Notes: a model not told the origin generated them from the sequence alone. 62,453 nt of DNA from a virus (IMGVR_UViG_3300043436_001486:1-62453); one strand, 5' to 3'; numbered from the stretch's first letter, positions 1 to 62,453 are shown. Numbers and translations are program-made.

Positions 1-1884
1 AGTCAGACGGGGAGTAATAATCTGTTTTGGGATGCTGCTAATAGTAGGTTGGGGATTGGGACTAATACGCCTGCGTATAGATTAGATGCAAATGGTAATG
101 CAAGAATAAACGGAACATTAAATATAAATAATGGCAATGGGTTATTAATAAACCATATTTTAAATGCTACTACAAATGGCGACCAACAAACTGGACTTGG
201 AATAAATGTATCATTTTCAGATGCATCATTTACGGGAGTAAACCATTATGCTTTACAAATAGCAGGTTCAGGATATTCTCAACTAACTGCTAATGTAGGT
301 CAATTTAATTTACCAACAAACGGATTTGGGTTGCAAGTTGGTTGGAATAAATCTAATGGAGGAGGAGAAACTTCTTTATGGTATAATAAGTCTGCTGGTT
401 CTACTGGAGGACTTTATATTGGAGAAAATGTTAGCGGAACTGGTACATATTATTCAAGATGGTTTTCGGGTACAGGCAACCTACTCCTCCAAAACGGAGG
501 CACATTCACCGACAGCGGTCAGCGTTTGCAGGTGCAGGGGACTACGTTATTAGCAGGTGCAGTAACAATGAATGGTTCTGTAACAGGAACAGGAAACACT
601 TCTAATTACACCGTAACTGCATCAAGCAACTTAGCAAGGTCTAAAGCGATTATAAGTACTCTTATCTCATTAGCAAACAATGATACTCTTATTGGGTTGG
701 ATATTAATCCAACATTTTCCACTGGTTCATTTACGGGAATTAATAGGTTATCATTAAGGTCAAATGGAATTTCTATATTTGGAAATTCTGCTACTGGAAC
801 AGCTTCGGGCAGGGCAGATTTGGGTGTAACAATTAATTCTTTTATAGATAATTCTGCAATAGCAGTAACAAGTCAAACAGGTAATTCATTTCATATTGAA
901 AATACCGCACAATTAAATAATGTTTACGCTAACTTTTCAATGCGAGTTGATAATGGTGGAAACGGGTTATATTCAAATATTGTATTATTTAAAAGTGCTG
1001 CTTCAACAGGTAGTTTAAGGACATATATACAAGGTTCACATTATATGTCATTGTTCAGCACAGGCAACCTTCTTCTTCAAAATGGAGGAACTCATACAGA
1101 CGCAGGTTTCCGTCTCGATGTCAACGGAACTGCGAGGTATTCGGGTAGAATTACAAGTACAGTTACAAATGATTCCGCTTTGGTTATACAATCAAGTGGA
1201 TTTTTAACACTTGGCGAGTCTGGTCAAAATATAATGAGTGCAAGTGCTGCCTTATTAATAGGTGGAGGAACTACTGGGTTAGGTATAAGATATACTATTG
1301 GTGTTGTTATTGGAAATGGAGGTGTTGGATATCATTACCTAACAGATAACTATGCTTTGTTTTCAACACAAACTGGAGCAGTCAATTTGAGCAGCGGTAT
1401 TCCTGCAAGTGCGGTTTTAGAAGCACGTTCCACTACCAAAGGTTTCCTCCCACCTCGGATGACAAATGCACAGAGAACGGCAATAAGCAGTCCAGCAGTT
1501 GGTCTTATTGTGTATTGCACAGATGCGACTGAGGGATTGTATCAGTACATAAACAACGCATGGGTTAACCTTACGGGTGTTGTAACAAATAGGCAAACGG
1601 CATCTTATACACTTGCTCTTGGTGATAGCAATGATTTAGTTGAAATGAATGTGGCAACTGCTAATAACTTAACTGTTCCACTTAACTCATCAGTCACTTT
1701 TCCAATAGGTACAAAGATTGACATTGCTCAATACGGAGCAGGGCAGACAACAGTTGTGGCAACGGGTGGAGTGACTGTGAGAAGTGCAGGTGGTGCGTTG
1801 AAATTAGCGGTACAATATAGCGGTGCAACTTTGGTTAAGATTGGAACTGATGAGTGGTATTTATTCGGAGATATAACTGTATAA
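1..1884 (+). CDS. Tail fibre, C-terminal part (5' truncated by window)
   Basis: The frame is open from base 1 to a stop at 1882-1884, so the 5' end lies outside the window; the first in-frame ATG at 49 is internal. The protein is low-complexity, rich in Gly, Asn, Thr and Ser, with repeats of the forms GNLLLQNGGT, GxRLxVxGTT and RLGIGTNTP. A conserved block, PPRMTNAQR, lies about residues 484-492, followed by a compact C-terminal domain. The same blocks occur in the fibre gene at 3500-6121. Such Gly/Asn-rich modular proteins are typical tail or appendage fibres of Bacteroidota phages that bind the cell surface. The role is inferred from these repeats and from the neighbouring lectin-like gene. 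It could be the 3' end of the gene that starts at 61008. Confidence 0.8.
   Translation, partial: SQTGSNNLFWDAANSRLGIGTNTPAYRLDANGNARINGTLNINNGNGLLINHILNATTNGDQQTGLGINVSFSDASFTGVNHYALQIAGSGYSQLTANVGQFNLPTNGFGLQVGWNKSNGGGETSLWYNKSAGSTGGLYIGENVSGTGTYYSRWFSGTGNLLLQNGGTFTDSGQRLQVQGTTLLAGAVTMNGSVTGTGNTSNYTVTASSNLARSKAIISTLISLANNDTLIGLDINPTFSTGSFTGINRLSLRSNGISIFGNSATGTASGRADLGVTINSFIDNSAIAVTSQTGNSFHIENTAQLNNVYANFSMRVDNGGNGLYSNIVLFKSAASTGSLRTYIQGSHYMSLFSTGNLLLQNGGTHTDAGFRLDVNGTARYSGRITSTVTNDSALVIQSSGFLTLGESGQNIMSASAALLIGGGTTGLGIRYTIGVVIGNGGVGYHYLTDNYALFSTQTGAVNLSSGIPASAVLEARSTTKGFLPPRMTNAQRTAISSPAVGLIVYCTDATEGLYQYINNAWVNLTGVVTNRQTASYTLALGDSNDLVEMNVATANNLTVPLNSSVTFPIGTKIDIAQYGAGQTTVVATGGVTVRSAGGALKLAVQYSGATLVKIGTDEWYLFGDITV
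515..542 (+). repeat. Fibre-module repeat, copy 1
   Basis: These 28 bases are identical to 4110-4137 in the other fibre gene and encode the GQRLQVQGTT block. A second identical pair of 23 bases lies at 1450-1472 and 5543-5565 and encodes the PPRMTNAQ block. The flanking sequence differs, so the identical blocks look like junctions between exchangeable fibre modules. Confidence 0.8.
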
Positions 1885-1885
1885 A

Positions 1886-2599
1886 ATGAGTTTAAACTTA
1901 GGAATCATAGCATCATCAAGAAGTAGTGGGATTTCCCCTGAGGCACCAATAGTTACATCTGGTTTGGTTGCGCATTATGATGCAGGTAACTCAACCTCTT
2001 ATGGAGGCATCGGTTCAACTTGGAATGACTTATCTGTAAATGCATTAAACGCTACACTTGTAAATAGTCCTGTATTTAACGTATTGAATGGTGGTAATTT
2101 TATTATAAGTCAAGTTCTAAATAACTATGTAACAGTTCCACATAATTCATTGTTTAATTTTACAACAGGTATAACTATATCTGTTTGGATTAAAACAACA
2201 AAATCTGTTGATGGATATATTGCGACTAAGGGAGAAAACTCATTTTTTTTATGCGTAGGTCCAGCAGGAACAACGGCAGGTAAAGCATCACTTTTTTTAC
2301 AAGGAACAGGTGGTGGTTGGGCACAATCGGCAACAACTGTATCAACTGGCAATTGGGTAAACATAACTGCAACTTGGGCAAGTAATACAACAAGGTTTTA
2401 CATAAACGGGGCATTAGATTCTACAAATACAAGAAGTGGAACAAGTTTATCAACTGGCACAAGTCCTGTTTATTTTTGTTGGAGAAATGTACCAATAATG
2501 AATGCAAATATTAGTATATACATGTTCTACAATAGAGCATTAAACGAAACAGAGGTATTACAAAACTTTAACGCAAGAAAATCAAGGTACGGACTATAA
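1886..2599 (+). CDS. LamG/concanavalin A-like lectin-fold tail protein
   Basis: 237 aa, starting 1 nt after the preceding fibre gene ends. The region VTSGLVAHYDAGN...WNDLSVNALNATLVN (residues about 23-58) is the usual entry to LamG/jelly-roll domains of phage appendage proteins. It is followed by FTTGITISVWIKT and by GNWVNITATWASNTTRFYINGAL, the classical LamG core, ending in YMFYNRALNETEVLQNF. These features predict a carbohydrate-binding beta-sandwich. Position directly behind a fibre suggests an adhesin tip or receptor-binding accessory on the virion. The fold call is strong; the ligand is unknown. Confidence 0.8.
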   Translation: MSLNLGIIASSRSSGISPEAPIVTSGLVAHYDAGNSTSYGGIGSTWNDLSVNALNATLVNSPVFNVLNGGNFIISQVLNNYVTVPHNSLFNFTTGITISVWIKTTKSVDGYIATKGENSFFLCVGPAGTTAGKASLFLQGTGGGWAQSATTVSTGNWVNITATWASNTTRFYINGALDSTNTRSGTSLSTGTSPVYFCWRNVPIMNANISIYMFYNRALNETEVLQNFNARKSRYGL

Positions 2600-2611
2600 A
2601 AAATAATAAAT

Positions 2612-2884
2612 ATGGCAAATATTCAACCCGTTAGTGTATGGTATAAAGGAGAAGAAAAAAATGCAAATGTATTTACTCTTTATTCTACTTATGATAACTT
2701 AATAGACAATGCAACATTCAAGTACAATTTAATTTCAGATAATGGAATTGATGGTTCTTTAATTTTATTAGTAGATGATTTATCTATCAATGGTGCAGAT
2801 TATGAGCAATGGGATGCAGAGGTAGATGCAAATGCTTGGATTTACAATTGGGCAGCAAGTAAGTTAAACCTAACAATTATATAA
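2612..2884 (+). CDS. Small tail-region protein, paralogue A
   Basis: 90 aa of unknown function. It opens MANIQPVSVWYKGEEKNAN and ends NAWIYNWAASKLNLTII. The next gene (2887-3183) has the same pattern (ISPINVWVNGESKVA ... NAWIYNWSAEKLNLEIL), so the two arose by tandem duplication. Neither has a signal peptide or membrane segment. Position between a lectin-like protein and a fibre suggests a virion appendage component; this is inference. Confidence 0.75.
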   Translation: MANIQPVSVWYKGEEKNANVFTLYSTYDNLIDNATFKYNLISDNGIDGSLILLVDDLSINGADYEQWDAEVDANAWIYNWAASKLNLTII

Positions 2885-2886
2885 AA

Positions 2887-3183
2887 ATGGCAAAACAAAT
2901 CTCACCTATCAATGTATGGGTAAATGGCGAAAGCAAAGTAGCAGAGTATTTTCAAGTGACTTGCATCAATGACAACTACGAATCAAGTGCTACCAATTAT
3001 TGGCAGTTGTTCACCAAAGTTGTAGATGCTGAAGGTGTTGAATCTCAAGGCGAGCAAGTTGCTCAAGGCAATCTCACGATTCAGGGCGAGGACTACGTTT
3101 TGTGGGGTGACCAACCCGCAATGGCGATTAACGCTTGGATTTACAATTGGAGTGCAGAGAAGCTGAATCTTGAGATTCTCTAA
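2887..3183 (+). CDS. Small tail-region protein, paralogue B
   Basis: 98 aa, starting 2 nt after paralogue A. Shared features with A are the N-terminal 'I.PVxVWxxGExK' pattern, a central 'L.I.G.DY..W' motif and the C-terminal NAWIYNW...KLNL. Its codons are visibly GC-richer than those of A, so the copies either diverged or came from different sources. No domain is recognised. Probably a structural accessory of the tail fibre cluster. Confidence 0.75.
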   Translation: MAKQISPINVWVNGESKVAEYFQVTCINDNYESSATNYWQLFTKVVDAEGVESQGEQVAQGNLTIQGEDYVLWGDQPAMAINAWIYNWSAEKLNLEIL

Positions 3184-3234
3184 GGCAAAAGACGAACTAC
3201 GGCCCTGCCAATACTGGTGGGGCTATACTCGTTT

Positions 3235-3489
3235 ATGAAGAGGCATACAAAGTTGTACATGGACTACTTCGGCTACGTAGCTGATGACGTAATCCTATGC
3301 GAAATCTGTGGCAGGAGAGCCCAAGACATACATCATGTTCATTGCAGAGGCATGGGTGGAAGTGACAAAAAAGACGAAATTTCCAACCTTATGGCCGTAT
3401 GCAGGGATTGCCATATAAAATTCGGTGACAAGAAACAGTACATAGACTACCTAACAGACATACACAATCAGCACTTAAAAAATAAGTAA
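3235..3489 (+). CDS. HNH endonuclease
   Basis: 84 aa. The first ATG of the frame, at 3235, is preferred over an upstream GTG at 3217. A compact HNH/zinc finger is visible: CEICG, then DIHHVHCRGMGG with the catalytic His pair, then NLMAVCRDCHIKFG with the second CxxC and the final His. The usual role is a sequence-tolerant nickase or endonuclease; in phages it may aid packaging or act as a free-standing homing nuclease. It sits between tail genes, and its stop codon lies inside the candidate promoter of the next gene. Confidence 0.8.
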   Translation: MKRHTKLYMDYFGYVADDVILCEICGRRAQDIHHVHCRGMGGSDKKDEISNLMAVCRDCHIKFGDKKQYIDYLTDIHNQHLKNK

Positions 3490-3494
3490 ATTTG
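3487..3494 (+). promoter_or_regulatory. Candidate -7 box TAAATTTG
   Basis: This TAnnTTTG match lies 5 nt before the ATG of the fibre gene at 3500 and includes the stop codon of the HNH gene. No TTTG box is seen at the -33 spacing. If used, transcription would begin at or next to the start codon. Confidence 0.4.
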
Positions 3495-3499
3495 CTATT

Positions 3500-6121
3500 A
3501 TGGCAATGAATAAGCAACGTAAAAGCTCAAACCTGCTGAACATACTAAACTATGACGATGCAGGTAATATAGTACTTAGAGACTACAGTCAGACTATTAG
3601 GTACAACTGGAACGGCACAATACACGCCTTTACGGGGCCCTTGAGCATCAGCTCAATAGCAGCTGCTGTGACGGACACAGACAGGTTCCTAGTCTCTGAC
3701 GGTGGTGTGCTTAAGTATAGGACGGGTGCTGAGGTATTGTCTGACATAGGTGCAATAGGCGGTAGCGGAACAGCAGGACAAGTTGCATATTGGAATGGAA
3801 CGAGTTCACAGACGGGTTCAAATAATTTGTTTTGGAATAGTGCAAATTCAAGATTAGGAATCGGTACTAATTCACCTTTATATAATTTGCATAATGTTGG
3901 AACATCTGCTTTTGATAATGGTGGAAGTGGAGATGCGATGGCAATTTTAAACAATGGTTACATTGTTTTAGGGTCAACAAGATTTAGAGCATTTGGTGCA
4001 ACTTTTCAATTTCAAGATGCTTCATTTAATACAAAAGTTTCATTTAATACTGGTGGTCAAGTAATTTTTAACACAGGTGGTAATGTTACAATAGGCACAC
4101 TAACCGATGGCGGTCAGCGTTTGCAGGTGCAGGGGACAACGTTGTTGAATGGTGCGACAACAATCAGCGGAAGTACAACTGCATCAAGTGCTATTGCAAG
4201 AGGTGGACTGCTGAACACTACCCTTGTCGCATCTGCAAACAATGATGTGCTTGTTGGTCTTGATGTAAACCCTACGTTTACAAATGGTGCGTTTACGGGG
4301 GTAAGTAATATTGCTCTTAGAGTTAATGGTTTTTTACAAGCGTCAAATTTTAAAACTACAATATCAGGAAATCCTAATCAATCTACAACAGTAATAATAG
4401 GAAGTGGTGTAGGGAATAATATTACCCAAGAAAATAATATATGTATAGGAGGAGTAAATAATGGTATAGGAAGAACAACTGCACAATCTTTAACAATCGG
4501 TGCAAATAATACAATAGTAGGACAAGGTTCTGCATCATATATAACAACTGGAAATCAAAATTCAGTTCTTGGAAGTAGGGCATTAGGTGGTAATAGTACA
4601 ACAATGTCCAGCAATATTGCATTAGGAGATGAGGCATTGCGTAATAATACTGGTAGTAACAACGTATCAGTAGGTGCTACATCAGCACTTAATGTAACAA
4701 GTGGAAGTGGCAATTTATTTTTAGGAGATAATGCTGCAAGGTTTCAAGCAAATGGTTCAACAAATCTTGCTCTTACTGGTAATAATAATATTTACATTGG
4801 TCAACAAGTAAGAGGATTTAACAACACAGACACAAATGCTATTGTAATAGGTAGCGTTGGTATTGGTTTAGGTTCTAACACAACAGTAATAGGCAATAGT
4901 TCAACAACGGATACTGCCATATATGGTAGGATGCTTGTAAACTATTCATCTCCTGTAATTGGTACTCATGCTCTCGATGTCAACGGCACTGCGAGGGTGA
5001 GAGAATACCTTTATATGTTACGTTCAGATGCTGCTACAACTGTTGCTGCTCTGACATTTCAGTCGGGAGGCACTATTGACATAGGAACTACATTTAGGGT
5101 ACTCTCAACAAATCGTTGGGATAATATAACAAGCAGTTCATCTTATATCCAAAATGGTTACACAACAAAAACATTTGTTACAACAAATGCGGCAAACGCA
5201 AGTTTTAGTTCATACGATTTTTCTGCTTCAAATGAATATCAACCAACGATTGCAAACTTATACACGCAAAAGTTGATAAATGGTGCTATGACAATTAATA
5301 GCACCGCTGGAACAAATAATTTTCATGGAATTTCTATATCTACAATAGATAATTCAGCATCAATTTCTAATAATGTGTATGCAGTATATGCTGATGCAAC
5401 ACTTGGAACAAATGCTTCAGCAAATCGTTGGGCGGGGTATTTTGTTGGGCGTGGGTATTTTAGTCAAGCATTATCAATCGGAACTAATTCTCCTTCTGCA
5501 TCAGCAATTCTACAAGCAGATTCCACTACTCGTGGATTCTTGCCACCTCGGATGACAAATGCACAAAAGAACGCAATCAGTAGTCCTGCGGCAGGGTTGG
5601 TAGTATATGACAATACAGACAACTACTTAAGCCTGTACAACGGAACTAACTGGCAGAATATTGTTTCTCCTAATTCTAGCGGTAACGTGCTTATAGGAAC
5701 TACTGCTGACCAAGGCTATCGCGTACAGATAACATCAGCAAGTGCAGACAGTCAACTAAACGTATGGGGAGCAGCATCTCCTTCAATCAGGCTTGACAAT
5801 GCAGCAAGTGGTGCAACACAAAGGTTTGTAATAGGATTAGCCACAGCTACAAATAACTTTATTCAAGGTGCAAATGCTGGAGACGTCTGTATGACACCCG
5901 GAACAAGCTCCGCATTAGTATTTGGAATGTGGCAAACCTCTAGCTCTAGTGAGGTTATGAGAATCTCAACATCCTCAAACGTGCTGATTGGGAAGAATAC
6001 AGACAGTGGGCAAAAGCTACAGGTGGTTGGCAAGGTAAACCTTACAAGCCTTCCAACATCAGCCACAGGACTTATGGCAGGCGACGTATGGAACAATGGG
6101 GGAGTCTTAAATATAGTCTAA
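3500..6121 (+). CDS. Modular tail fibre protein
   Basis: 873 aa. The N-terminus (about 1-90) ends with VTDTDRFLVSDGGVLKYRTGAEVLSDIG, a common fibre entry segment. It is followed by Gly/Asn/Thr-rich modules: QVAYWNGTSSQTGSNNLFW, RLGIGTNSP, GQRLQVQGTT, a trimeric-autotransporter-like stretch with GDEALRNNTGSNNVSVG, a second SNVLIGKNTDSGQKLQV and a PPRMTNAQKN block. These resemble beta-helical or trimeric fibre shafts. The blocks are shared with the partial fibre at 1-1884. The likely role is host recognition. The C-terminus, LMAGDVWNNGGVLNIV, is a frequent fibre ending. Confidence 0.85.
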   Translation: MAMNKQRKSSNLLNILNYDDAGNIVLRDYSQTIRYNWNGTIHAFTGPLSISSIAAAVTDTDRFLVSDGGVLKYRTGAEVLSDIGAIGGSGTAGQVAYWNGTSSQTGSNNLFWNSANSRLGIGTNSPLYNLHNVGTSAFDNGGSGDAMAILNNGYIVLGSTRFRAFGATFQFQDASFNTKVSFNTGGQVIFNTGGNVTIGTLTDGGQRLQVQGTTLLNGATTISGSTTASSAIARGGLLNTTLVASANNDVLVGLDVNPTFTNGAFTGVSNIALRVNGFLQASNFKTTISGNPNQSTTVIIGSGVGNNITQENNICIGGVNNGIGRTTAQSLTIGANNTIVGQGSASYITTGNQNSVLGSRALGGNSTTMSSNIALGDEALRNNTGSNNVSVGATSALNVTSGSGNLFLGDNAARFQANGSTNLALTGNNNIYIGQQVRGFNNTDTNAIVIGSVGIGLGSNTTVIGNSSTTDTAIYGRMLVNYSSPVIGTHALDVNGTARVREYLYMLRSDAATTVAALTFQSGGTIDIGTTFRVLSTNRWDNITSSSSYIQNGYTTKTFVTTNAANASFSSYDFSASNEYQPTIANLYTQKLINGAMTINSTAGTNNFHGISISTIDNSASISNNVYAVYADATLGTNASANRWAGYFVGRGYFSQALSIGTNSPSASAILQADSTTRGFLPPRMTNAQKNAISSPAAGLVVYDNTDNYLSLYNGTNWQNIVSPNSSGNVLIGTTADQGYRVQITSASADSQLNVWGAASPSIRLDNAASGATQRFVIGLATATNNFIQGANAGDVCMTPGTSSALVFGMWQTSSSSEVMRISTSSNVLIGKNTDSGQKLQVVGKVNLTSLPTSATGLMAGDVWNNGGVLNIV

Positions 6122-6144
6122 TACGCTATATTTATTAAAATACT

Positions 6145-6152
6145 TATATTTG
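6145..6152 (+). promoter_or_regulatory. Candidate -7 box TATATTTG
   Basis: An exact Bacteroidota-type -7 box 18 nt before the ATG at 6171. No TTTG is seen 19 bp upstream. It would start the lysis and accessory operon. Confidence 0.5.
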
Positions 6153-6170
6153 TACACAAATACACAAACA

Positions 6171-6605
6171 ATGGAAAAAGCAACACTTAAAATCGTTCAG
6201 TTTTACAATTTGGAAGCTGAATTGAATGGAACACAAAACCCGCAAACAGGCGAAAAGCTTACAAAAGGACTTCTGTCTGAAAGGCTTCAGCTTAAAACAA
6301 AGTACTGGCTGTCTGACTTGTCCAAGAAGGTAAAGGAACAAACAGACGCTTGTAACGAACTTAGAAACGACTTGATTAAGAAGTACGGAGAGGAGAAAGA
6401 TGGACAGATTTCTGTTCCTGTTTCTGTGAAAGAAGACGATAAGGACATTCTTAACCCCAATTTTGTTTCATTCCAGTCGGAATTTGAAGCGCTGCTAAAT
6501 GAGGAAAGGGAGATTGAGTATAAGCAGCTTTCTATTGACGACTTGGGTAGCATTGAAACAGAAGAAGTATATAACACTCTTTTCAGCTTGTTAAAATTTG
6601 ATTAA
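6171..6605 (+). CDS. Hypothetical protein, start of lysis operon
   Basis: 144 aa. The ATG at 6171, 18 nt behind a TATATTTG box, is preferred; the frame extends upstream only to a TTG inside that box. It is charged and helical (YWLSDLSKKVKEQTDACNELRNDLIKKYGEE), with no signal peptide or membrane span. The stop codon overlaps the next start, suggesting co-translation with the membrane-associated genes downstream. No family is recognised. Confidence 0.7.
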   Translation: MEKATLKIVQFYNLEAELNGTQNPQTGEKLTKGLLSERLQLKTKYWLSDLSKKVKEQTDACNELRNDLIKKYGEEKDGQISVPVSVKEDDKDILNPNFVSFQSEFEALLNEEREIEYKQLSIDDLGSIETEEVYNTLFSLLKFD

Positions 6606-6886
6606 TGGATTTGCAACTAAAGTTAGGTAAGATGGAAGAAAGACTAGATGAATTAGAAGTCAAAATTGACTTAATAGATGCTAAACTTTCTACAGTTATT
6701 GATGCTTTAGTTGGAAACAAAATCCTTAAGTCTGACGGTTTAGTCAGCAGATTGGAAAAGTTTGAAAAGGAGTTGCAGGAATTAAAAGAGTTTAAAAACA
6801 AAATACTCTACGGGGTGGCAGCTATTGTCAGCCTTGGAATAGCCTTAGATTTCTTTTTAAAAGCTTACCTCAATCTGAAAAAGTGA
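6605..6886 (+). CDS. Coiled-coil protein with C-terminal membrane segment (XhlA-like)
   Basis: 93 aa. Residues 1-68 form a heptad-rich coiled coil (MEERLDELEVKIDLIDAKL ... LEKFEKELQELKEFK). Residues about 70-86 (ILYGVAAIVSLGIALDF) form one hydrophobic span followed by a lysine-rich end. This layout is that of haemolysin XhlA-like proteins that work with phage holins. The neighbours are membrane and lysis genes, so a role in host lysis is plausible. Only topology supports the call. Confidence 0.65.
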   Translation: MDLQLKLGKMEERLDELEVKIDLIDAKLSTVIDALVGNKILKSDGLVSRLEKFEKELQELKEFKNKILYGVAAIVSLGIALDFFLKAYLNLKK

Positions 6887-7482
6887 AATTAATCATACAA
6901 AACTCACGCAGCATTTTCGCCTTTCTTTTAGGCGCACTTGCTGCGTTTTATTTTAGAGGTTGCTTTCCTCAGCCAGCTACTCAAAAAATAGTTAAGGTTG
7001 ACGGCAAGAAATACGAAGTAATAGCATCTAAGTCCGACACAGAATACATTACCAAGACTGAAAAGAAGTATATTAAAGGCGAAGACATTTACCACGACAC
7101 TACAATACTGGTAGAAGTTCCTGCTGATGTAGACACGGCAGCGATTCTTTTAAACTTTTACGCTAAAAACGTATTTACAGACACTTTTGCTATTGAATAC
7201 GGGAAGTTTATAATAAGAGACACAGTACAATTTAACAAGGTTTTGGGGCGTTCTTACTACGCCGATTTGTTAGTTCCGGTTATAACTAATACCCAAATAG
7301 TAAAAGAAAGGCCTAAGGTACAGGTGTTTGCAGGAGTTGGTGCAGGGGTTTACAACTACAACATCAGCGAGGTTAGTGCGCATTTATTCCTAAAGACTAA
7401 GAAGAATACCCTGTTTGGTGTAGGTGCTGGGGCGTTTAATAACAAGATTAATTATAAGTTCAATATATTAAAAAAGTTATGA
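6883..7482 (+). CDS. Membrane-anchored protein of the lysis region
   Basis: 199 aa, overlapping the preceding gene by 4 nt. The N-terminal span SIFAFLLGALAAFYFRGCF acts as a signal anchor. The middle (about 40-140) is polar. The C-terminus VQVFAGVGAGVYNY...LFGVGAGAFNNKINYKFNI alternates like outer-membrane beta strands. A protein with an inner-membrane anchor and an outer-membrane-like end could span the envelope as a spanin-type disruptor; this is inference. No family is recognised with certainty. Confidence 0.65.
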   Translation: MKLIIQNSRSIFAFLLGALAAFYFRGCFPQPATQKIVKVDGKKYEVIASKSDTEYITKTEKKYIKGEDIYHDTTILVEVPADVDTAAILLNFYAKNVFTDTFAIEYGKFIIRDTVQFNKVLGRSYYADLLVPVITNTQIVKERPKVQVFAGVGAGVYNYNISEVSAHLFLKTKKNTLFGVGAGAFNNKINYKFNILKKL

Positions 7483-7724
7483 GTAAGGCAATACTTGAAT
7501 ATAACCTCTTAAATTCAGAGGATTTGGCATCTTATACCAGAGCTGTCAATGCCGACAAGATGGCTTCAGCGTTATTTGAGATTCAGTATAACATGCTTAG
7601 GAAGATTAGGCATATTATTGAGTCTAAGGATGTTGATTCTCATGATGCGCTAGATTTAGTTGCTACCGAGATGGCAAATATATTAAACGATTGCTATTTA
7701 AACGTAGAGGAGATTACACAATGA
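7479..7724 (+). CDS. Hypothetical phage protein
   Basis: 81 aa, soluble and helical, overlapping both neighbours by 4 nt (ATGA junctions). The motif 'MASALFEIQYNMLRKIRHIIESKD' resembles small conserved phage proteins of unknown function. Translational coupling places it in the lysis/accessory operon. Confidence 0.7.
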   Translation: MSKAILEYNLLNSEDLASYTRAVNADKMASALFEIQYNMLRKIRHIIESKDVDSHDALDLVATEMANILNDCYLNVEEITQ

Positions 7725-7990
7725 GAAAAGAACACAAAAACCCAGAAGGAGGACTAACTGCAGCAGGCAGGGCATACTTCAAGAGGACTGAAGGCGCTAA
7801 CCTAAAAGCGCCCGTAAAAGAAGGAACTAACCCAAGAAGGGTTTCTTTCGCTGCTAGGTTTGCTTGCATGAAGGGCCCTATGGAAAAACCTAATGGCGAG
7901 CCTACCAGAAAAGCCTTAGCGTTGAAAGCTTGGGGATTTGGTAGTGTAGATGCAGCCAGAAATTTTGCAAACAAAAACAAAAAGAAATGA
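7721..7990 (+). CDS. DUF6321-like basic protein
   Basis: 89 aa; the ATG at 7721 overlaps the previous stop. The pattern PEGGLTAAGRAYFKRTEGANLK, then RRVSFAARFACMKGP, then GEPTRKALALKAWGFGS, matches my recollection of DUF6321, small basic proteins found in phages and giant viruses. The net charge is strongly positive, which suits nucleic acid binding. The function is unknown. A second basic viral-type family (DUF5872-like) is encoded at 33380-33754. Confidence 0.7.
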   Translation: MRKEHKNPEGGLTAAGRAYFKRTEGANLKAPVKEGTNPRRVSFAARFACMKGPMEKPNGEPTRKALALKAWGFGSVDAARNFANKNKKK

Positions 7991-8238
7991 TAAAGAACTT
8001 TATTTGGAGCCTATTGGCTGAAGATGGAAAGATTAGCAGCAAGAGATTTGCTGGTATTATGGCAACAGTTTTTCTGTGTGTAACCCTACTTTGGAATAGC
8101 TTCAGCGAAGAACATATTGCGCCTTCTACCATTCTTGTTGAGTGTGTAACGGCAGTAGCAATTGGTTCTCTTGGCATCTCAGCAGCACAAACAATATTTA
8201 AAAAGAAAGAAGATGGCAGTAGCGAAAAAGAAGGCTAG
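7987..8238 (+). CDS. Holin-like protein, two membrane segments
   Basis: 83 aa. Two hydrophobic stretches (about 22-38, FAGIMATVFLCVTLLW; about 48-68, ILVECVTAVAIGSLGISAA) are separated by a short polar turn and followed by a charged tail KKKEDGSSEKEG. Size, topology and position a few genes before the endolysin fit a class II holin, which would release the endolysin to the cell wall. No family match can be confirmed. Confidence 0.65.
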   Translation: MIKNFIWSLLAEDGKISSKRFAGIMATVFLCVTLLWNSFSEEHIAPSTILVECVTAVAIGSLGISAAQTIFKKKEDGSSEKEG

Positions 8239-8485
8239 TCCTACACTAAACCCAATAACCAGCATAGTTAGCTTTGAGCAGTTCAAGAAGAGCCCTGTGG
8301 CAGCTGTTGCGTTCCTGTGCATATGCGGAATGTCTTTCCTGTACTACAGGGGAGAGTCTGAGAGGGAGAAGATGTGGAACATTGTAGCCGCACAGAATGA
8401 GAAGATTAGGAAGTCTGACAGCACCTCTGCTGCTGCCTTGTCTCAGATTCAAATACTGAAGAAGCTTAAGCAAATCCCAGAATGA
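8213..8485 (+). CDS. Single-span membrane protein, possible spanin or lysis accessory
   Basis: 90 aa. The ATG at 8213 lies inside the holin-like gene in another frame; an upstream start at 8162 would lengthen the overlap without adding a recognisable domain. One membrane span (VAAVAFLCICGMSFLYY, about 28-44) is followed by a charged helical region (ESEREKMWNIVAAQNEKIRK). This N-in, periplasmic coiled-coil layout is that of inner-membrane spanins. Overlap 4 nt with the next gene. Confidence 0.65.
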   Translation: MAVAKKKASPTLNPITSIVSFEQFKKSPVAAVAFLCICGMSFLYYRGESEREKMWNIVAAQNEKIRKSDSTSAAALSQIQILKKLKQIPE

Positions 8486-8820
8486 TTAAGAACCTGTACA
8501 TAGCGTTTACAACAATAGCTTTAGGATACCTTCTAGTGAAGGAGCCAGAGGTTGTGACAGAAAATATTGTTGACGAATCTTCTCTGCGTGCTGACAGTTT
8601 GAAGTCTTTCTTGACGGCTTCGGACAACGCTATTTCCACAAAGATTGAGAAGACTGCGACTACAATAATCAGCCTAAAGGAAGAGGTTTCTGAACTGAAG
8701 GGGGTTATAAAACAAAAAGAAATACAAATAAATGAACTCAAGGGTACTATTTCTGAGTATACTTCTAACATTGGTGACAAGTTTAGCGTACTCGCAGCAT
8801 CTGAGGAAGCTGGGAAGTGA
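8482..8820 (+). CDS. Rz-like membrane coiled-coil protein
   Basis: 112 aa. A short N-terminal hydrophobic segment (LYIAFTTIALGYLLV) is followed by an extended coiled coil (ISTKIEKTATTIISLKEEVSELKGVIKQKEIQINELK, about 52-88). This is the topology of an inner-membrane spanin (Rz). Its last 88 bases overlap, in another frame, a gene with a signal peptide (8732-9154), the nested arrangement known for Rz/Rz1. The call rests on topology and gene overlap, not sequence similarity. Confidence 0.65.
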   Translation: MIKNLYIAFTTIALGYLLVKEPEVVTENIVDESSLRADSLKSFLTASDNAISTKIEKTATTIISLKEEVSELKGVIKQKEIQINELKGTISEYTSNIGDKFSVLAASEEAGK

Positions 8821-9154
8821 CACATTTGTCGTAATGACACTTAGTCAAGGTAAGAAGATGAACGAAAACTTCACTGCTCTTAGAGATAGTGTAAGATTTC
8901 TTGGCGTAAAATATGACTCTGTTGTTTCAAAGTTTGTAGTAGAAAAGCATATTTCAACAGACTCTATCAGCCTTATAAAGCAGAAATATATTCAATCAGA
9001 AAGCAAGTTTGACTCTCTTCAGTATAAATTCAACTATAACAAAGCCTTAATAGACGCAAGGGAAAAGGGTTGGGCAAAAGACAAATCAACGTACCAATTT
9101 TTCATATTTGCACCATACGTGCTATTATTAATTCTAAATCTAATTAACTTATGA
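8732..9154 (+). CDS. Exported protein overlapping the Rz-like gene
   Basis: 140 aa. The start at 8732 gives a clean signal peptide: NSR, hydrophobic core VLFLSILLTLVTSLA, then Tyr-Ser-Gln. No lipobox cysteine is seen, so it is not a typical Rz1 lipoprotein. The mature part is helical and polar; a C-terminal hydrophobic segment (FFIFAPYVLLLILNLINL) could be a membrane anchor. It overlaps the Rz-like gene by 88 nt and the endolysin start by 4 nt. A role as partner in envelope disruption is inferred. Confidence 0.65.
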   Translation: MNSRVLFLSILLTLVTSLAYSQHLRKLGSDTFVVMTLSQGKKMNENFTALRDSVRFLGVKYDSVVSKFVVEKHISTDSISLIKQKYIQSESKFDSLQYKFNYNKALIDAREKGWAKDKSTYQFFIFAPYVLLLILNLINL

Positions 9155-9753
9155 TTAGCGCAACTAAGCTTTCTACTAAAGTACCAGCACCTGTAATGAT
9201 TGAGATTGCATCTATTATAGAAAGGTTTAATATGACAAACCCTTTGAGGCTTGCACACTTTCTTGCACAAGCTGCACATGAGTCTGGAAACTTTAAATTC
9301 CTAAAGGAAAACCTTAACTATTCAGCTGATAGCTTACTGAAAGTATTCCCTAAGTATTTTAAGGACAAGGCTACAGCTGACAAGTATGCTCGTAACCCAG
9401 AAAAGATTGCCAATAAGGTATATGCTTCAAGGATGGGGAATGGAGATGAGGCTTCTGGAGATGGATTTAAGTTTAGAGGAAGAGGTTATATTCAGCTGAC
9501 CGGAAAGGACAACTACAAAGCTTTTTCTAACTTCATTGGAGAGGATTGCGTAGCTAACCCAGACTTAGTTTCAGACAAGTACCCACTTGTCAGCGCTTCT
9601 TGGTTTTTTGACAAGAACAATCTTTGGACAATTTGTGACAAAGGTGCAACGGACGAGGTTGTTACAGCTGTAACTAAGCGAGTAAATGGCGGTACCCATG
9701 GGATTTTGGATAGATTGTCTAAATTCAAGTTATTTAACGAATCCCTTACTTGA
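9151..9753 (+). CDS. Endolysin, glycoside hydrolase family 19 (chitinase-like)
   Basis: 200 aa, a single GH19 domain. FLAQAAHESGNFK (about 32-44) carries the catalytic Glu of the HESG motif. The region about 105-125, GDGFKFRGRGYIQLTGKDNY, is the GH19 signature. VTKRVNGGTHGILDRL closes the domain. GH19 lysozyme-like endolysins cleave the beta-1,4 glycan of peptidoglycan. No signal peptide is present, so release needs the holin-like protein upstream. The start overlaps the preceding stop by 4 nt. Confidence 0.9.
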   Translation: MISATKLSTKVPAPVMIEIASIIERFNMTNPLRLAHFLAQAAHESGNFKFLKENLNYSADSLLKVFPKYFKDKATADKYARNPEKIANKVYASRMGNGDEASGDGFKFRGRGYIQLTGKDNYKAFSNFIGEDCVANPDLVSDKYPLVSASWFFDKNNLWTICDKGATDEVVTAVTKRVNGGTHGILDRLSKFKLFNESLT

Positions 9754-10082
9754 CAATAGAAAAAACCATACGCGAATCATTATATAGCACCTGCGTAAAG
9801 CGCAGCATATATACTATACTCCATACTAACTACTACAAAAGTAGTAAGACTGTTGAGATGGTAGCTGAAATTGAGGACTATGTAATAGAGTATGGAATAT
9901 TTATTGGAGGAATGTCTAAGGAGGGGTTTTTTATATGTGAAGATGTTGATGATGTTGTTTTAGCTTTCTGGCTGTCAATGATTGATGACTGGGACTTAGA
10001 GAATACAAGGCCAAGCAAGGTGTTTGTAAAAAAAGTAACTGACCTATATATTTTAGCATCTTCAATCTATTCCGATGATTAA
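9750..10082 (+). CDS. Hypothetical protein (TTG start)
   Basis: 110 aa, acidic. The best start is TTG at 9750, whose TTGA overlaps the endolysin stop as ATGA junctions do elsewhere; the first ATG would be at 9858 and would lose the N-terminal third (IEKTIRESLYSTCVKRS). No domain is recognised. The end overlaps the phosphoesterase gene by 8 nt, indicating one operon. Confidence 0.6.
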   Translation: MTIEKTIRESLYSTCVKRSIYTILHTNYYKSSKTVEMVAEIEDYVIEYGIFIGGMSKEGFFICEDVDDVVLAFWLSMIDDWDLENTRPSKVFVKKVTDLYILASSIYSDD

Positions 10083-11112
10083 TAAATTTAGGCCAAGACT
10101 TAGCAGCGATGAAGCTACTATTTTACAGGAATATAGGGAAAAGAAAAAAGAACATGAAGCACTATTAGAAGAGTGTAGGGTTAACGGAATACCTATTGAC
10201 AGCGTAAATTACTATTGGTATAAGAGTGAAAAATTCTCTTTAAACGTTAAAAATAACGTAAATCTGGATGATGTGCTGGCTGGTATACTAAGGGAGATGG
10301 TTAAGTATGCCCCGAAGTACCCAAAAATAGACTACAAAACTAGCAGCGACTACCACCTACTTGTAATAGACCCTGCCGACATACACATAAACAAGCTTGC
10401 GAAGGCTGTAGAGACGGGAGAGGAATATAACCATGACATTGCTTTCTCCAGAGTAAAAGAGGCTGTAATAGGCCTTATTTCGCGTTCTAGTGGGTACTCT
10501 ATAAACAAGGTGCTGATTGTAATAGGCAACGACATATTGCACGTAGACAGCAATAAGAATACTACAACAGCAGGAACTAGCCAAGATGTTTCAATGATGT
10601 GGTACGATGCGTTTAAGATGGCGCAAAAGCTTCTCGTTGAGTGCATAGAACTTCTGGTTCAAGTAGCTCCAACCCATGTAATATACAACCCGTCAAATCA
10701 CGACATGGCTTCTGGATTCTATTTGGCGCAGGTTATTGAGTCTTGGTTTTCCAATAGTAAAGATGTTACATTTGACATAGGCCCAGCACATAGGAAGTAC
10801 TTTAAATACTATAATAACCTAATAGGGACAACGCATGGCGACGGGGCAAAGGAATCAGACTTGGCGTTGCTGATGGCGCACGAAAGCAAGGACTGGACAG
10901 ATGCAAGGCATCGCTACTTTTACACCCATCACATTCACCATAAGAAGTCTAAGGATTATATGTCAGTAAATGTGGAGTCAATGCGTAGTCCTTCTGGCGC
11001 TGATAGCTGGCATCATCGCGCTGGATTTCAGCATGCACCTAAAGGAGTAGATGCATTCATTCACCACCCCATCCATGGTAGAGTTTCCACATTGTCTTAT
11101 ATTTTTCAGTAA
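10075..11112 (+). CDS. Calcineurin-like metallophosphoesterase
   Basis: 345 aa. After a helical N-terminus the metal-binding motifs appear in order: DPADIHINK (about residue 100), VIGNDILH (about 150), NPSNHD (about 210), THGDG (about 260) and YTHHIHHKK (about 285). This is the D-x-H ... GN/GD ... NH(D/E) ... H ... H-x-H pattern of the calcineurin-like fold. Phage members of this type are usually annotated as phosphoesterases or putative DNA-repair nucleases. The substrate is unknown. It lies at the end of the lysis operon. Confidence 0.75.
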   Translation: MINKFRPRLSSDEATILQEYREKKKEHEALLEECRVNGIPIDSVNYYWYKSEKFSLNVKNNVNLDDVLAGILREMVKYAPKYPKIDYKTSSDYHLLVIDPADIHINKLAKAVETGEEYNHDIAFSRVKEAVIGLISRSSGYSINKVLIVIGNDILHVDSNKNTTTAGTSQDVSMMWYDAFKMAQKLLVECIELLVQVAPTHVIYNPSNHDMASGFYLAQVIESWFSNSKDVTFDIGPAHRKYFKYYNNLIGTTHGDGAKESDLALLMAHESKDWTDARHRYFYTHHIHHKKSKDYMSVNVESMRSPSGADSWHHRAGFQHAPKGVDAFIHHPIHGRVSTLSYIFQ

Positions 11113-11137
11113 GTTTGCTGTTCCCAAACAGAGAACT

Positions 11138-11302
11138 ATGAATCTGCCAGAGAAATTCTACGAACTAACTAAAGACAAGCAAGAAGAGGAAGCTAACAAG
11201 ATGACTGAAAAGTACTACAAGCTTGCTGAAAAATGGAGAAAGGTTGCAATACTTGTACGTATTGGCAAGATTCCATCAAACCCACTTAAAGATGTCAGCT
11301 GA
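11138..11302 (+). CDS. Small charged helical protein
   Basis: 54 aa from the ATG at 11138; the longer frame from 11051 overlaps the phosphoesterase and adds unlikely residues. It is rich in Lys and Glu (ELTKDKQEEEANKMTEKYYKLAEKWRK). Its last 27 bases overlap, tail to tail, the end of the leftward terminase gene, so the two convergent operons leave no space for a terminator. No function is assigned. Confidence 0.6.
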   Translation: MNLPEKFYELTKDKQEEEANKMTEKYYKLAEKWRKVAILVRIGKIPSNPLKDVS

Positions 11303-13234
11303 ATAGGATTCAATCATTGGTTGCTTTCTTTTAGCTACAGCATTAGCCTTGTTCTGCCCAGTCATAGTCAGTAGCATAATCATAAAGCTTACTACTGTGT
11401 CAAACTTAGTCCTATTGTCATGCCTATACCTCTTTAATTCCTCCAAAAGTTCTGGGTAGTATATTTTATGGCAATGGTGCTCAACGTAATTTATACAGTA
11501 CTCAAGCTGACGACTTAACGCAAAAGCATCAGCTGATGCTACACCTCTGTCTAAGAAGTTAGTCTTTGCTTTTCTGTCTGGGTTAATTACTGCGTCTGGT
11601 TTCTTTCCAAGCATAGGTAAGCAGTTAACCTCCATGACGTTTCCTTTTTGGAAGTATGGGTAGTAGTCATCTCCTGCATCCTTTTCTATAGTTACCGGAC
11701 AACCAAAGTACATTGCCCCCATCAGCATCTCTTTCCAGAGTAAGTCTTTCATCTTAGGCCTGCCATAATACCACGCAACAGGAAGGCCTGTGTCATCCTC
11801 GTTGGTTATGTCAAGCTTCTCTCCCCACCACGCTGATGCCATTGAGCCATCCCCAGAAACAATGTTATGCCTAAATGGGTCGCATCCTGCTCCGTAGGTA
11901 GCGGAAGCTCCGGGGTACATTACTCCATTCTTTATGATGAAATTATTAGGATTTTTAGGTAGCTTGTATATAACCCAACTACCAGCTGAATCATCTGAAA
12001 ATTGTACCTTATTCTCTCCGTCAATATAAAGCCTGCCTTTTCTTAGTGGTATACTATTCTCTTTTATGTAGTACTCCTGCTTTTCTATATTGTCAAGGTT
12101 GAAATGACAATCAACATCATTAAACTTGAAGGCCTCCATTTCACTTAATGGGTAGTCTCTAATGTCTTGGTCTTGCTTTGAACGCTTCCTTTCTTCAAGT
12201 ATATGCTCCTTAGCTTCTTCAGCTTTAGAAAATCCCCAGTCATCTATAAATCCTGCGTAACCTTCGTTTGCTGGTAGAAAATACCTAACAAGTCTGCTTG
12301 GTGTGTTTCTTCCATACCTAAACTGGTCTGAATCATCCCATAGTTTTTTGAACTCCTGCCCTCCAGAGTTAGGTGGATTAACTGTTGAAATCATCAGCGA
12401 GAATCCTACCTTCTTAGCTCCTTCTGTCAGCGTCTTCTTTGCAATGTTCCAATAGTCTTGAATAGGTATTTCTGTTGGCCATTTTGAACTTTCGTCAATG
12501 ATTAGCCTACTCCATCTTCCGGAATCAAAAGAGTTCAGCGCTGTATTCCTCCATTCAATAAATGAATTAAGTCCTTCCCTTCTGTTGAATAAACCCTTCT
12601 TTACAGACTTCTTCTTACTTGGTTTAACAAAGGTTAGTTTCTTTTTCGGGTCTTCAGAACCGTCTGTTCTTGGCTGAAGAAATGATGGCATTGCTCTAAA
12701 TCCGTACACTACCATGTTCTGAAATAAATCTTCAGAGTCTTTACCCGTCTTGCTAATGATGCCACACCTTACATTTTCAGCAGCAGTTGCAGCCTTTGTT
12801 ATAATACACGAAGCTTGGGATGTAGCACCTTCCCTTCTTTTCTTTACTCGTATAATTCCTAGAATATTCGGGTCAAGCAAACATTCGTTATAGAACAAAA
12901 AGAACTTCCTGTCAGCTTCTCTATATTCTGGATTGCTGCCACTCTCAAGTGCCCAGAAGTTAAGGTAGAAATAGTAGTCTCCAGTTATGTAGGTAGGTGT
13001 TCCTTTGTTAAAGAACCAATACCCATTGGTAACTCTGTCCCACTCTCTTTTAATGAACTCTATATGACTTTCTTCGTATATAGGATTACCGTCTTCATCG
13101 TACTCCAAGTCATCAAATGATTCTGGTATTTCAACACGTTCAAAGCGCTGCTTCTTCTTGCCATAACCGTCTATTGTAGATGCAGGTGGGCATTGCGGAA
13201 ACGTTGCCTCAATTCCATAAATCAGCTCTATCAT
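11276..13234 (-). CDS. terL: Terminase large subunit
   Basis: 652 aa. The ATPase domain has a Walker A-type loop KRREGATSQAS (about 132-142), Walker B LIIDESS (about 244-250) and a coupling segment MISTVNPPNSGG. The nuclease domain begins at GAGCDPFRHN (about 449-457, metal-binding Asp) and continues to GVASADAFALSRQLEY. The N-terminal REWDRVTNGYWFFNKGTPTYITGD segment is, from memory, characteristic of terminases of crAss-like and related phages. The enzyme cuts concatemers and pumps DNA through the portal. It is on the opposite strand from, and 23 kb away from, the portal. Its start codon overlaps the stop of an inserted homing endonuclease. Confidence 0.92.
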   Translation of the reverse strand: MIELIYGIEATFPQCPPASTIDGYGKKKQRFERVEIPESFDDLEYDEDGNPIYEESHIEFIKREWDRVTNGYWFFNKGTPTYITGDYYFYLNFWALESGSNPEYREADRKFFLFYNECLLDPNILGIIRVKKRREGATSQASCIITKAATAAENVRCGIISKTGKDSEDLFQNMVVYGFRAMPSFLQPRTDGSEDPKKKLTFVKPSKKKSVKKGLFNRREGLNSFIEWRNTALNSFDSGRWSRLIIDESSKWPTEIPIQDYWNIAKKTLTEGAKKVGFSLMISTVNPPNSGGQEFKKLWDDSDQFRYGRNTPSRLVRYFLPANEGYAGFIDDWGFSKAEEAKEHILEERKRSKQDQDIRDYPLSEMEAFKFNDVDCHFNLDNIEKQEYYIKENSIPLRKGRLYIDGENKVQFSDDSAGSWVIYKLPKNPNNFIIKNGVMYPGASATYGAGCDPFRHNIVSGDGSMASAWWGEKLDITNEDDTGLPVAWYYGRPKMKDLLWKEMLMGAMYFGCPVTIEKDAGDDYYPYFQKGNVMEVNCLPMLGKKPDAVINPDRKAKTNFLDRGVASADAFALSRQLEYCINYVEHHCHKIYYPELLEELKRYRHDNRTKFDTVVSFMIMLLTMTGQNKANAVAKRKQPMIESYSADIFKWV

Positions 13235-13869
13235 TTAAAGTATTTTTGAATTACAAACTCTTCTCCATATTTTTTATAATCAATATATGGCTTAACAGAC
13301 TTTATTCCAAACTCTCTTATCCATACGCACATATTCTTTTTTATACCGCCTATAGTAATAAATACAGAATTTCTCTTATTCAGCGATTGTTCATTTTTTG
13401 GAATCCAAGTGCAATTTTCTGGAGAATAGTTTCCATTTACGTTTATTCTTTCTATAGATAAACCTTCTTTATACCCATTATTAAATGCCCAATCCTTAAA
13501 AGACTCAAAAGATTTAACCCATTCATTACACACCATAATGCCTCTTCCTCCGTAATTATGATACTCTGAATTTGTTTTTCTATAACATCTATCAATCATT
13601 TTATGAAATAACATATAAATCTTTGTGCTAGACATCATGTGAGAAGCGTTTCTGTCTATAAGCTGCTCTCTGTGTATGCATCCGCAGCTCCTAGTATTTT
13701 TATTTTTCAAACACGCCTTTCTTACATAAAACTTATTTCCGCAATCGCATTTTACGTAACAATAAATTTCATGCCCTTTCTTAAATCCATCTTCTAGAAC
13801 AATTAGCTTTTCAAACCTATTGCCAGATATGTCTACAAAATGCCCATTCCTTTTTAATAGCTTTTCCAT
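13231..13869 (-). CDS. HNH/AP2-type homing endonuclease inserted at the terL 5' end
   Basis: 212 aa. An N-terminal region about 37-65 with two Cys pairs (VKCDCGNKF and SCGCIHRE) is followed by YHNYGGRGIMVCNEWVKSFESFKDWAF and SIERINVNGNYSPENCTWI, the signature of HNH-like homing endonucleases often linked to AP2 domains. Its stop TGA overlaps the terL ATG, and upstream of it lies a second copy of the terL start (13888-13920). A TATATTTG box 4 nt before its ATG gives it its own promoter. It probably promotes its own spread into terL of related phages. Confidence 0.8.
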   Translation of the reverse strand: MEKLLKRNGHFVDISGNRFEKLIVLEDGFKKGHEIYCYVKCDCGNKFYVRKACLKNKNTRSCGCIHREQLIDRNASHMMSSTKIYMLFHKMIDRCYRKTNSEYHNYGGRGIMVCNEWVKSFESFKDWAFNNGYKEGLSIERINVNGNYSPENCTWIPKNEQSLNKRNSVFITIGGIKKNMCVWIREFGIKSVKPYIDYKKYGEEFVIQKYFK

Positions 13870-13873
13870 AGAG

Positions 13874-13881
13874 CAAATATA
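13874..13881 (-). promoter_or_regulatory. Leaderless-type -7 box TATATTTG
   Basis: The box lies 4 nt before the ATG of the homing endonuclease. The same box-N4-ATG layout occurs at the GIY-YIG gene (42102-42109) and the RepL-like gene (30519-30526). With a start site 4-7 nt behind the box, the message would have almost no leader. Confidence 0.55.
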
Positions 13882-13887
13882 AGTAAT

Positions 13888-13920
13888 TTACGGCAAACCA
13901 TAAATCAGCTCAATCGCCAT
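13888..13920 (-). pseudogene. Remnant of the original terL start
   Basis: A 10-codon frame MAIELIYGLP then stop. It matches the current terL N-terminus MIELIYG, sharing 14 consecutive bases (GAGCTGATTTATGG). It lies directly behind the PAPS-reductase-like gene, where terL would be expected without the insertion. The simplest reading is that the homing endonuclease entered after codon 8 and brought or rebuilt a new terL start at its own 3' end. Confidence 0.6.
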
Positions 13921-13929
13921 ATATTATAT

Positions 13930-14745
13930 TTAATCTGTGCAAAAACCTGCTTGACATCCAGAGCCCGTACCAAAGTCAAATTCAGATTGTAGTGCTATTT
14001 TTTTTATAGTCTCGTAGTTCATTTCCTTCTTCCATTTCTTGTTTTCTCCCTCTTGATTAGCAAACCATTGCATCTTTTTCTCATTGTCATCCCAATTTTT
14101 ACGCAGTTGCTGAAGTGGTTTATGAAAGCAACCAACACAATTGGAGTCACTTGGGAAGAATAAGCCGCTTTGGTTTGCCCATTTGACTACTTTTGGGTGA
14201 ATAACTTTATTTTCAATAAGCGGAAATGACGCCTCTCTCCATTCTATTTCTTCCCATTTATTGCGTGTACCTCTTTTGCCCACTATTCCTTTAAATGAGT
14301 TTCTGATGTTGTCGGCACGTTCCATTTCATCATATCTTATGCCTATGTTCATCTTAACCTTCTCATTGATGTTCTTAAACCACCAGTCAAATATTGGCCG
14401 CATTTTTAGTTCAGTTGTGCAGAATCTCCACATCATATTTGGTAGACCATTTCCTCCTGTTGCCTTCCTATTTACTAGCTCAAAACTATTCCCAGAAACC
14501 CAAGTAATTTCTTTTCCTATCAATTGCTCAAGGTCACGCATTGCATAAAGTGTGGCATCATCTTCAGCAGTTGCGATGAAATCTTTACCTATCTTATCAC
14601 TTGCATACTTTACAAGTTCTTTGTCTGATGGTTTACAATTATCATCTTCTATGGTAACAAGAGCAAAAATATTGTAATCAGCAGGATAATGAACCGCCAT
14701 ATACGATGAAGTCTTACCTCCACTTAATGAATTAATTGAAATCAT
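13930..14745 (-). CDS. PAPS reductase/adenine nucleotide alpha-hydrolase family protein
   Basis: 271 aa. The N-terminal SLSGGKTSSYM (residues 6-16) is the PP-loop SGGxxS of ATP pyrophosphatases. The Cys-rich C-terminus (SNCVGCFHK at about 210 and GCQAGFCTD at the end) could bind zinc or an Fe-S cluster. Phage members of this family are common; proposed roles include sulfur metabolism or nucleobase/DNA thiolation, as in DndC. No dnd partner genes are visible, so the reaction is unassigned. It was probably directly upstream of terL before the homing endonuclease arrived. Confidence 0.75.
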   Translation of the reverse strand: MISINSLSGGKTSSYMAVHYPADYNIFALVTIEDDNCKPSDKELVKYASDKIGKDFIATAEDDATLYAMRDLEQLIGKEITWVSGNSFELVNRKATGGNGLPNMMWRFCTTELKMRPIFDWWFKNINEKVKMNIGIRYDEMERADNIRNSFKGIVGKRGTRNKWEEIEWREASFPLIENKVIHPKVVKWANQSGLFFPSDSNCVGCFHKPLQQLRKNWDDNEKKMQWFANQEGENKKWKKEMNYETIKKIALQSEFDFGTGSGCQAGFCTD

Positions 14746-14748
14746 ACT

Positions 14749-15105
14749 TTAGTATAAAAATTCTATTATAGGTACAAGTACTCCTTTTGAACTATTCTCA
14801 TCTCCTCCTTCCTTAAATCCATTAATAGCATGGTATTTCTTTACAAGAGCCTTTAGCTTTTCTACTGGAACTATAATAGCTGAACCGGATGCCTCAATCT
14901 TATACACCCAGAACTCTGCTGTTGTAGTGCTGATGCCAGATGCTTTTCCTCTTGAGAAGACTTCTATAAACACATTGCCAGTCCTATGCGCCATTGAATC
15001 TACTTTAACTTCAGCTTTAATCTTTCCGTTAAATAAATCGTTGGCCCAGTCTTCCGTCAATGTGCCTATATGCAAGTCGTATGTAAAGCTACTAGAGTAT
15101 TTCAT
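14749..15105 (-). CDS. Putative PD-(D/E)XK-like nuclease
   Basis: 118 aa. The pattern WANDLFNGKIKAEVKVDS ... TGNVFIEVFSRGKASGISTTTAEFWVYKI has the ExK core and the following 'GN.FIE...G..SGI.TT.A..' seen in small phage restriction-endonuclease-fold proteins of the resolvase/exonuclease group. The Asp or Glu before EVK is not obvious, so activity is uncertain. It sits between the PAPS-reductase-like gene and an SSB-like gene, which fits DNA replication or repair. The last codon overlaps the downstream start region only by position, with 3 nt spacing. Confidence 0.5.
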   Translation of the reverse strand: MKYSSSFTYDLHIGTLTEDWANDLFNGKIKAEVKVDSMAHRTGNVFIEVFSRGKASGISTTTAEFWVYKIEASGSAIIVPVEKLKALVKKYHAINGFKEGGDENSSKGVLVPIIEFLY

Positions 15106-15389
15106 CAGAAGGGAAGCTGGTCTACATCATCAAAAGATGGCTTAGGTGCTGAATATGCTGCCTGTGGGGCAGCCTTTGCTCCATCTGGTTTCCATGTGTC
15201 AATAGTAATTTCCACATCCTTACCATACTTGTCTGGTTCAGACTTAAGGTTAATGTTCAGCTTAATAAACTTGTTACCATTAAACTCTTGTACATATTCA
15301 GCAAACTTTTCTGGGTTTACTGTTACTTGTAACCAAGTGTCTGACTTTTTCTTACCGCTGCCGCAGTAAATCTTCTTTTGCTTTTCCAT
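15105..15389 (-). CDS. SSB-like single-strand DNA-binding protein candidate
   Basis: 94 aa. About 70 residues of predicted beta structure (KSDTWLQVTVNPEKF ... KFIKLNINLKSEP ... DVEITIDTWKP) are followed by a Pro/Ala-rich linker and an acidic tip DDVDQLPF. That layout, a small OB-like domain, flexible linker and acidic end in PF, is that of bacterial SSB (DDDIPF), whose tip recruits replication proteins. No sequence identity to a named SSB is claimed. It is next to recombination and replication genes. Confidence 0.5.
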   Translation of the reverse strand: MEKQKKIYCGSGKKKSDTWLQVTVNPEKFAEYVQEFNGNKFIKLNINLKSEPDKYGKDVEITIDTWKPDGAKAAPQAAYSAPKPSFDDVDQLPF

Positions 15390-15407
15390 TGTTTTGTTTT
15401 TTAATTA

Positions 15408-15569
15408 TTAAAATTCGTATAAACTCTTGTATTCTTTGTTCTGTTCTCTTTTTTTCTTCTTATACCCGTTAACGCACTCCTTGCAATAAGACATCAGCCC
15501 GTTCAACTTCAGCTTGTTTCTTGTAAAATACTTTTCTTCTTTATTTGCTTTACACTTTGCGCAAACCAT
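15408..15569 (-). CDS. Small zinc-finger protein
   Basis: 53 aa. Two CxxC pairs (CAKCKANKEEKYF and YCKECVNGYKKKK) form a zinc ribbon or knuckle. It ends EYKSLYEF. A paralogue at 21179-21343 has the same spacing and ends EYSDLYRIF. Such proteins bind DNA or act as adaptors; the function is unknown. Confidence 0.65.
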   Translation of the reverse strand: MVCAKCKANKEEKYFTRNKLKLNGLMSYCKECVNGYKKKKREQNKEYKSLYEF

Positions 15570-15579
15570 ACTTTACATA

Positions 15580-15975
15580 TTATAAATGAGTCATCTCTGA
15601 TTTAAGGTAGCTTAATGCAGTCCTCAATCTGTCGCTCGTGTAGTGACTTTCTTTAATAAGTAATCTAATCAGCGTTAAATAAAAGTTTGTACTACCTATT
15701 TCATTGTTAAGGATTATTCTTTTCTCCGCTGCTCCTCTTGTTTCCATGTCTAGTACTGCTAACTTCTTCATAGCAAGCTTGTCATTAAGAAACTCAAGCA
15801 TTGCTTCACATTCAGCAGCTGTTGCTGCTATGTTGTTGATTTCTCCTAATTGCTGAAGTACTGACATTGGATTGGTAAAGTCTACCTTGTTTGCTATTAC
15901 CTTCTGTACTGCTCCGTGCATTTCTTTAGCAGCGGTGAATCTTTTCTCTAACGAATCATCATCAAATGTTCTCAT
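15580..15975 (-). CDS. Hypothetical helical protein
   Basis: 131 aa. It is alpha-helical and acidic at the N-terminus (FDDDSLEKRFTAAKEMHGAVQ), with a long amphipathic centre (INNIAATAAECEAMLEFLNDKLAMKKLAVL). No membrane segment, metal motif or family is recognised. It lies in the leftward replication operon between a zinc-finger gene and an HNH gene. Confidence 0.65.
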   Translation of the reverse strand: MRTFDDDSLEKRFTAAKEMHGAVQKVIANKVDFTNPMSVLQQLGEINNIAATAAECEAMLEFLNDKLAMKKLAVLDMETRGAAEKRIILNNEIGSTNFYLTLIRLLIKESHYTSDRLRTALSYLKSEMTHL

Positions 15976-16012
15976 GTTGTTTGTGTGTTAATGCAAGTTA
16001 CAAATAATCAGC

Positions 16013-16423
16013 TTATTTTTTCTTCCGTTTTTTGCCATTCATTCTCTTAAGCTTCTCTTTACTTTTTGCTTCATTTTTCTTTTTATAATACTCTTCACTA
16101 TTTTCTAGCTTAACTTGGAATGGTTTGTAATCAACTGGAACGCATCTTTTTTTTGTTTCTTTTTTTGTCTTGTTTGTTATTAAAAAATCCTTAGAAGTTT
16201 TTCCTTTATGCTCGTTCTTATGACATCTTTCACATAGTGTAATAAGCTGACTTCCGCTGTACTCCCAAGGCATTAGTCCGTTTATATAAACCTTGTGATG
16301 AACTTGTAATAACCTTGTTGATTCGCATATTTTACATTTGAATTTGTCTCTTTTCTTTATTGATAAAGAAAGTTCCTTCCATCTTAAGTCATAGAGAAGA
16401 ACTTTGTACTGCTCCTTTGTCAC
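16013..16423 (-). CDS. HNH endonuclease
   Basis: 136 aa. The HNH core is complete: CKICES (first Cys pair), VHHKVYINGL with the catalytic His, LITLCERCHKNEH (second Cys pair, Asn and final His). The C-terminus (MNGKKRKKK) is extremely basic and may bind DNA. It overlaps the upstream RepL-like gene by 35 nt in a different frame, which suggests recent insertion or co-expression. It may be a free-standing homing endonuclease or a packaging-associated nuclease. Confidence 0.8.
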   Translation of the reverse strand: MTKEQYKVLLYDLRWKELSLSIKKRDKFKCKICESTRLLQVHHKVYINGLMPWEYSGSQLITLCERCHKNEHKGKTSKDFLITNKTKKETKKRCVPVDYKPFQVKLENSEEYYKKKNEAKSKEKLKRMNGKKRKKK

Positions 16424-16868
16424 ATATTTCTTTAAAAGGGTTTGAAGAAATTCCTCCTAATTCAGCTGATTCGTCTTGCAAAAACTCTATTCTACTCTTC
16501 TTGTCCGACTGCCAGAATATGTAAGGGTTTAAGTAATAATGTCCTTTACCATACTTAGTTAGCGCTCCTGCATTACACAATTCTTCTATACATCTGTAGT
16601 ATGTTGCAATGCTTATTGGATTAGAGTTGTTATTTTTTAAGTAAGAAACAAACTTTAAATGCCCTTTAGAACTTACGATAACGCCATTCATTGTATTCGC
16701 CTCAGCAAGCAAGTAAAAAAGCAATTTCCAGCTTGTGCCACCATCAATATTCAGCGCAATCTTTACAAATGACTTGTAAACTTGCGTAAAGTCTTCATCA
16801 ATTTCAAAATAACCCTTCTTTGTAACGGTTATTGTTTTCTGCGTGTTAAAGTATATTCTCTTACTCAT
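16389..16868 (-). CDS. RepL-like winged-helix protein (leftward)
   Basis: 159 aa. Residues about 46-120 form a winged helix of the RepL plasmid-replication type: WKLLFYLLAEANTMNGVIVSS, ISIATYYRCIEELCNAGALTKYGKGHYYLNPYIFW. In this family the third helix and wing bind DNA, and the phrase 'YxxNPxxFW' closes the domain. A second protein of the same type lies at 30531-30992. The gene has a perfect Bacteroidota promoter and an operator-like dyad array upstream, so it is a candidate regulator or replication initiator. Confidence 0.6.
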   Translation of the reverse strand: MSKRIYFNTQKTITVTKKGYFEIDEDFTQVYKSFVKIALNIDGGTSWKLLFYLLAEANTMNGVIVSSKGHLKFVSYLKNNNSNPISIATYYRCIEELCNAGALTKYGKGHYYLNPYIFWQSDKKSRIEFLQDESAELGGISSNPFKEICDKGAVQSSSL

Positions 16869-16884
16869 GTTTGATTAGTTAATG

Positions 16885-16915
16885 CAAATGTAATCATTTA
16901 TAATAGTAATGCAAA
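16885..16915 (-). promoter_or_regulatory. Promoter TTTG-N19-TACATTTG
   Basis: On the minus strand the -33 box TTTG (16912-16915) is exactly 19 bp from the -7 box TACATTTG (16885-16892), the consensus spacing for Bacteroidota. The -7 box is 16 nt before the ATG of the RepL-like gene (start at 16868). Confidence 0.75.
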
Positions 16916-17017
16916 ATATATTATAATCAGCTATTTATAATATTATGCGTTAATATATAAATAAATAGAGAAAAAGTTCTAATGAATTGATTGTCAACAA
17001 TTTAAGTAAAAAAGTAG

Positions 17018-17076
17018 TCTCATCTGGTGAGAGTTGTACTATCACGTGGTGAGAGTTGTACTATCATCTGGTGATA
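17018..17076. promoter_or_regulatory. Three-dyad operator-like array, 22-bp period
   Basis: Three copies of a 15-bp inverted repeat lie at 17018-17032 (TCTCA-TCTGG-TGAGA), 17040-17054 (TATCA-CGTGG-TGAGA) and 17062-17076 (TATCA-TCTGG-TGATA), separated by identical 'GTTGTAC' spacers. The centres are 22 bp apart, two helical turns, so bound dimers would face the same side of DNA. The array is about 100 bp upstream of the promoter of the RepL-like gene and overlaps the end of a small membrane-peptide gene. Confidence 0.7.
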
Positions 17077-17183
17077 ACGTTTGCTATTTTTTTAGCCAAA
17101 TCAGCTGTCTCTATTGCGAAATATGCAAGTATGAATACAGGTATGCTAACAACAAAGAAGTATACAATCTGCAGTACTCTCAT
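17064..17183 (-). CDS. 39-aa single-span membrane peptide
   Basis: The frame MRVLQIVYFFVVSIPVFIL... gives one membrane span (about 4-24) and a basic end AKKIANVITR. It starts inside the stop of the DUF1660-like gene (ATGA overlap). Its stop codon lies within the third operator dyad. Small membrane peptides of this kind can act in superinfection exclusion or lysis control; here the function is unknown. Confidence 0.5.
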   Translation of the reverse strand: MRVLQIVYFFVVSIPVFILAYFAIETADLAKKIANVITR

Positions 17184-17341
17184 AGGAACTCATTTATAAG
17201 TGCGTGCTTATGCTCTCCACACCTCCTGCACTTTCCTATTGCTGATGCCCCATGAATCCAAGAAATCCTCCATTTGTGGCCAAATAAACTGCAAAGTAGT
17301 TTTTTAATCATGTGTGAAAGGCTAAGTAGTTTGTTGCTCAT
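17180..17341 (-). CDS. DUF1660-like zinc-ribbon protein
   Basis: 53 aa. The pattern LLCSLFGHKWRI ... GKCRRCGEHK is that of small prophage/phage proteins of the DUF1660 type: a CxLFGHKW N-terminus and a CxxC pair. Only one further Cys is visible, at about residue 17, so metal binding would need it plus a His. Function unknown. Confidence 0.6.
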   Translation of the reverse strand: MSNKLLSLSHMIKKLLCSLFGHKWRISWIHGASAIGKCRRCGEHKHALINEFL

Positions 17342-17344
17342 ATT

Positions 17345-17551
17345 TTACTTTATTTTAGTGCCATCTGGGTTAGTTCCCTTGTCATTGAACTTCTGGTACT
17401 CATATACTGGGTATACCTCGTCAAATAATTCTTGTCCTGCCCATACCCCACTTACCATCTCAAAACTCCACACACCATCAGCAATCTTCCACCTTGCGTT
17501 CTTCCTCTGCTGATTCTTCTTTATGTACTCTGCTATGCTGTGCGTTACCAT
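17345..17551 (-). CDS. Hypothetical protein
   Basis: 68 aa, with a basic N-terminus (IKKNQQRKNARWKIADGVWSFEM) and aromatic C-terminus (YPVYEYQKFND). It overlaps the upstream Cys-rich gene by 74 nt in another frame, so its reality is less certain, but the 3-nt gap to the next gene supports it. No domain is recognised. Confidence 0.5.
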   Translation of the reverse strand: MVTHSIAEYIKKNQQRKNARWKIADGVWSFEMVSGVWAGQELFDEVYPVYEYQKFNDKGTNPDGTKIK

Positions 17552-17738
17552 TTACTATGTCTTTTAGCTGATTAAATATGTCTTCAGAATGTTCTCCCCA
17601 GTACATCTTGCAGGTACTATTTTCAAATGGAGGAACTGAAAAATAAGCCTGCCATAATTCATTTGCCTTTGCCGTAAACCTATAGCAGCTTTCTTTTACT
17701 GGGCAAAACATACCCGTACATTTAGTTATATCACTCAT
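17478..17738 (-). CDS. Cysteine-containing conserved phage protein
   Basis: 86 aa. The N-terminus KCTGMFCPVKESCYRFTAKANELWQAYF ... NSTCKMYW is a pattern I recall from many Bacteroidota phage proteins of unknown function; the four Cys could bind a metal. The C-terminal third (HKEESAEEERKVEDC) is highly charged. The start overlaps the upstream stop by 4 nt. Confidence 0.65.
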   Translation of the reverse strand: MSDITKCTGMFCPVKESCYRFTAKANELWQAYFSVPPFENSTCKMYWGEHSEDIFNQLKDIVNGNAQHSRVHKEESAEEERKVEDC

Positions 17739-17974
17739 TTTAATCTTTTTTTAATGTCTGATTGGGAGTAGTTTAGTCCAAGAGAAATCCTGTCCTTGTC
17801 TTGTATTTCGTTCATTTCCAGCTTTTTAATAACGTATTCATACTGATGGGTATGCCTTAATTCATCTATTATAAAGTGTAAAGTTCGCTTTCTTTCATCA
17901 TCATAGGTAGTTCTCTCTAAGAAATCATGCAGGTAGTCTCTCTTTCCGTCTCCAATACTGTCCTCTGTGTACAT
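17735..17974 (-). CDS. Hypothetical charged protein
   Basis: 79 aa, rich in Asp, Glu, Lys and Arg (RKRTLHFIIDELRHTHQYEYVIKKLEMNEIQDKDR), mostly helical. It lies 4 nt behind a tiny zinc-ribbon gene and is coupled to the next gene by an ATGA overlap. No family is recognised. Confidence 0.6.
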   Translation of the reverse strand: MYTEDSIGDGKRDYLHDFLERTTYDDERKRTLHFIIDELRHTHQYEYVIKKLEMNEIQDKDRISLGLNYSQSDIKKRLK

Positions 17975-17978
17975 AAAA

Positions 17979-18083
17979 TTAGTTTTTTGTTCCGCAATGT
18001 GGGCATAAAGGAATAGATTTTTTACCCTTGTAAATAGTCTGGGTAAATAGCTTCTTGCAGTTTTTACACTTTAGCCAAACCAT
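17979..18083 (-). CDS. 34-aa zinc ribbon
   Basis: The frame starts inside the end of 18064-18375 and encodes MVWLKCKNCKKLFTQTIYKG..., with a second pair in LCPHCGTKN. Two CxxC pairs 18 residues apart make a minimal zinc ribbon. The Cys pattern argues against chance. Confidence 0.6.
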   Translation of the reverse strand: MVWLKCKNCKKLFTQTIYKGKKSIPLCPHCGTKN

Positions 18084-18375
18084 CTACAAACTTTTTAATG
18101 ATTAATTCAAGTTCATCCTGCTGCTCTCTTTCTAAACTCATCATCAGCCTAAGAACCTCGTCATACCTAAGTGTGTCAATAGTCTTTAGCACAGACGGGT
18201 CTGTCTTTAACTGCATAGCTTTTACAATCCAATGAAACTTGTTAGCTATGGATGCTATATTCTGCCTAACATACTTGTCAATTCTCTTGTCAATAACCAA
18301 ATCATCAGCATACATAAATCCATTTACCGCACTAACATAAACCATGAATAGGTTTTCTCTTTGGCTTTCAGTCAT
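18064..18375 (-). CDS. Hypothetical helical protein
   Basis: 103 aa. An N-terminal segment RENLFMVYVSAVNGFMYADDLVIDKRIDKYVRQNI and a C-terminal EREQQDELELIIKKFVDGL are amphipathic. No catalytic or metal motif is visible. It is 9 nt downstream of the primase-helicase gene and so probably shares its transcript; a replication accessory role is a guess. Confidence 0.6.
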   Translation of the reverse strand: MTESQRENLFMVYVSAVNGFMYADDLVIDKRIDKYVRQNIASIANKFHWIVKAMQLKTDPSVLKTIDTLRYDEVLRLMMSLEREQQDELELIIKKFVDGLAKV

Positions 18376-18384
18376 AATTATTGT

Positions 18385-20232
18385 TTAAAATGATGAATCT
18401 TCTAAGTCTAAATCCTCTTCTCTCTCCTTGTCAATAAGCTTCTTGTCCATTCTTAGGTAGTCCCTTTCAAATGGAAGGTGTCCGTATTCATCCGTAAATT
18501 CTACTCCGTTGTGCATTTTTATACGTATGGATTCTCCGTTCTTAGTAACTCCTCCACCCGTAAACTCTGCTGTCCTATGCTTTACAATCTTTAGCTCGTT
18601 AATCATCCAGCTTTCCGGGTCTTGCGTATTCCTATTCATTACAATGAATATGTCAGTCTTATTTACCAGAACTGCGCCACCATCAGCATCAGCAGGGTAA
18701 GGCATTGGCTGATTACCGTCCTTATTCCTTTGCCTCTGGCTTTCACTCCTTGTATGTACAGAAAGTAGTACAGTTATGTTTGTCCTCTTGGTAAACAGAA
18801 GCATATTGGTGTACATTTCCATCTCATGCTCATACTTAGAGGCCTTTCCGCTCATTTTAAGTGAGTTTACTGGGTCTATCAGTAGGCCTTTTACGGCATG
18901 AAACTTAGAAACCGATTCAGCGTACTCCAGAATCTCCTCATAATCATGCATCTTGTCGTTGTTAATGAAGAAAATTCTGTCATTAACCCACTTCATTGCC
19001 TGCTGAAAGAAGTCTTCTGGGCAGTCTTTAATCTTTGAGCCTACATAAAACTCTACGAATCTCATCTTAACGGATGCTACCTTGTTCTCTCCCGTATAAA
19101 CTACCCAGCACCAATCATACTTCAGCGCTGAAAGGAATATAAGCCACAAAGTAACTTGTGTTTTACCCGTAGAAGTATGGCTTAGAATCGCATAGAACTG
19201 CCCTTCATTGAGAAGTAAATGCTTGTCCATGTCTTCATACCCAAATGGTTTACCCATTGGAATTAAGCCTGCTCTGTACTTCCTAATGAACTCTTCATCA
19301 GCTCTGTTGTTTGAGAGGAAAGAAAGTTCATCCTCAATAGCACCTACCTCATGCCAAACTTCCTGCTCATACCTATCAATGTCGCTGATTGGCATATACC
19401 TTCCAGCCTTAATGCCATCTCTTACGGCCTTTAGCTCTGTCTCCTGCTCATCATGGGCAAACTTCTGCATTACCTCATACTCCAGAACCATCGTCCCAAT
19501 GTACTCCTCTACAATACCGCCAGAAATCAGCCCGCCGACAAGGTACGCTGATTTGATTACAGCATTGTGCCTACTTCCTTGTTCAGCTACCCTAATCATC
19601 TTAGCAGCAACCCCAAGCCTTTTGTAGTCTGTGAATCCAGAAGTCATAGTAACGCCCTGCGTAACTACCTTCTCTGTTAATTCAAAGAATACTTGGGAGT
19701 TTTCGTTTATGTAAATGTCTGGGTCATAGCTGAAGAACAGAACCCTTGACGGGTTTCTTGCAGTCGGGTCAAATACAGGGTAGCGTTTTAGTAGTGCAGT
19801 ATAGTGTTCATCATGCCTATTACCATCAGCAATCTTAATCAGTCCATGCAGTCCGGTGCCCGAAGGGGAAGTCCATAAGGCATAAATATACGGGTCTTTA
19901 TGCACCTCCGCCTTATACTTCTGAATATCTACATCATCAATGTCAAATGGCAATAGCTTTGAGTGTTCAGAAAGGGAGTCATCAGTCCTATATGACTTGT
20001 AATAACTACCATCTTCCCTCTCTTTTATGACTTGAATGTCAAACTTTCCAGCAAATAGAACGCAAGGGAGTGTCATTTTTAAATCCCTAATTCGGGAATC
20101 ATCCGACTCAGCCCTTATTTTTTCTATTAAATCTTTCTGGTTGCCGTTCCTTATGCCATCAAGGACAGTAGGAAGCTCAATGTAATACGGGTTTTCAACA
20201 TCCTTAAAAGACCTAAATACTGTTACCTTCAT
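18385..20232 (-). CDS. Primase-helicase fusion (VirE/BT4734-type N-domain plus SF4 helicase)
   Basis: 615 aa. Residues about 50-180 resemble the BT4734/VirE N-terminal domain, an archaeo-eukaryotic primase-like fold: LLPFDIDDVD (acidic metal site) and WTSPSGTGLHGLIKI (His-containing motif). Residues about 330-580 form a DnaB-like RecA domain with Walker A SHTSTGKTQ (about 350-358), Walker B GLLIDPVNSL and a sensor VLLSVHTRSE. It would prime and unwind at the phage fork. The C-terminal tail EEDLDLEDSSF is acidic like an SSB tip. The start overlaps the DnaA-like gene by 20 nt. Confidence 0.8.
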   Translation of the reverse strand: MKVTVFRSFKDVENPYYIELPTVLDGIRNGNQKDLIEKIRAESDDSRIRDLKMTLPCVLFAGKFDIQVIKEREDGSYYKSYRTDDSLSEHSKLLPFDIDDVDIQKYKAEVHKDPYIYALWTSPSGTGLHGLIKIADGNRHDEHYTALLKRYPVFDPTARNPSRVLFFSYDPDIYINENSQVFFELTEKVVTQGVTMTSGFTDYKRLGVAAKMIRVAEQGSRHNAVIKSAYLVGGLISGGIVEEYIGTMVLEYEVMQKFAHDEQETELKAVRDGIKAGRYMPISDIDRYEQEVWHEVGAIEDELSFLSNNRADEEFIRKYRAGLIPMGKPFGYEDMDKHLLLNEGQFYAILSHTSTGKTQVTLWLIFLSALKYDWCWVVYTGENKVASVKMRFVEFYVGSKIKDCPEDFFQQAMKWVNDRIFFINNDKMHDYEEILEYAESVSKFHAVKGLLIDPVNSLKMSGKASKYEHEMEMYTNMLLFTKRTNITVLLSVHTRSESQRQRNKDGNQPMPYPADADGGAVLVNKTDIFIVMNRNTQDPESWMINELKIVKHRTAEFTGGGVTKNGESIRIKMHNGVEFTDEYGHLPFERDYLRMDKKLIDKEREEDLDLEDSSF

Positions 20233-20659
20233 CTAAGTTTTTTTTCTCGTAAAAATCCGCTATGTCTTTGTCAAATGCCGCTATGAGAACTTGTAATCTT
20301 TCATCATACTTCAAGTGCCCGTTAATCTTATTGAGGTGGTATATAACCCCAGAATGGTCTGCAACATTAACGTATTGGGAAATCCTTTGAAGGGAAAGCC
20401 TTGAGTATTTATTTAACAAATACACAGCAACCTGCCTTGCCTCTACTACTCCCCTAGTTCTATTCTTTTTTGAAATCTCTACTCCTAACTTTCTTTGAAC
20501 TAAGTCAACAATGAAGTACGGCTCTATAATACTTGCTGAATTATTAATCCTTGAGACTACTCCGCAGTCAACCCCAAGTTCTATTGCCAGCGCATAGGCC
20601 TCTTCTATTTTTCTCAAAATATGTTTGACTACCTCTATCCTAAGTGTGTTATTTTCCAT
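20213..20659 (-). CDS. DnaA domain IV-like DNA-binding protein
   Basis: 148 aa. Residues about 68-117 (RTRGVVEARQVAVYLLNKYSRLSLQRISQYVNVADHSGVIYHLNKI) follow the DnaA C-terminal pattern: Arg/Gln-rich first helix, LSL..I........DHS.V.....KI. The DHS signature contacts the DnaA box in bacteria. There is no AAA+ domain, so it cannot unwind DNA alone. Position directly upstream of the primase-helicase suggests that it marks the origin and loads the helicase. Confidence 0.75.
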   Translation of the reverse strand: MENNTLRIEVVKHILRKIEEAYALAIELGVDCGVVSRINNSASIIEPYFIVDLVQRKLGVEISKKNRTRGVVEARQVAVYLLNKYSRLSLQRISQYVNVADHSGVIYHLNKINGHLKYDERLQVLIAAFDKDIADFYEKKNLDEGNSI

Positions 20660-20921
20660 TGTTATATTTTTCTTCGTAATATTCCTCTTTACTATAATGC
20701 GGTAAGTTGGGGTGGCTTATAGGTGTTTCTTGTCCATCGGAAAATGCTTTCATTATATGCTCTTTCTCCATTGCTTTTGCTTCTGCTATGTCATCCTGAG
20801 ATAGGTAACCTTGCCTATGGTGGTATCTTAGTGCCAACCATTCAACTGCTGTTAAGTTTTTAAGTATTCCAATATTCATATCGGCATTACTTGTTTGTGT
20901 TATTTTTATTTGTTGTGCCAT
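20649..20921 (-). CDS. Hypothetical protein
   Basis: 90 aa. It reads AVEWLALRYHHRQGYLSQDDIAEAKAMEKEHIMKAFSDGQ, a helical stretch typical of small conserved phage proteins of unknown function that lie among recombination genes. It overlaps the DnaA-like start by 11 nt. Confidence 0.65.
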   Translation of the reverse strand: MAQQIKITQTSNADMNIGILKNLTAVEWLALRYHHRQGYLSQDDIAEAKAMEKEHIMKAFSDGQETPISHPNLPHYSKEEYYEEKYNNGK

Positions 20922-20924
20922 AGT

Positions 20925-21167
20925 TTATAGTTTTTCGTATGTTGCTTCAAAGATGTCGGGTTTGCAAGGGTAAAATTCACCTTTAATTCCTTTGATTATG
21001 TAGTCTCCTTTGCTTGCTAACATATTACCTTCCAAGGTTTCTATTACTACGCCTGTTAAAGGATGCCATTTTAATTTATCTCCACAGAACTCCACTAATA
21101 CATCTGTATTATCTGCTGTTAATTGGATAGCTTCAATTACTACTGGTTTCTTTCTGTATTGTGCCAT
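20925..21167 (-). CDS. Conserved phage protein, GDYIIKG...CKPDIFE family
   Basis: 80 aa. It starts AQYRKKPVVIEAIQL and ends GDYIIKGIKGEFYPCKPDIFEATYE, a pattern that I recall from a very widespread small phage family. The fold is predicted mainly beta. Biochemical function is unknown in all members that I know. Confidence 0.75.
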   Translation of the reverse strand: MAQYRKKPVVIEAIQLTADNTDVLVEFCGDKLKWHPLTGVVIETLEGNMLASKGDYIIKGIKGEFYPCKPDIFEATYEKL

Positions 21168-21178
21168 AGTTTATTTGT

Positions 21179-21343
21179 TTAAAATATTCTGTACAAATCT
21201 GAATACTCGTCAGCCTTCTTATGCTTGGAAATCTTTTCACACACCTTGCAGTATGTTGCCAGCTTGTCTACTCTTGTGAGGCTTTTAAAGAACTCATCAG
21301 CGGGCTTAACCAACTTGCATTTAGGACATTTCTTTTCCTTCAT
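21179..21343 (-). CDS. Small zinc-finger protein, paralogue of 15408-15569
   Basis: 54 aa: CPKCKLVKPADEFFKS then YCKVCEKISKHKKADEYSDLYRIF. The two CxxC pairs, the aromatic after the first pair and the '.EY..LY..F' end match the gene at 15408-15569. The start overlaps the stop of the upstream gene (ATGA). Confidence 0.65.
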   Translation of the reverse strand: MKEKKCPKCKLVKPADEFFKSLTRVDKLATYCKVCEKISKHKKADEYSDLYRIF

Positions 21344-21795
21344 TTTGCAAGTGTAATTTTATAAGATGTTGTACTTGTTTTTGTAGGGCCAATAGCAGCT
21401 TCTCCATTCTCGTCAACAAGTGTATGTCCAGCAGGTATTTTCTTTAGTAAATCCTCTCTTTGCTTAAGTGCTGATGTTGATTCATCATTCCTTGCTTTCA
21501 GTTCAGCCCATGTAGAATCTCCAGAATAATCATACTTAACTCCCGTTTCAGCAGTTTCAATCTTGGCATCATAAATATTTACTTTCCCCCCTTGGTATTT
21601 ATAAAGCTCGTCAATCGTGTATTTATTTAGCCTTTCTCTGGCATCTTTAACGAACTCTTCAATAACTTTAAGCTGTAAGGCTACATCAATAGCATTTACT
21701 TCTCCGTTGTCAACTTGCTGAATAAGTATGTCTGACGCAATCTTGATGTCAGACTTGGTAGGTTTAAGGTTTTGTAGTTGTAGTTCCATTTTCAA
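21340..21795 (-). CDS. Hypothetical helical phage protein
   Basis: 151 aa. The N-terminal half is helical (DVALQLKVIEEFVKDARERLNKYTIDELYKY). The middle has VNIYDAKIETAETGVKYDYSGD and the end TSYKITLAK. Proteins of this pattern are frequent near phage ERF or RecT genes, and the ERF gene is two genes upstream. Possibly a recombination accessory; no catalytic residues are evident. Confidence 0.65.
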   Translation of the reverse strand: MKMELQLQNLKPTKSDIKIASDILIQQVDNGEVNAIDVALQLKVIEEFVKDARERLNKYTIDELYKYQGGKVNIYDAKIETAETGVKYDYSGDSTWAELKARNDESTSALKQREDLLKKIPAGHTLVDENGEAAIGPTKTSTTSYKITLAK

Positions 21796-21973
21796 TGTTT
21801 GTAGTGCGAATAATTGTTATTTCTGGTTGTGAAGTTCCATCAAGTACCCTTTCGTAAAATTCCATAGCCTTCTCGCTATTGTGGGACAATGAACCCGTTA
21901 CATACTCTCCATCAATACTTGTGTAGTACCAAATGACTTCTCCCTTTTTTTCTTTAACAAAATCTATTCTCAT
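21764..21973 (-). CDS. Hypothetical small protein
   Basis: 69 aa, predicted mainly beta (VIWYYTSIDGEYVTGSLSHNSEKAMEFYERVLDG). It overlaps the next gene by 32 nt and the ERF stop by 4 nt. No family is recognised. Confidence 0.6.
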   Translation of the reverse strand: MRIDFVKEKKGEVIWYYTSIDGEYVTGSLSHNSEKAMEFYERVLDGTSQPEITIIRTTNIENGTTTTKP

Positions 21974-22506
21974 GGTTTGGTGTTTAATTGTTCTTTAACT
22001 TCTTTAGAAAGCTTATACTTCTTCTCTACATCAGCAATGCTTCCGCCCTCCAGAACGTACTTGTGTGCTGCATCAAACTGCGTAGTGCCTTTGTTTAACC
22101 ACGGCTTACCATCGTCTTTCTTCTCCTCATGCGTGTTTGTTTCATCAGCATCCTTTGTGTCATCAATGGCAAACATTCCATTAAGGGCATACTTTCTGGC
22201 ATAGGATGAAGACGCGCCCGTAATCTGGCTGTCAGACATTCCCTTCTGCGTTTCTGGTTCTCTTGCAAAGGCTGAAACTGAAATAGAATCTGTACCATTG
22301 GAAACTTTGACAGTCGCCTTTACATATACCCTGTCGCCAATAATAGCCATGTCATCGCTGATTGTCAGTATGCAGTTATGCTTAAATAGTAAAGGCTTAA
22401 CGGCCTCAAGGATGTCTTCTGCGTTTCTGTACTTGTAGCCTCCAAACTTGTTGAATTGGGACTTAGGTGCTTTAAGTTCGTTCTGAATGTGTACTAATTC
22501 TTTCAT
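21970..22506 (-). CDS. erf: ERF family single-strand annealing protein
   Basis: 178 aa. The ERF signature is clear: ELKAPKSQFNKFGGYKYRNAEDILEAVKPLL at residues 8-38, then VRATV-like KATVKVSNGTDSISVSAFARE and GMSDSQITGASSSYARKYALNGMFAIDDTKDAD. ERF proteins form rings that anneal complementary single strands in phage recombination and genome circularisation. The C-terminus is a variable charged tail. It is coupled to small genes on both sides by ATGA overlaps. Confidence 0.9.
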   Translation of the reverse strand: MKELVHIQNELKAPKSQFNKFGGYKYRNAEDILEAVKPLLFKHNCILTISDDMAIIGDRVYVKATVKVSNGTDSISVSAFAREPETQKGMSDSQITGASSSYARKYALNGMFAIDDTKDADETNTHEEKKDDGKPWLNKGTTQFDAAHKYVLEGGSIADVEKKYKLSKEVKEQLNTKP

Positions 22507-22679
22507 TGTTTATGTGCTTTTGGGTTTGATGTTATTCCATATTCGTAAAATGCAGAAAGGATTTTTACCTCTAATTCTTGGTTAACTTCCTCTATCTGTT
22601 TCTCATTTAGCGAATCGTGAAAATACTCACGAATGTATTTCTGTACCTTTTCAATTACATTGTCTTGTACTTGTTTCAT
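22503..22679 (-). CDS. Hypothetical small protein
   Basis: 58 aa, helical and charged (VIEKVQKYIREYFHDSLNEKQIEEVNQELEVKIL). Its start overlaps the stop of 22676-22873 and its stop overlaps the ERF start, both as ATGA, so it is very likely translated. Function unknown. Confidence 0.6.
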   Translation of the reverse strand: MKQVQDNVIEKVQKYIREYFHDSLNEKQIEEVNQELEVKILSAFYEYGITSNPKAHKQ

Positions 22680-22873
22680 AATTCTATGTGTGGTGTTGGT
22701 GGGAAATATTCTGCTGATGGTAGATTCTTTTCAGCATTGTTTACAATGCCTTTTACTCTTTGGTATATGTTTTCATCATGCCATATTGCGTGATGAACTT
22801 TAGCTATGAATACCATTCTGTCTGGTTCACTCATTCTTGCAAATGATGAAATGTTTTCTAAGATTTCTTTCAT
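22676..22873 (-). CDS. Hypothetical small protein
   Basis: 65 aa (EILENISSFARMSEPDRMVFIAKVHHAIWHDENIYQRV), helical, with no known motif. The sequence just before the ATG reads CCTTAAATT on the minus strand, a leader motif shared by several genes of this arm. Confidence 0.6.
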   Translation of the reverse strand: MKEILENISSFARMSEPDRMVFIAKVHHAIWHDENIYQRVKGIVNNAEKNLPSAEYFPPTPHIEL

Positions 22874-22877
22874 AAAT

Positions 22878-23039
22878 TTAAGGTTTAACGATTGTTATAA
22901 CTGGCTTTTTCTTATTCCAATAGTGTTTTGCGTGCTTGATGCATCCGCATTGGCAGGTATATATTTCGTGCCTATACCTTTCAGCCTTGTGCAGACTTCT
23001 TATCTCCCACTTGTGCGGCTTGCTCGTTGTAATCTTCAA
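22878..23039 (-). CDS. Small Cys/His protein, start uncertain
   Basis: The C-terminal part KPHKWEIRSLHKAERYRHEIYTCQCGCIKHA looks like a real metal-binding protein, with CQCGC and several His. No ATG lies near; I place the start at a TTG at 23037-23039 (53 aa). The frame is open to an ATG at 23156, but that extension overlaps the upstream gene and looks like a shadow. Confidence 0.45.
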   Translation of the reverse strand: MKITTSKPHKWEIRSLHKAERYRHEIYTCQCGCIKHAKHYWNKKKPVITIVKP

Positions 23040-23187
23040 GAGTACTTGAAAAAACCCCAATAATGAATAATGGGAAAGGGAGTTTTGATTTGTCTTTCTT
23101 TGGCAACTTGTTCCAATCGTACTTGAGGGAATCGTAGTTTCTTGCTGTAAATTCATAAACTGCTTTTAAGGTTTGTTGTGCGTTCAT
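22981..23187 (-). CDS. Hypothetical small protein
   Basis: 68 aa. AQQTLKAVYEFTARNYDSLKYDWNKLPKKDKSKLPFPLFIIGVFSSTLEDYNE: soluble, with one moderately hydrophobic patch. The start is 1 nt from the stop of the membrane peptide upstream. No family is recognised. Confidence 0.55.
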   Translation of the reverse strand: MNAQQTLKAVYEFTARNYDSLKYDWNKLPKKDKSKLPFPLFIIGVFSSTLEDYNEQAAQVGDKKSAQG

Positions 23188-23188
23188 T

Positions 23189-23332
23189 TTATTTGTTTAA
23201 TTTGTGTTCAATAGCATCAGCCAAGCTTAGTATTCCGTCAAGCAAAAATTCAAGGATGGTTGCCATGAGTATTAGCAAGAACCAAGCTGTCATTGGCAAT
23301 GCCAATACGATTAGTAGTAATATTTTCTTCAT
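23189..23332 (-). CDS. 47-aa single-span membrane protein
   Basis: Residues 3-29 (KILLLIVLALPMTAWFLLIL...) form one long hydrophobic helix followed by an acidic/basic end DAIEHKLNK. The leader carries the AACCTTAAAA motif. It may act at the membrane during takeover; nothing more can be said. Confidence 0.55.
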   Translation of the reverse strand: MKKILLLIVLALPMTAWFLLILMATILEFLLDGILSLADAIEHKLNK

Positions 23333-23368
23333 AATTTTAAGGTTGTGTGCAATTTAATAACTTGTTAG

Positions 23369-23629
23369 TTAATTGCCAAAATTATTTTCAGATTCAATCC
23401 AGCTATGGATTTGCTCAACTATGACACCAATGTGTTCTTTAGTCAATAACTTGGTAATGTCAATTTCTGGCAGTCCAATGAATCCCATTGTAATCTTCTG
23501 AATTTCTATGGTAACGTAGTCAAATTGGCTTACATTCCCATTAAACTCCCTTAATTCATTACTTTCTTCAATCGTGTAATGTGCGTCTATTGAGAACTTG
23601 TCTCCGTATGCAAGTGCTATTGTCTTCAT
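23369..23629 (-). CDS. Hypothetical protein
   Basis: 86 aa, mixed alpha/beta, acidic (DAHYTIEESNELREFNGNVSQFDYVTIEIQKITMG). Coupled to the upstream gene by a 4-nt overlap. One of a string of orphan genes in the leftward arm; no family recognised. Confidence 0.6.
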   Translation of the reverse strand: MKTIALAYGDKFSIDAHYTIEESNELREFNGNVSQFDYVTIEIQKITMGFIGLPEIDITKLLTKEHIGVIVEQIHSWIESENNFGN

Positions 23630-23982
23630 AATTCTATTTCTAATGTTGTTAAGTATGTTGGGGAAAGTCTGCCATTCTCTTCGGCCACTCCTCTGTAATC
23701 GTAAATTCTTTCATCAGCCCACTTTCCATGACTGTCTTCATGTATGTTGATGAATCCTATTTCAGTTTCTACCAATGCGAATAAGTCATATTCGTGTTCT
23801 GTTGCAGTATAATCCCCGTTTTCGTACCAAGTCTGGCAAACTCCGTTAATCCATCCAATAATAACATGTCCTTTAATAGCATCAAGATTGTGTCCGCAAA
23901 CTTGAACAGCAAGTCCGCTACGCGTAACGCAATCGTAATCTGATGGCATACCTGCCTTGTATTTTACTTTTTTGTAGTTCAT
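23626..23982 (-). CDS. Hypothetical protein
   Basis: 118 aa. Predicted beta-rich (GHVIIGWINGVCQTWYENGDYTATEHEYDLFALVETEIGFINIHED). It contains two Cys at unusual spacing but no metal motif. Coupled on both sides by 4-nt overlaps. Function unknown. Confidence 0.6.
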   Translation of the reverse strand: MNYKKVKYKAGMPSDYDCVTRSGLAVQVCGHNLDAIKGHVIIGWINGVCQTWYENGDYTATEHEYDLFALVETEIGFINIHEDSHGKWADERIYDYRGVAEENGRLSPTYLTTLEIEL

Positions 23983-24188
23983 ATTTCTGAATATTTAGGG
24001 TATCTCCCGTTTTTTGTAATGTTTATTTGTATTTCCTTAACCCTTCTGTCATCTGTTATGTCAAGGGAAAGTTTTGAGAATGTGTAGACGCATCGCTGCC
24101 CTTCATGGTATATTTCTATTGGCACTTCATCAAGTCCATACTTGTCATCTAACATCTTCAGCTGATTAAGTAATGCTTTTGCTGTCAT
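23979..24188 (-). CDS. Hypothetical protein
   Basis: 69 aa. The phrase LLNQLKMLDDKYGLDEVPIEIYHEGQ is reminiscent of small phage proteins with an 'L..LP.D.EV' core, but no family can be named. Coupled by ATGA overlaps to both neighbours. Confidence 0.6.
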   Translation of the reverse strand: MTAKALLNQLKMLDDKYGLDEVPIEIYHEGQRCVYTFSKLSLDITDDRRVKEIQINITKNGRYPKYSEI

Positions 24189-24355
24189 AGGTTAATTAGT
24201 TCAATTATTTCCTCTGTGGATTCTATGGCAAATATTTTACTTGCCGAACCCTGCAAGTCTATTATTGAACCAGAACCATTCCTTGAAATTTGCAGGATTA
24301 ATGCTGAATTAATCCATTCATTGCCATACGTTGTTGTTACTTTAATAATCTTCAT
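24185..24355 (-). CDS. Hypothetical small protein
   Basis: 56 aa (VTTTYGNEWINSALILQISRNGSGSIIDLQGSASKIFAIESTEEIIELINL), beta-rich. Start at 24355, stop overlapping the next ATG. It fills the gap between two other orphan genes, which with the ATGA junction supports it as real. Confidence 0.55.
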   Translation of the reverse strand: MKIIKVTTTYGNEWINSALILQISRNGSGSIIDLQGSASKIFAIESTEEIIELINL

Positions 24356-24521
24356 TGTTTTCAAATTTTTCGGTTTCGTTTTTGTAATATAATGCTATCC
24401 CTATCAGCCTATTAACAAGCTGCCATTCTGTTTCCATTGCTATTTTCATAGCATCTTCAACATTTTCTATTTCATCTCCTGCAAGTTCCATAATTGCTCT
24501 TACCATTAATTGTCTGTCCAT
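24342..24521 (-). CDS. Hypothetical small acidic protein
   Basis: 59 aa, helical (VRAIMELAGDEIENVEDAMKIAMETEWQLVNRLIGIALYY), acidic C-terminus ENNEDY. It overlaps the next gene by 14 nt. Function unknown. Confidence 0.55.
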   Translation of the reverse strand: MDRQLMVRAIMELAGDEIENVEDAMKIAMETEWQLVNRLIGIALYYKNETEKFENNEDY

Positions 24522-24525
24522 TGTA

Positions 24526-24786
24526 TTAAATTGTGTTGTCAGCTAATTTGTGTCCAATAATGTTATAAAGTTCAGCAGTTGGCCACCCTCCATTTTCTTC
24601 TATTGCCATGTAATCCAATGTGTCATGCTGAATGTCCTGCATGGTAAAGGTATTGTCAGTTGCACTAAGCCTAAAGTTTTCTATTATAATACTTTCAGCT
24701 TGTTCATAATTTTCAGCTTCAAATTGGTGGTATTCCCTAACCCAAATCGTGCATTTTCTGTCAATGTGAAATTCAAATTTGTCCAT
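24526..24786 (-). CDS. Hypothetical protein
   Basis: 86 aa. FEFHIDRKCTIWVREYHQFEAENYEQAESIIIENF resembles small phage beta-alpha proteins. It is the first gene behind the phased-box promoter at 24791-24836, whose -7 box is only 4 nt from the start codon. Function unknown. Confidence 0.6.
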   Translation of the reverse strand: MDKFEFHIDRKCTIWVREYHQFEAENYEQAESIIIENFRLSATDNTFTMQDIQHDTLDYMAIEENGGWPTAELYNIIGHKLADNTI

Positions 24787-24790
24787 GTTG

Positions 24791-24836
24791 TAAATTTAGT
24801 TGTGTTTATTGTTAAAAAGTGTTAATGGGTTGTTAA
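24791..24836 (-). promoter_or_regulatory. Phased-box early promoter B
   Basis: Minus strand: -7 box TAAATTTA (24791-24798), 4 nt before the ATG; upstream, GTTAA boxes (plus-strand reading) begin at 24811, 24821 and 24832. The first is 12 bp from the -7 box, where the other four promoters have 11. The distal box overlaps the stop codon of the RadC gene. Confidence 0.6.
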
Positions 24837-25276
24837 AGCTGTCCTTCTTCAGCAAATGAATAATAGCTGTCTTCCGTTAGGATTATATGGTCAAGCAAAT
24901 TAATGTCAAATAGCTTACATGCCCCATTAATCTTGTCTGTCATGCTTTTGTCATTGGCTGATGGTTTGAGGTTCCCAGATGGATGGTTATGGGCCACAAT
25001 TAAGCTTGATGCTGAACTTTGCAGTGCCATTGTCATAATTACCTTAACATCGCATACCACTCCAGAAAATCCTCCTGCACCTACCTTATAATAGCCTATA
25101 ACTTTATGTGCCCTATTTAGGCATACCAAAATAAATTCCTCTGTCCATTGAATTGTGTCAGCATTAAATACGTTTCTTAGAACTTGTACAATGTCATCCG
25201 AATTTTTTATGTAAAATTCATCTCCCTTTGTAGCTTTTACTTTAATCTTAAGTTCTGGCAATTTAATTTTTTTCAT
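24833..25276 (-). CDS. radC: RadC/JAMM-domain protein
   Basis: 147 aa. The MPN/JAMM motif is complete: IVAHNHPSGNLKPSANDKSMTDKI (about 92-115), with HxH and downstream Ser-Asp, then FDINLLDHIILTEDSYYSF. RadC-like proteins occur in many phages and mobile elements; the JAMM zinc site suggests a peptidase or nuclease-type hydrolase, but the reaction is not settled. Only the RadC domain is present, without the N-terminal helix-hairpin-helix of bacterial RadC. Confidence 0.88.
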   Translation of the reverse strand: MKKIKLPELKIKVKATKGDEFYIKNSDDIVQVLRNVFNADTIQWTEEFILVCLNRAHKVIGYYKVGAGGFSGVVCDVKVIMTMALQSSASSLIVAHNHPSGNLKPSANDKSMTDKINGACKLFDINLLDHIILTEDSYYSFAEEGQL

Positions 25277-25279
25277 GTG

Positions 25280-25471
25280 TTATGTGGTTTGAAGGTCGTA
25301 TAAAAGATTGTCAATATATTGCTCATGTGCAATTACCTGCATAATCTGGGTGCGTTCCTCTAAGTTAATCCGGCATAGGTGCTGTAAGTATTCAATAAAA
25401 TTCCAATGCGTGTAATTTTCTGCCTTGTATTGGGCAAAGTACTTGTTTGTCAGTTCTTCTAATTTTTTCAT
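25280..25471 (-). CDS. Hypothetical small protein
   Basis: 63 aa, helical and charged (LEELTNKYFAQYKAENYTHWNFIEYLQHLCRINLEERTQIMQVI). First gene behind phased-box promoter A; 3 nt before RadC, so the two are co-transcribed. Confidence 0.6.
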   Translation of the reverse strand: MKKLEELTNKYFAQYKAENYTHWNFIEYLQHLCRINLEERTQIMQVIAHEQYIDNLLYDLQTT

Positions 25472-25491
25472 GTGTGTTTGTGTTTAGATTG

Positions 25492-25547
25492 TAAAGGTAT
25501 TCGCTGAATTGTTAAAATGTTGTCAAGGTGTTGTTAAAGAGTGTTAA
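25492..25547 (-). promoter_or_regulatory. Phased-box early promoter A
   Basis: Minus strand -7 box TACCTTTA (25492-25499); GTTAA boxes (plus-strand reading) at 25511, 25533 and 25543. The gap between -7 box and first GTTAA is 11 bp. It drives the pair 25471-leftward and RadC. Confidence 0.65.
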
Positions 25548-25738
25548 TTTTCATATTCGCAATATATTTCTTCCTTGCCATCAACTATCTGCATTACTTC
25601 AATGTATAAAAATCCATGCTTATTAAATATTTCAGCATCCTTCATGCAGTATTCAAGCCTGACGTATGGGCCATACCTTCTGGATGCCCCAATTTCTCTG
25701 TCTTGTTCGTTTCTAATTGCGTTAATATAGTAGTTCAT
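25544..25738 (-). CDS. Hypothetical small protein
   Basis: 64 aa from the ATG at 25738, which follows the upstream stop directly; an ATG at 25756 would overlap it. NYYINAIRNEQDREIGASRRYGPYVRLEYCMKDAEIFNKHG: basic centre, acidic end. No family recognised. Its end carries the distal box of promoter A. Confidence 0.55.
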   Translation of the reverse strand: MNYYINAIRNEQDREIGASRRYGPYVRLEYCMKDAEIFNKHGFLYIEVMQIVDGKEEIYCEYEN

Positions 25739-25739
25739 A

Positions 25740-26339
25740 TTAGTAAATTTTTCCATCTTCTGTAAATTCGTATTCGTTTATTTCAAGTTGTTCGGCTATA
25801 TATTCATCGCTGAAATAATATTCGTATGCTTCTGAAATTCTGTCTAAAACTTCTTCCATGTGGTTTGAGAACTTAACTTCAGCATAGTACAATATTTTCG
25901 TTTCTTCATAGCTGAATATGTAGTCGCAATGATTTTCTTCAAAGTTTATTTTTGTGTCTGGATAACGGCCTTTTGTGGCTCTAATCGTGAAATAAACTTT
26001 ATCATGCATCCCTTCGGGTATTTCAAGCCATTCCATGAACATTTTTTCATTGTTTATGACTATTCCATTACTTGCGTCTAAATGCCTATTTCTGTCAAGG
26101 TCATAAAATACTTTTCTACTTCCACTATTCCCAATAATTGGCTTACCATAATCAGCATAGGATGGGCAAAGGTCTACAATTTCTGTATGTCTTGGCTCGT
26201 ATAAATAGCAGTCATCAAGTGCATATTCGCTGAACGTATTATACTTGTATAATCTTTCCCTATATTCTTCAATGGCTTTACTTTGTGCATCCTTTGACAA
26301 TTCGTTGAATTGGTAAATATTTAGTTCTATGGTTTTCAT
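25740..26339 (-). CDS. Conserved phage hypothetical protein
   Basis: 199 aa. The N-terminus MKTIELNIYQFNELSKDAQSKAIEEYRE is a pattern seen in many phage proteins ('..ELS..AQ.KAI..YR'). The middle contains a Gly/Asp-rich beta region and the C-terminus an acidic helical repeat (MEEVLDRISEAYEYYFSDEYIAEQLEINEYEFTEDG). Overall charge is strongly acidic, as in DNA-mimic anti-restriction proteins, but that is speculation. Confidence 0.65.
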   Translation of the reverse strand: MKTIELNIYQFNELSKDAQSKAIEEYRERLYKYNTFSEYALDDCYLYEPRHTEIVDLCPSYADYGKPIIGNSGSRKVFYDLDRNRHLDASNGIVINNEKMFMEWLEIPEGMHDKVYFTIRATKGRYPDTKINFEENHCDYIFSYEETKILYYAEVKFSNHMEEVLDRISEAYEYYFSDEYIAEQLEINEYEFTEDGKIY

Positions 26340-26340
26340 G

Positions 26341-26541
26341 TTATAATTTTATAAATTGGCAATAATTTTTAATTTCTGACAAGTCGATACGGCCATACAT
26401 TCGGCTTGAATAATATCCCTGCATCCTATACCTTTCAATCCAATTTGTAAGGCTATTTAGGGCCTCTTTCTGGCTTTTATAATACGGCTTGTCAAATTCT
26501 ATTGTGAATCCGTCTGGGCTTAAAATTTGGTACTTTGCCAT
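26341..26541 (-). CDS. Hypothetical small protein
   Basis: 66 aa, basic and aromatic (FDKPYYKSQKEALNSLTNWIERYRMQGYYSSRMYGRIDL). No family is recognised. 1-2 nt gaps to both neighbours show an operon. Confidence 0.6.
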   Translation of the reverse strand: MAKYQILSPDGFTIEFDKPYYKSQKEALNSLTNWIERYRMQGYYSSRMYGRIDLSEIKNYCQFIKL

Positions 26542-26543
26542 GC

Positions 26544-26738
26544 TTATTTTTTAAATGCTTTATTCCATTCTTCAATCATTAAGTTTTGCAGTTCCCGAAG
26601 TTCAGCAAGGGTATTGCCCACAAACTGCTCAAAACTATAATGGATGCCATGTATTTTGTCCTGCATTGTCTGGATGTTGCAAATAATTTGCATAGCTTCG
26701 GCTTGTTGCTCAAATGACATTTTTTTAAATTTGTTCAT
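26544..26738 (-). CDS. Hypothetical small protein
   Basis: 64 aa, helical (FEQQAEAMQIICNIQTMQDKIHGIHYSFEQFVGNTLAELRELQNLMIEEW). Probably a coiled-coil dimer. Function unknown. Confidence 0.55.
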   Translation of the reverse strand: MNKFKKMSFEQQAEAMQIICNIQTMQDKIHGIHYSFEQFVGNTLAELRELQNLMIEEWNKAFKK

Positions 26739-26749
26739 GGTTTATTGTT

Positions 26750-27112
26750 TTAAATTTCAGCAGAAAATTGACATTGTCCTTCCCTTTCAATACATTCCTC
26801 AATCTTTTTGCCAAGTTTATAGTCGGCATATTCGCTAAGCATCCTATCCGTTATTCCTGCTTCATCAAGTTCTGAATCCGCGTAACCATTTCTTTCGGCA
26901 AAAAATTCTTCAATCTTCTGTAAATTTTCTCCCAAAATTTCCTCAATCCTTTTTAATTCATCTTTTACTTCCTGCAAATTGTCTTCTTCAAAATAGTATT
27001 CAATGCAACTTGGTTCACATTCAGCATCTGCCGAAAATCTTGATGCTGCATCGCTTGGCTGAACACCAAACCAAAATTTGCCGTTAATATCTCCGTTATA
27101 ATACCTTCCCAT
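26750..27112 (-). CDS. Hypothetical acidic protein
   Basis: 120 aa from the ATG at 27112 (MGRYYNGDINGKFWFGVQPSDAA). An earlier ATG at 27208 would overlap the small gene upstream. YYNGDINGKFWFGVQPSDAASRFS is reminiscent of a small Bacteroidota phage family; the rest is acidic helical (VKDELKRIEEILGENLQKIEEFFAERNG). Its leader is nearly identical to that of 27253's upstream neighbour (see 27135-27230). Confidence 0.6.
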   Translation of the reverse strand: MGRYYNGDINGKFWFGVQPSDAASRFSADAECEPSCIEYYFEEDNLQEVKDELKRIEEILGENLQKIEEFFAERNGYADSELDEAGITDRMLSEYADYKLGKKIEECIEREGQCQFSAEI

Positions 27113-27137
27113 GATTGTGTTTTTTAGTGTGTTATTA
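27111..27137 (-). repeat. Repeated gene leader, copy 1
   Basis: These 27 bases match 27229-27255 with one difference. Both copies end at an ATG on the minus strand and read AACACACTAAAAAACACAA before it, so two adjacent small genes share a duplicated leader. A related sequence (AATAACACACTAAAA) precedes 27700-27867. Confidence 0.65.
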
Positions 27138-27230
27138 AAATTTAAGTATTTGTAGGTAGTTTTGATATGCTTCATCATAAGTGAGTGCCCAAATCCTATA
27201 CCCGTCAATAATGAATAGCTTTTTTTCCAT
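27135..27230 (-). CDS. 31-aa peptide
   Basis: MEKKLFIIDGYRIWALTYDE... then KF and stop. It lies exactly between two copies of the same leader and starts with the same ATGG context as its neighbour. No function is assigned. Confidence 0.45.
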   Translation of the reverse strand: MEKKLFIIDGYRIWALTYDEAYQNYLQILKF

Positions 27231-27252
27231 GATTGTGTTTTTTAGTATGTTA

Positions 27253-27639
27253 TTAATTTTGTTTCCAAATTTCTCCTAACTGCTCAAATGTTTTCCAAGA
27301 TTCCAATACATTTTTGCCATATCTGGGTTTTTTGATGCAAATGTTAATGTACTTCATTTCTGAACGTTTTTTTGCATTGCGTTCTATTGTTTCAGCATCT
27401 TTCCATGAATCGCATACAACAATAAACTTGTTTGTCTTGTTTTCAGCCATGCCCCACCCACTAAAAAATTTGTCTGTCATGGTTACATAAATAGGCAACT
27501 TTTCTAATTTTACAATGGCTGAATCTGGGCACAATTCAAGCCTGCAAATTTCTTCCCTTGCTTGTTGTTCGTTGTTTGAGTAAACATAAATAACTGCATG
27601 GCCTTTGTCATGTTTTACTTTTGCTTTGTACTTAATCAT
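27253..27639 (-). CDS. Conserved phage hypothetical protein
   Basis: 128 aa. The segment YVTMTDKFFSGWGMAENKTNKFIVVCDSWKDAETIERNAKKRSEMKYINI resembles a widespread small phage family ('TDKF.SGWG.A..K.NK ... C.....A......A..R.E.KY..I'). No catalytic motif is known. Its leader carries AACCTTAAATTTTTT directly behind a terminator hairpin. Confidence 0.7.
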   Translation of the reverse strand: MIKYKAKVKHDKGHAVIYVYSNNEQQAREEICRLELCPDSAIVKLEKLPIYVTMTDKFFSGWGMAENKTNKFIVVCDSWKDAETIERNAKKRSEMKYINICIKKPRYGKNVLESWKTFEQLGEIWKQN

Positions 27640-27653
27640 TTCAAAAAATTTAA

Positions 27654-27689
27654 GGTTAAAAAATTGCAGGTTTTCGGGTTAGCCTGCAT
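27654..27689 (-). terminator. Rho-independent terminator
   Basis: Minus strand: TGCAGG, a 12-nt loop, CCTGCA, then ATTTTTT. The 6-bp perfect stem and T-run follow the 55-aa gene at 27700-27867. Confidence 0.6.
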
Positions 27690-27699
27690 CCCATTAGGG

Positions 27700-27867
27700 T
27701 TAGTTAAAGAAAATAAATTCAACGCACTCCGCGTGTTCATCCATTCCCATGTCTTGAAAAGTTGTATAGCATCCATCAGCATCAGAAACAAAAACAAGGT
27801 TACAAACTTCTGAAACGATGGTTTTTCCGTAAATTTCAATGGCTTCTTTTAGTGTGGCTTTGCTCAT
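27700..27867 (-). CDS. Hypothetical small protein
   Basis: 55 aa (KATLKEAIEIYGKTIVSEVCNLVFVSDADGCYTTFQDMGMDEHAECVEF). It is preferred over another minus-strand frame in the same bases because it starts right behind phased-box promoter C and its leader and ends just before a terminator. Mixed alpha/beta; function unknown. Confidence 0.6.
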   Translation of the reverse strand: MSKATLKEAIEIYGKTIVSEVCNLVFVSDADGCYTTFQDMGMDEHAECVEFIFFN

Positions 27868-27901
27868 TTTTTTTTGTTTTAGTGTGTTATTGTTTAGAAT
27901 G

Positions 27902-27958
27902 TAAAAATAGCTGATGAATTGTTAAATTGTTCACAATGGTATGTTAATCAGTTGTTAA
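27902..27958 (-). promoter_or_regulatory. Phased-box early promoter C
   Basis: Minus strand -7 box TATTTTTA (27902-27909); GTTAA boxes (plus-strand reading) at 27921, 27943 and 27954, i.e. 11 bp from the -7 box and then +22 and +33. GTTCACAATGG lies between the first two boxes, as in promoter D. Confidence 0.65.
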
Positions 27959-28123
27959 GATGCCATGTTCATTAATCAAAAAAATTATGTTGTATATCTG
28001 GCTTTTATATGCGTGTCTGTCCATTAATTCCTCTTCAAATTTCTGAATGTTTATATAATACAAATTATTGTCCAATACATAATTAACGGCATCATTTATA
28101 TTTTTGAATGTTTCTACTTTCAT
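27944..28123 (-). CDS. Hypothetical small protein
   Basis: 59 aa from the ATG at 28123; an ATG at 28159 would overlap the upstream gene. KVETFKNINDAVNYVLDNNLYYINIQKFEEELMDRHAYKSQIYNIIF: helical, no motif. Its end overlaps the distal boxes of promoter C. Confidence 0.55.
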   Translation of the reverse strand: MKVETFKNINDAVNYVLDNNLYYINIQKFEEELMDRHAYKSQIYNIIFLINEHGILTTD

Positions 28124-28124
28124 A

Positions 28125-28313
28125 TTATTCGGCTTCAAATGTTTGTAAATAATCAGCATTTAATTCTTCTTCCTCTCTGAAAAAACTGGCTGTGTTCATC
28201 CAAGATTGTGCCATGTGTTTATCAACTTCCTTTGTGCTGTTTGTGTCTTTTACTTTGTAGGCCGTAACTACATGGCAATTTTCATGTCTTAATTTCCAAA
28301 GTGAGTATTTCAT
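28125..28313 (-). CDS. Hypothetical small protein
   Basis: 62 aa (YSLWKLRHENCHVVTAYKVKDTNSTKEVDKHMAQSWMNTASFFREEEELNADYLQTFEAE), acidic C-terminus. The leader carries AACCTTAAAATTT. Function unknown. Confidence 0.55.
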   Translation of the reverse strand: MKYSLWKLRHENCHVVTAYKVKDTNSTKEVDKHMAQSWMNTASFFREEEELNADYLQTFEAE

Positions 28314-28330
28314 TTTTATAAATTTTAAGG

Positions 28331-28612
28331 TTAAAAATATTTGTAAGAAATAACGGCTTCAGTATTGCACCGGCTTAATGTTAGGTAATAACCCGAAAAG
28401 TAGCTAAGGCCATAAATTCCATGTGTAAAGTTGCTGTCCGTCCGCATGAACATGTCAAGCGGTAAGGCTGTTTTGTCGCTACCTTCCTTCAGTATTACAT
28501 AGCTTGTTGAATGTGCGTCGGATTCTTCCCTATCTTCTAAAATTTCGGCTTGTAAATTTTCTGGTAGTTCGCTAAAGTCAAAAATATGTGAACGATTGTA
28601 ATTTCTGGTCAT
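28331..28612 (-). CDS. Orphan protein, paralogue of 29154-29429
   Basis: 93 aa. It shares with 29154-29429 the start MTRNYNR, a central 'F.RTD.NFTHGI' motif, SYFSGY(Y/F)LT and the end YKYF. The two lie 0.5 kb apart with one other gene and a short peptide between, so they are a recent tandem family. Secondary structure is mainly beta; function unknown. A terminator and the AACCTTAAATTT leader precede it. Confidence 0.65.
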   Translation of the reverse strand: MTRNYNRSHIFDFSELPENLQAEILEDREESDAHSTSYVILKEGSDKTALPLDMFMRTDSNFTHGIYGLSYFSGYYLTLSRCNTEAVISYKYF

Positions 28613-28625
28613 GGTAAAAAATTTA

Positions 28626-28658
28626 AGGTTTTAAAATTGGCCCGAATTTCACGGGCCT
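28626..28658 (-). terminator. Rho-independent terminator
   Basis: Minus strand: GGCCCG, loop TGAAATT, CGGGCC (28639-28657), then AATTTTAAAA. A perfect 6-bp GC-rich stem between 28669-28992 and 28331-28612. Confidence 0.65.
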
Positions 28659-28668
28659 AAATTCTGGG

Positions 28669-28992
28669 TTATTCGGCTTCTTCGTATGGTTCAAAGGTTT
28701 CTGCTTCGTGGTAGGTAGGGAAAAAATATTCTTCGCCATTGTCAAAGTTAGTAACCAAATATTCTACTTCACGGCCCAACATTGAACAAATGGAAATCCC
28801 ATTTTCTAAGGCAATGTAAACGTAACCCGAATTTGAATTGAAGCCAACCTCCAAAATTTCCTCTCCTGCTGAATAGTCAGAATAGGCAATAAAGCATAAG
28901 CCAAGCCCGTGGGCTTCGCAACATGCAACATAATTTGAATGGAATCCGTTGAACTGAATCTTTGAGCCCGTGTAATAATTTGAAATAGACAT
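28669..28992 (-). CDS. Hypothetical acidic protein
   Basis: 107 aa. Beta-rich and acidic, with Cys pairs at VACCEAHGLGLC and ISICSML; ends FEPYEEAE. It is the gene behind phased-box promoter D. The strong negative charge could suggest DNA mimicry, but no family is recognised. Confidence 0.6.
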   Translation of the reverse strand: MSISNYYTGSKIQFNGFHSNYVACCEAHGLGLCFIAYSDYSAGEEILEVGFNSNSGYVYIALENGISICSMLGREVEYLVTNFDNGEEYFFPTYHEAETFEPYEEAE

Positions 28993-29020
28993 AAATTAAG
29001 GTTTTTGTTGTTATAAAAAG

Positions 29021-29077
29021 TAAAGGTAAAAGGCTGAATGTTAAAATGTTCACAATGGATTACTAAAGGTTTGTTAA
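29021..29077 (-). promoter_or_regulatory. Phased-box early promoter D
   Basis: Minus strand -7 box TACCTTTA (29021-29028); GTTAA boxes (plus-strand reading) at 29040 and 29073, with a degenerate box (ACTAA) at about 29062. The first box is 11 bp from the -7 box. Confidence 0.6.
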
Positions 29078-29148
29078 ATACTATCAGCAAAACAAAGGAG
29101 TAAACAAAGGGCAATGATGCAAATGATTTGAAGGGTTAATTTTTTCAT
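29074..29148 (-). CDS. 24-aa hydrophobic peptide
   Basis: MKKLTLQIICIIALCLLLCF..., then DSI and stop. A Lys-Lys start and hydrophobic core make it look like a signal-type or membrane peptide. It ends inside promoter D. Small size keeps confidence low. Confidence 0.4.
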   Translation of the reverse strand: MKKLTLQIICIIALCLLLCFADSI

Positions 29149-29153
29149 GTGCT

Positions 29154-29429
29154 TTAAAAATATTTATACGCCAAAACGCCATTCATTCCGCACTTGCTGA
29201 ATGTTAGAAAATATCCCGAAAAATAGCTGTCCAAAAAAATGCCATGAGTGAAATTGCCATCTGTACGAATAAACGCACTTAATGGAATGGCTTTGTCGTT
29301 TTCTTCATCTATTGCATACAAAGTATTTTCGGCATCGTCTGGGCTGAAAATATTTAATACTTCGGCTTGTTGCGTTTCTGAAAGTTGAAAAAATAAATAA
29401 AAATTAGTTCTGTTGTAGTTTCTGGTCAT
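29154..29429 (-). CDS. Orphan protein, paralogue of 28331-28612
   Basis: 91 aa. It shares MTRNYNR, 'FIRTDGNFTHGI', SYFSGYFLT and AYKYF with 28331-28612, while the acidic middle differs. No domain recognised. The leader has TACCTTAAATTT, a one-base variant of the shared motif. Confidence 0.65.
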   Translation of the reverse strand: MTRNYNRTNFYLFFQLSETQQAEVLNIFSPDDAENTLYAIDEENDKAIPLSAFIRTDGNFTHGIFLDSYFSGYFLTFSKCGMNGVLAYKYF

Positions 29430-29454
29430 GTTGTAAAATTTAAGGTATAAAAAA

Positions 29455-29673
29455 TTAGTTATTTATGAAACGTATTTCGTTATTCTGCTTAACTGCTAAT
29501 TTATTTTTAATAAGTCTGTTAATTTCTCCAATGCTAACCCTTCCGCTAACTTTTCCATTAAGCAGGGAAAATAAAGAACTAAAATTTTTTGCATCTCTCA
29601 AATATTGAAACCCTGCAAAATTTATGGTTTTGCCGTTTTTTTCTATTGTAACAATCCACATTGTTTTATTCAT
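29455..29673 (-). CDS. First gene of the leftward arm, hypothetical
   Basis: 72 aa from the ATG at 29673, 18 nt behind a TATTTTTG box. TMWIVTIEKNGKTINFAGFQYLRDAKNFSSLFSLLNGKVSGRVSIGEINRLIKN: beta-hairpin followed by helices, basic. It could bind nucleic acid; as the first leftward gene it is probably expressed early. No family recognised. Confidence 0.6.
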   Translation of the reverse strand: MNKTMWIVTIEKNGKTINFAGFQYLRDAKNFSSLFSLLNGKVSGRVSIGEINRLIKNKLAVKQNNEIRFINN

Positions 29674-29691
29674 GTCGTTTGGTTTAGAATT

Positions 29692-29748
29692 CAAAAATAC
29701 AAGGCCAAACGTTAAAATAGTGCCAATGCCTTGTTAAAGGGTTGTTAA
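29692..29748 (-). promoter_or_regulatory. Phased-box early promoter E
   Basis: Minus strand -7 box TATTTTTG (29692-29699), a full TAnnTTTG; GTTAA boxes (plus-strand reading) at 29711, 29733 and 29744: 11 bp from the box, then +22 and +33. This is the outermost leftward promoter. Confidence 0.7.
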
Positions 29749-30471
29749 TACTAACAAATTTCTGGTAGTTGTGTATGGATTGAAATAAGGCGAAATAAAG
29801 CAGGGAATTAACAAAGCAGGGTAAACAATTAGGCGAAGGGTTTAACGGCCTGCAATGGGTTGGTATTACTTTACATTATGTTTCTGGGTATTACCTTCAG
29901 CACATGAGCAGGAAAGGGAGTACAAAATTATTTTATCTGGTTAATTAGATTTTTTGTTTTATCCCTGCAAAGGTTGGGAGGGTTGCATCTGGGCATGATT
30001 AGGGGAATAGGGATATGGGGCAATCCCTACTAAACAAGTAGACTTCTCTTTGTTAAAGAAAAGTTAAAACGTAAACGTTAAAGAAACGTTAAAGAAATTT
30101 ATAGCATGGTACACGGGTTAGGGAAATGGACTTGCACCCCAGGGGGTGGTGACTGGCGCGGAGGGGAGTACCCCAACTACAAACTTATCTACCACTACTA
30201 CACCCATACCTACCCCATTTATACGTCAGCGCATACAATTTGCTCATCAGCACATTGCATATATTCATCAGCATATAAATACAATTGTATAGATGTAATA
30301 TATACTAATATAGAAACGCTATAACTCGTTGATAATCATAACTAATTATTCTACAGGGTTAGAATCGTTTTGTATGAAATTAGAATACACTCAATAATCA
30401 GCGTTTATTATGTGTTTACATGCTTAATAATTATAAGAAGGAAACTCCATAACATGCTGATAATCAATCAT
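29749..30471. other. Divergent non-coding region, possible replication origin
   Basis: No convincing gene. A GTTAA cluster at 30039-30092 (boxes at 30052, 30063, 30077, 30088; a weak TACTTGTT -7 candidate on the minus strand exactly 11 bp to the left) resembles the boxes of the leftward promoters. A G-rich stretch at about 30100-30175 is followed by an AT-rich stretch to 30470 with five TCAGC/GCTGA motifs. A frame at 30106-30324 exists but has tyrosine/histidine-rich low-complexity content and no promoter. Divergence of the two arms, repeats and an adjacent AT-rich segment fit an origin; this is inference. Confidence 0.45.
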
Positions 30472-30526
30472 AGTATTCCGAAATACTGGAAAAAATTTGG
30501 ATAATACTGGAAAAGTAGTATATTTG
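30472..30526 (+). promoter_or_regulatory. Promoter with operator-like repeats
   Basis: A perfect dyad AGTATT-CCGA-AATACT (30472-30487) overlaps the first of two direct repeats AATACTGGAAAA (30482-30493 and 30503-30514, 21 bp apart). They flank the -33 box TTTG (30496-30499), which is exactly 19 bp from the -7 box TATATTTG (30519-30526). The gene starts 4 nt later. A protein bound here would block or position RNA polymerase. Confidence 0.7.
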
Positions 30527-30530
30527 CTAT

Positions 30531-30992
30531 ATGAAACATGAGGCGTATTTGACTAGTCCGTATAAGTACATGAAGATTGAGGAGAGGGCATTTGCTACGA
30601 AACAAAATGAGGAGATTACGACTAATGTGGAGACTGGGGAGATGTTCGTAATGAAGAGGATTCCTAAGAATAAGATTGTACCACATGACGCATTGGTGTA
30701 CACTAAGCTATTCCAAGAATCAATACATCAGCTTTGTTCTCTTGGCGCAGCGTCACTGAAGATTCTGCTCTACTCAATTGCTAACGTTAAACCTTTTTCT
30801 GAGACAGTTGTACTGAATGGCCCGGACGTAATGCTATATTGCAACATCAGCAAAAGTTCGTTTTACGATGGAGTTATAGAGTTATTGGACAGGAAGATTC
30901 TGTGTAAGAAACTTGGTTCTAATATTGAGTTCTGGTTTGACCCGAATATATTTTTTAATGGTAACAGAGTAAAAGTTAGTAATAAGTTATGA
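30531..30992 (+). CDS. RepL-like winged-helix protein (rightward)
   Basis: 153 aa. The C-terminal half has SLKILLYSIANVKPFSETVVLNGPDVMLYCNISKSSFYDGVIELLDRKILCKKLGSNIEFWFDPNIFF, the RepL-type winged helix. The paralogue at 16389-16868 has the matching 'ATYYRCIEELCNAGALTK...NPYIFW'. First gene of the rightward arm. The ATG is 4 nt behind the -7 box, so either the message is leaderless or translation begins at Met14 (30570). Candidate regulator of late genes or replication protein. Confidence 0.6.
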   Translation: MKHEAYLTSPYKYMKIEERAFATKQNEEITTNVETGEMFVMKRIPKNKIVPHDALVYTKLFQESIHQLCSLGAASLKILLYSIANVKPFSETVVLNGPDVMLYCNISKSSFYDGVIELLDRKILCKKLGSNIEFWFDPNIFFNGNRVKVSNKL

Positions 30993-31195
30993 AATACACA
31001 ATAGAGATTATAGTAGGAGACAAGCTGATTGAAAGGATAATTGAGTGCGACTACCTAAATACTGTAGATGGAGTTTACGACTTTATAATACTAGGAGGCT
31101 ATTGGGAGTGTGAGTGTGGGACAAAACATAGCTTAAATAAAAGTGTTGGTAGCTATCCAAAAAATATGACAATTATTAAAAATGTAGAGCAATGA
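30989..31195 (+). CDS. Hypothetical small protein
   Basis: 68 aa. YTIEIIVGDKLIERIIECDYLNTVDGVYDFIILGGYWECECGTKHSLNK: ubiquitin-like beta start and a CECG pair. ATGA overlaps on both sides couple it to its neighbours. No function assigned. Confidence 0.6.
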   Translation: MKYTIEIIVGDKLIERIIECDYLNTVDGVYDFIILGGYWECECGTKHSLNKSVGSYPKNMTIIKNVEQ

Positions 31196-31461
31196 CATGC
31201 TATATTTGTGCTAATCCAGCTGAAAATTCTATTAGGGTACACGATTCTGTGACATTCTCTTATTGTGACGTACACCGTAATAGCGTAATACTGGGTATAA
31301 GCAATTTCGTTCTTACTGGTACACTAGACAGGCTAGAGGGTTTCAAGGAATCGTACATGACTAAGCACAAAGGTTCAGCATATAGGGAGTTTGAAAAGTG
31401 TAAAAGGATAGGTGAGATGATGGAAAATTACGATAGTAGTGTTACAGAACAGGCTTTATGA
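31192..31461 (+). CDS. Hypothetical Cys-containing protein
   Basis: 89 aa. CYICANPAENSIRVHDSVTFSYCDVHRN has CxxC plus CxxH spaced by 19 residues, a zinc-finger arrangement. The C-terminal half is helical and charged. It overlaps the preceding stop (ATGA). Function unknown. Confidence 0.6.
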   Translation: MTCYICANPAENSIRVHDSVTFSYCDVHRNSVILGISNFVLTGTLDRLEGFKESYMTKHKGSAYREFEKCKRIGEMMENYDSSVTEQAL

Positions 31462-31506
31462 CGGATTTGTCATACAAAAATACTATTGCAGTATGGGTAA
31501 AATAGA

Positions 31507-31592
31507 AGCTGCAAGGCCCGTAGGGGATTATCCTCCTTGACGGGTAGTGTGACGGTATGTCACGGGTTGGGTACTCGATTCCAACATCAGCT
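31507..31592 (+). ncRNA. Cloverleaf-like RNA element, unassigned
   Basis: AGCTG (31507-31511) can pair with CAGCT (31588-31592), enclosing three hairpins: CCCGT/ACGGG (31517-31544), GTGAC-ggtat-GTCAC (31549-31563) and GTTGG/CCAAC (31566-31585). The plan is cloverleaf-like, but the loops are not those of a normal tRNA and no anticodon is clear. It may be a degenerate tRNA or another structured RNA. Its last bases overlap the next tRNA-like gene. Confidence 0.3.
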
Positions 31593-31658
31593 GAGTAGCT
31601 CAATGGTAGAGCACCCTATGGTTGAAAGGGAGATTACGGTTCAATTCCGTACCAGCTA
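31589..31658 (+). tRNA. tRNA-like gene, possible Asn(GTT), degenerate
   Basis: The D arm GCTC-AATGGTA-GAGC and T arm TACGG-TTCAATT-CCGTA are canonical. The anticodon stem is CCCTA/AAGGG with one mismatch, giving anticodon GTT, but position 33 is G instead of the near-universal T. Only five acceptor pairs form (AGCTG/CAGCT). CCA is not encoded; the 3' end reads A-CA. Either a decayed tRNA or one with unusual folding. Confidence 0.55.
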
Positions 31659-31727
31659 CAAGATACATTTGGCTGATTATAAATTTTTATATTTAGCCAA
31701 AAGTCAACCTGACATAAATAATATAAT

Positions 31728-31937
31728 ATGCTAAAAAGAGCTTATAATCAAGGTTACGAAGATGCTAAACTTGGACATGTAAACGATGCTGATGAGTATG
31801 TGGCACAGGCAGAGTACATGCTTGAGGACTATATTGAGAATACCGCCATAGCGGAGTGCGATAAAATGTGGGGGTTTGGAAGCGGTATGGAAGACGCTTT
31901 TATAATGGGAGCTAAGTGGGCATTAAAGAACGCATAA
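31728..31937 (+). CDS. Hypothetical small protein
   Basis: 69 aa, acidic and helical (RAYNQGYEDAKLGHVNDADEYVAQAEYMLEDYIENTAIAECDKMWGFGSGMEDAFIMGAKWAL). 'YNQGYEDAKLG' resembles short helical motifs of other phage small proteins. It sits between two tRNA-like genes. Function unknown. Confidence 0.6.
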   Translation: MLKRAYNQGYEDAKLGHVNDADEYVAQAEYMLEDYIENTAIAECDKMWGFGSGMEDAFIMGAKWALKNA

Positions 31938-31968
31938 ATGGAATATTTGTGCCGTTTTATAACACATC

Positions 31969-32038
31969 AGCGCTGTAACTTAAAGGCAAAGGCTGGGTTC
32001 ATAGCTCGGTTACTCCCGTTCGATTCGGGACGGCGCTA
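31969..32038 (+). tRNA. tRNA with CAT anticodon (Met or Ile2)
   Basis: Acceptor stem AGCGCTG/CGGCGCT pairs in all seven positions (one T-G), T arm TCCCG-TTCGATT-CGGGA is perfect, anticodon stem CTGGG/CTCGG carries loop TTCATAG with T33 and anticodon CAT, discriminator A. The D stem is weak (three pairs) and CCA is not encoded. CAT may mean Met or lysidine-modified Ile. Confidence 0.75.
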
Positions 32039-32076
32039 CAATAAACAAATGTGTTTATTTTTTTAGGTATAAGTAA

Positions 32077-32439
32077 ATGCATGAGTTTAATATGACAACA
32101 ATATACGGACAGGTACCCAGTAAAAGCAACGGGTATAGGATTATCAGCATCAGGGGGCACGGTTCGCTGGCCAAAACCAAGGAGCTGAAGGAGTATGAAA
32201 GCAACTTTGCCCTACAATATAAAAGACATAATAAAATTTTAGGTAACTTTGAAGTGGAGGTAGATGTTTACTTTCGGAGCAACAGGAGTGATTTGGATGG
32301 CATGTTCAAGGTTTTCCTAGACTGCCTGCAAAAAGTGGAAGCAATAGACAACGACAGGTATTGCATGAAGATTGTAGCCAGAAAGTTCGTGGACAAGGAG
32401 AATCCTAGGCTTGAATTTAAAATAACAAAGATTGAGTAA
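32077..32439 (+). CDS. rusA: RusA-like Holliday junction resolvase
   Basis: 120 aa. The RusA pattern is visible: QVPSKSNGYRI at the N-terminus, VDVYFRSNRSDLDGMFKVFLDCLQKVEAIDNDRYCMKIVARKFVDKENPRLEFKI, including the DLDG metal-binding Asp residues and the later ND. RusA cleaves four-way junctions before packaging. Its position in the rightward arm ahead of the virion genes fits late debranching of replicated DNA. Confidence 0.85.
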   Translation: MHEFNMTTIYGQVPSKSNGYRIISIRGHGSLAKTKELKEYESNFALQYKRHNKILGNFEVEVDVYFRSNRSDLDGMFKVFLDCLQKVEAIDNDRYCMKIVARKFVDKENPRLEFKITKIE

Positions 32440-32864
32440 TGGCTAGAATTAAAATTAAAAAACCATCCACGATTACTAAAAAAAATATTCCAACTAATCT
32501 TTTAAAAAAAGACAAAGGAGGGAGAACGTTTATTGAAACGGCAAGCCAATTTGTTCCGGGATATGAAACATATTTAGACGTAAAGGATATTGTTGTTGGA
32601 GCTGCTAAGGGGGACAAGAAAAGGATGAATCAAGGAGTTGTTGGACTTGGACAACCATTTGCTGGGAAGGCAATGTCTGGAGCGTTGGATTACGCAACAG
32701 AAAAGACATTGGGGAAGTCAGCCGCCGACAAAAATCAAGAAAAAAGGGAGGGGATTCTTGATATGACAACAAACGAAAGAATTGCGCTTTACAAAAAATA
32801 TGGTAGAGGTGGGTACGATAAAGCAAAGAGCGAGCAGAATACTAAACCTATTGCTAAAAAATAA
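32439..32864 (+). CDS. Lys/Gly-rich protein, possible virion component
   Basis: 141 aa with a basic N-terminus (KIKKPSTITKKNIPTNLLKKDKGGR), a Gly/Ala-rich centre (DIVVGAAKGDKKRMNQGVVGLGQPFAGKAMSGALDY) and KKYGRGGYDKAKSE at the end. It overlaps the RusA stop by 1 nt. Such compositions are common among internal virion proteins; function unknown. Confidence 0.65.
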   Translation: MARIKIKKPSTITKKNIPTNLLKKDKGGRTFIETASQFVPGYETYLDVKDIVVGAAKGDKKRMNQGVVGLGQPFAGKAMSGALDYATEKTLGKSAADKNQEKREGILDMTTNERIALYKKYGRGGYDKAKSEQNTKPIAKK

Positions 32865-32867
32865 AGA

Positions 32868-32969
32868 ATGGCAAAGGCAAAAGCAACTGGTTCGGTAATA
32901 AAACGTACTTTCGGGAAGCGGAAGAAGGGTAAAGCTAAGAAGTCAAAAAATAAACACGACAGAAAATGA
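32868..32969 (+). CDS. 33-aa lysine-rich peptide
   Basis: MAKAKATGSVIKRTFGKRKK..., about half Lys and Arg. It starts 4 nt after the preceding gene and overlaps the next start (ATGA). It would bind nucleic acid by charge alone and may be a packaged protamine-like peptide. Confidence 0.55.
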   Translation: MAKAKATGSVIKRTFGKRKKGKAKKSKNKHDRK

Positions 32970-33088
32970 AAAAAATTAAACTAAAGAAGAGTAAAACAGA
33001 AAAGTTTCCAGACATGAGTGGAGATGGAAAGGTTACTAAAAAAGACGTATTAATAGCTAAAGGAGTTTTACCTAAAAAAAAGAAATAA
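32966..33088 (+). CDS. 40-aa peptide with EF-hand-like loop
   Basis: KKIKLKKSKTEKFPDMSGDGKVTKKDVLIAKG: Lys-rich, with DMSGDGKVTKKD, which matches a calcium-binding dockerin/EF-hand loop (D-x-[SN]-G-D-G-x-[VI]-x-x-x-D). One loop only. It is a peculiar combination of basic ends and a calcium loop. Confidence 0.55.
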   Translation: MKKIKLKKSKTEKFPDMSGDGKVTKKDVLIAKGVLPKKKK

Positions 33089-33089
33089 C

Positions 33090-33383
33090 ATGCCACAAGA
33101 AAAAAGAAAATTAACAGAAGCTGAAGTTGGAATGGCGAAGTCTTTGACTAAGCTGAAAACTCCTATGACTAAGAAAGAAGAACTGCAAGCTGTAATACAG
33201 AGGGCAAAACTCTTGAGAGAGAATAAGGAGCTGAATAAAGGAATGAAGCCTAAATATACGGGCAAGGACATGACTCCAGTAATGATGGTAAAGCAATACG
33301 AGAAGTCAGCTGCCCAGAAAAAACTGGACAAGCCAACTGAAGCAAAAAGAATTGTAGGAGTATTCTCAATGAAGAAAAAATGA
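33090..33383 (+). CDS. Lysine-rich helical protein
   Basis: 97 aa, highly basic (KKEELQAVIQRAKLLRENKELNKGMKPKYTGKDMTP). No family recognised. It overlaps the DUF5872-like gene by 4 nt and may work with it in DNA binding. Confidence 0.6.
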   Translation: MPQEKRKLTEAEVGMAKSLTKLKTPMTKKEELQAVIQRAKLLRENKELNKGMKPKYTGKDMTPVMMVKQYEKSAAQKKLDKPTEAKRIVGVFSMKKK

Positions 33384-33754
33384 GCGTAGCCGTTAAGACT
33401 AAGCCTGCATTGTGGGAGTCAGCTAAACAGGAAGCTAAGAGCAGGATGGGTGGCAAGCATTCCGCTAGGGCAATGCAGTTAGCGGTTTCAATATATAAGA
33501 AGAAGGGCGGAGGCTACAAAGGAGAGAAGAGTGAGTCTAATAAACTGTCAAAGTGGAGTAAGCAAGACTGGAAAACATCTTCCGGAAAACCTTCGGAGGG
33601 CAAAAGAAGGTACTTGCCAAGTAAGGCATGGTCGGCACTATCAGCGGCTCAAAAAGCTGCTACCAATAGAGCAAAGGCTAAAGGAGGCAAAGAGGGGAAG
33701 CAGTTTGTTGCACAGCCTAAGTCGGTAGCTGACATAACTAAAAAGTATAGGTAA
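33380..33754 (+). CDS. DUF5872-like basic protein
   Basis: 124 aa. The pattern KPALWESAKQEAKSRMGGKHSARAMQLAVSIYKKKGGGYKG...NKLSKWSKQDWKTSSGKPSEGKRRYLPSKAWSALSAAQKAATNRAKAKGGKEGKQFV fits the DUF5872 family as I recall it, found in giant viruses and phages. The 'GKPS..KRRYLP..A...L' end is the most diagnostic. Strongly basic; probably DNA-binding, possibly packaged. Confidence 0.75.
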   Translation: MSVAVKTKPALWESAKQEAKSRMGGKHSARAMQLAVSIYKKKGGGYKGEKSESNKLSKWSKQDWKTSSGKPSEGKRRYLPSKAWSALSAAQKAATNRAKAKGGKEGKQFVAQPKSVADITKKYR

Positions 33755-33828
33755 TGTGTCCAATACACATCATAGAATTAGATGCAGAAGGATTTTGTAG
33801 TATTTGTTTACAAGAAAGCAATAAATAA
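33754..33828 (+). CDS. 24-aa Cys-containing peptide
   Basis: MCPIHIIELDAEGFCSICLQ... with CPIH and CSIC, which could form one zinc site. It starts inside the previous stop (TAATG) and its stop overlaps the next ATG, a tight coupling that supports translation. Confidence 0.5.
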   Translation: MCPIHIIELDAEGFCSICLQESNK

Positions 33829-34043
33829 TGGCAAAGATTAGGCTAAATAAAAAGCTGGAGAAAATGTATGAACATCATGAAGAAATGATGGACTGCATTG
33901 AAGACGCTGAAGAAGAAGTCGGGCTTAAGAAGTTTGAGGAAGAGACAGAAAAGAAAGAGGAAGAACTTAAAAAAGCTGCATTTGCTATTGCTGTAGCTAA
34001 AATGAAAATGTATGGCAAAAATAAAAATGAAAAAGCCTATTGA
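33828..34043 (+). CDS. Coiled-coil protein
   Basis: 71 aa, nearly all charged heptads (EKMYEHHEEMMDCIEDAEEEVGLKKFEEETEKKEEELKKAAFAIAVAKMKM). Probably an oligomeric helical protein; function unknown. It overlaps the next gene by 17 nt. Confidence 0.6.
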   Translation: MAKIRLNKKLEKMYEHHEEMMDCIEDAEEEVGLKKFEEETEKKEEELKKAAFAIAVAKMKMYGKNKNEKAY

Positions 34044-34143
34044 GTACAACACAATTGTACCAAGGCCTAAAGACAGGACGCAAAAGGGAGAACTAATTGT
34101 TGGAAAACAATTTGTAGTTAAACCTGTTGCTAAATTAAAGTGA
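34027..34143 (+). CDS. 38-aa basic peptide
   Basis: KKPIEYNTIVPRPKDRTQKGELIVGKQFVVKPVAKLK: basic, beta-prone. It overlaps both neighbours. One more member of the tiny basic proteins of 32.4-34.1 kb. Confidence 0.5.
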   Translation: MKKPIEYNTIVPRPKDRTQKGELIVGKQFVVKPVAKLK

Positions 34144-34409
34144 GCGCACTAAACACACAAACCGGAGGAGAGCATTATAAAAAATATGCAATCCAGCCTA
34201 TAGAGTTCATCAGCGCAAACAACCTTGATTACTTTCAAGGTAATGTGCTGAAGTACTTATGTAGGCATAAGGACAAGAATGGAGCAGAAGACATAAAGAA
34301 AGCTATTCACTACCTTGAACTTATTTTAGAATTACAATACACAAACCATGAGAGCAAAACGCAAACATCTAATTGTCAAAGCGAACCCGGAACAGAAGGA
34401 GTCGCATGA
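34140..34409 (+). CDS. DUF3310 protein (GTG start)
   Basis: 89 aa. GGEHYKKYAIQPIEFISANNLDYFQGNVLKYLCRHKDKNGAEDIKKAIHYLELILE (about 9-64) is the DUF3310 signature, common in T7-like and other phages and often annotated as nucleotide kinase-like without proof. The start is GTG at 34140, overlapping the previous stop; no ATG lies upstream of the domain. The end overlaps the GroES-like gene by 62 nt. Confidence 0.85.
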   Translation: MSALNTQTGGEHYKKYAIQPIEFISANNLDYFQGNVLKYLCRHKDKNGAEDIKKAIHYLELILELQYTNHESKTQTSNCQSEPGTEGVA

Positions 34410-34926
34410 AATCCAAATGCCAGACGGCAGTACAATCAGCATTTATTTAGGTAGGAAGTTCGGAGAAAACAACAGAGAAGTTTACCCTAACGTGTGTGAA
34501 ATCATCAGTGTTGGGGATGAGGTAAGTGGAGTTTCCGTAGGAGACAAAATAATCCTGCACCACAATATTGTTACAAACGAGGCTACCCACATCAAGAAAG
34601 AGGACGGGTATGTTTACATGGGCATACCAGCAGACGGACTGGTTTACGCCAAAATTCAAGAAGACGGAACGCTGATTCCTCTATTCAGAAATCTTATAGG
34701 AGAAAGAATCGTAAAGGAAAAAGTTTCTCAGTTTGAATACGAAGACAAGACTGAGCAATTCAAGTTCAAGGTTCTTGCAGTACCAGAAGACTACACAGAC
34801 GTAGCAGCAGGAGACACAATACTAGCGTATAAGTACTCCGACTATGAAATGGTTTACCATCACAAGAACAGGGAATGTAGGGCTATCAGAATAGCTGCTG
34901 ATGACATCCTTGGAATATTCAACTAA
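34348..34926 (+). CDS. Two-domain GroES-like co-chaperonin candidate
   Basis: 192 aa. Residues about 50-110 (YPNVCEIISVGDEVSGVSVGDKIILHHNIV ... YVYMGIPADGLVYAKI) follow the Cpn10 barrel pattern 'G.V..VG......VGD.V......'. Residues about 140-190 (KFKVLAVPEDYTDVAAGDTILAYKYSDYEMVY...IAADDILGI) repeat it. Phage co-chaperonins such as T4 gp31 replace host GroES to fold the capsid protein. A tandem arrangement is unusual outside plastid Cpn20. The gene lies ahead of the capsid module. Confidence 0.65.
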   Translation: MRAKRKHLIVKANPEQKESHEIQMPDGSTISIYLGRKFGENNREVYPNVCEIISVGDEVSGVSVGDKIILHHNIVTNEATHIKKEDGYVYMGIPADGLVYAKIQEDGTLIPLFRNLIGERIVKEKVSQFEYEDKTEQFKFKVLAVPEDYTDVAAGDTILAYKYSDYEMVYHHKNRECRAIRIAADDILGIFN

Positions 34927-34927
34927 C

Positions 34928-35242
34928 ATGGAAGACAGAATAAAACAGCTTGAGCAGGAGATTCTTCTGTACAAGCAGGATGGTATGCATGCGCTATACT
35001 TTTCCCTAAATCGTAAAATGAACGAGTTGGCATCCTCCATGAATGGGTTTACTCTTGACTTCAAAAGTGACGACAAGTCTTTTGACAGGTTCCAGAAAGT
35101 CACTGGTTCTGTAAAAGACATGGTAGAATCAGCTGCTTGGTTAAGGAATAATTACATGAAAATGTCGGAAGAAGAGGCAAGAGAGGCTGAAAAGAAAGGA
35201 ATACCACTTATTGAATTACTCGCTAAAGGCAATAAGAAATGA
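34928..35242 (+). CDS. Coiled-coil hypothetical protein
   Basis: 104 aa from the ATG at 34928, just after the previous stop. Helical: EDRIKQLEQEILLYKQDGMHALYFSLNRKMNELASSMNGFTLDFKSDDKSFDRFQKV. The end (AEKKGIPLIELLAKGNKK) overlaps the next gene by 4 nt. Possibly a small terminase or structural accessory; unproved. Confidence 0.6.
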   Translation: MEDRIKQLEQEILLYKQDGMHALYFSLNRKMNELASSMNGFTLDFKSDDKSFDRFQKVTGSVKDMVESAAWLRNNYMKMSEEEAREAEKKGIPLIELLAKGNKK

Positions 35243-36000
35243 GTATAGGAAGAAAAATAAGCCACAAGGGGTTAGACTTAAAGTTTACCATAGACACCAG
35301 CGCTCTTGTTGACAAAATAAAAGACCAGTATAAACCTGTAGTTGACAATCTCAAGAAGCTTCTGGCCAAAAGAGACGAGTACATTTCCCGTATTCATAGA
35401 ATGACAAAAGACCCAGACACTACCATATTTATGTTTACGAATGGTTTAAGGGTAGCAAGAAAAGCAAGGAAAGCGTTTGGGTACAGCGAAAAACAATACA
35501 TGGCACTTTCTTTTATGTCAAGTACCAATATGTGCAGGGAGGAGTACTTGTCAAGGTTTTTGAATAAAATAGGCTACTCCAAAATAACCAAAATGGAGCT
35601 GGAGCATTTAGTTCTGGATGGGAGAATAGTTAAGCTGCAAAGACAATACTACGCCATTACGGACAAAGGCAAGAGTGTAGTCAACTCAATATACGCAGCA
35701 TACAGACAAGACTTGGATTTCTACATAAAGAATAAAAAAGTTCCAAGGAAGACATCCATAAGAAACAATCCAGTCAAATATACAGAGGCTGAAAGAGAAA
35801 GGCGGTCTCAGGCATACAAGCTGATGATGCGTCCATTCTGGGACGGAGGCTACAAGGTTATGCCAAAAGACAGGGACATGAGAGTTAAGTACCTGCTTGG
35901 ATGGATTGAAAAAAAGAAGACTGCTGGATTCTTTGTAGACGACGTATACATGAGACTAGTTGAGAAATGGAGCGGCAATCCCACTCCAGTAAAGCTATAG
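35239..36000 (+). CDS. Winged-helix protein upstream of portal (possible small terminase)
   Basis: 253 aa. An N-terminal helix pair is followed by a winged helix (about 85-150: YSEKQYMALSFMSSTNMCREEYLSRFLNKIGYSKITKMELEHLVLDGRIVKLQRQYYAITDKGKSVV) and a basic C-terminus. Position immediately before the portal is where small terminase subunits usually lie, and a DNA-binding domain fits. It could instead be a late-gene regulator. The large terminase is elsewhere, so the assignment stays open. Confidence 0.6.
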   Translation: MSIGRKISHKGLDLKFTIDTSALVDKIKDQYKPVVDNLKKLLAKRDEYISRIHRMTKDPDTTIFMFTNGLRVARKARKAFGYSEKQYMALSFMSSTNMCREEYLSRFLNKIGYSKITKMELEHLVLDGRIVKLQRQYYAITDKGKSVVNSIYAAYRQDLDFYIKNKKVPRKTSIRNNPVKYTEAERERRSQAYKLMMRPFWDGGYKVMPKDRDMRVKYLLGWIEKKKTAGFFVDDVYMRLVEKWSGNPTPVKL

Positions 36001-36014
36001 TCGGCTAAATAAAC

Positions 36015-36022
36015 TATATTTG
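36015..36022 (+). promoter_or_regulatory. Candidate -7 box TATATTTG (portal)
   Basis: An exact -7 box 19 nt before the portal ATG at 36042. No TTTG at -33. It separates the virion genes from the upstream operon. Confidence 0.5.
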
Positions 36023-36041
36023 TCGTAATAAACGGAATAAT

Positions 36042-38396
36042 ATGCAGTTCTCAAGTATGGATGAACTCCTTAGTATGTCTATGGACGCTCCTTCAAAGAA
36101 AAGAAGGATGGAGTACGGATTAAAGGTAGCGCAAGGTATATTTAATTCAGCTGACAGGAATACCGATGGGTATTATGGGAAGCGCTATAGGCAATGGAGA
36201 GCAAACAGAGACTTCAGCTATGGTACAAATAGCATGAAGGAGTTCATGGACTTGATGCGTATTGAGGGGAATCAGTCATATATTAATCTTGACTGGACAC
36301 CAATTAAGATTGCCCCTAAGTTCGTAGAAATACTTCTTGGTGGATTTATGAATAGGAAAGAGGTTCCTTCCGTTACAGCTGTTGACGACATGAGCACCAG
36401 CGCTAAGGAAGAGGAGAAGCAAGAGGCTAAGTTCCGCATGGAAAATAAGGAAAAAATCATGCAGATTGAGGCGGAGATGGGCGAAAAGATTGAAACACAG
36501 AAGTATATTCCAGAAGACGAAGACGATTTGGCCCTGTATTTTGATTTAGAGTACAGGCTTCCAGAAGAAATATTGTTTGAGCAGCGTATTAAGAAAGTAT
36601 TTGACAATAACGACTATCCCGTAATGAAGCGCAAGATTCTAAGGGATTTGATTGACACCAACTTTGCTTGGACTAAACTTAGTTACGACCCGAATGACAA
36701 CATAAAAATCAGCATACCGAAGCCAGACAACATGATTTATAACGTGTTTGAGTCTGACAGCGGCAGGGACATTTCATACGTTGGGGAAGTTTACCCAATG
36801 AAAATCTCCGTACTTAGGCGTAAGTACAATGTAGACGAAGAGACTTTGTTCAAGCTTGCACAAAAAGCATCTAGGGAGCTGAAGAGAAGCGAGAATCTGT
36901 ATTGGAAGGACTCATACAAGTATACAGAGATTCGCCCTTATGACGACTATTCCGTACTAATTTTTGACTTTGAAGTTAAAAGCGTAGACGTAGAGTATTC
37001 GGTAAAGACTGAAAACAAGTTTGGGAATATGCTGGTTGTCCCAAAACAAGGAAAGCCAGTAGCGCCTAAAGGACAAGAGATTGTTGGAGAGGTTATTGAG
37101 ACAAAGCGGATGAACATATACCAAGGAATTTGGGTATGCGACACCGACATCATGCTGAAGTGGGAAATTAGTCCTAATCAAATTAGGCCTTACCAAAACG
37201 GAGTTGACGTATTTTTCTCTTATTCAGTCATCAGCCCTAACGCAACAGGTTCTCTAATCCCATCAATGATTGAAAGGGCGCTTGGCCCAATAAGGCAAAT
37301 GGTTCTTATTCGCCTTAAGATGCAGCAGCTGATTGCTACAATGAGGCCAGACGGCTACATGATTGACATTTCTGGATTAAGAGATGTTGACTTGGGCTTA
37401 GGAGATTCTGTAGAGCCGCTGAAGCTGATGAAGATTTGGGACCAAACTGGTAGAGTGTATTATGATTCTACTGGAGATGACGGAGAAAGAAAGTCTCCTC
37501 CCATTACTCCGCTTCCGTCTAACCAGAACGTTTCAATGCTGAATACTTTGGTTGCGCAGTATAACTTTGAACTGGAAAGACTTAGGGAAGAGATGGGCAT
37601 TTCTGAATACAGAGACGGTTCATCAATACCAGCAAAGACTGGACTCGGTGTAATGCAGCAGCAGGTTCAATCATCTAACAACGCAACAGAATACATTTAT
37701 CAATCTTGCGTACATCTTCTTGAAGAGACTGGAATGAAGATTTCTATGATGCTTTGGGATTCAATAGTCCTAAAGGCTAAGAAGTTTAAGGAGTTTGAGG
37801 GTTATGAGATGAGCCTTTTGGACATGACTTTTGACGTAAGAGTTAACATGATTAATGACGACCAGAGCCGTGCTGAATTAACGCAGTTAATGAATACTGC
37901 ACTTGCTGCTGGCATGATTACCTATGAGCAAGCCTTTAAAATTAAGCATATTGAAGATGTAAAGCTTGCCGAGTTGTACTTAGCAAGAAGCATGAAGAAG
38001 GCCAAGAAAGAAGCGCAAGAGACTGCCCAACAGAACGCACAGATGAACGCACAGATTCAGCAAGAATCAGCTGCCGCTAAAGCGCAGGGAGATGCACAAC
38101 TGGAGCAAATGATGGCAGAAAGCAAGATTGCGGTTAATAGAAGTAAGAATGACGGAGACAAAGAAATAGAATTAATTAAGTTTGCTACCACAATGTACGC
38201 TTCAGCAGTAGGCAAAGGAATTGAACTTCCTGCCGAAATCAAACAGTTTGCTGACACCATTTTGGGCAACGCAATTCAGCCACAAATGCAAGAACAAGCA
38301 GCACAACAAGCTGCAATGGAACAGCAAATGATGGCAGAAGAGCAACCAATGGAAGTTACAGAGGAGCAAATTACGGAAGAAATGCCTCCCCAATAA
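36042..38396 (+). CDS. Portal protein
   Basis: 784 aa, the length usual for crAss-like portals. N-terminal YWKDxx-like region, then YINLDWTPIKIAPKFVEILLGGFMNRKE, the portal clip/wing start, and later PNATGSLIPSMIERALGPIRQMVLIRLKMQQLIA. The C-terminus (from about 640) is a Gln/Ala-rich coiled coil (QQNAQMNAQIQQESAAAKAQ). The portal forms the dodecameric vertex ring. The promoter lies just upstream, a terminator just downstream. Confidence 0.88.
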   Translation: MQFSSMDELLSMSMDAPSKKRRMEYGLKVAQGIFNSADRNTDGYYGKRYRQWRANRDFSYGTNSMKEFMDLMRIEGNQSYINLDWTPIKIAPKFVEILLGGFMNRKEVPSVTAVDDMSTSAKEEEKQEAKFRMENKEKIMQIEAEMGEKIETQKYIPEDEDDLALYFDLEYRLPEEILFEQRIKKVFDNNDYPVMKRKILRDLIDTNFAWTKLSYDPNDNIKISIPKPDNMIYNVFESDSGRDISYVGEVYPMKISVLRRKYNVDEETLFKLAQKASRELKRSENLYWKDSYKYTEIRPYDDYSVLIFDFEVKSVDVEYSVKTENKFGNMLVVPKQGKPVAPKGQEIVGEVIETKRMNIYQGIWVCDTDIMLKWEISPNQIRPYQNGVDVFFSYSVISPNATGSLIPSMIERALGPIRQMVLIRLKMQQLIATMRPDGYMIDISGLRDVDLGLGDSVEPLKLMKIWDQTGRVYYDSTGDDGERKSPPITPLPSNQNVSMLNTLVAQYNFELERLREEMGISEYRDGSSIPAKTGLGVMQQQVQSSNNATEYIYQSCVHLLEETGMKISMMLWDSIVLKAKKFKEFEGYEMSLLDMTFDVRVNMINDDQSRAELTQLMNTALAAGMITYEQAFKIKHIEDVKLAELYLARSMKKAKKEAQETAQQNAQMNAQIQQESAAAKAQGDAQLEQMMAESKIAVNRSKNDGDKEIELIKFATTMYASAVGKGIELPAEIKQFADTILGNAIQPQMQEQAAQQAAMEQQMMAEEQPMEVTEEQITEEMPPQ

Positions 38397-38422
38397 ATAG
38401 TTTGTGTGTGTTTCATGGTTAC

Positions 38423-38453
38423 GGGCGAGGTTTATACCTTGCCCTCTTTTTTT
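38423..38453 (+). terminator. Rho-independent terminator after portal
   Basis: GGGCGAGG, loop TTTATA, CCTTGCCC, then TCTTTTTTTT. An 8-bp stem with one G-T pair. The -33 box of the following promoter overlaps the T-run. Confidence 0.75.
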
Positions 38454-38480
38454 GTTAGTAAAAAAATTATTATATATTTG
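38451..38480 (+). promoter_or_regulatory. Promoter TTTG-N18-TATATTTG
   Basis: TTTG at 38451-38454 and TATATTTG at 38473-38480, 18 bp apart. It serves the scaffold and capsid genes (first ATG at 38525, a 40-nt leader). Confidence 0.7.
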
Positions 38481-38524
38481 CTTAGTAGTTTAAGGACAAG
38501 TAAATCCTAAAAACAATAATAAAT

Positions 38525-39745
38525 ATGGAAATAGTAGACATTGTGCAAGAATACGCACAAACACAAGAACCAACGCCACAAACTCAAGAAACACAAACAG
38601 AAAGCTCTTTAACAAATGAAACGACAACTACGGAGGTTTCTTCTGCTCCTGCTCCTGAAAGTGTTACCAACGAATCGGCTTACGAATCGCTGCTATCGGG
38701 TAAAACTAACATAAGCGAAGAGCAAACACTAGAGCCAACTACAGAACAATCAGCTGATGTTATTCAAATGAACGCAGCTGATGTTCAAAGTGAAGACGCT
38801 AGTGGAATGGAAGATGTTATTGATGAGGACGACTTCATCAAAAGCAAAACCGAAGGAAAGTTTTCTTCATGGGAGGAAGTGTACGAAGCTTTAGAGCAGC
38901 AGGCACAACCCAAGTTTGAAAATGAATTGTCAGAAGCCGTCTACAATATGCTTCTTGAGGGCAAGACAGAGGAAATTTTTGAAATTCTAGGCACAAAACA
39001 ATTTGCTGATGATGTTCAAAACCTTCCAGACGAAGATGTCCTTAAAGCATATATCAAGGTTAACAACCCAGATTTTGACGACAATGACGTAGAAGACGAA
39101 TTTAACGAATCTTATTCTATTGATGAGTACCAGTTTGACGAATCAAAGCTTAAGAGGGAACAAAAAAAGCTGTCCCAGCGCATTAAAAACGATGTGCAAG
39201 ACGCAAAGCAGTTCTTTGAGAATCTAGCTCAGGACATAAAACTTCCTGAATTGTCTAGGCGACAAGTGGAACAAGCGCCACAAGAAGATGCAGAAATGGA
39301 CGCAATGATTCAAGAACAAAGGTCATTGTATCTTAACTCACTTAATGGCGTAGAATCCAGAATTGGCACGTTGCCTTTCCAATGGAGAGACGACAAAGCT
39401 AATATGTCTGTCAATGGTAAGTTTGACATCCCTGCGCAGGAGTTGTCAAAATACAGGCAGGCAGCAGAGAACCTTGAAGACTATCAAGTAAACAGGTACT
39501 ACAAAGACGGTCAGTACCAGTCAGACAAGATGGTTAAGGAACTTTACATAGCCGACAATTTTGACAAAATCCTAAATTCAGCTATTTCACAAGCGGTTAA
39601 TCAAACCCGTTTAGAGATGCTGAAGCAGAGCAAAAACATTCAATCAGAACAGTTTACGTCTGGTACATTTAAACCAAATGCAGCGGATGACGAGAGAGCA
39701 ATGCTTGACCAGTTATTCATGGGACATTTAAGACGACAGAGTTAA
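38525..39745 (+). CDS. Scaffold-like acidic protein
   Basis: 406 aa. The N-terminal 110 residues are Thr/Glu/Gln-rich and disordered (AQTQEPTPQTQETQTESSL). The rest is acidic and helical (DDFIKSKTEGKFSSWEEVYEAL ... LKREQKKLSQRIKNDVQDAKQFFENLAQDI). Position between portal and capsid, high negative charge and predicted helix are those of head scaffolding proteins, which guide capsid assembly and are then removed. Sequence similarity to a named scaffold is not claimed. Confidence 0.75.
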   Translation: MEIVDIVQEYAQTQEPTPQTQETQTESSLTNETTTTEVSSAPAPESVTNESAYESLLSGKTNISEEQTLEPTTEQSADVIQMNAADVQSEDASGMEDVIDEDDFIKSKTEGKFSSWEEVYEALEQQAQPKFENELSEAVYNMLLEGKTEEIFEILGTKQFADDVQNLPDEDVLKAYIKVNNPDFDDNDVEDEFNESYSIDEYQFDESKLKREQKKLSQRIKNDVQDAKQFFENLAQDIKLPELSRRQVEQAPQEDAEMDAMIQEQRSLYLNSLNGVESRIGTLPFQWRDDKANMSVNGKFDIPAQELSKYRQAAENLEDYQVNRYYKDGQYQSDKMVKELYIADNFDKILNSAISQAVNQTRLEMLKQSKNIQSEQFTSGTFKPNAADDERAMLDQLFMGHLRRQS

Positions 39746-39766
39746 TAACTTTTAAAAACAAATAAA

Positions 39767-41179
39767 ATGCCTAATTCATTCCCAGCATATAGCCAAGGCG
39801 CTATATCAAGTTCGGCAACAAACAGAGCTTTGTTGAACGACTTAAATATTTTTGACCGTTCTTTCGAGAAGAATCTCGTTAGAAAATACGGCGCAGAGAA
39901 CTACGCTATCGTACAGATGGCCCTCGGTAATTCAGTTACTGAAGCCAAAAGCGACAACCGTTTGTTCTACCATTATGAGAAGCGTGGATTGCACCAAGCA
40001 GTTTCAGTAAAGGCAGCAGTTGTTGCACCAGCAGCAGGCGCTAACGTTACTGTAACCATTGGTAGCTCTTCTGCAACCACTTTTGCAAATGACCCTTCTT
40101 ACTACAGCTCATCACTTCCTCTTCGCCCCGGTGAAGTTGTTCGTATCATGACTTCTGGTATTGAAGGTCAAGTTGTTTCAGTTTCTACTGGAGCTTATCC
40201 TTTGACTGCTGTAATTCGTCCTCTTGTTGCAGCTCAAGCTTTTGTTTCAGCTGGTTCCGCCAACCTCCTTGCATCTGATTTCTTGATGCTTCGTGGTGCT
40301 GTTAACATCGGTGAAGGCTCTACAGTTCTTAATGGCATGTCTCCAATCTTGGATAAGATTGAGAACACCACTACAGAGCACAGGGACGACTTTACCATCA
40401 CTGACAGGGCTTCAATCGAGAAGAACGAAGTTGATTTCGGTAACGGAAACTTCTACTACTACTACCTCGCCCAAGACGACATGAACAGGCGTTACATGAA
40501 CAACGCTTTCTTCAAAATCATGGAAGGTGTTGCCGTAGATAACATTACCGGTACTGTTGGTACAACTGGTGTTATTCCTCGTGTAGCTGCTGGTGGTAGC
40601 ACTATTCAGTACACTTCTGGCCAGTTTGGTGGTTCTACTGGAACTGACATGTCTAATATGCAGACAATCACTCGTTCTTTGAACTTCTACGGCGGTTCTG
40701 GAGAGTATCATTTCTTGCAAGACATCTATCAGCGCCAAGAGGTTAACAACCTTCTGTTTGGTAAGTACGCTAACGGCGCCATCTCTTATGGTTCTGTAGG
40801 CGGAAGCCAAGAAGCTGCTGCGTCTTATGGATTTAGCTCCTTTATGATTGATGGTTACACTTTCCACTTCTTCTTGAACAACATGTTCAGCCCAGAAGCT
40901 GTGTACCATATCAATCCGGGTTCTTTGACTCCTGAGAAGCGCAACTATGGTGTATTGATTCCTCAAAAAATCAACAGCGATGCTAAGACTGGTAAGCAGT
41001 TCCCAAGCTTCCAAATTGTATTCCAAGAGGTTAACGGACAAAGGATTTTGACTACCGAAACTGGTATGCTTGCTCCACAGAACAAGACTACTACGGCTAA
41101 TAAAACCTTGAGCATGTTGTCCTATCCTGGAGTTCGCGTGTTCGCGGCAAACCAGTACGCCATAGTCGAAGGCGTGTAG
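39767..41179 (+). CDS. Major capsid protein
   Basis: 470 aa, close in size to crAss-like major capsid proteins. The start (PNSFPAYSQGAISSSATNRALLNDLNIFDRSFEKNLVRKYG) and the large beta/alpha mix, with an insertion GTVGTTGVIPRV...GSTGTDMSNMQTITRSLNFYGG and the conserved GYTFHFFLNNMFSPEAVYHINPG, suit an HK97-fold capsid with an added domain. The codons are GC-richer and more regular than those of neighbours, as expected for a very highly expressed gene. A strong terminator follows. Confidence 0.87.
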   Translation: MPNSFPAYSQGAISSSATNRALLNDLNIFDRSFEKNLVRKYGAENYAIVQMALGNSVTEAKSDNRLFYHYEKRGLHQAVSVKAAVVAPAAGANVTVTIGSSSATTFANDPSYYSSSLPLRPGEVVRIMTSGIEGQVVSVSTGAYPLTAVIRPLVAAQAFVSAGSANLLASDFLMLRGAVNIGEGSTVLNGMSPILDKIENTTTEHRDDFTITDRASIEKNEVDFGNGNFYYYYLAQDDMNRRYMNNAFFKIMEGVAVDNITGTVGTTGVIPRVAAGGSTIQYTSGQFGGSTGTDMSNMQTITRSLNFYGGSGEYHFLQDIYQRQEVNNLLFGKYANGAISYGSVGGSQEAAASYGFSSFMIDGYTFHFFLNNMFSPEAVYHINPGSLTPEKRNYGVLIPQKINSDAKTGKQFPSFQIVFQEVNGQRILTTETGMLAPQNKTTTANKTLSMLSYPGVRVFAANQYAIVEGV

Positions 41180-41216
41180 AACTACTTGATAATCAATTAG
41201 TTATACTACATAAAGA

Positions 41217-41244
41217 AATCCCTGCCATTAATTTGGCGGGGATT
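41217..41244. terminator. Bidirectional terminator after capsid gene
   Basis: AATCCCTGCC, loop ATTAATTT, GGCGGGGATT: a 10-bp stem with one wobble, flanked by an A-rich left side and TCTTATTTATA on the right. It ends the capsid transcript and abuts the leftward homing endonuclease. Confidence 0.7.
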
Positions 41245-41245
41245 C

Positions 41246-42097
41246 TTATTTATAGCTTATCATATATCTTCCGTAAGCAATACGATTTTTCTTTATCGAA
41301 TTAACTATATGAGGAGCCTTACCCTTTATTTTGTTGCATAATTCTGTTATAGAATTTGAACTAAATTCTTCTCCAGATATTATGTCTTTTATAATAAGTG
41401 GCTTTATGCACTCATTATTGTACCTCCTGCGAATCTCATCGTAAATTCCTTCTATTACATTTTCTTTGTAAATAAATACATATCCTTTTACTGTCTTGCT
41501 TTTGTTATGAAGAGAGTTCTTAATCAGCATTTTCGGTATTCCCATTTGCATTTCTATTTCCATTGCTGATGGGTATTCGGCAATAAATCCGTTTTTGTCA
41601 TATACCATTACTGGTTTAGTTTGTTCAGCATAGTGCTCTCTTAATTTTACCTTTGCGGAATCTTTCATTTTTTTACCTTTCTTAATGTCTGAAAAGTATT
41701 TCAAATGCTCTTCGTCCCATTTTAATCCAGTTCTTCCTTTCATCTTGTCCTTGGCTTCCTGCGTATGCTTGTAGCCTATAGGACTTCCTGCTTTTCTGGC
41801 TATGTTAAATCCATTGTCGTCAAATGGCTGAAAAATGTCAAGGTATAGTTGCTCTACCTTCAGCAAGTCTTCCTTCTCGCAGGCGTGTACAGCGCTGAAT
41901 GTTAGGTGTTCTATTCCGTACTTATTTGCAAAATTCTTCAGCTTAGGATTGCACCCTTCGTTATGAGTTATTTTCTTCTTGTGAACAGCGTACCTTTGCT
42001 TGAATGATGTTGCGCTTCCTATGTACACTCTTGCGTCAATGTCGTTTGTTATAACGTAGATTCCTGTTTTTGACTTAAGGTTGTTTATGTAGTTCAT
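41246..42097 (-). CDS. GIY-YIG homing endonuclease
   Basis: 283 aa from the ATG at 42097. TGIYVITNDIDARVYIGSATSFKQRYAVHKKKI (about 10-42) holds GIY and YIG; EQLYLDIFQPFDDNGFNIARKAGS completes the domain with the catalytic Glu. NUMOD-type DNA-binding repeats follow (GYKHTQEAKDKMKGRTGLKW, KKMKDSAKVKLREHYA) and a C-terminal helix-turn-helix-like stretch. Encoded against the virion genes and framed by a terminator and its own promoter, it is an autonomous selfish gene next to the capsid gene. Confidence 0.88.
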   Translation of the reverse strand: MNYINNLKSKTGIYVITNDIDARVYIGSATSFKQRYAVHKKKITHNEGCNPKLKNFANKYGIEHLTFSAVHACEKEDLLKVEQLYLDIFQPFDDNGFNIARKAGSPIGYKHTQEAKDKMKGRTGLKWDEEHLKYFSDIKKGKKMKDSAKVKLREHYAEQTKPVMVYDKNGFIAEYPSAMEIEMQMGIPKMLIKNSLHNKSKTVKGYVFIYKENVIEGIYDEIRRRYNNECIKPLIIKDIISGEEFSSNSITELCNKIKGKAPHIVNSIKKNRIAYGRYMISYK

Positions 42098-42101
42098 ATT
42101 G

Positions 42102-42109
42102 CAAATATA
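42102..42109 (-). promoter_or_regulatory. Leaderless-type -7 box TATATTTG
   Basis: The box is 4 nt before the ATG of the GIY-YIG gene, the same distance as at 13874-13881 and 30519-30526. Confidence 0.55.
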
Positions 42110-42200
42110 CAAACTCCTAGTTAACTAAAGAATTATTTCTTATTTAATTAAATATTTTTAGCTTTGTTAAGCATGACGTGTTTAGTGTTTAATTGTTTAA

Positions 42201-42225
42201 GGCTGGGTTTCTACCCGGCCTTTTT
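42201..42225 (+). terminator. Rho-independent terminator
   Basis: GGCTGGG, loop TTTCTA, CCCGGCC, then TTTTTA. A 7-bp stem with one wobble. The bases GGCTGGGTTTCTACC recur in the terminator at 43242-43274. Confidence 0.75.
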
Positions 42226-42234
42226 ATATTAAAG

Positions 42235-42265
42235 TTTGGCACGTTGTTTGCAATAAGTATATTTG
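42235..42265 (+). promoter_or_regulatory. Promoter TTTG-N19-TATATTTG
   Basis: TTTG at 42235-42238 and TATATTTG at 42258-42265 have the exact 19-bp consensus spacing. It lies 10 bases behind the terminator's T-run and serves 42296-43219 with a 30-nt leader. Confidence 0.8.
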
Positions 42266-42295
42266 TAACAAGTTATTTAACTAAAAACAATAATT

Positions 42296-43219
42296 ATGTC
42301 GAAAGCAACATCCGAGTTGGCAAGTACACCAACTCAAGGGACGCAGCCTTCTTTAAGTTTTAAGAAAGCTACTACCAAAAAAGCAAAGAAGAAACCAGAC
42401 ATGTACGTATTTAGGCTGGTTTACGAACATCCAAAGATGTATGAGGGTTCTAGCATTTTTCCTCCAAGGTTTACTGTAACTAATCAAGACAATGTTTTGT
42501 TTAATTACGGTACAGAAGATGAGCCAGATTTTAGGCCAAGGCAAATTAGGTACTTGGATGGATTCCCTACAATCTTTGTAGACGAGCAAGAAGAAAAAAG
42601 TAACATTACTGATTCTGTTACGGGAAATCCAAAGAATGTCATCAGCTTTGACAACGGGCACTTAACCGTACCAGCATGGAATAAGCCTTTGTATGACTTT
42701 CTTATGGCATCTAACCAATGCGAGCAGAATAAAAATAAACTAAAGCAAGTTAAAAATACATTTAGGCTGCTTGATTTTGCTAACTCTGACGTTGACGTTG
42801 TAGAGATTGGCAAGAGAAAAGACTTAGCTTATGACATGGCCCGTAACGCCTCACTTGATGAGATGATTCCACACGCAAAATTCCTAGGTATTTCATTCGT
42901 TCACGCATCAACTGGAGAAGAGAGAGATTGGGATGCGGTACGTGAAGATTATAAATCAAAAGCGCTTGAAAATCCAGAAAACTTCCTTTTATTTGCAAAC
43001 AACCCAAGAATTAAGACAATCTTCTTGATTGAGAAGGCGCTTGAAAGAGGGGTTATTACGACAAATCTGGTAAAGGGGCAGCTACATTGGTTAAGTTCAA
43101 AGCAGCTGATTACTCCACTAGACACAAGTAAAAATGTAAAAGAAGCTATTGCTGACTTTGCTACAACTGAAGAAGGGGATTCTTTTCTCAGGACACTCAA
43201 AGTTCAGTTAAGTCTGTAA
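42296..43219 (+). CDS. Virion-region protein (possible head accessory)
   Basis: 307 aa. Lys-rich low-complexity N-terminus (about 18-36, SLSFKKATTKKAKKKPD), then a globular region (MYVFRLVYEHPKMYEGSSIFPPRFTVTNQDNVLFNYG) and helical C-terminus. It has its own promoter and terminator, as capsid decoration or highly expressed head proteins often do. No family is recognised with certainty. Confidence 0.65.
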   Translation: MSKATSELASTPTQGTQPSLSFKKATTKKAKKKPDMYVFRLVYEHPKMYEGSSIFPPRFTVTNQDNVLFNYGTEDEPDFRPRQIRYLDGFPTIFVDEQEEKSNITDSVTGNPKNVISFDNGHLTVPAWNKPLYDFLMASNQCEQNKNKLKQVKNTFRLLDFANSDVDVVEIGKRKDLAYDMARNASLDEMIPHAKFLGISFVHASTGEERDWDAVREDYKSKALENPENFLLFANNPRIKTIFLIEKALERGVITTNLVKGQLHWLSSKQLITPLDTSKNVKEAIADFATTEEGDSFLRTLKVQLSL

Positions 43220-43241
43220 CGTTCATAAATTTAAGGTTAAC

Positions 43242-43274
43242 GAGGCTGGGTTTCTACCTAGCCTCTTTTTTTTT
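43242..43274 (+). terminator. Rho-independent terminator
   Basis: GAGGCTGGG, loop TTTCTA, CCTAGCCTC, then a 9-base T-run. A 9-bp stem with one wobble. Confidence 0.8.
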
Positions 43275-43276
43275 CT

Positions 43277-43284
43277 TATATTTG
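43277..43284 (+). promoter_or_regulatory. Candidate -7 box TATATTTG
   Basis: The box begins 3 bases behind the T-run of the preceding terminator and 15 nt before the ATG at 43300. No TTTG at -33. Confidence 0.5.
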
Positions 43285-43299
43285 TATAAATTAGCATGC

Positions 43300-43965
43300 A
43301 TGAATGTCAATGATGTCTATAGTTTAATGCGATTCATTGCAAGAAAGAATCAGCTGACGAGTTTGTCTCCAGCTGAATTTCAGTATGCGTTTAATGCAGG
43401 TAGTAGAAATTATTACGATTTTTTAGTTGGTAGAATAGAGCAATACAGGTACGACAAGCCAACGCCTAGGGTTGGACTTTCAATGACAGACAATGTAGTC
43501 AGCAGGCTTTCTCCTTTCATGGTAAGCGCAACTCCTGCCGTTGCTTCTGGTTCTGTTACTAAGCCAGCAGGATTTAATAAGCTGCTTTCAATGAACACGC
43601 CTACAAACTTTTCAATGAAAAGGTTTGAGCAGAACAGGCTTGCCGAAAGATTGCAGGATTCTATAGACCCCGTAAACGAAGCAAATGCATTTTACGTTGA
43701 AGAGTCAAGCGTATGGAAGGTATACCCTACAACACTCGCTAGTGTTACAATAAAGTACCTTACCTTGCCTACGGACATCGTATGGGCATTTACTCTTGAC
43801 GGAAGCGGAAGGCCTGTGTATAACCCCGTAGGAAGCGTTAATCCGCAATGGTATGACAATGACATTGATGAGGTTGTTGGCAGAGCGCTGAAAATACTTG
43901 GGGTGTCGATTAAAGAAGGAGCATTACTTAATTACGGCCAACAGGTCATACAATCTGGAGAATAA
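43300..43965 (+). CDS. Connector/ring-type tail protein 1
   Basis: 221 aa from the ATG at 43300; an earlier TTG lies inside the promoter box. NVNDVYSLMRFIARKNQLTSLSPAEFQYAFNAGSRNYYDFLVGR is an N-terminal helical segment recalled from crAss-like connector (ring) proteins; the C-terminus SVNPQWYDNDIDEVVGRALKILG is typical as well. It probably joins the portal to the tail. One nt overlap with the next gene. Confidence 0.7.
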   Translation: MNVNDVYSLMRFIARKNQLTSLSPAEFQYAFNAGSRNYYDFLVGRIEQYRYDKPTPRVGLSMTDNVVSRLSPFMVSATPAVASGSVTKPAGFNKLLSMNTPTNFSMKRFEQNRLAERLQDSIDPVNEANAFYVEESSVWKVYPTTLASVTIKYLTLPTDIVWAFTLDGSGRPVYNPVGSVNPQWYDNDIDEVVGRALKILGVSIKEGALLNYGQQVIQSGE

Positions 43966-44603
43966 TGGCAAGTACAACAAGGAAGCAGCTTATTGACAGA
44001 ATACTCCGCTATTACTACGACGGGGTTCCAGATGAGGCTGCCACTATTACAGAAAATGAAGTAGACTTATACATAAATGACGCAATAGCTTCAGTTATGA
44101 ATAAGCAGGCTATGGACGCATATAATATTACAGGTATTATGTCCGTTCCAGAAGGCTATGTTACTACTTATACAATCAGCACTCCTTCTCTAAATGACAG
44201 CACAGGATTTTATACGTCTTCAATACCGCATCCTCCAATGGGACTTCCCGGAGATTCTGGTGTTGTTGGTGTATATTTTGGTGGAGGAATGGGGCAGAGC
44301 AAACCAGTCTTGTATGTAGCTCCACATGAAGTGGACTATTTTATGTTCATGCCAAAGCCTCCTCAAGCAGCATTTTACTGGATTGAGGGTTCTACTATTT
44401 ACTTTTGGGCCAGAACAGACTTGACTAGAACTAATGACACTATTTATATAAGGATGGCGACTAACGTTCAAGGGAATAATGCAACTGTTTTAAATATTCC
44501 TCCAGACGCAATTGACTTGGTATTTAGTTCTGTAATCCAGAAGCTGATGCCAAGAAAAGGAATAGTGCAAGATTTGATTAATGACGGAAGCGAAATAGCA
44601 TAA
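43965..44603 (+). CDS. Connector/ring-type tail protein 2
   Basis: 212 aa. TTRKQLIDRILRYYYDGVPDEAATITENEVDLYINDAIASVMNKQ is an adaptor-like helical start; the middle is beta-rich with PPHPPMG-like turns, the end PPDAIDLVFSSVIQKLMPRKG. Proteins in this place act as head-tail connectors in podoviruses. Translationally coupled to its neighbours. Confidence 0.7.
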   Translation: MASTTRKQLIDRILRYYYDGVPDEAATITENEVDLYINDAIASVMNKQAMDAYNITGIMSVPEGYVTTYTISTPSLNDSTGFYTSSIPHPPMGLPGDSGVVGVYFGGGMGQSKPVLYVAPHEVDYFMFMPKPPQAAFYWIEGSTIYFWARTDLTRTNDTIYIRMATNVQGNNATVLNIPPDAIDLVFSSVIQKLMPRKGIVQDLINDGSEIA

Positions 44604-44613
44604 AAAATAAGCA

Positions 44614-45390
44614 ATGCCAATAGAAAATCAAATAGAAAGAGATGTTAAGCTGTCGGATTGCGTAATGATGTACATTGACGAGAGCAAGCAAACCACTAGA
44701 GAATTTAGGAGGTTGTGGGCGTTGGCGTTTCGTGGATTGACTGACATAGGACTTGATGTTTCTTGGACACCTAAGACAACGCTGATTAATGTTAACGCTA
44801 ACCTTACTGCTGACGTACCTACAGACTTTATTGACTGGGTAAAAATTGGCGTATTTAATTCACTTGGAGAAGTTGCTACACTCAGGGTAAACGAGCAGCT
44901 TACAACATATAGAGACATTGTTTCTACAAGGCTAACCGACATTCAATCAGAAGTTGGACAAGATGCAAACTATTTGCAATACCCATATTGGTTAGGTGGA
45001 TGGGACGACAATGGCTACGAGCATTATTTCGGAGCTGGCAGTTCACTTGTTCAAGCAGGAGAGTGCAGGTTTGACAAAGCAAATAACTTGATTGTACTAG
45101 ACCCGCACTTCGCATATACGCAAGTAGTTTTGGAATACATCAGCAGTCCTATTATGGATGACGATTATTCTGTTGACTTGAAATGTCAAGAAGCGCTGAT
45201 TGCATGGCTGAGGTTTAAGGACATTCAAAGCTTGCCTTCTAACAGGATGGTAAACATCAGCGAAAAGCAGTTTAGGCAAAGGGAATACTTCCTTCAAAAG
45301 AAACTAGCAAGGAAGAGGGTTAAGCCGTTTAGGACACAAGTTTCTGAGCAGTATAGTAGAGAATCACAGAGGTTAGCCGTAAAGGGATAA
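44614..45390 (+). CDS. Connector/ring-type tail protein 3
   Basis: 258 aa. The opening KLSDCVMMYIDESKQTTREFRRLWALAFRGLTDIGLDVSWTPKTTLINVNANLTADVPTDFIDWVKIGV resembles crAss-like ring proteins. The centre has an aspartate-rich sheet, and the basic C-terminus (KLARKRVKPFRTQVSEQYSRES) may contact DNA in the channel. Third of three small connector genes before the giant tail protein. Confidence 0.72.
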   Translation: MPIENQIERDVKLSDCVMMYIDESKQTTREFRRLWALAFRGLTDIGLDVSWTPKTTLINVNANLTADVPTDFIDWVKIGVFNSLGEVATLRVNEQLTTYRDIVSTRLTDIQSEVGQDANYLQYPYWLGGWDDNGYEHYFGAGSSLVQAGECRFDKANNLIVLDPHFAYTQVVLEYISSPIMDDDYSVDLKCQEALIAWLRFKDIQSLPSNRMVNISEKQFRQREYFLQKKLARKRVKPFRTQVSEQYSRESQRLAVKG

Positions 45391-45401
45391 AAACATAAAT
45401 A

Positions 45402-48400
45402 ATGCCTGTAACTGAAAAGCAGTTTTCTGGAGTAATGAACTTGGATGACAATAATGACGTATTGCCATCAGCGCATCATAAAGAAGCGAGGAATATTGTA
45501 TTTAGGGGAAACGGCAACACTCAAATTGCACAAAGTATTCCGGGCAATAGGCTGATTGCAAATACTCTTCCGGCAGGAACTAACTCTTGTATAGGACATT
45601 ATTACGACCAGTTAAACAACAGGGTATTTTATTTCAATTATAACTCTAACGGTAATCATGGTATTTACTTTTACAATACCGTGGCTAAGACTGTTTCTAG
45701 GCTATTTGAGTCTGGACTTGACAGCGTAGGCGACATACTTAACTTTACACTTACAGAACCAATTACTTCCATAAATATTATATATGGAGATGCATACAAT
45801 GTTACTCTTGATTCAGAAGGCGATGTTCTTTATTGGGTTGATTCGCTTGGAAGGCCGTCAAAATTAAACATTGGAAGAAAGATTGCTGGCGTTTACAATC
45901 TATATGAGCGTTCTTTTCTTGATGTGGCAAAGGCTCCGCCAACAATGCCGATTAAATGCGCCTATGAAAACGACAACAATGTAACGAGCAATAATCTTAA
46001 GAACGCATTATTTCAGTTTATATACAGGTGGGTTTATGATGACGGAGAAAAGTCTGTATGGAGTACAGGAAGTGAAGTTCCGTTGCCATTGTTTTCTCAA
46101 AGCCAAGACGTTTCTGCTGACCAGAAGAAAAACTCAAGAATAAACTTATATTTTTCTACAGGAGACAGAACGGTAAGAAAAATAGAACTTGCAGTAAGAA
46201 GGGCGACAGATGGAGTTGTTTCCGACTACGCATTAATAACATCCGTCAATAAATCGGAAGTCGGGCTAAATCCAAGCAACACTGTATACAATTATTTATT
46301 CTATAATAATTCATCGTTAACGCCATTAGACGTTGCTGAACAAACCCTACTACAAGATTATGTTCCAAGAGAGGCGAAAGCACAAGAGCTTCTCAATGGA
46401 AACACTCTTATTTATGGCGGAATCAGAGAAGGCTACGATGCAATAATAGACCCTACGTCCGTATTTACTACTAATACATCTTCTGAATTTAATAAAATAA
46501 ACGGATTATTATTCTTTGCTTCTCAGAACGGAGTTTCTTCTTATGGAAACTCTACCGACATACGAATAATCCTTACCGGCGCAGGAGTTAATGATGGCTC
46601 TAATATTCCAACAACTGTAGTTTCTGCTAATGGAGCTACTTTTAGAATTAAGATGATGGATTCAGCTGGAGTTGAATACCCCATTACATACGCTAGCTCT
46701 ACGGACAATATAAATACAATACTTACAGGTATTGCATCTTTAGCATCTGGGCTTGGGTTTACCACAAATATTGTAGGCAATCAACTTGTTATTGGACAAG
46801 CTGGAGCTCAAAACTGGCTACAATCATCATACGCAACTACTACATATTCAGCTACTGCATTTTCTACTACGTTTAAAACAAACGTACTACATGCTCATCT
46901 AAATTCAGCTGATTATAAGTACGGAATAGTTTACTACGATTCTAAAGGAAGAACAAACGGGGTAGTAAAATCAGACGGATTAAAGGTTACTACAGTAAGA
47001 GATGGAGGAGGAAATACAATTCCGTATGTAGACATTACCATTAGCAGCACCCCTCCGGACTGGGCATACTACTACCACATTGTAAGAACAGACAACCTAA
47101 CATATAGTAAAAATCTACAATGGGTTACTAATAGGGCGTTCTATAATCCAGTAATTTTTGCAAATTCACCAACAAATTCCCGTATTGTTTATTTGGGGAT
47201 TTCTAATATGAGCCAATATAACGAGGAGATTCAAGCAACTTCAGGCTATATTGGGTACGATTATGCTCCCGGAGACAGGGTTAAGTTTCTTGAAAAGATT
47301 AGCCTAAACGGAGCTATTAACTCCTATAATACTGGAGTAGAAAAAGATTTTGAAATTATAGGATTAGAGGCAAACCCTAATATTAATGGGTATGTTGCCA
47401 CTGGTAATTATATTAAAATAAAATACCCGTCTTCTTTTGTTGACGCAACATTTGAGTTTTTTAAGCCTACTGACACAGGCGTAGTTATACCTACTGTTTT
47501 GCTTGCCGAAGACTTTCAGAATTATAAAATTCAGATTTACAACACCAAGCAATCAAGTGGGAATGAAACATATTTTGAGGTAGGAGAGCAATATGCAATA
47601 GGAAAGCCTGCTACCGCAAACCGTTACCATGTAGGACAATACCAGTCTCAAAAAACAGCACAAGCGGCTGGAATAAGGCTTGCGTCAGCTGACAACTTCT
47701 TTAGGTACAGAAACGTACCAATAGGCGCAAACTATCAATTCTCGGCAGGGCCTTACACGCAAAACGATGGAGCAGGATTTGCTGCCCAGTTTTCAACAGT
47801 AGTAATAAACGTATGGAACTCGGTAAATACTCCATATACAATAGACGCAACGGCGTATGAAATAAAATCTCAAGTTCTTCCTGCAAGCGCATGTAGCTTG
47901 GCAGCTGCAAACTACCCGAATAACTTAACTCCTGATTACTTATTCTTAAATAAGTCTGCTGCCGCAATGACAGTAAGAGTAAAGGGAGTACTGAAGGCTA
48001 GCACGATTACTGCAAAAAATCAGTATGTAGTACTTCATGCTAAAGTTGTTGACGCAGGTGGCGCTATAGTAACTACAGTTATTCCACGTGGAACAATCAG
48101 CACAACAAATGAGGAATATGAATTTCCTTTTGATGCTAAAATACAAGTAGGAATTAACTCTAAATTATTTTTAATTACAGAGTGTTCTCCTGCTGCATCA
48201 AATTCATTACTCGTTGGCGCCTTTAATATAGAAGTTAGTGTTTTACGAAATGCGGAAATAAAGACAATTGAACCTAGTTTCAGCGATGTAATTAAGCTTG
48301 AGTTGAATAACGACTCAAGGCCTCTCATATATGACGAAAATTCAAAAAATGCATTCTACCCAACACTTGTTAGGTATAGTCTTCCAAGGAATGTCGGAAC

Positions 48401-49412
48401 GCTGACTAACCAAACGAATAGGTTTTTCCCTGCAAATATGGACGAATATGACAGGCAGAAGGGCACTATTCAGCGGTTTAAAATAAGAGGAAGCCAATTA
48501 AGGGTGTTCCAAAACAGAGGCGTTGGGGTTGCAGGGGTATTAGAGAATATGATTTTTAACGCTGATGGTGGAGAGAATCTAATCCAGACTAATAAGATTC
48601 TTAACCAAATTCATTACTACCAAGGAGATTATGGTATTGGAACATTGCAAACTTCACTCGTTTCTTCTTCTAATGCAGAGTATTTTGTAGACCCTGTTAG
48701 GGGCTACCAAGTTAGGTTGTCGCAAGACGGATTTACTCCTATTTCAGAACTATACAAAGCCCAGTATTATATTACAGATTTAGCTAATAAGTATACAACA
48801 AACAAGAATGGTACACTTGGCGGTTATGCTAAAGTTCTTGGAACGTATAACTTCTTTGAAGAGGAATACGTTTCTGTGTTCCAAGGGTATACTGGGCAAC
48901 CAAATACTACGATGGCATTTAACGAGTATAGAAACTGCTATACATCGTTTTATGACTATGCTCCAGAGGCTATAACATCTGTAGAAGGAAGTACTATTAC
49001 TTTTAAAAACGGAGGATTGTACCTTCACGACAATACAGCAAACTATACCACATTTTACGGAGTCCAAAGCGCTACATCTATTACATTTGTATTCAATGAG
49101 CAGGGCTTGATGAAGAAAGATTTTAATTCAATTACCCTTGATTCAGTTCCTGCTGCATGGACATCAGCATCTACTAATGACATTCAAACATCTCTTGGAC
49201 AGAACAGCAATCTTGTTACTTCCGACTATGAATTGAATGAAGGTTTTTACCACGCTGGATTTATGAGAGACAATAATAGCATCGGAGGATTAATTAACGG
49301 GGATTACCTTAAGGGAGCGTGGATGCAGATTAAACTAAGTAACACAAGTAACAATTTAGTATATTTGTCTGGATTATATGTAAATTATACTCCGAGTCAA
49401 AGGAACTTTTAA
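45402..49412 (+). CDS. Giant tail hub/muzzle-like protein
   Basis: 1336 aa. The N-terminus KQFSGVMNLDDNNDVLPSAHHKEARNIVFRGNGNTQIAQSIPGN matches the opening of crAss-like 'muzzle'/stabilisation proteins as I recall it. Then come KLNIG and many beta-rich repeats (YVDITISSTPPDWAYYYHIVRTDN). The C-terminal third is also beta-rich. It is expected to form the tail barrel tip through which DNA leaves. Evidence is N-terminal resemblance, size and gene order. Confidence 0.75.
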   Translation: MPVTEKQFSGVMNLDDNNDVLPSAHHKEARNIVFRGNGNTQIAQSIPGNRLIANTLPAGTNSCIGHYYDQLNNRVFYFNYNSNGNHGIYFYNTVAKTVSRLFESGLDSVGDILNFTLTEPITSINIIYGDAYNVTLDSEGDVLYWVDSLGRPSKLNIGRKIAGVYNLYERSFLDVAKAPPTMPIKCAYENDNNVTSNNLKNALFQFIYRWVYDDGEKSVWSTGSEVPLPLFSQSQDVSADQKKNSRINLYFSTGDRTVRKIELAVRRATDGVVSDYALITSVNKSEVGLNPSNTVYNYLFYNNSSLTPLDVAEQTLLQDYVPREAKAQELLNGNTLIYGGIREGYDAIIDPTSVFTTNTSSEFNKINGLLFFASQNGVSSYGNSTDIRIILTGAGVNDGSNIPTTVVSANGATFRIKMMDSAGVEYPITYASSTDNINTILTGIASLASGLGFTTNIVGNQLVIGQAGAQNWLQSSYATTTYSATAFSTTFKTNVLHAHLNSADYKYGIVYYDSKGRTNGVVKSDGLKVTTVRDGGGNTIPYVDITISSTPPDWAYYYHIVRTDNLTYSKNLQWVTNRAFYNPVIFANSPTNSRIVYLGISNMSQYNEEIQATSGYIGYDYAPGDRVKFLEKISLNGAINSYNTGVEKDFEIIGLEANPNINGYVATGNYIKIKYPSSFVDATFEFFKPTDTGVVIPTVLLAEDFQNYKIQIYNTKQSSGNETYFEVGEQYAIGKPATANRYHVGQYQSQKTAQAAGIRLASADNFFRYRNVPIGANYQFSAGPYTQNDGAGFAAQFSTVVINVWNSVNTPYTIDATAYEIKSQVLPASACSLAAANYPNNLTPDYLFLNKSAAAMTVRVKGVLKASTITAKNQYVVLHAKVVDAGGAIVTTVIPRGTISTTNEEYEFPFDAKIQVGINSKLFLITECSPAASNSLLVGAFNIEVSVLRNAEIKTIEPSFSDVIKLELNNDSRPLIYDENSKNAFYPTLVRYSLPRNVGTLTNQTNRFFPANMDEYDRQKGTIQRFKIRGSQLRVFQNRGVGVAGVLENMIFNADGGENLIQTNKILNQIHYYQGDYGIGTLQTSLVSSSNAEYFVDPVRGYQVRLSQDGFTPISELYKAQYYITDLANKYTTNKNGTLGGYAKVLGTYNFFEEEYVSVFQGYTGQPNTTMAFNEYRNCYTSFYDYAPEAITSVEGSTITFKNGGLYLHDNTANYTTFYGVQSATSITFVFNEQGLMKKDFNSITLDSVPAAWTSASTNDIQTSLGQNSNLVTSDYELNEGFYHAGFMRDNNSIGGLINGDYLKGAWMQIKLSNTSNNLVYLSGLYVNYTPSQRNF

Positions 49413-49422
49413 ATAGTATATT

Positions 49423-50118
49423 ATGATAGGGGAAATATTAGGGGCAGCACAAAAATCAATTGGTACTGCAATCGGATTAGGGCAAGCTGTTAGCGGAATG
49501 ATTGGGCAAAGGAAGGCAAAGAAAGAGTTCCTTCAGTCATTTGACAAGCAGCGTACATATAAAGCAGACCCAGAAGTTCAAAAAATGCTTGAAATGCGTA
49601 GAGGCAGACTTGGAATGGGGCTAGGTTCAGCGTCTAAGCAAATGGCTGAACAAGGAATTGCTTCTTCAGCAGCACAAGCAACATCAGCAGCCCAGCAAAT
49701 GGGAAGAGGTGCTGGGCTTTCCGCAATTGGCGCAATTCAAAAACAATCTCAAAGAGGAGCTACTCAATTGGCCGCAATGGACGAACAGGCAAGAGAACAA
49801 AACCTTGCAGGATTTGAAAGAGCAGCAGGAGCAGCAAGTTCTGAAAGAGCAAGGCAATTTGCTTCTGAATCAGAAAAAGAGCAAGCTAGGACAGCCATTA
49901 AAGGGGAACAACTTGCTGCAAAAAGAGCAGCAGTTTCTCAAGGATTAAGCGGAGCTATTGGAAGCGCTACTGGAGTTGCAATGAGCGGAGATGATTCTAC
50001 ATTCTCTCCAAACGCTAAGAGACTTGCAAAAAGAGCGACTAGAAAAGTAACAAGGATGGGAAGGCCTGCAATGTCTGGAGACGTCAGCGCTGCGGAGGCT
50101 GGAATGTTTCCGGGATAA
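49423..50118 (+). CDS. Ala/Gln-rich internal virion protein
   Basis: 231 aa. An N-terminal hydrophobic stretch (SIGTAIGLGQAVSGMIGQ) is followed by a long Ala/Gln-rich helix (SSAAQATSAAQQMGRGAGLSAIGAIQKQSQRGATQLAAM) and a basic end (KRLAKRATRKVTRMGRP). This resembles small internal/ejection proteins of podoviruses that form a membrane channel. Next to two giant internal proteins. Confidence 0.7.
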   Translation: MIGEILGAAQKSIGTAIGLGQAVSGMIGQRKAKKEFLQSFDKQRTYKADPEVQKMLEMRRGRLGMGLGSASKQMAEQGIASSAAQATSAAQQMGRGAGLSAIGAIQKQSQRGATQLAAMDEQAREQNLAGFERAAGAASSERARQFASESEKEQARTAIKGEQLAAKRAAVSQGLSGAIGSATGVAMSGDDSTFSPNAKRLAKRATRKVTRMGRPAMSGDVSAAEAGMFPG

Positions 50119-50134
50119 AATGTAAATAATAAAT

Positions 50135-51781
50135 ATGGCACAAGCTATTTCAGAAAGACTTCTTCAGCGGGCACTAGGGCCCATAGATTTGTCATACGCT
50201 TATCAGAAAATAGACGCAGTTTCTAGGCAGTTAGCTGCTGAAGATAGGCTAAGGAAGCAAGAAGCAGCCAAGCAGTATTATACTGAGATGGCTACTATGA
50301 ATAAGGATAGGGTTGGAATTAGGGCAATTGACACTCCAGAGATTTCTAAACAATATAGCGAATGGTCTAATTTGGGCAAAAAACTATCAAGCAACCCAAG
50401 ATTAATTACAAAAAACCCAGAAGAATACGGAAGACTAAAGTCAGAGCAAGACGCATTAGAAAGTAAGTTGCTGACAAATATAAGAGCAAGCAAAGAGTTG
50501 GGGAAGCAAGAGGTGAAGGACTTGGAGGACATGCTTAATCCAAAAAATATAGACTACTACGAGCCCGGTGCTGCTACGTTGTATAGGCAAGATGTTATTA
50601 ATCAGCCAATTTCAGCAATTATAGCAAGCGGCTCAAATGACAAGGCAAGGTATTTTGCTAAAGCAATCAATGGAGACGAATTTTATAAGGCATCGCAACA
50701 AGCAATTCCATCTGAAGGAGTTCAAAAAAACTATAAAATAGCAGACCCTACTTTTAAGGATGCATTTGGAAGAACAAGGCAGATTGAGTACGGAGACATG
50801 CCGCTTGAGGCAAAGATTAAAAATGTGCTTACTGACAGGCTTTACTTGCTAAAAGGCAGGGTGGGAACTTTTGCAAACCAAGAGTTAGACAAGGCAATAG
50901 CATCTAAGGACTTTGACAATGTGGTTGCGAGATATAATAGTTTTTACGACCCTGCAAATAAAGATGGTTATATTAAATACGGAATACCCGGAACCCCAGC
51001 TCTAAAATTTGACAACACAGTTCCTAAAACAGAGTTGTTTGTAAACTATTTGACAGCTAGGGAAGTTATGAATAGGCTTCCATTGGGAGTTGTGACACAG
51101 GCAAAGTTTGGAGACAAAGAAGGTATTGATTACAGAAACAGGCTTGCAGAGAGTAGGGCGCTTACAGCTTTTAATAGAGGTCAAGCGGTGAAGGAGAATA
51201 CAAACATATATTCACCGCAGCAGGAAATAGAGGCAATAGCAGCAGCTGAATTAGGGCCACAAACAAGACAAGCGGCAATAGACTTTACAGAAAAGTACAA
51301 TACGATGTTTAGCGGTGAGAAGATTTTCCCATTTGTAGCAGCAGAAGCATCTACGCTTGTAGGAACTCCATACGAAACATCGCTTGACTTAGTAAGGTCA
51401 GCTTTTGAAAAAAAGAATAAATTGATTATTGTTGCAGGAGACAACAGCGTAACCGCAAACAGAAAGAAAGAAGAGCTTGCAAGGTTAATAAATATAAAAA
51501 ATAAAGAGTACGGAGTACCACCGGTAACAGGAAAAGACTTGACGGATGGCAAAGTGTTCGTAAAGCAAATACCCGTAGCAGGAGGAGAGCCTACTGTAAT
51601 TGTTTATCCAATCAGAGATAAACAAGCTGTAGCAGAACTTAGCAACGGGGTAATACTTTCTCAAATGACTCCAGAGCAAAAGAGGCAGTATGTACAAACT
51701 GGATTTAGCGGAGGGCAAACTCAAGCAAAACCAAAAACAGTTCAGCAAACAGCAGGAAAGAAAAATATTAAAGGATTTTAA
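50135..51781 (+). CDS. Internal virion (cargo-type) protein
   Basis: 548 aa, helical and charged. The N-terminus (SERLLQRALGPIDLSYAYQKIDAVSRQLAAEDRLRKQEAAKQYYTEMAT) is a long amphipathic helix; the C-terminus ends in a Gln/Lys-rich tail (GGQTQAKPKTVQQTAGKKNIKGF). No enzyme motif. Position and composition match ejected internal proteins of podoviruses. Confidence 0.7.
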   Translation: MAQAISERLLQRALGPIDLSYAYQKIDAVSRQLAAEDRLRKQEAAKQYYTEMATMNKDRVGIRAIDTPEISKQYSEWSNLGKKLSSNPRLITKNPEEYGRLKSEQDALESKLLTNIRASKELGKQEVKDLEDMLNPKNIDYYEPGAATLYRQDVINQPISAIIASGSNDKARYFAKAINGDEFYKASQQAIPSEGVQKNYKIADPTFKDAFGRTRQIEYGDMPLEAKIKNVLTDRLYLLKGRVGTFANQELDKAIASKDFDNVVARYNSFYDPANKDGYIKYGIPGTPALKFDNTVPKTELFVNYLTAREVMNRLPLGVVTQAKFGDKEGIDYRNRLAESRALTAFNRGQAVKENTNIYSPQQEIEAIAAAELGPQTRQAAIDFTEKYNTMFSGEKIFPFVAAEASTLVGTPYETSLDLVRSAFEKKNKLIIVAGDNSVTANRKKEELARLINIKNKEYGVPPVTGKDLTDGKVFVKQIPVAGGEPTVIVYPIRDKQAVAELSNGVILSQMTPEQKRQYVQTGFSGGQTQAKPKTVQQTAGKKNIKGF

Positions 51782-51784
51782 AGA

Positions 51785-54700
51785 ATGGTAAATTCTACAG
51801 ACCCTACAGAAAAAGTTAAGCTATTATACGATGCTGTTTCCAAGGACTATAATCTTGGAAGCTTTGATGAATTTAAGGCAAAGCTTGGAGATTCAGCAAA
51901 AAGAAAAGCATTTTACGATGGAGTTGGGGCTGAATACAATCTTGGTTCATATAGTGATTTTGAGAAAAAGGTAATGCCCACTTCAGCAGAAAAGTTTGGA
52001 CCACTTCCTGCGCAAACCAAAATAGCAGGTGAGCTACCTTCTTTTCAGCAGCAGGTTGAACAAGCTAGGCCTCTACCTAAATACCAAAAAGCCGTAGACG
52101 ATGACAGAAGTGCACTTGGAAAATGGGCGGCAACAACTTGGAATAATTTTATAAGCGGGCCAGAAAGCCTTGTGGCTGGATTGGTAGCGAGGACAGCTTC
52201 AGCTGACCCGTACGTAGGGCTTCAAGCAACAGTAACAGAAGCAATAACCGGGAAAAAACCAAAAACGGCTGGAGAGGTTATTAAAGAGTTTAAAGAAGCT
52301 CCGCAGAGACAAAAAGAATTTAAGGAAGAAGTTTACAAAAAAATAGGAGATGTAGCAGGACTTGTAAAGTCGGATTACGTAACCCCAGAAGAGCAGCAGA
52401 AAATTTCAGAAATAGACTTTACCAAAAGAAGTTTTTCCGAAAATGCAATTGCGCTTTTAGCTAGCGGAGGTAGACTTGCATTTGACATACCAGTTGGAAT
52501 AGCTACTGGAGGTTCTTCTTACTACCTTCAGTCATACGGAGAAAGCGTAAGGGATTATGACGAAATGGTGAAAAAGGGGCAGTTTGAATCAAATCCTTTA
52601 GCCAGAGAAGCCTACGGGAATACTGTAGGATTGGTAAATGCGTATTTGGAAAAGTTTGCATTGGACAAAATATTTGGTGCAGGCCCAGCACTTAAGAACA
52701 TACAGAAAAAAGCCGTAGCAAATGTATTTGGCAAAATAGCAAAAAGCGGAACTAATATTACTGGCAATGCTACAGAAAAATTAGTAGAAGCTGAAATTAG
52801 GGCACTATCAGCAAATATAAAATCTAGGGGAGCAAAGGCTGCATATTCAGCAGCTGTTGAAGGTGGCACAGAGGGACTGCAAACCGCATTGTCAGAAGGC
52901 GCTAAGATTATTACAAATAAAATACAAGGAGAAGAGGTATATAACCAAAAAGAAATTGCTGACAATATATTAAAAAATATATTTAACGCATCTGTTGCTG
53001 GTGGAATATATGGTACTCCAATGGGAATTATTTCCTCTTTTGGAAAGAATGTAAATAGCAGCGTTCTTAAGGACATTGCAAATGCTAAGACGGATGAAGA
53101 CTTTGCAAAGATTGACAATGACTTAGAAGAGGTATTTGTAGCAAATAATTACAGCCCAGAAGAGAGAGAGGCGGTTTCCGCAATAGCAAAGAACTACGCA
53201 AGAATAAAGCAAAAGCTTCCTCCAATTACTCCTCCAGAAGTCCAAGAGAAGGTAATACCGCTGATTGAACAAAGAGACAAGATTGACGAAGAGCTTACGG
53301 CAAAAAAAGAAAATGCCTCAAACTTGGATGAAGCCGTAGTTGCTGATGAAACAGCTGACATAGAAATGCTTGAAGAAAAAAGAGCATCAATCAATGACGA
53401 GATTAGGTCTGAAGTTGCAGGTACAGAGTTTAAATACTTTGAGCAAGACGGAAAGTTCTTCAAGCAATTAGGAGAGAATCAGCCAGAAGAAATTACTAAG
53501 GCAAGATTTGACATAGAATCAATAAGGCAAGAAGACAAGCAATTAGCGCAGGACGAAGAAGATGCGCCTACAGTTCTTGACATGATGGACAAGCCTGTTA
53601 TTATTAATGGAGAAAGAGCTACATTGTCACAAGAAGGACAGACTGTAATTGCAAAAATTGTAGGCAAGCCTAGGATTATTGAGATTGGGAATATTGACGA
53701 AATAGGCAATCAAAAACTTTCAGACGTTGGATTAACGCAAGAAGAATCAGCAGTTACGCTAAGCGACACAGGGGGTATAGTTGTAAGAGGAGTTGAGTTT
53801 GTGAACCTATTTACAGACCCATTAGCGGCAATCAATAGAGATGCTAATGGAAATGTTGTCTCGGTTAATTTAGAGACAGCAGATGGCAAGAAAAGGACTT
53901 TCAGAGGTACTACAGCTGATGATGTAGCATACCAAATAACTTTAAAGAAAATAACCGAAGACAATGAAACAAGACAACAATTTGAAGACTTCGTTGAAGC
54001 CAACGAATCAATCAAGCAAGAACTCGAATCTGGACAAGTTGCAGAAGCTCCCGTTGAAGCAGCGCCTGTCGTTGCTGAACAAGTTCCTGTTGTCGCAGAA
54101 GAAGAAGTAGCGCCTGCTAATGAAGTTGAAAGGCTAAGGGCAGAAGAGCAAAAAGAACTGCTTGCTGCAATACCGAATATTGAAGAATATAAAGTTAATG
54201 GTGTTGTTGACAGGAATAAAATAACCAACGAGGAAGACAAGAAGAAGTTTGACGAAATATACAACAGGTACGACAAACTTATAACTCCACTCCTTAAAGC
54301 AGAGCAACCCGTTTCAGAGGTTCAGCCAGTTGTGGAAGAGGCTCCTGTTGTACAAGAAACTGTACAAGAAGCTCCAGTAGAAAAACCTGCTGAAAAGAAG
54401 CCTAAAATGGTTACTCAAACAGGATTGCTTGTTCCTGCAAATGGAAGAGTTGTAATGGTTGGAGAAGCTAACCCAGATTTCCAGAATACTTTTATTATTC
54501 TTGGAGAAGACACTACTATTGAAATGCCTAACGGGGAGACAAGAGATGCTACGTTTGCTGTTGTGGAAATGGATGACATACTAGCTTCGCATGATGAAAA
54601 TTCCTTTAACGACACAGATGGCTACCCAAGTCAGAACGGGATGAACGCAAACCCAAGAAACTATAAGACAGACGCTGTTGCGATGGACAAGGTTAATAGG

Positions 54701-55936
54701 GACGCTAATAACCTAAAGCCGTCTATTGTTATTTCAGATTCAGCAACCCCAGAAACAGGAGTGCCTATTATTACTACAGATGGTATTGTAGTTTCTGGTA
54801 ACGGAAGGACAATGGCAATAAAACTTTCTGAAAGAATTGCTCCAGAAAAATACGCTGAATATAGAAAGAACCTAGAGAAGAGGGCTGCAAAATTTGGTAT
54901 TGACGCTGCCGAGGTAAGGCAAATGAGTAATCCAGTATTGGTTAAAGTGGACACAAAGATTAAAGAATATTCCATAAAAGAACTTGACGCATATAACCAA
55001 AAGGCACAAAAGGGAGAAAGCCCTGTAGACAAAGCTATTAAGAGGGCCGGAATAATTACTGCTAATCAGCGCCTAAAAGACGGAATATTAAGAATTATTG
55101 AAGGGTACAATACAATGTCAGAATTGTTTGACAATAAGGCTGATAGGAGTGCAATCATAGATTTATTTGAAGCAAACGGAATAATAACCGCGCAGGAAAG
55201 AAGTGAATACGTTGGAGCAAACAAGGAGCTGACAGAAGATGGCAAGGACTTGGTAAATGATGTACTTATTGCTACTATAATCAGCCCAGAGGTAATGAGA
55301 GCGACAGACAATGTAAAAAGTTTTAAAAAGAATATTGTCAACGCGCTTCCGCTACTTACAGAAAATTACAGGAACAAAGACTACAGTCTTGAAGAGCTAA
55401 TCAACAATGCCATACTTTTACAATCAGACATGGTTTCAAGAGGGTTTAAGCTTAATGAGTTTTATGACTTTATAAGCCAGACTCAAATGGGAAGGCCGCA
55501 CAATCCAGATGTAGTTGTAATGAACAGGATGATTGCAGAAGGGCCGAACAAGTTTAAGGAGTTTGTTAGAAAATACAATGTTGCAGCAGAAACATCAGGA
55601 GGTGGCATGTTTGCATCAGAGGCACTAACTAGAGAGCAAGCATTAGGGCAATTAGCCAAAACAGAAGACAAAATATCAGAAAATGAAAGGAAAATCATTG
55701 CTAGTCTTGCAGGCATCTATGCAGAGTATGAACGAGGGCAACAAGCAGGAGCTGCTAAAGTATTTGAGCAACCCATCGTTGAACAAGTTACGGAGCAAGA
55801 AGCCGCAGACTTCCCAGAGTTCGTCAACGGAGAGTTCACAAACCCCAAATTCGAGCAGCAGTACCAAACAGAAAAAACCACAGCCTTCGGCTTCACCGAA
55901 ACAAGGGAGCAGTTCGTTGCTAGGAAGTTTTGCTAA
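51785..55936 (+). CDS. Giant internal protein with ParB-like (DdrB-type) domain
   Basis: 1383 aa. The N-terminus has two copies of an about 30-residue repeat (LYDAVSKDYNLGSFDEFKAKL and FYDGVGAEYNLGSYSDFEKKV). Middle: helical and disordered, with an acidic Pro/Val/Glu stretch near 735-860. About residues 990-1330 hold a DdrB-like ParB-superfamily domain: VPIITTDGIVVSGNGRTMAIKL, then the helical MRATDNVKSFKKNIVNALPLL and FYDFISQTQMG. This domain occurs in 'polyvalent' proteins injected with phage or plasmid DNA. It may protect or process DNA on entry. The C-terminus could be extended by a +1 shift to 55964. Confidence 0.75.
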   Translation: MVNSTDPTEKVKLLYDAVSKDYNLGSFDEFKAKLGDSAKRKAFYDGVGAEYNLGSYSDFEKKVMPTSAEKFGPLPAQTKIAGELPSFQQQVEQARPLPKYQKAVDDDRSALGKWAATTWNNFISGPESLVAGLVARTASADPYVGLQATVTEAITGKKPKTAGEVIKEFKEAPQRQKEFKEEVYKKIGDVAGLVKSDYVTPEEQQKISEIDFTKRSFSENAIALLASGGRLAFDIPVGIATGGSSYYLQSYGESVRDYDEMVKKGQFESNPLAREAYGNTVGLVNAYLEKFALDKIFGAGPALKNIQKKAVANVFGKIAKSGTNITGNATEKLVEAEIRALSANIKSRGAKAAYSAAVEGGTEGLQTALSEGAKIITNKIQGEEVYNQKEIADNILKNIFNASVAGGIYGTPMGIISSFGKNVNSSVLKDIANAKTDEDFAKIDNDLEEVFVANNYSPEEREAVSAIAKNYARIKQKLPPITPPEVQEKVIPLIEQRDKIDEELTAKKENASNLDEAVVADETADIEMLEEKRASINDEIRSEVAGTEFKYFEQDGKFFKQLGENQPEEITKARFDIESIRQEDKQLAQDEEDAPTVLDMMDKPVIINGERATLSQEGQTVIAKIVGKPRIIEIGNIDEIGNQKLSDVGLTQEESAVTLSDTGGIVVRGVEFVNLFTDPLAAINRDANGNVVSVNLETADGKKRTFRGTTADDVAYQITLKKITEDNETRQQFEDFVEANESIKQELESGQVAEAPVEAAPVVAEQVPVVAEEEVAPANEVERLRAEEQKELLAAIPNIEEYKVNGVVDRNKITNEEDKKKFDEIYNRYDKLITPLLKAEQPVSEVQPVVEEAPVVQETVQEAPVEKPAEKKPKMVTQTGLLVPANGRVVMVGEANPDFQNTFIILGEDTTIEMPNGETRDATFAVVEMDDILASHDENSFNDTDGYPSQNGMNANPRNYKTDAVAMDKVNRDANNLKPSIVISDSATPETGVPIITTDGIVVSGNGRTMAIKLSERIAPEKYAEYRKNLEKRAAKFGIDAAEVRQMSNPVLVKVDTKIKEYSIKELDAYNQKAQKGESPVDKAIKRAGIITANQRLKDGILRIIEGYNTMSELFDNKADRSAIIDLFEANGIITAQERSEYVGANKELTEDGKDLVNDVLIATIISPEVMRATDNVKSFKKNIVNALPLLTENYRNKDYSLEELINNAILLQSDMVSRGFKLNEFYDFISQTQMGRPHNPDVVVMNRMIAEGPNKFKEFVRKYNVAAETSGGGMFASEALTREQALGQLAKTEDKISENERKIIASLAGIYAEYERGQQAGAAKVFEQPIVEQVTEQEAADFPEFVNGEFTNPKFEQQYQTEKTTAFGFTETREQFVARKFC

Positions 55937-55967
55937 TAAGGTTAAATCATTTATAAAAAAATAAAAC

Positions 55968-56120
55968 ATGCCACTTAAAAAACCAACCAGCAGAAGCAAG
56001 AAAGCTGTACAAAGTGCAGTTTCGGCTAACATTAGGGAGCTTAAGCAGTCTAAGACAAAGCGTCCAATGAAACAAGTCATAGCAATTGCCCTTCAATCAG
56101 CAGGAGTAAAAAAGAAGTAA
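55968..56120 (+). CDS. 50-aa basic protein (DUF6496-like end)
   Basis: PLKKPTSRSKKAVQSAVSANIRELKQSKTKRPMKQVIAIALQSAGVKKK: strongly basic. The end 'K..KQ.IAIAL..AG' resembles DUF6496, small DNA-associated phage/bacterial proteins. It lies between two giant virion genes and may be packaged. Confidence 0.6.
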   Translation: MPLKKPTSRSKKAVQSAVSANIRELKQSKTKRPMKQVIAIALQSAGVKKK

Positions 56121-56121
56121 T

Positions 56122-59100
56122 ATGTCACTTTGCCCAAATAAGAGTTCAAAAGAGTGGAAAGATTTGTCAGCAGGCCTTACAGAAAGGCTTGCAGGTAAAT
56201 CAGCTAAAGAAATAGACGCAGTAGCGCACGTTGCCTATATACTAAAAGGGGACGGGAGTATTCCTGCTGTAGACGAAGCGGTAGTTCTTTTGACTAAAAA
56301 TGGCAAAAAACAATTTACCGAAACTGTAAAAACTGCATCAAAGGCATTTAAGTTAGGCGCTGAAGAAGCCAGAAAAGAAGCATTTCTTGCAGGGCAAATG
56401 AGGCAGGGAAGAGACATGGCCCCGAAGATTAGGGCATTAGAAGAAAAGCTTGCTGAAGGTAAAATAACAGAAGCTGAATACAAGGAAAGGATTAAGGAGT
56501 TAGAATACGAAGGAAGATTTAAAGAGGCGGAAGCAAAGCTTGCTGCTGAAATAGAAGGCAAGAAGGCTGGTAGAAAAGAAGGAGTAAAAGAACAGACTGC
56601 TTTCCAGAAAGAGTTTTCAAAGAGAATCAGCGACTTTATTAAAACATCCGAGAAGCTAAGGGGCGTACTTTCTCCAAAGCAAGTTGAATCAGTAGTAAGA
56701 AAAGCTGCTTCTGTTGGAACTAGCGACAAAGCAATGATGAAGTTTACTCAATACTTTGAAAAGGTTGTTTCAAACGCTAACTACGACAAAGATTTGAGTA
56801 CTGGAATCTCCCTTCAGAAGAAACTGGTCAAGCCATTTGCCGAAGCTGCTGCGCTTGTCAAAAGGATGAAAAACCTCCCATTAGAGTATTTGAGCGCTGA
56901 GGAATTAACAAGGTTTAATGAACTTGCATCAGCATACGTAGCATCTACTGTAGCGCCAACATCTTCTGGCTATAGGGCATTTGATGTATCGGCAACGGAG
57001 AAGCTATTTAAGCCTATTGAAGACGCAGTAAATGATGCTATAACAGCTGATGTTGAAGCGGCTTACGGGGTAATCGGATTGACTAACGAAGAGGCTTTAG
57101 TTCTTGATGAGTTTATGTCTTCAGAAGACATGGACATGTTCCTTAAAAACTTGGCAGAAGCAAAAAAGAAAACATTAAGGACTAACTTGGAAAAGGTAGC
57201 GGACTACTCTCTTCTAGGACTAAAGGAAAAGCTTGATGCAAGTTCAGCAGAACTTGAGCAAGAGTATGGGAAAGATTTTGTAGAAAAGTTAAGGAGAATT
57301 TCTGAAGTAAACCCTGCTACAATAGCAGACAATAATCAGCTTGCTGAATTAATAAAAACAGTAGACAACGTAATAGTAAATAACTCTAATGCAAACGTAG
57401 GAAATGCTTTAGCTATTGTTCAAGCATCTGTAAATATAAAAAAATTAGAAATCGCAACAAGTCGTGTTATTAAATTCGTGGCAGGAGGTGTTGCTAAATT
57501 CTACTACGACACACCAATTGTGCTACAGAGAATATTTGGCAACACAGAAGTGGAGTCGGAAGTTATAAGGCTTACAGAAAAAGATGCCGTTATTCTTGCT
57601 TCAACATCTGCAGAAAAAGATGTTCTAAAGTTGGCGGATGATTATAAAAAATTTAGAAAAAAAATAGGGCTAGACAACTCTGCCGAAACAGACATCACTA
57701 TAGGGGTATATGCTGATTTAATAAATGTAAAAACAGGCTCAGAAGATTATGATTTCTTAAATAATAAGGCGCAATTAGAACAATCAATAGAAGAATCCAT
57801 AAAAGGCGCAGACCCGGAAGACAAATATATAGGAGAGCTTGCAAAATTCATATACGACTCTTCCGTAAAAGAAAGCAATACGCTTGCTGATTTTAAAAAG
57901 AAATATTCAGCAATGCACTCAAAAGAGGTTAAAGCTGCTGAATGGGGAACTGAAAATATATGGAATAAATATGGTAGCGAGTTTAAGGCGCATGCCGAAG
58001 AAGACTTAAATGAAACATTTGATGCCGATGGAAGAAAGAATTATTTTCCTAGAAGCTATAAAAGAGTTAAAAAAGGCGGGGAAGAATTTGACATTAATGA
58101 AAGTATATTTATTAATAATACATTAAAGCCAAAAGAAACAGGAAGAAGTAAGGAAAGGAAGCTAATTAATACTTTGCCAAAAAACAAAGTAGTTGACTAC
58201 AGATTTGAATATAATACATTTAAAACGCTACAAGAGCAGTTATTTACGTCAAGGTCACATCTAGCAGCAAAGACATTTCACTATATGTCAAGAAATGATG
58301 CTGCAATGGAAAAGTCTTTTGGAGGAAATGAAAATCAAGCAACTTATGTAAACACATATAAAAAACAATATGATTTATTTCGTTTTGGCAAAAAGGTTAC
58401 AGATGAGGTTTTTAAATCAACATTTTTTGCAGCAACAAGAATTGCAAAAGACCTTGGTTCTTCAATAGTTCTTGGAACTCCTGCGCAAGTTGTGAAACAG
58501 GCAACTCCCTTAGTTTTGGCAATTGTAAGAAATAGGAAATATACCGTAGAGGTATTGTCTAGTAATGTTTCTCCTAATATTAAATTATTTGACTTAGCTC
58601 CAGTTGGAGCAGCTGGTATTCAGATGGGGGCTGCAGGTAGGTCAGAAGGGGTTGAGGCGCTGGCGTATTCAAAAACTAAACGAGGGGCTAAAAAATTAAT
58701 TTCAAACATAACGGACATTACTGGAAAAATAAGAGAACTTACGCTAACGCCACTTACTAATACCGATGTTTATGTGAGAAAGAAAACATTTGCCGCGTAT
58801 TACCTTAAATACATGAATGATGTTGCAAAAATAAAAACATCAGCAAAGGACTTAGAAACCGAGCACGAAAGAATAAATGAAGACAGAAGGATGGCTTTAG
58901 CTTATGCGCAACAGTCTATTGACAAAACGCAGGCTACTACAGTAAAAGAGCTTCAGTCTGAATTTAAAAGAAATGATAATGCAGATTTCGTAAGAGAGCT
59001 TGTAAAAAATTGGATTTTCCCATTTAATAATTTCAGCTCAAATACAAAGGCAAGAACTACTGACGACATGCAAAAAATTATTTATGGTAATGATTTGCAA

Positions 59101-59889
59101 AAATCGGAAGCGAAAAAAGACCTTAATGGCTCAATCCTAGAAATGGCTGCATATCAAGCAGTTAATGTGTTTATTGTTGCTGGAATATACAGATTTGGCG
59201 CAAAGGAGATTTTAAAAAACATATTCGACATTGAAGATGATGAAGAGTTTTTTGAATCTTTTTCAAAATCATTTAAGAAGTGGTACACGTTAGTTGTAAA
59301 AGATTTTACAACAGGTGGGTTAGGTACTGGAACAGAAGAGTCCGGCATGAAGGTATTGAATAGAAGCACCTACTTTGTTCTTAAGGCTTTTGGAGCGACG
59401 GAAAAGGATTATTTTACATGGCTAAAAGACGAGCCAACATTTCAGCCAACATATAAGCCGCCAACAGACGATGGGTTTGGATTTCTTGACTTTATAGGAG
59501 CATACGGAATACCTTTTGAAACAATAGGCGCATCAGTTGAGGATATTTCTGCTGGCGTTACTGGAGTAGCTAAGGCTACAAGAACTATTGAAACTAGAAA
59601 AAGTAAGGTAAAGCAAGAGGGCTACAATCTAAATATTACTACAAATGACGTTGATTTAACCAAAGAGCAAAGAAGATTTTTCTTGTTTATGGGTATTGCA
59701 AACGGAATTTCTGGTTTAACTGGACTTCAAGATGCTGAAATAATGAGGGCAGGAGAAAGGCTTAAATCAAGTATTAAGAGAGAAGAAAGGATGAGGCAAT
59801 ATCCTAAAAGGCGCTCATCCGGAGGTGGTGCGAAAGGTGGAATAAAAACTCCTAAAGCTGGAACTGGCGGTCTGAAGACAGGTCGCTAA
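56122..59889 (+). CDS. Giant internal virion protein
   Basis: 1255 aa. N-terminus helical and charged (about 1-200, EEARKEAFLAGQMRQGRDMAPKIRALEEKLAEGKITEAEYKERIKEL). Near residue 640, DADGRKNYFPRSYKRVKKG is the 'NYFPR' motif of large phage/plasmid internal proteins. Later come IFPFNNFSSNTKARTT and GIYRFGAKEIL, a possible membrane-active part, and a Gly/Lys-rich tail. No RNA polymerase DxDGD motif is found. It probably enters the cell with DNA. Confidence 0.7.
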   Translation: MSLCPNKSSKEWKDLSAGLTERLAGKSAKEIDAVAHVAYILKGDGSIPAVDEAVVLLTKNGKKQFTETVKTASKAFKLGAEEARKEAFLAGQMRQGRDMAPKIRALEEKLAEGKITEAEYKERIKELEYEGRFKEAEAKLAAEIEGKKAGRKEGVKEQTAFQKEFSKRISDFIKTSEKLRGVLSPKQVESVVRKAASVGTSDKAMMKFTQYFEKVVSNANYDKDLSTGISLQKKLVKPFAEAAALVKRMKNLPLEYLSAEELTRFNELASAYVASTVAPTSSGYRAFDVSATEKLFKPIEDAVNDAITADVEAAYGVIGLTNEEALVLDEFMSSEDMDMFLKNLAEAKKKTLRTNLEKVADYSLLGLKEKLDASSAELEQEYGKDFVEKLRRISEVNPATIADNNQLAELIKTVDNVIVNNSNANVGNALAIVQASVNIKKLEIATSRVIKFVAGGVAKFYYDTPIVLQRIFGNTEVESEVIRLTEKDAVILASTSAEKDVLKLADDYKKFRKKIGLDNSAETDITIGVYADLINVKTGSEDYDFLNNKAQLEQSIEESIKGADPEDKYIGELAKFIYDSSVKESNTLADFKKKYSAMHSKEVKAAEWGTENIWNKYGSEFKAHAEEDLNETFDADGRKNYFPRSYKRVKKGGEEFDINESIFINNTLKPKETGRSKERKLINTLPKNKVVDYRFEYNTFKTLQEQLFTSRSHLAAKTFHYMSRNDAAMEKSFGGNENQATYVNTYKKQYDLFRFGKKVTDEVFKSTFFAATRIAKDLGSSIVLGTPAQVVKQATPLVLAIVRNRKYTVEVLSSNVSPNIKLFDLAPVGAAGIQMGAAGRSEGVEALAYSKTKRGAKKLISNITDITGKIRELTLTPLTNTDVYVRKKTFAAYYLKYMNDVAKIKTSAKDLETEHERINEDRRMALAYAQQSIDKTQATTVKELQSEFKRNDNADFVRELVKNWIFPFNNFSSNTKARTTDDMQKIIYGNDLQKSEAKKDLNGSILEMAAYQAVNVFIVAGIYRFGAKEILKNIFDIEDDEEFFESFSKSFKKWYTLVVKDFTTGGLGTGTEESGMKVLNRSTYFVLKAFGATEKDYFTWLKDEPTFQPTYKPPTDDGFGFLDFIGAYGIPFETIGASVEDISAGVTGVAKATRTIETRKSKVKQEGYNLNITTNDVDLTKEQRRFFLFMGIANGISGLTGLQDAEIMRAGERLKSSIKREERMRQYPKRRSSGGGAKGGIKTPKAGTGGLKTGR

Positions 59890-59896
59890 TATTCAT

Positions 59897-59904
59897 TATA
59901 TTTG
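59897..59904 (+). promoter_or_regulatory. Candidate -7 box TATATTTG
   Basis: Exact -7 box 14 nt before the ATG at 59919. No TTTG at the -33 distance. It would drive the terminal tail genes. Confidence 0.5.
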
Positions 59905-59918
59905 TAAAAACATAGACT

Positions 59919-60458
59919 ATGCCTTTTATAGCAAATTATACGGTGGCTCAAGGACTTAATTGCAGCCAATTAGTCATAACAGACACCTCAAGTTACGCTT
60001 CAGAGGCTAAAGTTACCTTTACTTATAGGAGGCTATACCTATATAAAGCTGATGGTACTACCATTAAATTTCCTTCTGGAAGTGTTACAGACTACATAAA
60101 TTTTAGTTTTGCAGGCTACCCTACAGACCAGATTACAATTACAGGGATTGACCAAGACTACGGACTAAGAATTGTCATGGAACTCAATTCATCAGCACCA
60201 CAAGTAGGTAGTATATACACAAAATCTTCAGTAGCAGCACTTACTTGCTATACAAATACTGCGCTTTATAACGTTGCTCAAATAGCAGCAACTTCTCCAA
60301 TAAGGCTGAACGACCCGACATTTTACGAAAGTTGGAGTCAATTGCAGACAGAAAAAGACGCTGCTGTAGTAGCCGCTACTTACGGAGACCAGTTTAGTGC
60401 TGATGCTGCCCTTAAGAGAGCGAAAAATCTTATAAACCAAAGTTCAATCAAGTTCTAA
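59919..60458 (+). CDS. Tail accessory protein
   Basis: 179 aa. Beta-rich N-terminal half (FIANYTVAQGLNCSQLVITDTSSY...VTFTYRRLYLYKADGTTI), typical of immunoglobulin- or jelly-roll-like virion domains; the C-terminal half is helical (ESWSQLQTEKDAAVVAATYGDQFSADAALKRAKNLINQ). The stop overlaps the next start by 1 nt. Probably links fibre and tail; inference from position. Confidence 0.65.
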   Translation: MPFIANYTVAQGLNCSQLVITDTSSYASEAKVTFTYRRLYLYKADGTTIKFPSGSVTDYINFSFAGYPTDQITITGIDQDYGLRIVMELNSSAPQVGSIYTKSSVAALTCYTNTALYNVAQIAATSPIRLNDPTFYESWSQLQTEKDAAVVAATYGDQFSADAALKRAKNLINQSSIKF

Positions 60459-61006
60459 TGATTTCAAATCAACTTGTAACTGATTATATTAAGTGGGCGG
60501 ATGTTTCCATATTCCTTGCTTCTGACGACTACCAGAAGCAGCGCTACTATGAGTGGAAGGATGAGACGCAGAAGGTTCGTGTAATATATTTAGTTAACGA
60601 GGTTCTTAAGTGGGGACAGCCCTACTTAGTTGGAACAGAAGGGTATGACGAGGTAGCGACTTATTCATACGCTTTAATTGGACAATGGTTATTAGAGGCT
60701 GCTACTATTGCATCTACAGGAACTGGACTAGTAATTGGAACTCCCGTAATACCCACCTCAACGGCAGGCGCAGCAGGAACAATAACAGTAACAGTTGGCG
60801 CATTGGGAAGTCCAATACCAGCCAATACCAACCAGTATACCAACCCAATAATGTCAAATAGGACTATTATTGTAATAGTTGACAATGTTGTAATACAGCC
60901 AAACCTGCCTTCTGGATTTACCTACACATTTAACAACGCAACAGGAACTATAATATTCAGCCTTAATTTGAGTGTTAATCAAGTTCTTACTGTAATATAT
61001 ATATAA
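60458..61006 (+). CDS. Tail accessory protein
   Basis: 182 aa. An N-terminal helical part (QLVTDYIKWADVSIFLASDDYQKQRYYEWKDETQKVRVIYLVNEVLKWG) is followed by a Gly/Thr/Val-rich linker and a beta-sandwich-like end (RTIIVIVDNVVIQPNLPSGFTYTFNNATGTIIFS), a pattern seen in fibre-base proteins. Coupled to both neighbours. Confidence 0.65.
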   Translation: MISNQLVTDYIKWADVSIFLASDDYQKQRYYEWKDETQKVRVIYLVNEVLKWGQPYLVGTEGYDEVATYSYALIGQWLLEAATIASTGTGLVIGTPVIPTSTAGAAGTITVTVGALGSPIPANTNQYTNPIMSNRTIIVIVDNVVIQPNLPSGFTYTFNNATGTIIFSLNLSVNQVLTVIYI

Positions 61007-61007
61007 A

Positions 61008-62453
61008 ATGGTAACACAAAGTATTCCCTTAGTTGCTGACTTAAGAACTCAGAACAGAAACATAGGTACAATCTATTTGGCTACTGGACTTGTTACAGAA
61101 GGGGACACAGGCGGTGGAATATACTTTTGGAATCCAGCAAGCACAAATGCTGATGACGGGTTTTACTACATTCAAGTTACTGGCGTTGCTACGGGCAGGT
61201 GGGTAAGAATTTACGCAGGTTCTAATATATACAATACAGACGGTTCTTTATTAGACAATAGGGATGTTACACTCAATGGCAGCTACCTAAGTTTTATAGG
61301 TAGTTCGTCAACTACAAAATTCAATGCTGATGGTAGTGTTACCGTTGGCAGCCTTTCTGGAGTTAGCTCAAGAATAGTTGTAGCCAACGCAATAGGAACT
61401 TTAGGCACTCAAGCTTTTGTTCCGGGAACTACAATTAGGTTTGTAGAGAAGTTTACAACTACAGCTGGGCAGACCATTTTTAACACAGTAAACACACTAT
61501 ACAACGACTTATTTGACGTATTTCTTAATGGAGTTAAACTGAATGATGACTCATTTAACTATACTGCAAACCAAATAGTCCTTGATGACGCTTCTTATGT
61601 AGGTGACATCATTGACGTAATAGGCTTCAGCAGCGCTACAGTATATGCAACACTTCCTTCCCAAGTTGGCAATGCTGGTAAATACCTGACTACTGACGGA
61701 ACTAATTTAAGCTGGGCAGCTATTACGGGAGGATTTGTTCCGTACACAGGCGCAACTGCAACCGTTGACTTGGGCGATAACGACTTGGAAGCGGGTTCAG
61801 TATTCGTAGAAGGCGCTTCTGGAGCAGGTGGTGCATTAAGAATAAAACAGTTTGCGAGTTCTGCTGCGAACTTAGATGGTTATTCTACAATAAGCACTTT
61901 AAATACAGGAGTATTTTATTTTACAGCTGCTACTACTTCGCCAAATTTTAAAAACTTTGTCTTAAACCCAAGTGGTTTAACTGATAATACTCTTAGGACA
62001 TATACCTTGCCAAACCTTAGTGGTACATTGGCATTATTAAGTGATATTACACCTGGTCTTACTTCTGTTGGACTTTCTATGCCTTCAGCATTTGCGGTCA
62101 GCAATTCACCTCTAACGAGCAATGGAACGATAGCAGTTACAGGTGCAGGTACATCGTCACAATATGTCAGAGGTGACGGTCAACTTGCAAACTTCCCTAC
62201 CAATGGCGGTGGCGGTTCATCAGTTAATTACTATTTGAATGGTTCTGTAACTCAAGGAACATTTGGAGGTGATACTTACTATGAAATGAGTAAGACACCT
62301 GTGCTTGGTGCAGGAACTAACTTTACAAGGACAAACGCACAAGGGAATGGATATATCGCATCATTTATAACTGATGCAGGAGACCCATCACTTTTGAACA
62401 TACCTGGAGGAAATTGGAATATAGAGTTTTATTTTCAATCAAGTGCATCTGGC
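61008..62453 (+). CDS. Tail fibre, N-terminal part (3' truncated by window)
   Basis: 482 codons, open to the end of the window. The N-terminus (about 1-70, LVADLRTQNRNIGTIYLATG...GGIYFWNPASTNADDGFYYIQVTG..GRWVRIY) is a virion-anchor domain; then FVPYTGATATVDLGDNDL, the fibre repeat, TYTLPNLSGTLALLSDI, RGDGQLANFP and a lectin-like domain TFTRTNAQGNGYIASFITDAGDPSLLNIPGGNWNIEFYFQSSASG that is cut before its end. Probably the 5' part of the fibre gene seen at 1-1884, or a third fibre. Confidence 0.82.
   Translation, partial: MVTQSIPLVADLRTQNRNIGTIYLATGLVTEGDTGGGIYFWNPASTNADDGFYYIQVTGVATGRWVRIYAGSNIYNTDGSLLDNRDVTLNGSYLSFIGSSSTTKFNADGSVTVGSLSGVSSRIVVANAIGTLGTQAFVPGTTIRFVEKFTTTAGQTIFNTVNTLYNDLFDVFLNGVKLNDDSFNYTANQIVLDDASYVGDIIDVIGFSSATVYATLPSQVGNAGKYLTTDGTNLSWAAITGGFVPYTGATATVDLGDNDLEAGSVFVEGASGAGGALRIKQFASSAANLDGYSTISTLNTGVFYFTAATTSPNFKNFVLNPSGLTDNTLRTYTLPNLSGTLALLSDITPGLTSVGLSMPSAFAVSNSPLTSNGTIAVTGAGTSSQYVRGDGQLANFPTNGGGGSSVNYYLNGSVTQGTFGGDTYYEMSKTPVLGAGTNFTRTNAQGNGYIASFITDAGDPSLLNIPGGNWNIEFYFQSSASG

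Follow-up and report, generated by a model that had tools for sequence, protein, structure and literature searches.

What switches on a block of small leftward genes whose promoters lack the usual upstream element? We asked this of a virus contig of 62,453 bases, from an uncultured phage of Bacteroidota (the window, meaning the whole stretch of DNA analysed), which encodes a terminase (11276-13234), a primase/helicase (18385-20232), a portal protein (36042-38396), an Erf-like protein and a RadC-like protein. Its nearest isolates are distant, with phages of Flavobacterium, Cellulophaga and Maribacter reaching ~25-36% identity in large proteins. Because the 11-base repeat that precedes five promoters of this phage also fronts host phosphate-starvation genes, the phage probably lets host PhoB switch on its small-gene block.

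Tandem TTAACA boxes ahead of five leftward promoters

By sequence inspection, five minus-strand promoters at window positions 24791-29748 carry direct TTAACA boxes repeated with an 11-bp period, and the arrays end 11 bp (four promoters) or 12 bp (one promoter) ahead of a Bacteroidota -7 box, TAnnTTTA/G. They are listed here with their scores against a four-box matrix and with their sequences in the direction of transcription.

24791..24836, minus strand: promoter P24791, 24.9 bits; three TTAACA boxes (24831-24836, 24820-24825, 24810-24815) with spacing 11 and 10; -7 box TAAATTTA at 24791-24798, with the ATG of ORF 24526-24786 4 bp past it; TTAACAACCCA TTAACACTTT TTAACAATAAA cacaac TAAATTTA
25492..25547, minus strand: promoter P25492, 36.6 bits; TTAACA 25542-25547, TTAACA 25532-25537, TTGACA 25521-25526, TTAACA 25510-25515; -7 box TACCTTTA at 25492-25499; predicted unit, ORF 25280-25471 and the RadC-like gene; aTTAACACTCT TTAACAACACC TTGACAACATT TTAACAATTCA gcgaa TACCTTTA
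27902..27958, minus strand: promoter P27902, 44.0 bits; TTAACA 27953-27958, TTAACA 27942-27947, TTGTGA 27931-27936, TTAACA 27920-27925; -7 box TATTTTTA at 27902-27909; predicted unit, 55-aa ORF 27700-27867, then 27253-27639; TTAACAACTGA TTAACATACCA TTGTGAACAAT TTAACAATTCA tcagc TATTTTTA
29021..29077, minus strand: promoter P29021, 30.9 bits; TTAACA 29072-29077, TTAGTA 29061-29066, TTGTGA 29050-29055, TTAACA 29039-29044; -7 box TACCTTTA at 29021-29028; predicted unit, ORF 28669-28992; TTAACAAACCT TTAGTAATCCA TTGTGAACATT TTAACATTCAG ccttt TACCTTTA
29692..29748, minus strand: promoter P29692, 40.6 bits; TTAACA 29743-29748, TTAACA 29732-29737, TTGGCA 29721-29726, TTAACG 29710-29715; -7 box TATTTTTG at 29692-29699; predicted unit, ORF 29455-29673, then 29154-29429; TTAACAACCCT TTAACAAGGCA TTGGCACTATT TTAACGTTTGG ccttg TATTTTTG

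The original prediction had described these sites on the plus strand, as (C/T)AAAnnTA followed by GTTAA 11 bp on at 25492, 27902, 29021 and 29692 and 12 bp on at 24791, and all five lie exactly there. It had also placed further GTTAA boxes at +22 and +33. Additional boxes are found at +22/+33 (27902, 29692), +22/+32 (25492), +33 (29021) and +10/+21 (24791), but the wider spacing arose because a third, degenerate box (TTGACA, TTGTGA or TTGGCA) that fills the gap between the GTTAA boxes was skipped; the minus-strand period is 11, not 22/33. The GTTCACAATGG noted between boxes is present, but it is the third box on the other strand rather than an element of its own, being the reverse complement of CCATTGTGAAC, a stretch that includes TTGTGA. 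As had been noticed, distal boxes share bases with an upstream stop codon in three instances, at 24831-24836 (ORF end 24833), 25542-25547 (25544) and 27942-27947 (27944).

An ordinary Bacteroidota sigma A promoter combines a -33 TTTG with a -7 TAnnTTTG. All five promoters have the -7 box, and none has a TTTG 17-23 bp upstream of it, in agreement with the original prediction. Since the -33 box is missing, the promoters are probably activator-dependent, and the earlier proposal of a single, helically phased promoter family of this kind is supported. Both the 11-nt direct repeats and a last repeat ~10-12 bp ahead of the -10/-7 box, with no upstream promoter element, are features of a Pho box that the window arrays possess. 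E. coli PhoB replaces the upstream promoter element and touches sigma. A review defines the Pho box as a series of 11-nt direct repeats to which PhoB-family regulators bind head to tail (PMC4415409).

Several controls address chance. GTTAA occurs in five pairs at 11 bp in the window, and TTAAC on the opposite strand in none. The four-box matrix, built from phage sites, matches these five arrays only in the window, all leftward, at 24.9-44 bits, with the maxima of ten dinucleotide shuffles at 10.3-15.1 bits; as it was partly trained on the window's own five sites, the independent tests in viral contigs and hosts weigh more. A phased three-box pattern with a -7 box was found in 39 viral contigs, and the same bases at off-phase spacing in one. 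In close relatives, substitutions fell on 4/90 box and 8/81 spacer positions (P=0.23), too few for significance.

Array-bearing relatives and the genes behind the arrays

The genes that the promoters lead, all on the minus strand, are as follows.

24526..24786, minus strand: 86-aa ORF behind P24791; no match in a family search
24833..25276, minus strand: RadC-like JAB-domain gene of the P25492 unit (PF04002, E 4e-37; phrog_10276)
25280..25471, minus strand: 63-aa ORF leading the P25492 unit
27700..27867, minus strand: 55-aa ORF leading the P27902 unit
28669..28992, minus strand: 107-aa ORF leading the P29021 unit
29455..29673, minus strand: 72-aa ORF leading the P29692 unit

Close relatives of the window phage are present in metagenomes. 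Among isolated phages, a DNA search with window positions 20000-30000 gave no match and BLAST with one promoter gave chance-level matches only; RadC, used as a scan query, retrieved just two loci. Box spacing, on whose conservation the original prediction had staked itself, is kept in the relatives. Contig L004 carries the P24791 and P25492 arrays, the latter changed only between cores, and L020 carries those of P29021 and P29692, with a P29692 counterpart of 37.1 bits; L038 has three arrays, and L009/L041 four. Orthologous genes retain arrays across phages at 51-75% protein identity: orthologs of the 55-aa gene of P27902 follow an array in L041 (67%) and L038 (62%), that of the P29021 gene in L038 (75%) and that of the P24791 gene in L041 (51%). 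Units led by an array contain the RadC-like gene in L041, L038, L048 (36% identity) and the window itself. No array was found within the 21.8 kb covered of L016, whose primase is 62% identical to that of the window phage.

In 30 of the 39 array-bearing viral contigs an ATG-started ORF, nearly always small, begins 6-51 nt past the -7 box. A PHROGs check of ten genes behind arrays returned one exonuclease-like protein and one terminase small subunit, the rest having no known function; the terminase gene is a distant one, behind a less promoter-like array of L030. No phosphate gene was seen among the genes read behind phage promoters, and Pfam did not confirm membrane proteins that follow arrays in L162 and L174 as the phosphate transporters they had been considered to be. 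Grouped by shared proteins, the array-bearing contigs form one large loose group, to which the window belongs, and about a dozen further groups, with fewer than two proteins in common between groups.

Arrays of this type beside host phosphate genes

Matches to the exact four-box pattern are very rare, with 14 across 257 Gb of prokaryote genomes; the majority come from records whose titles read Bacteroidota, Ignavibacteria-type or Kryptonium. Genes next to these sites include phoB, pstS, phosphate-selective porins (Porin_O_P) and TonB receptors. The PhoB-like neighbours (three loci whose start sequences are nearly identical, two of them scanned) have PF00072 and PF00486, with NF053854 as best model at 255-256 bits, just below its cut-off of 270; a neighbouring PstS scores 393 bits against TIGR00975.

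Applied at >16 bits, the phage-trained matrix matched 12 times in the 111 kb that surround 30 pstS-like genes (~40-fold enriched, binomial P 2e-7) and 10 times in the 108 kb that surround 30 PhoB-like genes (~34-fold, binomial P 3e-6), against one match in 371 kb taken from elsewhere in genomes of these two sets. This control was chosen because TTAACAATT reads identically backwards, so that a reversed pattern is not independent. The single control match shares its contig with a PhoB-like gene ~5.5 kb away. In 198 Bacteroidota genomes, three-box sites numbered eight, half of them (4/8) with a PstS-like gene within 8 kb, and the reversed pattern was absent. Many of the pstS-like loci scanned had no array. 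PhoU made a poor anchor gene in the family tested, only 5 of 31 genomes rising above the cut-off.

Among host arrays, the strongest belong to pstS, phoB and genes for phosphate-selective porins; the sequence of the phage boxes is present at phosphate genes of candidate hosts. In Flavobacteriales, arrays precede TonB receptors adjoining PhoB-like genes as well as a Na/Pi cotransporter. The former arrangement resembles the phoBR cluster of F. johnsoniae, which includes a TonB receptor with strong induction on phosphate depletion (PMC8115612). The original prediction knew of no such regulon; the layout nonetheless matches the Pho box of OmpR/PhoB regulators, found ahead of Bacteroidota phosphate genes.

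Candidate regulators and known systems

A protein with the OmpR/PhoB-type DNA-binding domain (PF00486) was absent from the window phage and from 17 of 18 further phage records, and the regulator should for this reason be the host's. The five phage promoters are, in our view, probably activated by the host's PhoB or by a near paralogue in the OmpR family, with PhoB itself the most likely. From sequence, we infer that PhoB probably binds, that it probably activates rather than represses, and that phosphate is probably the signal. The boxes would serve as a Pho-box-type operator, on which host-made OmpR/PhoB-family units would bind the 11-bp repeats head to tail on one face of the DNA, at about -30 to -65. 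The last bound unit would replace the missing -33 element and recruit host RNA polymerase, whose sigma A would read the -7 box TAnnTTTA/G, and transcription would run leftward into the small-gene set while the host phosphate regulon is active. That regulon might be triggered by starvation of the host before infection or by phage DNA synthesis draining phosphate.

Another host OmpR/PhoB-family regulator could bind the boxes by the same mechanism and answer a different cue, for instance redox or envelope stress, with no phosphate sensing. In the flavobacterium Riemerella anatipestifer, a DAP-seq study gives the PhoP regulator a motif core of TTTAACA and ties it to virulence and redox, with no clear link to phosphate, its regulon there not being mainly phosphate genes (PMC9603813). 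Bacteroidota are rich in OmpR-family regulators, Flavobacteriales genomes have many PhoB-like ones, and some host arrays front TPR or TonB genes with no known role. The concentration of the strongest host arrays at pstS, phoB and porin genes, and the enrichment of the matrix at pstS, nevertheless make such a regulator unlikely. Use of the boxes against PhoB, either to repress the promoters or as decoys that titrate PhoB and damp the host phosphate response, would draw on the many sites that five arrays on a replicating genome provide, and Pho boxes can serve repression too. We give it hardly any credence, since all arrays occupy the activator position, directly ahead of a -7 box and gene start that lack a -33 element, with the ATG at its short distance past the -7 box in most viral contigs.

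The original prediction had instead pointed to a phage protein, DnaA-C-like (20213-20659) or RepL-like (16389-16868), which as activator or repressor would make the regulon internal to the phage. The boxes front only a few of the window's promoters, and DnaA-C passes its cut-off in 8 of the 14 records made up of the window and 13 more with arrays, compared with 1 of 9 others. Both proteins are weak candidates: RepL exceeds its cut-off in 1/14, the window itself; several array-bearing records, such as L026 with several arrays, have no DnaA-C match, and the array-less L016 has the protein. Neither, then, always accompanies the boxes, in records that may be fragments. The separate groups of array-bearing contigs share almost no proteins, and a DnaA-like factor leaves the arrays at host phosphate genes unexplained, which together render a phage-encoded binder very improbable. 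A DnaA box was also tried as an explanation of the repeats; TTATNCACA has a single occurrence in the window, at 43815, a long way from the arrays.

Were host PhoB the activator, takeover of the host phosphate response, known from cyanophages, would also apply to phages that infect Bacteroidota, which are a major group in soil, in the gut and in both fresh and coastal waters. Tentatively, many unrelated Bacteroidota phages may have placed a small non-phosphate gene block under the host phosphate-starvation regulator, the infection programme itself, beyond phosphate uptake, being tuned to the phosphate state of the host. In the open-access literature we found no report of Bacteroidota phages using host PhoB for small genes of unknown, non-phosphate function, and no published Bacteroidota Pho-box consensus. 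The arrays would supply a sharp one, and they name small phage genes of unknown function whose expression should depend on phosphate.

Parallels exist in several systems. In T4 middle promoters, a MotA box at -30 replaces the upstream element and the sigma -10-type element is kept, an activator box thereby standing where the upstream element would be, as proposed here; MotA is phage-encoded and binds a single box, whereas the boxes of the window stand 3-4 in tandem and no activator was identified in the phage. The Pho boxes of E. coli PhoB, B. subtilis PhoP and cyanobacterial SphR/PhoB share 11-nt direct repeats, tandem binding and replacement of the upstream element, and the B. subtilis PhoP core resembles TTAACA. 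The present boxes differ in lying in a phage and, in the window's phage clade, in a third box that is usually TTGTGA-like. The cyanobacterial Pho box, PyTTAAPyPy(T/A), has a PyTTAAPyPy core that matches the TTAACA-like core of the window (PMC10976474). Riemerella PhoP is a Bacteroidota OmpR-family regulator with a similar core, but the accessible text describes a host regulon with hundreds of peaks and reports neither phage promoters nor a four-box array (PMC9603813).

Cyanophages offer a close likeness in use, a Pho box and host PhoB switching phage genes, although here the use of PhoB is read from sequence. Host PhoB drives promoters of P-SSM2 (pstS) and S-PM2d, and those it binds in S-PM2d include non-phosphate genes, namely DNA polymerase, uvsX and a hypothetical gene; the same paper warns that predicted phage Pho boxes are unreliable without a binding test (PMC10976474). 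In these cyanophages the boxes are degenerate, bioinformatic prediction is unreliable, and phage and host are unrelated to those of the window, whereas the window has several closely similar multi-box promoters, all leading one small-gene block from Bacteroidota -7 TAnnTTTG promoters.

Sequence between the -7 boxes and the start codons

Three of the leftward array promoters of the window share the motif (A/T)TCTAAAC directly 3' of the -7 box (25480-25491, 27890-27901 and 29680-29691), and a similar form is also present in promoters of the relatives L009 and L038. This motif may mark the transcription start. At the leftward promoter P24791 (24784-24798), only 4 bp separate the -7 box from the ATG, so that the mRNA would be leaderless provided the start codon is correct; compared with P24791, the relative L004 has a few extra bases in this interval.

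Conserved elements near position 30,000

An extra cluster of GTTAA boxes (30052, 30063, 30077 and 30088) lies in a divergent intergenic region at 30052-30092, with 11-bp spacing within each of two box pairs and a poor -7-like sequence, TACTTGTT, about 11 bp away. The cluster is partially conserved in the relative L020, where the region is 79% identical, and may represent a degenerate sixth array of the window. Strong conservation in L020 is also seen for a GC-rich stretch, ACTTGCACCCCAGGGGGTGG...GGGGAGTACCCC, at 30110-30175. Further along, upstream of rightward genes, the intergenic positions 30320-30480 contain repeats of the motif AACnCyATAACnnGyTGATAATCA, which are conserved in part in L041 and L038 and are possibly an operator or origin iterons.

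A reductase-like gene beside the terminase

One further gene of the window adjoins those for an HNH endonuclease and the terminase:

13930-14745, phosphoadenosine phosphosulfate reductase-like gene, similar to phrog_424

Arrays and a candidate regulator in other phage records

Among 18 array-bearing viral records, the sole match to the OmpR/PhoB-type DNA-binding domain PF00486 (41 bits) is in L179, the record of L057. The matching protein may be a phage-encoded regulator, or L179 may be a host contig misfiled as a virus. The isolated Flavobacterium phage elemoC (L175, MT497098.1) carries a weak TTAAC array upstream of its rightward genes (47384-47460); the phage could be a cultivable test case, but the array's score of 16.3 bits is near chance.
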